This document shows, one piece after another, positions 1 through 22,505 of a stretch of 22,505 nt of DNA. A program made the translations under genes and the position numbers. Positions within the stretch are counted from its first letter, which is position 1. Every line of letters begins with the position of its first letter. The stretch is from contig MWDY01000269.1 in assembly GCA_002070755.1 (NCBI GenBank), positions 1-22,505 on the forward strand. The letters are read 5' to 3'. Below the pieces are notes generated by a model. The model was not told the origin of the DNA. It searched no databases and worked only from the letters and a program-made list of their open reading frames with translations. Origin of the DNA: Spirochaetes bacterium ADurb.Bin110. Lineage in GTDB: Bacteria > Spirochaetota > Spirochaetia > Treponematales > Rectinemataceae.

Positions 1-1208
1 GCTAGCTTGACGGCTTCATAGATTGTGCTATGGATATCTTTTCGCATTGCCTCGATATCGGATTCCTTGAGAATGGCATTTTCGATTAGATATTTCGAAA
101 AATTATCGATAGAGTCATTTTTCCGCCATTCTTCGATCTCTTCTTTGGTGCGATAGCTAGATGCATCGCTCGTGGAATGGCCTGATATTCGATAGGTAAT
201 AGTATCTAGGAGTACAGGACCTTTACCTTTGAGCAAAATCTTTTTCTTTCTTAGAACGGCATCTGCGACGGCTAATGGATCTAGACCATCCACACGCTCT
301 GCGTGCATGGCCTCTGGATTGACTCCAGCTCCTACTCTAGCAAGCACTCCAAAGCCCATTGTTTCGCCATAGGTCTGCCCACCCATGCCATAGAAGTTGT
401 TGAAGAAATTGAAGAGAATCGGAGGCGCGCCGCCGACCGATTCCGGCCATAGTGTGCGATATTGATCCATAGATGCCATCATCATTGCTTCCCACACTGG
501 ACCACAACCCATCGAAGCATCGCCGATATTGGCAATAACGATTCCTGGCTTTTTATTTATGCGCTTATAGAGGGCAGAGCCTACGGCTATATCGGCTGAG
601 CCTCCTACAATGGCGTTGTTAGGCATGGAGCCAAAGGGCAAAAAGAATGCATGCATCGATCCGCCCATGCCTCGGTTGAAGCCGGCTTTGCGCGCGAATA
701 TCTCCGCAAGTGTTCCAAAAATGATAAAATTGCGTGCGAGAGAGAAAGCATCAGTATAAGGCATGCGCTTAGCATAGGAGAGTGTTTCTCCATCCAGCCA
801 TGATTCCATTGTCGATATTAACTTAGGCTCATCCATTTTGCGGGCTGCCGAGAGGCACTTTGAGAGAATTTCTCCATGGCTTCTATGGGAGCCGAAGATA
901 AAGTCTTCTGGCTCGAGGGCTGCTGCCTGTCCGACTACGGCTGCCTCTTGGCCAATGGAAAGATGGGCGGGACCCTTGTAGCTGTATGGAATTCCTTCCC
1001 ATGAGCCCATGGTCTTATAGGTGTTTAGCATGGTTTCAAATTCTCGCACCACGATCATGTCGTGGAGCATTGCAATGAGGCCATCATCCCCAAAGCGTTT
1101 TCGTTCTTCCTTTATATTTCGCTTGTATTGATTGATCGGAATAGAAGGGATTTCGAGCATTCCAGGTTTTCTGACATCTTCAGGTTTGATGGGCAATGAT
1201 TTTGGCAT
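1..1208 (-). CDS. 2-oxoacid dehydrogenase E1 component (TPP-dependent), partial at 3' end
   Basis: The reading frame is open from the ATG at 1208 to the left edge (402 codons, no stop), so the C-terminus is missing. A thiamine-diphosphate motif starts at GD (residues 229-230, GDASMGCG) and ends at the NNFYGMGG segment near 270-277; HRSHGE lies near 108-113 and the conserved HSTSD segment lies near the end of what is visible. The E1 would decarboxylate a 2-oxoacid (or cleave acetoin) and pass the acyl group to the E2 lipoyl arm. About 50 extra residues between HRSHGE and the GGSMH motif, and extra residues before NNFYGMGG, differ from ordinary E1-alpha and resemble single-chain alpha-beta E1 proteins, so I expect a beta half beyond the window; this is inference. 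The start is set by AAGGAG about 8 nt upstream. Last gene of the visible DeoR-E2-E3-E1 operon. Substrate is not decided by sequence. Confidence 0.88.
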
Positions 1209-1215
1209 TTTATGA

Positions 1216-1235
1216 CTCCTTATGGGCTCCTTATG
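1216..1235 (-). repeat. Duplicated ribosome-binding-site unit upstream of E1
   Basis: On the minus strand the 9-mer CATAAGGAG occurs twice, at 1235-1227 and 1224-1216, exactly 11 bp apart. Both copies carry a full AAGGAG; the copy nearer the ATG at 1208 has normal spacing and should be the one used. The spare copy looks like a tandem duplication of the ribosome-binding site. Confidence 0.7.
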
Positions 1236-1261
1236 AGCCAGCTTTCATTTAATGTGCACTA

Positions 1262-2734
1262 TTAATATTTGCTGCTAGACGCATGTGCGCTCCATGCGGC
1301 TTCGCGAATGACTTCCGAGACAGTTGGATGCGGGAATACCATATTACGAAGCGCAGAGATTGGCAGTTTTCGTTCGAGAGCGAGCGCAGCTCCCCAAATC
1401 TGCTCAGATGCATAGGCTCCCAAGAGATGAATTCCAAGGAGCCTTTCGCTTGATTTCTCGATGATTATCTTTATGGATCCAGGAGCGGAAAAGCCATTTT
1501 CCGCTACGAATCGACCAGAGACATTATATGGCATTCGAAGGACTTGGATATCATAACCTTTTGCTCGAGCATCCTGTTCGGTGAGTCCCACACCAGCGGC
1601 TTCGGGCAGCGAGTAGAGTGCCCAAGGCACTGTTTCCGGCGAGAATATTTGATCGCTGCGCTGGGCATTTTGACCTGCAAGGATATCGGAAACGGCTACT
1701 TCTGCCATGCGGTAGGCAGCATGGGCCAATTGGCTTTTACCAGTTACATCTCCAATAGCCCAAATACCCGGCAGATTAGTGCGCATCCAGTCATCTGTCG
1801 CTATGGCGCGATTCTTGATCTCTAGCCCAGATTCCTGTGCACCCCAACCTTCGATATTGGCCTTGCGTCCAACGGAGAGCAAAACGATATCGGCTTCCAC
1901 AGAGCTCTTTTCGCCATTTTTATTCTCAAAGAGGACCTTTTTACCTACGAGCTCCGTCACTTTTGTACCAAGCATGAAACTGACATTTTTTAGCGCTTTT
2001 CTCAGCTCGACAGCCATCTGCCGATCCATTACAGGCACGATTTCGTCCATCATTTCTATGACAGTTACTTTAGAACCCAACGAAGAGAAGAGACTGGCAA
2101 ATTCGATTCCTATTACGCCTCCTCCAATTATGCAAAGGCGTGAAGGAATTTCGGCAACCGATAGCAATCCCGTGGAATCTAGCACAACCGGATTATTCTT
2201 TATGCCAGGAATTGGCGGAATAATCGGAGAAGAGCCCGTTGCTAATATGATTTTTTGACCTTTGATAATGAAGGGAGATGTCGAAGATTGTGAATCAGAG
2301 GATTGAGAGGCTGAAGTTGGAGAAGAAGATCTAAATCCATCGCTTTCTCTGACGGGTGGAAAGACGGTAATGGAATGACCATCTGTCAATTTTCCCGTTC
2401 CTCGAATGATCTCCACGCCTGCTTTTCTAAGCGTCAGTTCCAAAGATCTTCGCAATTTATTAGAGACTTCTTCTTTCCATGCCATAACTCGCTGCCAGTT
2501 AACATGCACGCCTTCAGTTTCTATGCCAAACGAAGAGGCTTCGTTTAAATAGGCATATAGTTTAGCGCTATTGAGAAGAGTCTTAGTGGGGATACAACCG
2601 ATATTGAGGCATGTTCCACCTACATCGGCTTTTTCCACAAGAGCGACTTTGAGTTTTTTTGCCGCAAGGCGTTCCGCAGCGAGATAGCCTCCAGGGCCAG
2701 ATCCGAGGATGATCACATCATAATCGGTCGTCAT
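1262..2734 (-). CDS. lpdA: Dihydrolipoamide dehydrogenase (E3)
   Basis: Flavoprotein that reoxidises the dihydrolipoyl group of E2 and reduces NAD+. Visible parts: N-terminal FAD dinucleotide fold GSGPGG (11-16), redox-active disulfide C42-x4-C47 in GGTCLNIGC, central NAD fold IGGGVIGIEF, second FAD motif AIGDVTG, and the C-terminal active-site FPHPTVSE, where His and Glu form the proton-relay pair. Length 490 aa is slightly above the usual 460-475 because of a Ser/Gln-rich insert at about residues 126-154. The start at 2734 is supported by GGAG at 2745-2742. It lies 42 bp after E2 and 53 bp before E1, in the same operon; it ends in tandem stops TAA TAG. Confidence 0.96.
   Translation of the reverse strand: MTTDYDVIILGSGPGGYLAAERLAAKKLKVALVEKADVGGTCLNIGCIPTKTLLNSAKLYAYLNEASSFGIETEGVHVNWQRVMAWKEEVSNKLRRSLELTLRKAGVEIIRGTGKLTDGHSITVFPPVRESDGFRSSSPTSASQSSDSQSSTSPFIIKGQKIILATGSSPIIPPIPGIKNNPVVLDSTGLLSVAEIPSRLCIIGGGVIGIEFASLFSSLGSKVTVIEMMDEIVPVMDRQMAVELRKALKNVSFMLGTKVTELVGKKVLFENKNGEKSSVEADIVLLSVGRKANIEGWGAQESGLEIKNRAIATDDWMRTNLPGIWAIGDVTGKSQLAHAAYRMAEVAVSDILAGQNAQRSDQIFSPETVPWALYSLPEAAGVGLTEQDARAKGYDIQVLRMPYNVSGRFVAENGFSAPGSIKIIIEKSSERLLGIHLLGAYASEQIWGAALALERKLPISALRNMVFPHPTVSEVIREAAWSAHASSSKY
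2273..2359 (-). repeat. Ser/Gln-rich in-frame insert in E3
   Basis: Residues about 126-154 of the dihydrolipoamide dehydrogenase are a low-complexity run of Ser, Thr, Gln and Pro between a beta strand of the FAD domain and the conserved KIILATGS strand. Part of it is a five-residue repeat (SQSSD then SQSST). The flanking enzyme sequence is fully conserved in type, so the insert should be a surface loop. Confidence 0.6.
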
Positions 2735-2760
2735 ATATATTCTCCATAAAAGCGATGTAT

Positions 2761-2782
2761 ATATTCAAAGTGATATTCAAAG
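2761..2782 (-). repeat. Tandem duplication overlapping the E2 stop codon
   Basis: The 10-mer ATATTCAAAG (plus strand) occurs at 2761-2770 and 2773-2782, a 12-bp period. The copy at 2773-2782 contains the TGA stop of E2 (2779-2777 on the minus strand), so the gene end itself has been duplicated into the intergenic gap. Confidence 0.65.
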
Positions 2783-4108
2783 AGAAAAAGGCATAATATC
2801 GATATCTGCGATGATTTCGGCAAGTCGCCTCAAAAAGCGCGCCGCATAAGCCCCATCTATTACCTGATGATCTACAGTGAGTGAGAGGCCTATTCTCATG
2901 CGAGTCTCGATACCCTTGTCAGTTTTTAGCGGAGTGGGTCGGATCGTGCACAGGCCTAATATTGCGGTCTCCGGAGCATTGACAATCGGCGTAAACCACT
3001 CCACACCGAATGCTCCCAGATTCGTCACGGTAAAGGTAGAACCAGAGAGAGAGCCTGGATCGGCGCGGCCGCTTTGACAGGCTTTTGCAAGGCGCTTTAC
3101 TTCCATGGAAATGCCAATAAGGGGGAGAGCTTGAGCGTTTCGAATAACGGGTACCATGAGGCCTCGCGGAGTATCGACCGCGACACCCAAGTGAATTGGC
3201 TTAAAGAGCCTTAGCTCATTTCCTTCAAGGTGCGCATTGAATTCTGGGAATTCAGGGAGAATTCTGACAACTGCCATAAGAACAAGATCGCCAATAGTGA
3301 TGCTTGCGATATTTGGATTCTCTTGTGCTTTGAGACGAGCTCTCAGTGCAAGAAGATGCTCCGCGTCGGCAGAACTGTGCTCGGTATACTGGGCAGTGGT
3401 CTGGACCGAATCGTGCATACGGCCCGCAATGCGCTTTCGAATTCCTATAAGGGGGATGCTTTGGAATTCCGTTTTTTCATTAGTTGGTGATTCTGCCTTT
3501 GCAGTCTGCGTCTGCGCTCCTTCTGGCATTCTAGAAGAAGTTCCTTGGATGAAAGCTTCTTGAGTAGGTATTTCTTGGACAGTAGGCTCTTGGATCGAAG
3601 GTCCCTGGATCGAAGCCTCGATAACGTCCTTTTCGAGAATTCTTCCATCAGGACCACTACCTTTATAGATAGCTTCTGGGTCTACACCAAGGTGATACAT
3701 GGCCATTCTGGCGCGTGGGCTCGAATGTGTCTCTTCGCCATGAAGCTCTTTTGGCATTGCAGTTTCCGCTTCTTCCTTTTCTTCCCTGGAAGTGACGGAA
3801 GCAGTTGCAGAAGGAGAGATCGACACTGTACTTGCTTGAGAGAAAACTTCTGTATTCCCCCACACTTCCCCAGGCTGACCAATGATTGCAATGGTCTCCA
3901 AAACTGGCACATCATCGCCTTCTTTTTTAAGAAGCGCGAGCACTGTACCATCAACTCCTGCAGGCACTTCCATTGTCGCTTTATCGGTTTCGATTTCGCA
4001 CAGAATAGTGTCCTTCGTTACAATGTCCCCTGGCTTTACTTTCCAGGAAAGAATAAAACTGGATTCTACCGTGTTGCCCAATTTAGGCATTATGATCTTT
4101 TCTGCCAT
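2777..4108 (-). CDS. Dihydrolipoamide acyltransferase (E2)
   Basis: Core of a 2-oxoacid dehydrogenase complex: carries the lipoyl arm and transfers the acyl group to CoA. Domains in order: one lipoyl domain (1 to about 80) with lipoylation Lys43 in the ETDKAT motif; an acidic Ser/Thr linker; a peripheral subunit-binding domain at about 129-165 (SSPRARMAM ... GSGPDGRILEKDV); a repeat-rich linker 165-215; and a catalytic domain from about 217 ending with the VDHQVIDGAYAA active-site His and Asp. Length 443 aa is normal. The start at 4108 is 34 bp after the DeoR stop, with AGAGGGA upstream. Substrate (pyruvate, branched-chain oxoacid or acetoin) cannot be assigned; single lipoyl domain and operon order are compatible with any of these. 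Confidence 0.95.
   Translation of the reverse strand: MAEKIIMPKLGNTVESSFILSWKVKPGDIVTKDTILCEIETDKATMEVPAGVDGTVLALLKKEGDDVPVLETIAIIGQPGEVWGNTEVFSQASTVSISPSATASVTSREEKEEAETAMPKELHGEETHSSPRARMAMYHLGVDPEAIYKGSGPDGRILEKDVIEASIQGPSIQEPTVQEIPTQEAFIQGTSSRMPEGAQTQTAKAESPTNEKTEFQSIPLIGIRKRIAGRMHDSVQTTAQYTEHSSADAEHLLALRARLKAQENPNIASITIGDLVLMAVVRILPEFPEFNAHLEGNELRLFKPIHLGVAVDTPRGLMVPVIRNAQALPLIGISMEVKRLAKACQSGRADPGSLSGSTFTVTNLGAFGVEWFTPIVNAPETAILGLCTIRPTPLKTDKGIETRMRIGLSLTVDHQVIDGAYAARFLRRLAEIIADIDIMPFSL
3539..3613 (-). repeat. Degenerate five-residue repeats in the E2 linker
   Basis: Residues 166-190 of E2 read as roughly five five-residue units of the form S/T-I/V-Q-G/E-P (SIQGP, SIQEP, TVQE and decayed copies), a 15-bp period at the DNA level. 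It lies between the subunit-binding and catalytic domains, where E2 proteins usually have a flexible Ala/Pro linker. Confidence 0.6.
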
Positions 4109-4142
4109 TTTACTATCCCTCTCTTGAACTCATCTATCGAAT

Positions 4143-4898
4143 TTATGCAAGAATTACTTCCAAGCCCTCTGATTGAAGCGCTTCTAGCGCTTCCTTTGAC
4201 AAGCCATTGTCTGTAATGATCCCATGCACTGCTAACAAGGGCAATACGCTTACAAAACCAATCTTGCCAAATTTGGAAGAATCAGCGACGAGCCATGTTA
4301 TCTCAGCTCTTTTGCTCATCGCCCTGACAATTTCGGCTCCTTCGGTGAACTGTGTCGTCATGCCGCGTTCAATACTGAAGCCATCCGTACCAACAAAGGC
4401 AATGCGCGCATTGAAGCTATCTAGATTCTGTACTGCTATGGGCCCTACAAATGATTCTGTCTCTCGTCTGAATGTGCCTCCAGTGAGTATGATATTGAGA
4501 AGGGGATTTATGCGTGCATAAGAGAAGGCCAGCATGGAATTCGTTACAATTTGTACATCCTGTTTGCCTATGAGGTATCGGGCTATGAAAGCAGTGGTAG
4601 TTCCAGCTTCTATCATGATGCGGTCCCCATCGCAGACGAGTTCGGTTGCTTTTTTGGCAATATGTTGTTTTTCTTCTATATGTAGCTTTTGGTGTTCGAG
4701 GATACTTCGATGTATCGAAGGAAGCGCACCTCCTCGAGTTCTCATTAAGTAGCCCCGATTTTCCAGAGAGGAGAGATCAGTACGGATAGTAACCTCCGAT
4801 ACACCTAGAGTGCTCGAAAGCTCAGAGACAGAAAGATAATTGCGATCGGCAAGAAGTTCCAAAATCGACCTCTCTCGCTCGCTGAGATCTAGAAGCAT
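4143..4898 (-). CDS. DeoR-family transcriptional regulator
   Basis: Cytoplasmic repressor of the DeoR/GlpR type, usually sensing a phosphorylated sugar or related metabolite. The N-terminus has the DeoR helix-turn-helix (SVSELSSTLGVSEVTIRTDL) starting MLLDLSERERSILELL. The sensor domain shows EAGTTT, VTNS, TGGTFRRET, GTDGFS and ADSSKFG, all typical of DeoRC ligand sites. I place the start at 4898 (251 aa) because GGAGG at 4910-4906 sits just upstream and the protein then begins as family members do. The frame is open back to an ATG at 5033, but that would run through the operators and add 45 residues unlike the family. First gene of the E2-E3-E1 operon, so probably its own regulator; it is also divergent from the fucose operon and could act there (E. 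coli FucR is DeoR-family). Confidence 0.92.
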   Translation of the reverse strand: MLLDLSERERSILELLADRNYLSVSELSSTLGVSEVTIRTDLSSLENRGYLMRTRGGALPSIHRSILEHQKLHIEEKQHIAKKATELVCDGDRIMIEAGTTTAFIARYLIGKQDVQIVTNSMLAFSYARINPLLNIILTGGTFRRETESFVGPIAVQNLDSFNARIAFVGTDGFSIERGMTTQFTEGAEIVRAMSKRAEITWLVADSSKFGKIGFVSVLPLLAVHGIITDNGLSKEALEALQSEGLEVILA

Positions 4899-4925
4899 TT
4901 CAAACCTCCGGAAAACTTTAAAATA

Positions 4926-4969
4926 TCTTTCTAAAATCTTTCGATAATATTTCGAAAAGCTTTCTTTTA
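4926..4969. promoter_or_regulatory. Phased 11-bp TTTC repeats, probable DeoR-family operator
   Basis: Four imperfect 11-mers lie head to tail: TCTTTCTAAAA, TCTTTCGATAA, TATTTCGAAAA and GCTTTCTTTTA. The TTTC cores start at 4928, 4939, 4950 and 4961, exactly 11 bp apart, and a fifth decayed TTTA lies at 4917. The middle two also form an inverted repeat, TTTCGA (4939-4944) with TCGAAA (4952-4957). The array covers the expected transcription start and leader of the regulator gene, as autorepression would need. Direct repeats at about one helical turn are common for DeoR-family binding; the assignment to this regulator is inference. Confidence 0.55.
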
Positions 4970-4997
4970 ATATACAGCCAGTCTCAGAAACATGCAA
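4969..4997 (-). promoter_or_regulatory. Candidate promoter of the DeoR-E2-E3-E1 operon
   Basis: Minus strand: -35 TTGCAT (4997-4992), 17-bp spacer, -10 TATATT (4974-4969) preceded by TG. The expected start near 4962 gives a leader of about 64 nt that contains the phased TTTC repeats. Confidence 0.45.
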
Positions 4998-5018
4998 GGC
5001 CTTTTGTCGATAGAATAA

Positions 5019-5032
5019 TGTAATCGTTTGCA
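5019..5032. promoter_or_regulatory. LacI-type operator, upstream copy
   Basis: TGTAATCGTTTGCA fits the TGNAANCG-centred pseudo-palindrome bound by LacI/GalR proteins. On the minus strand it shares the 12-mer AAACGATTACAT with the second site. A LacI-family regulator is encoded in the operon that starts just downstream. Confidence 0.7.
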
Positions 5033-5041
5033 TTTTTTATC

Positions 5042-5070
5042 TTGACAGAATGGAAAAACCATGTAATCGT
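5042..5070 (+). promoter_or_regulatory. Candidate promoter of the sugar operon
   Basis: Perfect -35 TTGACA (5042-5047), 17-bp spacer, weak -10 AATCGT (5065-5070) with an extended TG at 5062-5063. The -10 region lies inside the second LacI-type operator, so repressor binding would block polymerase. The expected start near 5077 gives a leader of about 107 nt. Confidence 0.5.
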
Positions 5071-5075
5071 TTACC
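5062..5075. promoter_or_regulatory. LacI-type operator, promoter-proximal copy
   Basis: TGTAATCGTTTACC, near-identical to the site at 5019-5032 and exactly 43 bp downstream of it, about four helical turns. It overlaps the candidate -10 element. Confidence 0.7.
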
Positions 5076-5096
5076 TATTCGATGCAGTCGAAAGTA

Positions 5097-5146
5097 GCAT
5101 TGCACTATGAAGGTGCATGCTTTTAGGCTGAAATAGATTGATCTAT
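5097..5146 (+). promoter_or_regulatory. Structured leader of the sugar operon
   Basis: Two inverted repeats lie in the predicted 5' leader. GCATTGCAC (5097-5105) pairs with GTGCATGC (5113-5120) around a 7-nt loop, with one unpaired base, and is followed by TTTT. ATAGAT-TG-ATCTAT (5133-5146) is a perfect 14-bp palindrome. The first resembles a weak attenuator, the second could be a protein site; neither role is shown. Confidence 0.3.
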
Positions 5147-5183
5147 CTGTGGCCTTTCGCCGCTGATTATAGGAAAAGGAGTC

Positions 5184-6710
5184 ATGCGCGTGGCTGCGAA
5201 GTTATTGTCGATGGAAAAGATCGATAAGCGTTTTACTGGCGTACATGCCCTTCGTCAAGTGAATTTCGACCTCGATGAAGGGGAAATACACGCGCTTGTG
5301 GGCGAAAATGGTGCTGGTAAGTCGACGCTCATGAACATTCTCGTCGGCATAATCCAAAAAGACTCAGGTCAAATCTACTATATGGGGCACCTATTCAATG
5401 CGCGCGATCCAAAGCACGCTCTCGAAATGGGCATTGGGATTATCCATCAGGAACTCAACATGATGGATCATCTCACAGTCGCGCAGAACATCTTCATCGG
5501 TAGGGAATTCACGAAGCTGGGTGGCATACTGCTAGACAAGCGAGAGCAGAACAAAAGAGCTGAGGAGCTGTTTACTCGCCTTAAAATGAATATAGATCCT
5601 ACAGAGCAAGTAGGACGCTTAACTGTAGCCAAACAGCAAATGGTCGAGATCGCCAAAGCGGTTTCTCATCGCTTGCGTATTCTTATCCTCGACGAGCCTA
5701 CCGCAGCGCTCACCGATGCAGAGATAGCCGAACTCTTTACGATTATGCGCGACCTAAAGAGCCAGGGTGTAGGAATGATTCACATCTCCCATCGATTGGA
5801 GGAAATCCATCAGATAGCCGACCGCGTCACTGTGCTGAGAGATGGAGAGGTGGTCGATACGAAGAAAACTTCCGATGTGACAAAAGCTCAGATCATCAAT
5901 ATGATGGTAGGACGTGTCATCTATGAACAGCCAAAAATAAAAAGCTCAGTTGGGCCGGAAGCTCCTGTGGTTTTGCGCGCCCACAAGCTCAATGCGGGCA
6001 AACTCGTACGCGATGTGAGCTTTGAACTCCGAAAAGGCGAAATCCTCGGTTTTTCCGGGCTCATTGGATCAGGCCGCACCGAAACAGCGCGAGCAATCTT
6101 TGGTGCCGACGAAGTTCAGAGTGGATGGATCGAAGTCAATGGGAAGAGGGTCAAGATCCGTTCGCCTGCAGACGCAGTGGCGAAAGGCATCGGCTATCTC
6201 TCCGAAGACCGCAAGCGTTTTGAGCTTGCCATCAATCTCAGCGTAAGAGACAACATGGTAATGGCAGCCTACGACCAGTTCCAAAACAGCCTTTTTATCG
6301 ATGCGAGAAAAGTGCAGGATGTGACCCAAAAATACATCGATAGACTCAGTATTAAGACGCCTTCCATAGAGCAACTTTTGCGAAACCTTTCAGGAGGAAA
6401 CCAGCAGAAGGTTGTCGTCGCAAAGTGGTTGATCTGCAACTGTGAAATTCTCATTTTCGATGAACCGACTAGGGGAATCGATGTTGGGGCCAAGAGCGAG
6501 ATCTATACGCTTATGAACGAGCTCACTAAAGAGGGAAAGTCGATCATCATGATCTCTTCGGAGTTGCCGGAGGTTCTGCGCATGAGCGATAGGATTATTG
6601 TGATGTGCGAAGGGCGTATCACCGGCGAATTACGTATAGAAGAGGCCAGCCAAGAGGCTATTATGAGACTTGCTACAATGGGTCGCCAGGCTGTCCTCAC
6701 AGGGAGTTGA
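5184..6710 (+). CDS. Sugar ABC importer ATPase (MglA/RbsA type, two fused nucleotide-binding domains)
   Basis: Energises monosaccharide uptake through the permease encoded next. The first half has Walker A GENGAGKST (K46), a signature reduced to LTVAKQQ, and Walker B ILILDEPTAAL. The second half has the family's degenerate Walker A (SGLIGSGRTE), full signature LSGGNQQKV and Walker B ILIFDEPTRGID. Length 508 aa fits the family. AAGGAG at 5176-5181 is only 2 nt before the ATG at 5184 but 8 nt before an in-frame GTG at 5190, so translation may start at the GTG (two residues shorter). First gene of the operon, 5 bp before the permease. Substrate is most likely the sugar used by FucI/FucU, L-fucose or a relative, by context only. 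Confidence 0.95.
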   Translation: MRVAAKLLSMEKIDKRFTGVHALRQVNFDLDEGEIHALVGENGAGKSTLMNILVGIIQKDSGQIYYMGHLFNARDPKHALEMGIGIIHQELNMMDHLTVAQNIFIGREFTKLGGILLDKREQNKRAEELFTRLKMNIDPTEQVGRLTVAKQQMVEIAKAVSHRLRILILDEPTAALTDAEIAELFTIMRDLKSQGVGMIHISHRLEEIHQIADRVTVLRDGEVVDTKKTSDVTKAQIINMMVGRVIYEQPKIKSSVGPEAPVVLRAHKLNAGKLVRDVSFELRKGEILGFSGLIGSGRTETARAIFGADEVQSGWIEVNGKRVKIRSPADAVAKGIGYLSEDRKRFELAINLSVRDNMVMAAYDQFQNSLFIDARKVQDVTQKYIDRLSIKTPSIEQLLRNLSGGNQQKVVVAKWLICNCEILIFDEPTRGIDVGAKSEIYTLMNELTKEGKSIIMISSELPEVLRMSDRIIVMCEGRITGELRIEEASQEAIMRLATMGRQAVLTGS

Positions 6711-6715
6711 ACAGC

Positions 6716-7996
6716 ATGACAGCAGAGAATGTTAGCGTAAGCCGTATGCAATGGTTCAAGGAGAGGGGCTTAAAGTACGCGCTTGCTCCGGCCGCATTGA
6801 TCATCCTATACGTGTTCTTCGGTATTTTTGGAATGAACTATTTCTCCTACCCGACCCTGGTCAATATCATCGATGCTTCTTACTATATCGGGTTCATCTC
6901 AATGGGAGTAACATTTGTCATCATCTCTGGTGGCATAGACCTCTCTGTCGGAACAGTGATGATGGCCTCGGCGCTTATCGGTGGAGTCGCCCTCAAGCAT
7001 GGCGTACCTATGCTTCCGTCCCTCCTTCTCATCATTTTGGTGGGGACCGGCTTTGGATTCTTCAATGGAATCATAGTATCGAGGCTGAAGTTGCCGCCTT
7101 TCATTGCAACTCTTGGCACTATGATGATTTCGATGGGGGTGGGTTCTATCGTTTCAAATGTTCAGAGTGCCACTTTCCCAATTCGCGGACAGCCTGGCGG
7201 TTGGTATAAGAATCTTTTTCTCTATCTCTCCCCAGAAGGCGGAATGATACCAACCGGCGCTATTCTTCTTCTTCTTGTGGGAGTGATCTGCCACCTTATT
7301 CTTTCCAACACAAAGCTCGGACGCTACACCTATGCCATAGGCAGCAATATAGAGGCGGCTAGACTTTCCGGCGTCGATGTCCAGAAGTGGCAAATGATGG
7401 TTTATGTTATCTCTGGGGCAACTGCGGGAATTGGTGGAATTTCTTACGCGGCGATCTATACCACAGTTCTTCCTGCACAGGGCCAGGGGTTCGAGCTCTA
7501 TGCGATCGCGGCGGCTGTTATTGGCGGCACTTCTCTTTCTGGAGGCGTCGGCACGATATGGGGCACGATCATTGGTGTGTTTATTATGTCCGTGCTTGCG
7601 ACAGGTTTGCCCGCAATGAACCTTCAAGCGCATTGGCAGACCTTCTTCACGGGGGTAATCGTCATTGGGGCGGTGTTGCTCGACATGTACCGAACCAAGA
7701 AAGCTTCAGAAGTGCGAATCGAAACCGCAGCTGATGTTTACAAAGCAGAAATGTCCGAGAAGATTGCTTCCATGAAGCGTGAGCTCTCCTCGCTGAAGGC
7801 TTCCGGTGATAGAGACAGAGTCGCCGATCTCCAGAAAGAAATTGCAGCCGCCCACCGCGAATTAAAAGCGACCTTTGCTGCGAAAAAAGCAGAAGAAAAG
7901 GCTGAGCAGGCCAGAATACGCGCCGAAGAGCGCGCTGCAGACCACGAGTTTTCTGAAATGCTGAAACACAGAGATAATCCTATAGATAACATATAA
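6716..7996 (+). CDS. Sugar ABC importer permease (RbsC/MglC type) with charged C-terminal tail
   Basis: Inner-membrane channel subunit. About 325 residues of hydrophobic segments carry the family's GGIDLSVG, LPPFIATLGTM, AARLSGVDV and AVIGGTSLSGG motifs. The start at 6716 follows AGGGAG at 6701-6706 and lies 5 bp after the ATPase stop; the frame is open further upstream inside the ATPase gene, but those 37 residues are not family-like. Odd: after the last membrane segment (VLLDMYRTKK) come about 100 more residues rich in Ala, Glu, Lys and Arg that look like a cytoplasmic coiled coil. Ordinary members end at roughly 320-340 residues; this one has 426. Confidence 0.94.
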   Translation: MTAENVSVSRMQWFKERGLKYALAPAALIILYVFFGIFGMNYFSYPTLVNIIDASYYIGFISMGVTFVIISGGIDLSVGTVMMASALIGGVALKHGVPMLPSLLLIILVGTGFGFFNGIIVSRLKLPPFIATLGTMMISMGVGSIVSNVQSATFPIRGQPGGWYKNLFLYLSPEGGMIPTGAILLLLVGVICHLILSNTKLGRYTYAIGSNIEAARLSGVDVQKWQMMVYVISGATAGIGGISYAAIYTTVLPAQGQGFELYAIAAAVIGGTSLSGGVGTIWGTIIGVFIMSVLATGLPAMNLQAHWQTFFTGVIVIGAVLLDMYRTKKASEVRIETAADVYKAEMSEKIASMKRELSSLKASGDRDRVADLQKEIAAAHRELKATFAAKKAEEKAEQARIRAEERAADHEFSEMLKHRDNPIDNI

Positions 7997-8009
7997 GGCA
8001 GGTGTCTAG

Positions 8010-8032
8010 TCCGCGTAGCGGATTTATTTATT
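8010..8032 (+). terminator. Short hairpin with T-rich tail after the permease
   Basis: TCCGC (8010-8014), loop GTA, GCGGA (8018-8022), then TTTATTTATT. The stem is only 5 bp, so any termination would be partial. It would lower ATPase and permease levels against the binding protein, or protect the upstream mRNA end. Confidence 0.35.
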
Positions 8033-8040
8033 GGCAATTG

Positions 8041-8063
8041 AGCTCCGGAGGAAATCCGGGGCT
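8041..8063 (+). promoter_or_regulatory. Strong intercistronic hairpin before the binding-protein gene
   Basis: AGCTCCGGA (8041-8049) and TCCGGGGCT (8055-8063) form a 9-bp stem with one G-U pair around a GGAAA loop. It ends 7 nt before the AAAGGAGG ribosome-binding site. Hairpins here often mark RNA processing that leaves the binding-protein message more stable than the rest. Confidence 0.5.
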
Positions 8064-8083
8064 GAATAGCAAAGGAGGATTCT

Positions 8084-9172
8084 ATGCATAGTGCAAAAAG
8101 AGTGAGAACAGTGATTGTGGCTCTCGTCCTTTTAGCCGCACTGACTGTTCCTGTGTTCGCTGCAGGCCCGATTTTCATCCCCATGATTTCAAAGGGCTTC
8201 CAGCATCAGTTCTGGCAGACGGTTATGAAGGGAGCCAAGGACGCTGCTGATAAATATAATGTCGTCATGACCTTTGAAGGACCGCCTACAGAAGCTGACA
8301 TTCAGCCTCAGGTTCAGATGTTAGTCAATGCAATGGCTAAAAACCCATCGGCTATTTGTTTGGCTGCCCTGGATACAAATTCCGTCATGGATCAGCTCAA
8401 TGAGGCTATTAGGCGCAAAATTCCAATCATTGGATTCGACTCGGGCGTCCCCAACGCGCCAAAGGGAGCGATTTACGCGACCGCCGCGACAAACAGCTAT
8501 GCTGCCGCAGGGCTTGCTGCACAGAAGATGTTCCCGGTCATCAAAGACAAGATCATAGCAGCAACCCCTTCCAACCCTATCACTATCATCGACTTCAATC
8601 AGGATGCGACAAGCCAATCGGTCACTGACCGAGGCAAGGGATTCCGCGACATGATGATAAAGCTCATCACGACTGAAGGAAAACGCTCTCTGAGTGACAT
8701 CAAAGTGACCGGCAACCCGGCGTACATTGCGCCTGACAGCCCCACAAGTGGAAAAGCGATAATCCTCGAAATGGTAGTTCCCGCTTCCCCTAGAGACACC
8801 GACGCAACCAACACGGCGCAAGCAATCCTTACCCGCGTGAAAAGAGACCATATTGTCGGAATTTTCTGCTCGAACGAGGGCACCGCTCGCGCTATTCTTT
8901 CTGCCTCTAATGATGGCACCGCCCTACCAACTCAGTATCCTGGCCTCGTGGTCATCGGATTCGATGCAGGGAAGGCACAAAAAGCAGCAGTCCGCAACAG
9001 ATACTTCTTTGGCGCGATCACGCAGGATCCGTACATGATCGGCTATGCTGCTATGGAGCTTGCGTACAAAGCGGTGATGGGACAGCCTGTTTCCGACATC
9101 GATACTGGCGCTAAATTCTTTGACTACAGCAACATGGATCAGCCGGATATTGCTCAGCTCTTGTACGACTGA
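8084..9172 (+). CDS. Periplasmic sugar-binding protein of the ABC importer (Peripla_BP_4 type)
   Basis: Captures the sugar and delivers it to the permease. It has a clear signal peptide: basic HSAKRVR, a hydrophobic core and a signal peptidase I site after VFA (A26). There is no lipobox cysteine, so it should be soluble in the periplasm of a two-membrane cell. The mature part begins with a FIPMISKGFQHQFWQTV strand-helix and contains paired Rossmann-like lobes (IGFDSGVPN, GIFCSNEGTARAI, VIGFDAGK), typical of ribose/galactose-type binders. At 362 aa it is longer than RbsB (about 300). Very strong ribosome-binding site AAAGGAGG. Follows the permease by 87 bp holding two hairpins and is followed by a strong terminator, so it is probably the most abundant product here. 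Confidence 0.93.
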   Translation: MHSAKRVRTVIVALVLLAALTVPVFAAGPIFIPMISKGFQHQFWQTVMKGAKDAADKYNVVMTFEGPPTEADIQPQVQMLVNAMAKNPSAICLAALDTNSVMDQLNEAIRRKIPIIGFDSGVPNAPKGAIYATAATNSYAAAGLAAQKMFPVIKDKIIAATPSNPITIIDFNQDATSQSVTDRGKGFRDMMIKLITTEGKRSLSDIKVTGNPAYIAPDSPTSGKAIILEMVVPASPRDTDATNTAQAILTRVKRDHIVGIFCSNEGTARAILSASNDGTALPTQYPGLVVIGFDAGKAQKAAVRNRYFFGAITQDPYMIGYAAMELAYKAVMGQPVSDIDTGAKFFDYSNMDQPDIAQLLYD

Positions 9173-9237
9173 GAATCCATTCAAGCTGGGCTCGACTTGA
9201 GGATTCGCGTTACGGCGACGATCTCGGTTGACGCGAT

Positions 9238-9273
9238 AAAAGGGGCTGCCAAAAGGAATGGGCAGCCCCTTTT
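9238..9273. terminator. Strong hairpin terminator after the binding-protein gene
   Basis: AAAAGGGGCTGCC (9238-9250) and GGCAGCCCCTTTT (9261-9273) form a perfect 13-bp stem around a 10-nt loop. The flanking A and T runs make it bidirectional in form. Genes continue on the same strand 45 bp later, so it probably reduces rather than ends transcription into the catabolic genes; I saw no convincing new promoter in the gap. Confidence 0.85.
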
Positions 9274-9318
9274 GCATGAAAGACAGGAAATATATATGCA
9301 TGATGGAGATAATAGGAC

Positions 9319-10311
9319 ATGATAGCGGTGTGCGGCGAGAATCTCATCGATATGGTGCCCTCAGAACATGGGAAAGACCTCTTTGAGGCTTGTCCAGGGG
9401 GCTGCCCTTACAATAGCGCTATCGCTGCAGCGCGACTCGGTGTACCTACATGGTTTATTGGGAAAACATCGAAAGATTTTCTTGGTGAGAAGATCATCTC
9501 AAAACTTCAGAGTTCTGGAGTGGACACATCTCTTCTTCTTCGAGCCGACCAGGCCATGACTCTTGCCTTTGTTGAGCGCGATGCCGCGGGCAATGCAAAG
9601 TATGCGTTCTATTCAGAAGGTGCTGCCGATCGATGCTATTATCCTGACGATTTGCCTCTAGCGCTTCCTGAGGCATGCCGCTTTTTGCTTGTTGGTTCGA
9701 TATCTTTGGTTCAGGAGCCTTCGGGTTCTACAATTTGTTCGCTCATCGAAAGGGAGTATGCAAAGAGACTCATAAGTTTCGACCCGAATGTCAGACCCAG
9801 CATTATCAAATCTAGAGCGGAGTATCTGGAAAGATTCGACTGGATCTGCAGACACAGTGCCATTGTCAAGGCGAGCGATTCGGATCTTGAATGGATCTAT
9901 GAAATGCCGCCAGCTCAGGCAGCTGAAAAAGTGCTGGCATTGGGGCCGGAACTTGTAGCACTCACCTTGGGAGATCATGGAGCTATGATATTGACAAGAC
10001 AACACTATCTTGTCTCTCCGGCTCGGAAAGTACAGATCATCGATACAATCGGTGCGGGAGATAGTTTTCATGCTGCACTTCTTGCAGGTCTTGGGTGGCT
10101 CAAGGTGAGAGATCGGAAGAGTCTTGCATCCTTGAGCGAAGTCAATCTTAAAGCGGTTTTGCGCCTTGCCAATTCTGTTGCCGCCCTCGACTGCCAGAGA
10201 CGAGGAGCAGAGCCGCCAACGCTGCGGGAATTGGCTATTTTCGATCCTGAAGCAGCGAGAATTGCGCCCGGCACCATTCCCACATTCAATTCTAAGGAGC
10301 GTATATGTTGA
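9319..10311 (+). CDS. PfkB-family sugar kinase
   Basis: Cytoplasmic ATP-dependent sugar kinase of the ribokinase/fructokinase type. The N-terminal signature is [15 protein letters not shown] with the following [11 protein letters not shown], and the C-terminal signature is [16 protein letters not shown] (242 on), with catalytic base Asp248 and the GAGD anion hole. Length 330 aa is normal. It overlaps fucU by 7 bp and lies beside fucI, so the likely substrate is the ketose from the isomerase (L-fuculose, or D-ribulose from D-arabinose). That would replace FucK, which belongs to the unrelated FGGY family; this is inference. GGAG at 9305-9308 precedes the ATG. Could also be a fructokinase recruited for another sugar. 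Confidence 0.93.
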
Positions 10312-10742
10312 TAGGAATAAAGCCATGCATTTCGGCTGAATTGCTCTCAGTCCTCTATAGGATGGGGCATGGAGATGAGATCGTGCTTGCAGATGCGTTT
10401 TTTACGGGCGATTCGCTAAATTCTCGTGTGGTACGGGCAGATGGCATAAGGATTCCAGATCTGCTCGATGGAATTCTGCGCCTTATCAACCTAGATTCTT
10501 ATGTCGACGATCCGGTTGTCATGATGGCTCCCTCGAAAGGAGATAGCCTCGATTTCGAGGTGGAGAGGAGATACCGTGAAGTGTTAGACCGATATTGGCC
10601 AAAAACCCCTCCGATTCAGCGTATGGAACGCTTTGCTTTCTATGAGAGGGCTAAGAAGGCTTTTGCTGTCGTAATGACAGGAGAGACTGTGAAATATGGG
10701 AATATCATCCTCAAAAAAGGAGTACCTCCCGTTACGGAATGA
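10305..10742 (+). CDS. fucU: L-fucose mutarotase (RbsD/FucU family)
   Basis: Interconverts the alpha and beta anomers of L-fucose so that the isomerase receives its preferred form. It follows E. coli FucU closely from end to end: MGHGDEI with catalytic His22, [25 protein letters not shown], a second conserved segment [13 protein letters not shown], then [15 protein letters not shown] and the C-terminal [15 protein letters not shown]. The FucU-type rather than RbsD-type ending supports fucose. Length 145 aa fits. Starts inside the end of the kinase gene (7-bp overlap), with AAGGAG at 10293-10298, implying translational coupling. Confidence 0.95.
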
Positions 10743-10778
10743 TATGTTTTAGTTTTTGTCTTTTCAGGGAGTCGCATA

Positions 10779-11786
10779 ATGGCAAGAGAGACCGTTACCA
10801 TCAGAGATGTCGCAGAAAGGGCTAAGGTATCCACCGCAACTGTCTCTCGAGTGCTCAATAATGATGGTCGCGTACGGAAAGAAACGAAACAGATAGTACT
10901 TGAGGCGATGGAATCGCTCGGATATAAGCTCAATTTTGTGGCGCGGAGCCTAAAGACAAGCCGAACGCGGACCATTGGTGTGCTGGCGCCTGATCTTTCT
11001 GGCGATTTTTTCATGTTCATCGCGGAGAGCATGAATAGAGAGCTCACAGGGCGGGGATATTCTCTCGTTGTTGGCTCCAGTCAAGGTTCAGAAGAGGAAG
11101 AAGCAAGGCAGATCCGCCATCTCGCAGAACGACTGGTCGATGGAATTGTGCTTATCCCGGTTGGGGGTTCCAGTGTCTATCTTCCTCAGATTTCGGCCTT
11201 CAATATTCCGATTGTCTTTGTAGACCGAATACTCAAGGGCTATAAAGCGGATAAGGTGCTTGTCGACAATGAGGAAGGAGCATACAAGGCGGTCAGCGCC
11301 TTGATAAAAGAAGGGCATCATCGCATTGGATTTTTAGGAGGCAATCCCGAAGTCACTACTGCAGAGGAGCGCTATGAAGGCTATTGCAGAGCTATGAAAG
11401 AAGCAGACCTTGAAATCGAACAAAAATATACACGCTTTGGTAATCCGACACTTCCCTTTGGCTATCGTGCTATGGAAGAAATAATGAAAGACCCCTATTC
11501 GCCCAACACCTGGTTCATAGTTAATCTTTTTACACATTTAGGTGCAACGAATTACTTGATCTCTGAGGGAGGAGAGCGTGCAAAACGGATCACTTTTGCT
11601 GCCTTCGACGAGATGCCATATTCGCCCCTATTGCGCTATTGTCGGTATGCGGTTCAGCAACCGATTGCGGAGATGGGAAAGGCAGCTGCTAATCTCATCA
11701 TCGACAGAATCGAGGGCAAAGGACCCCCTGAACCCCAGACTCTCAGATTCAAGACAAGATTGATTCAGCATACACTAGTGCGTTAA
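10779..11786 (+). CDS. LacI-family transcriptional repressor of the sugar operon
   Basis: N-terminal helix-turn-helix ([21 protein letters not shown], from residue 7) with a LacI hinge around [14 protein letters not shown], followed by a periplasmic-binding-protein-like effector domain ([50 protein letters not shown]). Length 335 aa is typical. The inducer is probably the operon's sugar or its ketose. It sits inside the operon it should control, 36 bp after fucU and 25 bp before fucI, and two LacI-type operators flank the promoter about 5.7 kb upstream, giving autoregulation. CAGGGAG precedes the ATG. Confidence 0.95.
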
Positions 11787-11811
11787 GCAACATATTTATT
11801 GGAGGAACAGT

Positions 11812-13626
11812 ATGGAACAGACAAAAGATTTTCTTCTTCAGCCACCCAAGAATAGGTGGAAGGGAATTCCACCGAAGATAGGTATTCGCCCTGCCATCGA
11901 TGGCCGTCGCAGAGGAGTTCGCGAGTCGCTAGAAGAGGTGACAATGGGCATGGCCAAGGCAGCAGCAAGACTAATTTCCGAAAATATCCGCCACCCTACT
12001 GGCGAGCCGGTTGAATGTGTAATCGCCGATACTACGATTGGAGGCGTTGCCGAAGCTGCGGCCTGCGCTGAGAAATTTGCTAGAGAAGGAGTGGCTGTAA
12101 CACTTACTGTTAGCCCTTGTTGGTGCTATGGCTCTGAGACTATGGACATGGATCCTCTGACAATCAAGGGAGTGTGGGGATTCAACGGCACAGATCGACC
12201 AGGAGCGGTATATCTAGCGGCGGTATTGGCCGCTCATTCTCAGATGGGCTTGCCGGCTTTTGGCATCTATGGTCGCGATGTCCAGGACATTACAGATGCT
12301 CAAAGGATCCCAGCGGATGTTGCGGAAAAGATTCTGCGCTTTGCTCGTGCGGGTATCGCTGCGGCTTGGATGCGCGGCAAGAGCTATCTCTCCGTCGGTT
12401 CGGTTGCCATGGGTATTGCAGGCTCCATCGTCAATCCTGATTTCTTTAGAGAATACCTTGGTATGCGCAACGAATATGTCGACATGAGCGAGATTGTGCG
12501 GCGTATCGAAGAAAAGATCTATTCAGAAGCTGAATTTCATCGCGCTATGCAGTGGGTAAAGACCTACTGCAAAGAAGGCCCTGACAACAATCCTCTCGAA
12601 GAGCAGCATTCTCGAGCTCGCAAAGATAAAGTATGGGAAACCTGTGTCAAAATGGCGATGATCGTGCGCGATCTTATGGTTGGCAATCCAGATCTCCGCA
12701 GAAAGGGCAGAGAAGAGGAAGCTCTTGGCCATAATGCGATTCTGGCGGGTTTCCAAGGGCAGCGCCAGTGGACCGATCATTTTCCCAACGGGGATTTTCT
12801 AGAAACGATGCTTAATTCTAGTTTCGATTGGAATGGGATTCGCGAGCCCTACCTCGTCGCTACCGAGAACGATTCTCTCAATGGAGCTGCGATGCTGTTT
12901 GGCCATCTTTTGACAGGCAGTGCGCAGATTTTCTCAGATGTGCGAACGTATTGGAGCCCCGAAGCTGTACAACGCGTTACAGGTTGGAAGCCTACTGGAC
13001 TAGCGGAATATGGCTTCTTGCACCTCATAAATTCTGGCGCGACCTGCCTCGATGGCACCGGCTGTCAGCGTATAAATGGTCAGCCTGCACTAAAACCATG
13101 GTGGCAAGTAGAGCCAGAAGAAGCAAAGGCTTGCCTCGATGCGACACAGTGGCGCTATGCAAGTCTTGGGTATTTCCGAGGAGGTGGCTATTCTTCGGAC
13201 TTTTTGACTGAAGGTGGCATGCCTGTTACCATGACTCGCATCAATATTATCAAAGGCCTTGGTCCTATGATTCAGATCGCCGAAGGACATACGGTGACAC
13301 TGCCAGCAGAAGTGCACAATACACTGGATTTGCGCACCGATCCTACCTGGCCCACTACATGGTTTGCCCCAAGGCTCACAGGAACTGGTCCCTTCAAGGA
13401 TGTCTATTCAGTAATGGCGAACTGGGGAGCCAACCATGGAGCTAGCTGTTATGGCCATATAGGGGCGGATCTCATCACTCTCGCTTCGATGTTGCGTATC
13501 CCAGTGGCTATGCACAATGTTCCCGCCGAAAAGATATTCAGGCCAAGCTATTGGAACGCCTTTGGTATGGATCCCGAAGGAGCAGATTATCGCGCCTGTT
13601 CGGCGCTTGGGCCTTTATTTGGTTGA
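11812..13626 (+). CDS. fucI: L-fucose isomerase
   Basis: Mn2+-dependent aldose-ketose isomerase converting L-fucose to L-fuculose; the family also accepts D-arabinose. It follows E. coli FucI along its whole length: [56 protein letters not shown] and NWGANHG. Metal and catalytic positions correspond to Glu352 (VATEND) and Asp376 (FSDVRTYW), with the same 24-residue spacing as in E. coli, and His542 (ANHG). Length 604 aa against 591, mostly from about 14 extra N-terminal residues. GGAGG lies just upstream. Last gene of the operon; its stop codon starts a tandem repeat. Confidence 0.97.
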
Positions 13627-13680
13627 ACTGAAGGATAGATGAACTGAATAGGTGAACTGAATAGGTGAACTGAAGGAGAG
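13624..13680 (+). repeat. Tandem repeat starting at the fucI stop codon
   Basis: TGAACTGAA starts at 13624 (the stop codon), 13640, 13653 and 13666, spacings of 16, 13 and 13 bp. The two middle units are identical TGAACTGAATAGG. A second in-frame stop (TAG) follows four codons after the first. Confidence 0.85.
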
Positions 13681-13831
13681 TGTGCGGCTCATTGAAGCCC
13701 ATCTTGAGCTCGATTACGATTGAAGTATACAATGAGACGTTTTCGAATTGCCTTGGAATATGAGCTACAGTATTGACTCATCTAGGCTATCTGAAAGCAA
13801 TAAGTCCCCTTGAAGGTCGCTTATTCATTAT
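13681..13831. other. Intergenic gap between fucI and the ABC exporter
   Basis: No gene found. Contains a loose inverted repeat CTCATTG (13688-13694) with CAATGAG (13730-13736), and ATTGAAG twice (13691, 13719). A TTGACT at 13773 could be a -35, but no good -10 follows at the right distance. No T-rich terminator was seen after fucI. Confidence 0.4.
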
Positions 13832-15589
13832 ATGCAAAAAAAACTAGATTCAAACGATTACCTTAGTACCATTATGCGCTACCTTTCCCACTATAGAATG
13901 CTAGCGCTTCCTGGGCTCGCCGTGATGATCGCCATTGCTGGCGGGCAGCTCGCTGGCCCATATATCTTAAAACAGATAATCGATGTTGCAGTGCCAAGGA
14001 GCGATACTTCGCTTCTTCTTACCTACGCCGCCGCGTTCCTCGGAATTGTCTCGGTGACAGGAGCGCTGAGTTATGTGGGTATGATATTGCTAGCGCGCCT
14101 CGGCCTGTCGATTGTAACGCTGGTCAAGCAAGATATTTTTTCACACCTTTTGAAGCTTCCGGTATCCTATTTCGACAAGCATCCTGTTGGTGAGCTTATG
14201 TCTCGCACGGAGACAGATACCGAAAGGGTACGCGACATGTTTTCCACTCTTGGCGCGAACCTCATTGTAAATGTACTTACTATGATTGGGATATTCATAG
14301 TGACCTTTGCTTTGATGCCTGCGCTTGCACTTATCATGGTGGGCATTTCGTTGGGTCTTTTAATAATCTTGGTTCTGTTCTTCTCGAAGATCTTTCCTAT
14401 GTATGAGAAGGCTCGTTCACTGTATGCAAAGATCACCGCTAAGGTTACAGAATTCATCCAGGGCATCGAAGTCTTGAAAGCCTATGGAAGAACAGGATGG
14501 GCCGAGGCCGAACTGGATGCGACGGCTAAAGAGAGGATGTCGCTCGAGGTGCGCATTTCACTGATCGAATACTCAATGATGTCTATCCTGAATGCCTTGA
14601 TTGGTCCAATGTTCATCGTTGTGCTTCTTCTGCTCTACGCTCCAAAGGCTCTCACAGGGGCTATGACGCTTGGCACTATACTCCTCTTTGTCGAATATGG
14701 AGCGAGGCTTCTGCGCCCCATTGCGGAAATTGCCGAAAGCCTTCGAAGCCTTCAGCAGGCGCGCACTTCGCTTTCGAGGATTCGCACTATTATGGCTACA
14801 CCGGAAGAGCCAAATAGAGGCTCTGGGAAAGCCCCAACTTTTGAGCGAGAGATTCGCTTCGATCATGTTTGGTTTGCTTACGAGGATGAGGACTGGGTGC
14901 TGCGCGATGTCTCGTTTGTCATTCCAAAAGGGAGCTTTACTGCGATTGTCGGTGCAAGCGGTTCGGGGAAATCTACAATAATAAGTATTATCTGTGGTTT
15001 TGCCTTTCCTCAGCGAGGGAAGGTGCTGGTCGATGATATTCCCCTCGATGAAATCGATATTGTTGCTTGGCGAAGACATATAGGGCTTGTGTTGCAGGAA
15101 TCCTTTATGTTTCCAGTTTCTGTTCTAGAAAATGTAAGATTATACCAAGAAGAAATCACGGAAGACCAAGTTAAATCGGCGCTTTCGATTGTGCATGCTG
15201 ACAAGGCGGTCTCTATGCTTCCCAATGGACTCGAGGCGAATCTCTGGGAGCGAGGTTCGAATCTCTCCTCTGGAGAGCGGCAATTGATTTCTTTTGCAAG
15301 AGCGCTTGCGGCTAATCCCGATCTAATCCTCCTGGACGAGGCAACCAGCAATGTAGACATGACCACTGAGAAACATATCAAAGAGAGCATGGATGTACTT
15401 AGAAAGGGAAGGACAATGGTGGTGGTTGCCCATAGGCTTTCTTCGATTCTGAAAGCCGACCGGATATTCTATATAGATGAAGGTAGGCTCATAGCCGAAG
15501 GAACTCACGAAAGCCTCTACGAAGAATTGCCAGCCTATCAACTTCTTGTGGACCAGCAGTTTCCAACAGGCAAACGGGTGCTTGTATGA
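13832..15589 (+). CDS. ABC exporter half-transporter, first subunit of a heterodimer
   Basis: Multidrug/lipid-type exporter: an N-terminal six-helix membrane domain (about 20-310) fused to a nucleotide-binding domain. Walker A GASGSGKST (374 on, K380), Q-loop LVLQESF, signature LSSGERQ (478 on) in place of LSGGQ, Walker B LILLDEATS with catalytic Glu503, and H-loop VVVAHRLSS. Its Walker site is therefore competent while its signature is altered. Length 585 aa is normal. The ribosome-binding site is weak (GAAGG 15 nt upstream) and an in-frame ATG exists at 13874, so the exact start is uncertain. Overlaps the next gene by 4 bp (ATGA). Cargo is unknown. Confidence 0.93.
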   Translation: MQKKLDSNDYLSTIMRYLSHYRMLALPGLAVMIAIAGGQLAGPYILKQIIDVAVPRSDTSLLLTYAAAFLGIVSVTGALSYVGMILLARLGLSIVTLVKQDIFSHLLKLPVSYFDKHPVGELMSRTETDTERVRDMFSTLGANLIVNVLTMIGIFIVTFALMPALALIMVGISLGLLIILVLFFSKIFPMYEKARSLYAKITAKVTEFIQGIEVLKAYGRTGWAEAELDATAKERMSLEVRISLIEYSMMSILNALIGPMFIVVLLLLYAPKALTGAMTLGTILLFVEYGARLLRPIAEIAESLRSLQQARTSLSRIRTIMATPEEPNRGSGKAPTFEREIRFDHVWFAYEDEDWVLRDVSFVIPKGSFTAIVGASGSGKSTIISIICGFAFPQRGKVLVDDIPLDEIDIVAWRRHIGLVLQESFMFPVSVLENVRLYQEEITEDQVKSALSIVHADKAVSMLPNGLEANLWERGSNLSSGERQLISFARALAANPDLILLDEATSNVDMTTEKHIKESMDVLRKGRTMVVVAHRLSSILKADRIFYIDEGRLIAEGTHESLYEELPAYQLLVDQQFPTGKRVLV

Positions 15590-17472
15590 GCCAAAAATTC
15601 TATCATCTTCGCTGGATACGAGAGATTTGGCGAGAACGCCAAGCTCTTGTGTGGCTTTTGCTGTTTTTGACACTTCTATCGAGCGCAGTTGCAGTGGCTT
15701 TTCCTCTGCTCACAAAGCAACTCTTCGATCTACTCGAACACGCAATAGATACAAAGATGAGCGAAGATGCCGCGATGGCTCAGATTCGCCGGATAGCGCT
15801 CTATTTTGGGGCGATCGGGCTTGCAGGGCTCATTTCAGGCATCTTTCCTGGTGTGCGTGGCGCGCTCAACATGGTCTTCGACTACATTGTCCGAAAGAGG
15901 TATTTCGGCGAAGTGGTGCAAAAAGACATTAGATTTTTCAGTAAATTTCGCTCCGGCGATGTAATCACGCGCCTCACATCGGATATCTCCGATTGGCCAA
16001 AAATATCCTGGTTCTTGTGCTCTGGCATTTTCCGAGCGGTCGAGTCTGCAAGCAAAGTCACATTTTGCATCATTGTAATGTTCAGTCTCGATTGGAGACT
16101 TGCTCTTGCATCCCTTGCTTCCCTACCTGTCATGCTCCTTGTCTTCAGTAGAACACAGGCAGCTATCTACGACCGTGTTAATAAAAACGAGCAAGCCATA
16201 TCCGAGATAAACAACCAACTTGAGATGAGTTTTTCGGGAGTGCGCGTCATAAAGGCTTTTGCAAGCGAAGAAAAGTACACAAATTTCTTCAAGGAAGCGC
16301 TTGGCAAACGATTCAATACAGAGATAGACGTCATAAAGCTCGAGACCGTTATGCACCTTATCTATCAGTATATCGACTATGTGGCACAGATTGCTCTCGT
16401 GTTTGTGGGCGGATTGATGGTGACAAGACGAAGCATCTCGATAGGAACTTTTTACGCTTTCTATAATTATCTCAACATGCTCATCTATCCTGTGCTAGAC
16501 ATTCCTCAGCTCTTTGTGTTTGGGAAGCGAGCATTCGTCAATATAGATAGGCTAGAAGAGATGAGGCAATATGAGAGTGGATCTCAAAAACAATCTCCAA
16601 CATCGTCTCAGAAAAAACAAAGCCTATCGCTTCAAAATCGAAATAGGGTATCGTCTCAGAAACAGCAAGAATCTATGAAATCCATAAGGAACAGCGATAC
16701 CGCAAATATTGAAGTTTTCCGTTCTCTCTATTTCGAGAATGTCACAGTGCGATATGAGCAACGGCGCAAAGCAGCTCTATCGGATATCAGCTTCGAGATA
16801 TTGCCGGGCGAAAAATTCCTCATAATCGGACCGGTTGGATCAGGAAAATCCACCCTTATTAAGAGCGCACTCGGATTGCTCGAACCTCAGAAGGGTCGAG
16901 TAATGATAAATGATAGGCCTGTCCGAAGCCTGGAGCCGACAGAGATTCGCGGACTCATAGGATATGTTCCACAGGATCCCCTTTTGTTTAGTGGCTCGAT
17001 ACGAGAGAATATCCTCTTTGGCTGTCGAGAAGGCCAGAGCCTCACTGAAGAAGAACTCTTACGCATCATCGAGGTATCTCGTCTTACAGAAGAAATCGAA
17101 TATTTTTCGGATGGATTGGAAACCAAGCTTGGACAGCGCGGAACAAGCGTTTCAGGAGGGCAAAAACAGCGCATAGCAATTGCGCGGGCGCTTGCAGGCT
17201 ATCCTGGTCTGCTATTGCTCGATGATATGACGGCCTCGCTTGACACGAATAACGAAGAAGCCTTATGGCATTCACTAGCTGCAATGGCTGAATTCGCGCA
17301 GGCTGCGGTTATCGCTGTTTCTCATAGGCTATCGAGTATTCAGTATGTGGATCGAGTGCTGTTTTTAAATGGAGGGCGCATAGCCGGTTTTGGCAAACAC
17401 GCCGAGCTCATGGAGCAGAACGCAGCCTATCGCGAATTCGTGGCGGAGCATGTGCAGAGACCAGGGAAATGA
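15586..17472 (+). CDS. ABC exporter half-transporter, second subunit with degenerate Walker B
   Basis: Partner of the upstream half-transporter, translationally coupled by the ATGA overlap. A membrane domain to about residue 325 is followed by a Ser/Gln/Lys-rich repeat linker (332-363) and a nucleotide-binding domain: Walker A GPVGSGKST (415 on, K421), Q-loop YVPQDPLLF, full signature VSGGQKQR (522 on), Walker B GLLLLDDMTAS, where Asp547 replaces the catalytic Glu, and H-loop AVSHRLSS. In TM287/288-like heterodimers one ATP site has just this pair of defects, so this chain's Walker site with the partner's LSSGE signature should form the non-hydrolytic site. Length 628 aa is somewhat long because of the linker. 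Confidence 0.93.
   Translation: MSQKFYHLRWIREIWRERQALVWLLLFLTLLSSAVAVAFPLLTKQLFDLLEHAIDTKMSEDAAMAQIRRIALYFGAIGLAGLISGIFPGVRGALNMVFDYIVRKRYFGEVVQKDIRFFSKFRSGDVITRLTSDISDWPKISWFLCSGIFRAVESASKVTFCIIVMFSLDWRLALASLASLPVMLLVFSRTQAAIYDRVNKNEQAISEINNQLEMSFSGVRVIKAFASEEKYTNFFKEALGKRFNTEIDVIKLETVMHLIYQYIDYVAQIALVFVGGLMVTRRSISIGTFYAFYNYLNMLIYPVLDIPQLFVFGKRAFVNIDRLEEMRQYESGSQKQSPTSSQKKQSLSLQNRNRVSSQKQQESMKSIRNSDTANIEVFRSLYFENVTVRYEQRRKAALSDISFEILPGEKFLIIGPVGSGKSTLIKSALGLLEPQKGRVMINDRPVRSLEPTEIRGLIGYVPQDPLLFSGSIRENILFGCREGQSLTEEELLRIIEVSRLTEEIEYFSDGLETKLGQRGTSVSGGQKQRIAIARALAGYPGLLLLDDMTASLDTNNEEALWHSLAAMAEFAQAAVIAVSHRLSSIQYVDRVLFLNGGRIAGFGKHAELMEQNAAYREFVAEHVQRPGK
16579..16674 (+). repeat. Four 24-bp in-frame repeats in the exporter linker
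   Basis: Four units of eight codons, starting at 16579, 16603, 16627 and 16651, encode GSQKQSPT, SSQKKQSL, SLQNRNRV and SSQKQQES. The period is exactly 24 bp. They lie between the membrane and ATPase domains, where family members normally have a short linker. Confidence 0.75.
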
Positions 17473-17490
17473 GTTTTGCATGTTTTGCAT
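17473..17490 (+). repeat. 9-bp tandem repeat next to the exporter stop codon
   Basis: GTTTTGCAT occurs twice head to tail (17473-17481, 17482-17490), beginning at the base after the TGA stop of the second ABC subunit. Confidence 0.7.
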
Positions 17491-17562
17491 GTGAGGGAGT
17501 CGAGACCATCTTTTGAGAAAGTATTCAATAAGAGCGCACGGCAATTTTGTGGAAATTTCCTC

Positions 17563-17590
17563 TTGACGCTACAAAAAACAACACTATAAT
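17563..17590 (+). promoter_or_regulatory. Promoter of the first caspase-like gene, leaderless
   Basis: -35 TTGACG (17563-17568), 16-bp spacer, perfect -10 TATAAT (17585-17590). The ATG at 17598 follows after only 7 nt, so transcription should start at or within a base or so of the A of the start codon. A 10-bp palindrome GGAAATTTCC (17551-17560) lies just before the -35. Confidence 0.8.
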
Positions 17591-17597
17591 TTTTTAT

Positions 17598-20420
17598 ATG
17601 AGAATGAGATTTGATAGAATTTCTGTTTCTCTACTTACTGCTTTTGCTTATCTTTTCTTGCTGATTGCAGCTTCTGGTTTTGCTCAAAATACATCACTAA
17701 GATATGCGCTGATTATTGGAAACGCAGACTATACAAGACTTCCAAAGCTCAAAAATGCCATCAACGACGCCTCCGACATGGCGGATATCTTAAAAGAGTT
17801 CGGTTGGAATGTCACGCTTCTTTTGAACGCGGATCTTCCTCAGATGGAACAGGCGGTGGTTCGGCTAGGGAATAGTGTGTCTATTGCCCCAAGCGCTGTT
17901 GGATTATTCTATTACGCAGGCCATGGGGTACAAGCAAATGGGATCAATTATCTCATACCCACTGATGCTGACATTGCGAGCGAGGTATTTCTAAAAATGA
18001 AATCGCTTGCGGCGCAAAGCGTGCTCGACGAGCTGCAGAGCGCCCGCAACAACCTCAATATCATCATCTTAGACGCATGTCGAGATAATCCATTCAGCTG
18101 GGCACGATCAGGCTCCCGCGGGCTCTCGGTGATATCTTCTCAGCCTCCTGGCAGCATAATTGTCTTTGCTACTGGTGCAGGAAGTGTAGCGCAAGAAGGT
18201 AGCGGAGATAATGGTGTATTCACTGCTGAGCTTCTCAAAAACCTCAGGACTCCTGGTCTTGATATCGGAGAGCTTCTCAATAGAACCTGCTCAGCAGTCC
18301 AGGAAGCCACCAATGGACAGCAAAATCCCGCAATCTACTCCCAATTTTTCAAATCATTTTATTTTAATGAAGCAAATGCCTCAAAAACCACGAATCCCCT
18401 TGCTCAGAATTCTTCGAAGCAGGATTTTTCTAGCTATAACCTCAATATAAGCCAGATTCCTCTAAAGACGGCGAATGTCCTGGTGACATCATCGGAAGTA
18501 AATGCGGATATCTATCTAAATGGAAGCTATAAAGGTCAAGCTCCCCTCTTCATTGAGAATGTAAGCGCAGAAAGGGAGGTCTATCTCGAGGCAAGGAAAG
18601 GCGAATATGAGGGAGAAGCACGTATCACTTTGGAACCTAGTGAGCATCGCGAAGTTGAGATCAAAATGTCTTTCAATACCTCTCGTTTTGGCTCGATTGA
18701 CTGCAGAGTACCTGACAGCGCCAGAGTGATGGTGCTCAACAAAGAGACCGGAGAATCTACATTCTTCAATGGGTCTTCGATTTTGCCAAACCTCCAGGAA
18801 GGTTGGTATTATCTAGAGGCAAGCAGCGCAGGGTATGAAGTTAAATCTGAAACTATCAAGGTCGTGAGAGGCGTGCAGGTGGTTTGGGAGCCTTTCAATA
18901 AGCGTTCAACCCTGCAATCAGAAGACATTCAAGCCTGTTTTCCACCATCAGGCACAAAGCTCGCACAATGGCCAACAGCATTTATTGTACCCGAAGTCGC
19001 AAATGCTGAACGATATGAACTGCAGATTTCTGCACAACCAGATTTCAAGGGCAATATAATATTCGATATTGATGGATTCATCTCCAATAAGATGGATGCT
19101 TCATTGGCAAAACTGACAAAAGGGAATCAGTATTATTGGCGCTATAGAGTAAAGAAGAACAATTCTTGGGGAGAATGGTCGCAGCCTGTTTCGATTGCCC
19201 TTGGTTATAGAGTAATCTACGATGGCAATGGATATACGAGCGGATCTATTCCTTATGATATAAATGGATATCTTCAAGGAGATACCGCAATAGTTCAAGA
19301 AAGGCCCATTGGTTTTGAAAAATGGAGCTATGGCTTTAGTGGATGGAATACGAAAGCTGATGGCAGAGGCACTAACTATTCATCAGGATCAGTCATTCCC
19401 ATAAAAAATCAGGATATCACATTGTATGCTAAATGGCGTCCTCTCGTCATGTCGTTGATAATGGTTATCCCTCCTGCTAAGCCTGGTGATAGCAATGAGA
19501 TTATTCAAGTTCCAATTGATTGGAATGTGAAAGATGTTGCTTTTGTCGCAGAAGGAGCCTTTCATACTATGATCATTCGGAAAGATGGAAGTCTCTGGGC
19601 TTTTGGCAACAACTCATTTGGCCAACTAGGCGATGGTACAACTAAGACTCGAACCAATTTTGTTAGGATAATGAAGGATGTTCGTGCCGTGTCTGCTGGT
19701 GAACGCCATACAATGATTTTGAAAAATGATGGATCCTTATGGGCTGTGGGAGACAATGGAAGCGGACAACTAGGAGATGGCTCTTATACATCGCATCTCA
19801 AGCCGGTCAAGGTTATGGATAATGTTGCATCCGTAAAAGCAGGAACTCAGCACACAATGATCATCAAGCAAGACGGTAGCCTCTGGGCCGCTGGAAGCAA
19901 TACATTTGGCCAACTAGGCGATGGGACAAATGCGAGTAAGCCTTCATTTGTCAAGATAATGGAAAATGTCAAAACAGTTGCTGTAGGAAATTGTCATACT
20001 TTGATCGTAAAGAATGACGGCACACTATGGGCGACAGGCAGCAATTCAGATGGTCAGCTATGCGATGGTACCCACAAAGATACAAACATGCCGATACATA
20101 CCATGGACAATGTTGAATTAGTGGCTGCAGGTGAATCACACTCGATGATCCTCAAGAAAGATCTTGGTCTTTGGGCAGCTGGCAGTAATCTGGCAGGGCA
20201 GCTGGGCATTCATGGGAATTCTGAACAGTCTGTGCCAGTCTTGGCAATGAAAAACGTGAGGGCTGTCGCAGCGATGTATAAGCAAACGATGATTATTAAA
20301 ACAGATAATACCCTGTGGCTAACCGGCATGAGCTCAGATGGACCATCTATTCCAACTAAGATAATGGACAATGTGGAATCAGCGGCCGTTGGGTATTATC
20401 AGGCTGTGATCTTAAAATGA
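17598..20420 (+). CDS. Secreted caspase-like protein with PEGA-like, Fn3-like, InlB-type and RCC1 domains
   Basis: Signal peptide ending SGFA (cut after A29). Caspase (C14) domain, about 35-255, with catalytic His109 in YYAGHG and Cys161 in LDACRDNP. Then a PEGA-like domain (about 291-358), a second PEGA-like unit (362-435), a Fn3-like segment (436-537, ending in YWRYRVKKNNSWGEWS), an InlB B-repeat-type unit (538-615, YDGNGY ... GWNTKADGRGTNY ... ITLYAKW) and an RCC1 propeller (about 652-940) of six repeats of the form HTMIIKxDGSLWAxGxNxxGQLGDG plus a closing strand. Substrate and site of action are unknown; it should lie outside the inner membrane. Start at 17598 because the -10 element ends 7 nt upstream; the frame is open to an ATG at 17547, but that lies upstream of the promoter. 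940 aa. Paralogue of the next gene. Confidence 0.9.
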   Translation: MRMRFDRISVSLLTAFAYLFLLIAASGFAQNTSLRYALIIGNADYTRLPKLKNAINDASDMADILKEFGWNVTLLLNADLPQMEQAVVRLGNSVSIAPSAVGLFYYAGHGVQANGINYLIPTDADIASEVFLKMKSLAAQSVLDELQSARNNLNIIILDACRDNPFSWARSGSRGLSVISSQPPGSIIVFATGAGSVAQEGSGDNGVFTAELLKNLRTPGLDIGELLNRTCSAVQEATNGQQNPAIYSQFFKSFYFNEANASKTTNPLAQNSSKQDFSSYNLNISQIPLKTANVLVTSSEVNADIYLNGSYKGQAPLFIENVSAEREVYLEARKGEYEGEARITLEPSEHREVEIKMSFNTSRFGSIDCRVPDSARVMVLNKETGESTFFNGSSILPNLQEGWYYLEASSAGYEVKSETIKVVRGVQVVWEPFNKRSTLQSEDIQACFPPSGTKLAQWPTAFIVPEVANAERYELQISAQPDFKGNIIFDIDGFISNKMDASLAKLTKGNQYYWRYRVKKNNSWGEWSQPVSIALGYRVIYDGNGYTSGSIPYDINGYLQGDTAIVQERPIGFEKWSYGFSGWNTKADGRGTNYSSGSVIPIKNQDITLYAKWRPLVMSLIMVIPPAKPGDSNEIIQVPIDWNVKDVAFVAEGAFHTMIIRKDGSLWAFGNNSFGQLGDGTTKTRTNFVRIMKDVRAVSAGERHTMILKNDGSLWAVGDNGSGQLGDGSYTSHLKPVKVMDNVASVKAGTQHTMIIKQDGSLWAAGSNTFGQLGDGTNASKPSFVKIMENVKTVAVGNCHTLIVKNDGTLWATGSNSDGQLCDGTHKDTNMPIHTMDNVELVAAGESHSMILKKDLGLWAAGSNLAGQLGIHGNSEQSVPVLAMKNVRAVAAMYKQTMIIKTDNTLWLTGMSSDGPSIPTKIMDNVESAAVGYYQAVILK

Positions 20421-20460
20421 CGCAAATTGCTTATAGGTCAGCAGTGATTCCAATATGTTC

Positions 20461-20488
20461 TTGACAAGTGGAAAAACAATACTATAAT
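20461..20488 (+). promoter_or_regulatory. Promoter of the second caspase-like gene, leaderless
   Basis: -35 TTGACA (20461-20466), 16-bp spacer, -10 TATAAT (20483-20488), then 7 nt to the ATG at 20496: the same geometry and nearly the same sequence as the promoter at 17563-17590. No terminator was seen between the two genes, so read-through from the first is possible as well. Confidence 0.82.
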
Positions 20489-20495
20489 TTTTTGT

Positions 20496-22505
20496 ATGAA
20501 AATGAGATTTAATAAAATAGTGCTTCATTTGCTTGCTGCGTGTCTGTGTCTTTTCTTCCTTGTTGGGGCTCCTAGTTTCGCTCAAGACACTGCCAATAGA
20601 TATGCGCTTGTCATTGGCAACGCCAATTACACAAAGCTCCCCAAATTGAGAAGCTCCGTAAATGATGCAAGCGATATGGCGGATATCTTAAAAAATCTCG
20701 GCTGGAATGTGACGCTCCTTTTAGATGCCGATCTTCCTCAAATAGAAGAGGCAGTACTCCGATTAGGGAATAGTGTCTCCATTGCGCCGAGCGCGGTCGG
20801 TTTATTCTATTACGCAGGCCATGGGGTACAGGCAAATGGAGTGAATTACCTCATCCCTGCTGATGCCGATATCTCGGGCGAGACATTCTTAAAGACAAAA
20901 TCGCTCTCGGTACAGAGTGTTTTGGATGAACTTCAGAAGGCGAGGAATAATCTCAATATCATAATCCTCGATGCCTGCAGGGATAATCCCTTTAGCTGGG
21001 CGCGATCTGGTTCTCGAGGGCTCTCGGTCCTGTCTTCGCAGCCTCCAGGGAGCATTATCGTCTATGCGACTTCCGCAGGCAGTGTCGCCCGCGAAGGTTC
21101 TGGAAGAAATGGAATCTTCACCGCGGAGCTCTTAAAGAATCTCAAGATTCCTGGCCTTGAGATTGAGGAAGTATTGAATCGAACATGCTCTGCCGTCCAG
21201 GAAGCGACCTATGGAGAACAGAATCCTGCAGTCTATAAGCAATTCTTCAAGTCCTTCTATTTTAATGAGCTGAAAGAGAAGCAAAAGCCTATTGAGCCAG
21301 TGATATTTAGCTCCTCACAGACGGCTGACCTCTTAGTGAGAGCCTCTGAACCCGACTCAGAGATATACCTAAACGATGTGTATAAAGGCAAAGCCCCCTT
21401 ATTGATACAAAAAGTAGAGCCAAATAAGCGACTCAAGGTATCTGCAAAAACAGCAACCTCGAGTGGTACGGATGAAGTCACCTTAGAGCCAGGAGAATTG
21501 CGGGAGATCACTGTTTCTATGGCGCCACTTAAGGGGAATCTTGTCATTATGGCGAATGAGAGCGATGTCCAGGTGCTCATCGATGGAGAGAGTAGAGGGT
21601 CACTTGGTTCTGGGATATTCCGCTCTCTTCCCCCGGGCTCTCACACTGTTGAGCTCGTTGGGAAGGATTCCTACTATAGCGAGAAGGTCGAGATTAGAGC
21701 AGATACAACGACGCAGATTACTGCAACAATGACTGCTGTTGGCTCAGCAGACATTAGAATCCCCACTGATGCATTAGCGAAATTGCATATAGGATCAGAG
21801 ATTAGAATCATTGAAGGACCAGGAATAGTGCGGAATTTGCCAGAAGGGAATTATTATATAGAGGCCGGCGGAAAAGACTATGTTTCAGCCAGTACTTTTC
21901 TCAACGTAAGAAAAGGCCAAGAGGTATCATGGGAGCCCTATAAGAATGGCTATATTTCCTTCGATGTCCTCACAAAGGGCTCAATCCTATTCATAAAAGA
22001 GCTTGCAAAAAGCTATCCCGCCCAGGGACAGATTTCCGACATTCCTCCTGGGCTATACCATGGCGTTCTTACAAAGAGCGGCTACAAGGATTCAGAGATC
22101 GAGATCGATGTGCAGCCAGGAAAGAAGACAGTGGTGAAAGTAAGCCTATTTATGCCCGAGCCCGGTAGAATAATCATGCAGAATTATGGCGTAAATATAG
22201 CTATGTATGTGAATGGCAAGTACTGGAATGCAAACACAGGAAAGGATGGGCTCATCTACTACGAAAATCTTCCGATAAATACGCCTCTCAAGTTAGAGTT
22301 TGAGCTTTCTTCATATAAAAGCGGAGAAAGAATATCTATACCCACGAGGACTCTCAAATTAGAGGAGGGCCAGACTCTGCAATTAGAGCTCGATGCTGGG
22401 CAAATCAGGGTCCCATTAGCGGACGGAATTTTCTACATTAGTGTGGGAGGAACGAGTTATACCGTTTTCCCATCCATAGATGACGAATTTATTACTCCAA
22501 GGCTT
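20496..22505 (+). CDS. Secreted caspase-like protein with PEGA-like repeats, partial at 3' end
   Basis: The frame is open from 20496 to the right edge (670 codons, no stop). Signal peptide ending PSFA (cut after A29). The caspase domain, about 35-255, is close to the preceding gene's, with the same numbering: His109 in YYAGHG, Cys161 in LDACRDNP. It is followed by a series of PEGA-like surface domains starting near residues 276, 346, 416, 485, 553 and 635; the best are the first (EIYLNDVYKGKAPL) and second (VQVLIDGESRGSL). The third resembles the first gene's second PEGA-like unit (NLPEGNYYIEA ... GQEVSWEPYKN). No InlB-type or RCC1 part is seen before the edge. No Shine-Dalgarno; start chosen from the promoter and from alignment with the paralogue, both beginning ATGAxAATGAGATTT. 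Confidence 0.88.
   Translation, partial: MKMRFNKIVLHLLAACLCLFFLVGAPSFAQDTANRYALVIGNANYTKLPKLRSSVNDASDMADILKNLGWNVTLLLDADLPQIEEAVLRLGNSVSIAPSAVGLFYYAGHGVQANGVNYLIPADADISGETFLKTKSLSVQSVLDELQKARNNLNIIILDACRDNPFSWARSGSRGLSVLSSQPPGSIIVYATSAGSVAREGSGRNGIFTAELLKNLKIPGLEIEEVLNRTCSAVQEATYGEQNPAVYKQFFKSFYFNELKEKQKPIEPVIFSSSQTADLLVRASEPDSEIYLNDVYKGKAPLLIQKVEPNKRLKVSAKTATSSGTDEVTLEPGELREITVSMAPLKGNLVIMANESDVQVLIDGESRGSLGSGIFRSLPPGSHTVELVGKDSYYSEKVEIRADTTTQITATMTAVGSADIRIPTDALAKLHIGSEIRIIEGPGIVRNLPEGNYYIEAGGKDYVSASTFLNVRKGQEVSWEPYKNGYISFDVLTKGSILFIKELAKSYPAQGQISDIPPGLYHGVLTKSGYKDSEIEIDVQPGKKTVVKVSLFMPEPGRIIMQNYGVNIAMYVNGKYWNANTGKDGLIYYENLPINTPLKLEFELSSYKSGERISIPTRTLKLEEGQTLQLELDAGQIRVPLADGIFYISVGGTSYTVFPSIDDEFITPRL

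What the first reader, a model, noticed from the sequence alone, without database searches (positions are those of the whole stretch)
17598..22505. Tandem secreted caspase paralogues with conserved heads and divergent tails
Both genes have a signal peptide, a caspase domain with His109/Cys161 at identical positions, and near-identical promoters, but different C-terminal modules. A conserved protease head with swapped display or binding modules is the pattern of an effector family that diversifies its targets. Caspase-fold proteins exported from a two-membrane bacterium are poorly characterised. Seen: domains and active sites. Inferred: duplication and effector role.
Basis: partly seen in the sequence, partly recalled or inferred. 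Interest (0 to 1): 0.7.

Follow-up and report, generated by a model that had tools for sequence, protein, structure and literature searches.

The report
Exported caspase fused to neighbour lipoprotein
Two neighbouring genes, probably from a spirochaete, encode exported, probably active caspase-type proteases with nearly the same front half; the first looks like a natural fusion of the protease with the lipoprotein that sits beside it in relatives, which suggests that the two work together.

Summary
Two tandem genes (17598-20420; 20496 to beyond the window) share 206 of 275 N-terminal residues, a signal peptide, His109/Cys161 and a TTGAC-16-TATAAT-7-ATG promoter, but differ further on. In a syntenic relative (G022) the gene 2 orthologue is followed by a separate RCC1 lipoprotein; gene 1 is a caspase head plus PEGA fused to that lipoprotein's body. 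The pairing is general: 17 of 19 caspases with a C-terminal membrane tail are followed by a DNPxDP-leader lipoprotein, against 1 of 129 without the tail (19 of 21 with two later loci). The lipoproteins end in modules (FGE, Lcl_C, RCC1, kelch, LamG) that also occur as fused tails of related caspases. Best reading: an envelope protease with an exchangeable recognition module, in trans (gene 2) or in cis (gene 1). The head resembles MALT1, predicting Arg/Lys cleavage. Activity, location and an effector role are untested, and the gene after gene 2 is outside the window. A probably cytoplasmic constant-caspase/variable-domain system is published; I found no description of the exported caspase-lipoprotein pair in my searches.

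The parts
17563..17590 (+). promoter of gene 1: TTGACG-16-TATAAT, 7 nt before the ATG; leaderless geometry
   Evidence: same geometry in the G022 orthologue of gene 2
17598..20420 (+). gene 1: exported caspase-PEGA-fn3-Flg_new-RCC1 fusion protein, 940 aa
   Evidence: full-length relative P0002 (924 aa; 73% identical, 75%)
17598..17687 (+). signal peptide region of gene 1 (aa 1-30), no lipobox Cys
   Evidence: sequence; membrane-like stretch from aa 5; helix 3-25 in the model; no dedicated signal-peptide predictor was available
17700..18362 (+). caspase (Peptidase_C14) domain of gene 1, aa 35-255; His109 at 17922-17924, Cys161 at 18078-18080
18471..18662 (+). PEGA domain of gene 1, aa 292-355
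18678..18896 (+). second PEGA-like region of gene 1 (aa 361-433), aligned with gene 2 and its G022 orthologue
18897..18917 (+). fusion junction (aa 434-440): caspase-gene homology ends, partner-lipoprotein homology begins
   Evidence: tblastx match to L158:10808-10951 ends at 18896; match to L158:12161 onwards starts at 18918
18918..19202 (+). fn3-like domain shared with the partner lipoproteins
   Evidence: profile of 16 partner lipoproteins, without L158, hits gene 1 at 6e-17
19206..19433 (+). Flg_new (Listeria-Bacteroides) repeat, aa 537-612
19530..20417 (+). RCC1-type beta-propeller, aa 645-940, seven blades by my reading of the predicted strands
20461..20488 (+). promoter of gene 2: TTGACA-16-TATAAT, 7 nt before the ATG
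20496..22505 (+). gene 2 (continues beyond the window): exported caspase-PEGA protein; relatives of 828-831 aa end in two membrane-like helices
20598..21260 (+). caspase domain of gene 2, aa 35-255; His109 at 20820-20822, Cys161 at 20976-20978

Best explanation
An envelope protease system with a constant protease and an interchangeable recognition module. Constant part: a caspase (paracaspase-like, predicted Arg/Lys-specific) exported by a signal peptide, carrying PEGA-type domains and, in the gene 2 form, held in the membrane by a C-terminal helix pair. Partner: a lipoprotein encoded directly downstream, with a C..DNPxDP..YQG-type leader, usually an fn3-like domain, and a variable end module (RCC1, kelch, NHL, FGE, Lcl_C, LamG). 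I infer that the module binds a ligand or target at the envelope and positions or triggers the caspase to cut a nearby protein. Gene 2 is the membrane-tailed form, working in trans with a lipoprotein that should lie just beyond the window. Gene 1 is the cis form: probably after tandem duplication of the caspase-lipoprotein pair, one caspase lost its membrane tail and was joined in frame to the fn3/Flg_new/RCC1 body of its lipoprotein. Shown by sequence: the two genes, the dyads, the fusion anatomy, the recurrent pairing in related genomes. Inferred: the duplication-then-fusion order, protease activity, specificity, compartment, and recognition by the module.
Against: No activity, localisation or binding data exist. 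The gene after gene 2 is outside the window, so the trans partner in this organism is unseen. The lipoprotein search pattern was written after I had read the neighbours, so its sensitivity is tuned; only the two loci came later and were read by eye. The loci are related and not independent. Two of 19 tailed caspases lack the partner (L234, L240). Two tail-bearing proteins without a caspase head also have the lipoprotein (L256, L260), so the lipoprotein may belong to the tail rather than to the protease. FGE, kelch or RCC1 modules may simply be common in spirochaete lipoproteins; I ran no control for that. Lipoprotein status rests on a lipobox-like pattern read by script and eye, not on a dedicated predictor.
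Confidence: 0.55

Rival explanations
1. Processing-peptidase reading: the caspase's substrate is its own partner. It cuts the linker of the attached tail (gene 1) or of the neighbouring lipoprotein (gene 2 form) to release or mature the display module.
For: Published inference that caspase-like domains are releasing peptidases of polymorphic toxins (PMC3482391, section 11, read) and deploy effectors by autoproteolysis in a two-gene membrane-associated system (PMC7159879, section 33, read). Linkers 259-288 and 434-464 are low-confidence in the model. Arg170 and Arg174 are invariant in the 34 aligned sequences and lie in the low-confidence stretch 169-186 just after Cys161.
Against: I saw no conserved Arg/Lys in the lipoprotein leaders by eye. 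The gene 1 linker 263-290 is not conserved even with P0002 (4 of 12 aligned). No recognisable toxin domain was found in gene 1 or in P0015.
Confidence: 0.25
2. One reading: secreted proteases with swapped modules that attack different outside targets.
For: Signal peptides, no membrane or lipid anchor seen in gene 1, protein-binding type propeller; many alternative tails on related heads.
Against: Gene 2-type relatives are membrane-tailed and caspases with that tail are coupled to lipoproteins. I did not search for a signal for passage over the outer membrane. The way of life of the source organism is unknown: the titles include fen and subsurface isolates as well as many Treponema assemblies of unstated source.
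Confidence: 0.12
3. Neutral domain shuffling: caspases and lipoproteins are simply frequent neighbours in these genomes and fused by accident, without a functional link.
For: Domain mixing is widespread in bacterial metacaspases (112 architectures, PMC3501461, passage). Only 4 of 88 caspases of all tail types in L001-L080 pass the lipoprotein pattern, one of them by error.
Against: Association with the tail type (17 of 19 against 1 of 129), short or overlapping gene distances, recurrence in at least 12 genomes by my count of the 17 pairs, and the fused gene kept in P0002 at 73-75% identity.
Confidence: 0.08

Closest known systems
EACC1-caspase two-gene conflict system ('System 4', Kaur et al. 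2020, PMC7159879; section 33 read, other passages seen)
   Same: constant N-terminal caspase with many alternative C-terminal domains; two-gene organisation; proximity to the membrane
   Different: [quoted passage not shown] here the caspase is exported, the partner is a 3' lipoprotein and the modules are mostly of extracellular type
Bacterial metacaspases/orthocaspases with accessory domains (Asplund-Samuelsson et al. 2012, PMC3501461; passages seen)
   Same: Peptidase_C14, His/Cys dyad, FGE-sulfatase the fifth commonest extra domain, spirochaetes included (89% dyad conservation)
   Different: RCC1 and PEGA do not occur in the main text and 'lipoprotein' occurs once, for metabolism; no caspase-lipoprotein pair in the passages seen
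MALT1 paracaspase
   Same: closest solved sequence and the listed fold match of the head; aligned His and Cys (to residue 164); followed by an Ig-like domain (chain titles)
   Different: eukaryotic and intracellular; 27% identity over 216 aligned residues
Caspase-like releasing peptidases of polymorphic toxins (Zhang et al. 2012, PMC3482391; section 11 read)
   Same: caspase in an exported protein upstream of variable C-terminal domains
   Different: no recognisable toxin domain here; caspase is N-terminal and constant
BLIP-II (beta-lactamase inhibitor protein II)
   Different: stand-alone inhibitor, no protease (recalled)

Membership tests
Peptidase family C14 (caspase/metacaspase/paracaspase) | Peptidase_C14 domain over the gathering cut-off | tested here: met
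   126.3 and 125.3 bits against a cut-off of 21.4
Peptidase family C14 (caspase/metacaspase/paracaspase) | catalytic His and Cys | tested here: met
   both genes; 118 of 119 heads, P0026 the exception
Peptidase family C14 (caspase/metacaspase/paracaspase) | proteolytic activity after Arg/Lys (para-, meta-, orthocaspases) | not testable with these tools
   acidic positions conserved; their role in MALT1 is recalled
EACC1-caspase System 4 | 5' gene encoding the single-TM EACC1 protein | tested here: not met
   upstream gene is an ABC exporter, and the 125-nt gap before gene 1 leaves room for 41 aa at most; no EACC1 profile was run
EACC1-caspase System 4 | constant caspase with variable C-terminal domains | tested here: met
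   16 tail classes, 'none' counted as one, over 119 heads; hand-assigned from the Pfam column
Polymorphic toxin with releasing caspase | C-terminal toxin domain | tested here: not met
   RCC1, Flg_new, PEGA and similar beta domains only, in gene 1 and in P0015
Polymorphic toxin with releasing caspase | immunity gene downstream | tested here: inconclusive
   gene 1 is followed by gene 2; downstream of gene 2 is outside the window
Tailed caspase plus DNPxDP lipoprotein pair (defined here) | two C-terminal membrane helices of the A3 type | tested here: inconclusive
   gene 2 is cut before its tail; its 654/670-identical relative P0015 has two membrane-like stretches; gene 1 has none after aa 30
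Tailed caspase plus DNPxDP lipoprotein pair (defined here) | lipoprotein directly downstream | not tested
   window ends inside gene 2
RCC1-type beta-propeller | RCC1 repeats forming a propeller | tested here: met
   [not shown]

The most novel reading that the evidence does not exclude
Spirochaetes carry a so far unnamed exported surveillance or signalling system in which a membrane-held paracaspase-like protease is paired with an interchangeable ligand-binding lipoprotein, an envelope counterpart of the constant-caspase/variable-domain systems described inside other bacteria. The window catches one pair turned into a single fused receptor-protease.
Probability: 0.35. Interest if true: 0.8.

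Novelty: new variant of a known kind. Interest (0 to 1): 0.6.

Why it matters
As I know the field, bacterial caspases are mostly discussed as cytoplasmic cell-death or defence proteases. A recurrent exported caspase paired with a lipoprotein that carries exchangeable binding modules would give these proteases a concrete partner, compartment and trigger to test. The natural fusion in this window works as a Rosetta stone that names the partner without an experiment. It also makes a sharp prediction: a lipoprotein gene directly after gene 2.

Tried and rejected
Gene conversion of heads: P0002, the relative of gene 1, sides with the gene 2 clade at 24 of 34 informative head sites and mostly with gene 1 beyond the head (break near aa 204/207; shuffles reach the observed value in 0 of 2000 over aa 31-440 and at a rate of 0.0065 within the head). 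Tree tests do not settle it: a gene 1 + P0002 head clade is not rejected (p-AU 0.105 for aa 31-206, 0.343 for aa 31-262), while for the PEGA region that clade has full support and the alternative is rejected at 7e-07. I keep conversion or head replacement as a possibility only. Whether the duplication came before or after the split from G022 also stays open.

RCC1 tails as one ancient fusion: rejected. P0003-P0011 carry RCC1 on a distant head clade and starred branches force at least two changes (quick tree). They lack the partner fn3-like domain.

General lipoprotein adjacency for all caspases: rejected. Among L001-L080, 4 of 88 caspases with room (one of them, L056, not a lipoprotein by eye) against 4 of 913 other frames; the link is to the membrane-tailed type.

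Leaderless-promoter regulon: TTGAC-16/18-TATAAT-5/8-RTG gave 54 matches (my sum) in 24 of 30 genomes against 2 for the reversed pattern. The reversed pattern is a weak control because promoters are real whether or not an ATG follows, so I claim only the shared geometry of three caspase genes. In most other spirochaete caspase loci the upstream sequence looked, by eye, like a Shine-Dalgarno site.

Defence system: PADLOC gives only its generic 'caspase' model for gene 1 and P0015 (E 1e-12) and nothing for the G022 lipoprotein. Literature: nothing in the listings, or in the passages read, describes the pair.

One search's other new places: of ten fetched, two are tailed caspases with the lipoprotein, two are tailed non-caspases with it, and six have neither a caspase nor the lipoprotein (weak matches; L262 ends at its contig).

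Full report
What is there. Two genes in tandem: gene 1 (17598-20420, 940 aa) and gene 2 (20496 to beyond the end, 670 aa visible). Both begin with a signal-peptide-like stretch and a Peptidase_C14 domain at aa 35-255. They are identical at 206 of the first 275 residues, with His109 and Cys161 at the same places, and both have a near-consensus promoter 7 nt before the ATG. A scan found no third TTGAC-N16-18-TATAAT site in the window. Neither gene shows a Shine-Dalgarno site, whereas 8 of the other 11 starts listed do, by eye. The G022 orthologue has the same -35/16/-10/7 geometry with a GTG start, so leaderless transcription is likely but unproven. Leaderless mRNAs are common in Leptospira (PMC5243855, passages).

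Origin of gene 1. In G022, after the same fucose isomerase and ABC exporter genes and three further genes, the gene 2 orthologue (L158:9509-11995) is followed 15 nt later by an RCC1 lipoprotein (L158:12011-13693) with no caspase. Gene 1 is homologous to the caspase gene up to aa 433 and, from aa 441, to the lipoprotein from its residue 51 on. A profile from 16 partner lipoproteins, without L158, hits gene 1 (6e-17) and P0002 (4e-16), plus P0001 (gene 1's own copy), and none of the other 119 sequences of the set. P0002, from another source, argues against an assembly error. Tandem duplication of the pair followed by one deletion would give the observed order, promoter copy and spacing; that history is inferred.

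The pair recurs. A profile of the membrane tail (A3) found 18 places in 13 of 194 genomes of the order. Seventeen of the 18 carry a caspase head and 15 of those 17 are followed by the lipoprotein. In a wider count, of 155 distinct caspase frames in the 243 loci held, 19 had the tail and room downstream; 17 of them were followed by a lipoprotein with the C..N..D leader, against 1 of 129 without the tail, and that one (L056) is not a lipoprotein by eye; seven frames had no room (Fisher 4e-19). Four of the 17 (L158, L193/L228, L203, L210) were the discovery set, and the leader pattern was written after reading. A later scan of 392 genomes of the phylum gave two more tailed caspases, both with the lipoprotein. 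The two misses are L234 and L240. Two proteins with a tail but no caspase, L256 and L260, also have it. The rows are related, so the p-value overstates the evidence.

Same modules in cis and in trans. Partner lipoproteins end in FGE-sulfatase, Lcl_C (DUF1566), RCC1 with Flg_new, kelch with LamG, chitobiase-C/Fn3_assoc, NHL or Big_2 (four of the 17 are cut by a contig or locus end, and L242 matched nothing). Tails fused to related heads include FGE, Lcl_C, RCC1 with Flg_new, LamG, kelch and Big_2 (best 120 of 2480 hits). On a tree of 119 heads (P0001 and P0026 left out) the tail labels need 39 changes, against 69 when shuffled: tails are inherited but exchanged often. No control was run for how common these modules are in spirochaete lipoproteins at large.

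Mechanism and confidence. Fusion anatomy about 0.9; active protease about 0.75; functional pair with the lipoprotein about 0.6; recognition module directing the protease about 0.45; substrate-is-the-partner about 0.25; outside effector about 0.12. These numbers are my judgement.

Known relatives. Kaur et al. 2020 describe a two-gene membrane-associated system with a constant caspase and up to 50 alternative C-terminal domains. Zhang et al. 2012 describe caspases as releasing peptidases of polymorphic toxins. Asplund-Samuelsson et al. 2012 list FGE among common metacaspase partners and count spirochaetes among the groups. The exported caspase plus 3' lipoprotein pair did not appear in searches; the library lacks most subscription journals.

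Taxon. No whole genome is held. The closest genome, G022, lies in one family with Rectinema subterraneum (L015/G006) and UBA6076 (L001/G001), so the window is probably from that spirochaete family or close kin; this is inferred.

Noticed in passing
L256 (G468) and L260 (G470): Proteins with the same membrane tail but no caspase head are also followed, 4 nt overlapping, by a DNPxDP-type lipoprotein; the catalytic head itself may be exchangeable.
   Followed up: partly
L158:11993-12013: In G022 the caspase and its RCC1 lipoprotein are in the same reading frame, 15 nt apart after a single stop codon.
   Followed up: partly
   Followed up: no
P0026: A pseudo-caspase with Tyr and Ala in place of the catalytic His and Cys within the same family.
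   Followed up: no
30 genomes of the family: Recurrent near-identical promoters placed 5-8 nt before an RTG in several genomes: possible conserved leaderless genes.
   Followed up: partly
window 3-17472: Ordinary surroundings: 2-oxoacid dehydrogenase acyltransferase and dihydrolipoamide-dehydrogenase type genes, a DeoR regulator, a sugar-type ABC ATPase, a PfkB kinase, a LacI regulator, an L-fucose isomerase (11812-13626) and two ABC exporters (Pfam); the E1-type gene at 3-1208 and the permease and binding protein are named by recalled resemblance.
   Followed up: partly
L158:5547-9389: In G022 two oxidoreductase-type genes (geranylgeranyl-reductase-like and GltD-like, by recalled resemblance) and a TetR regulator lie between the ABC exporters and the caspase; they are absent from the window.
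   Followed up: partly
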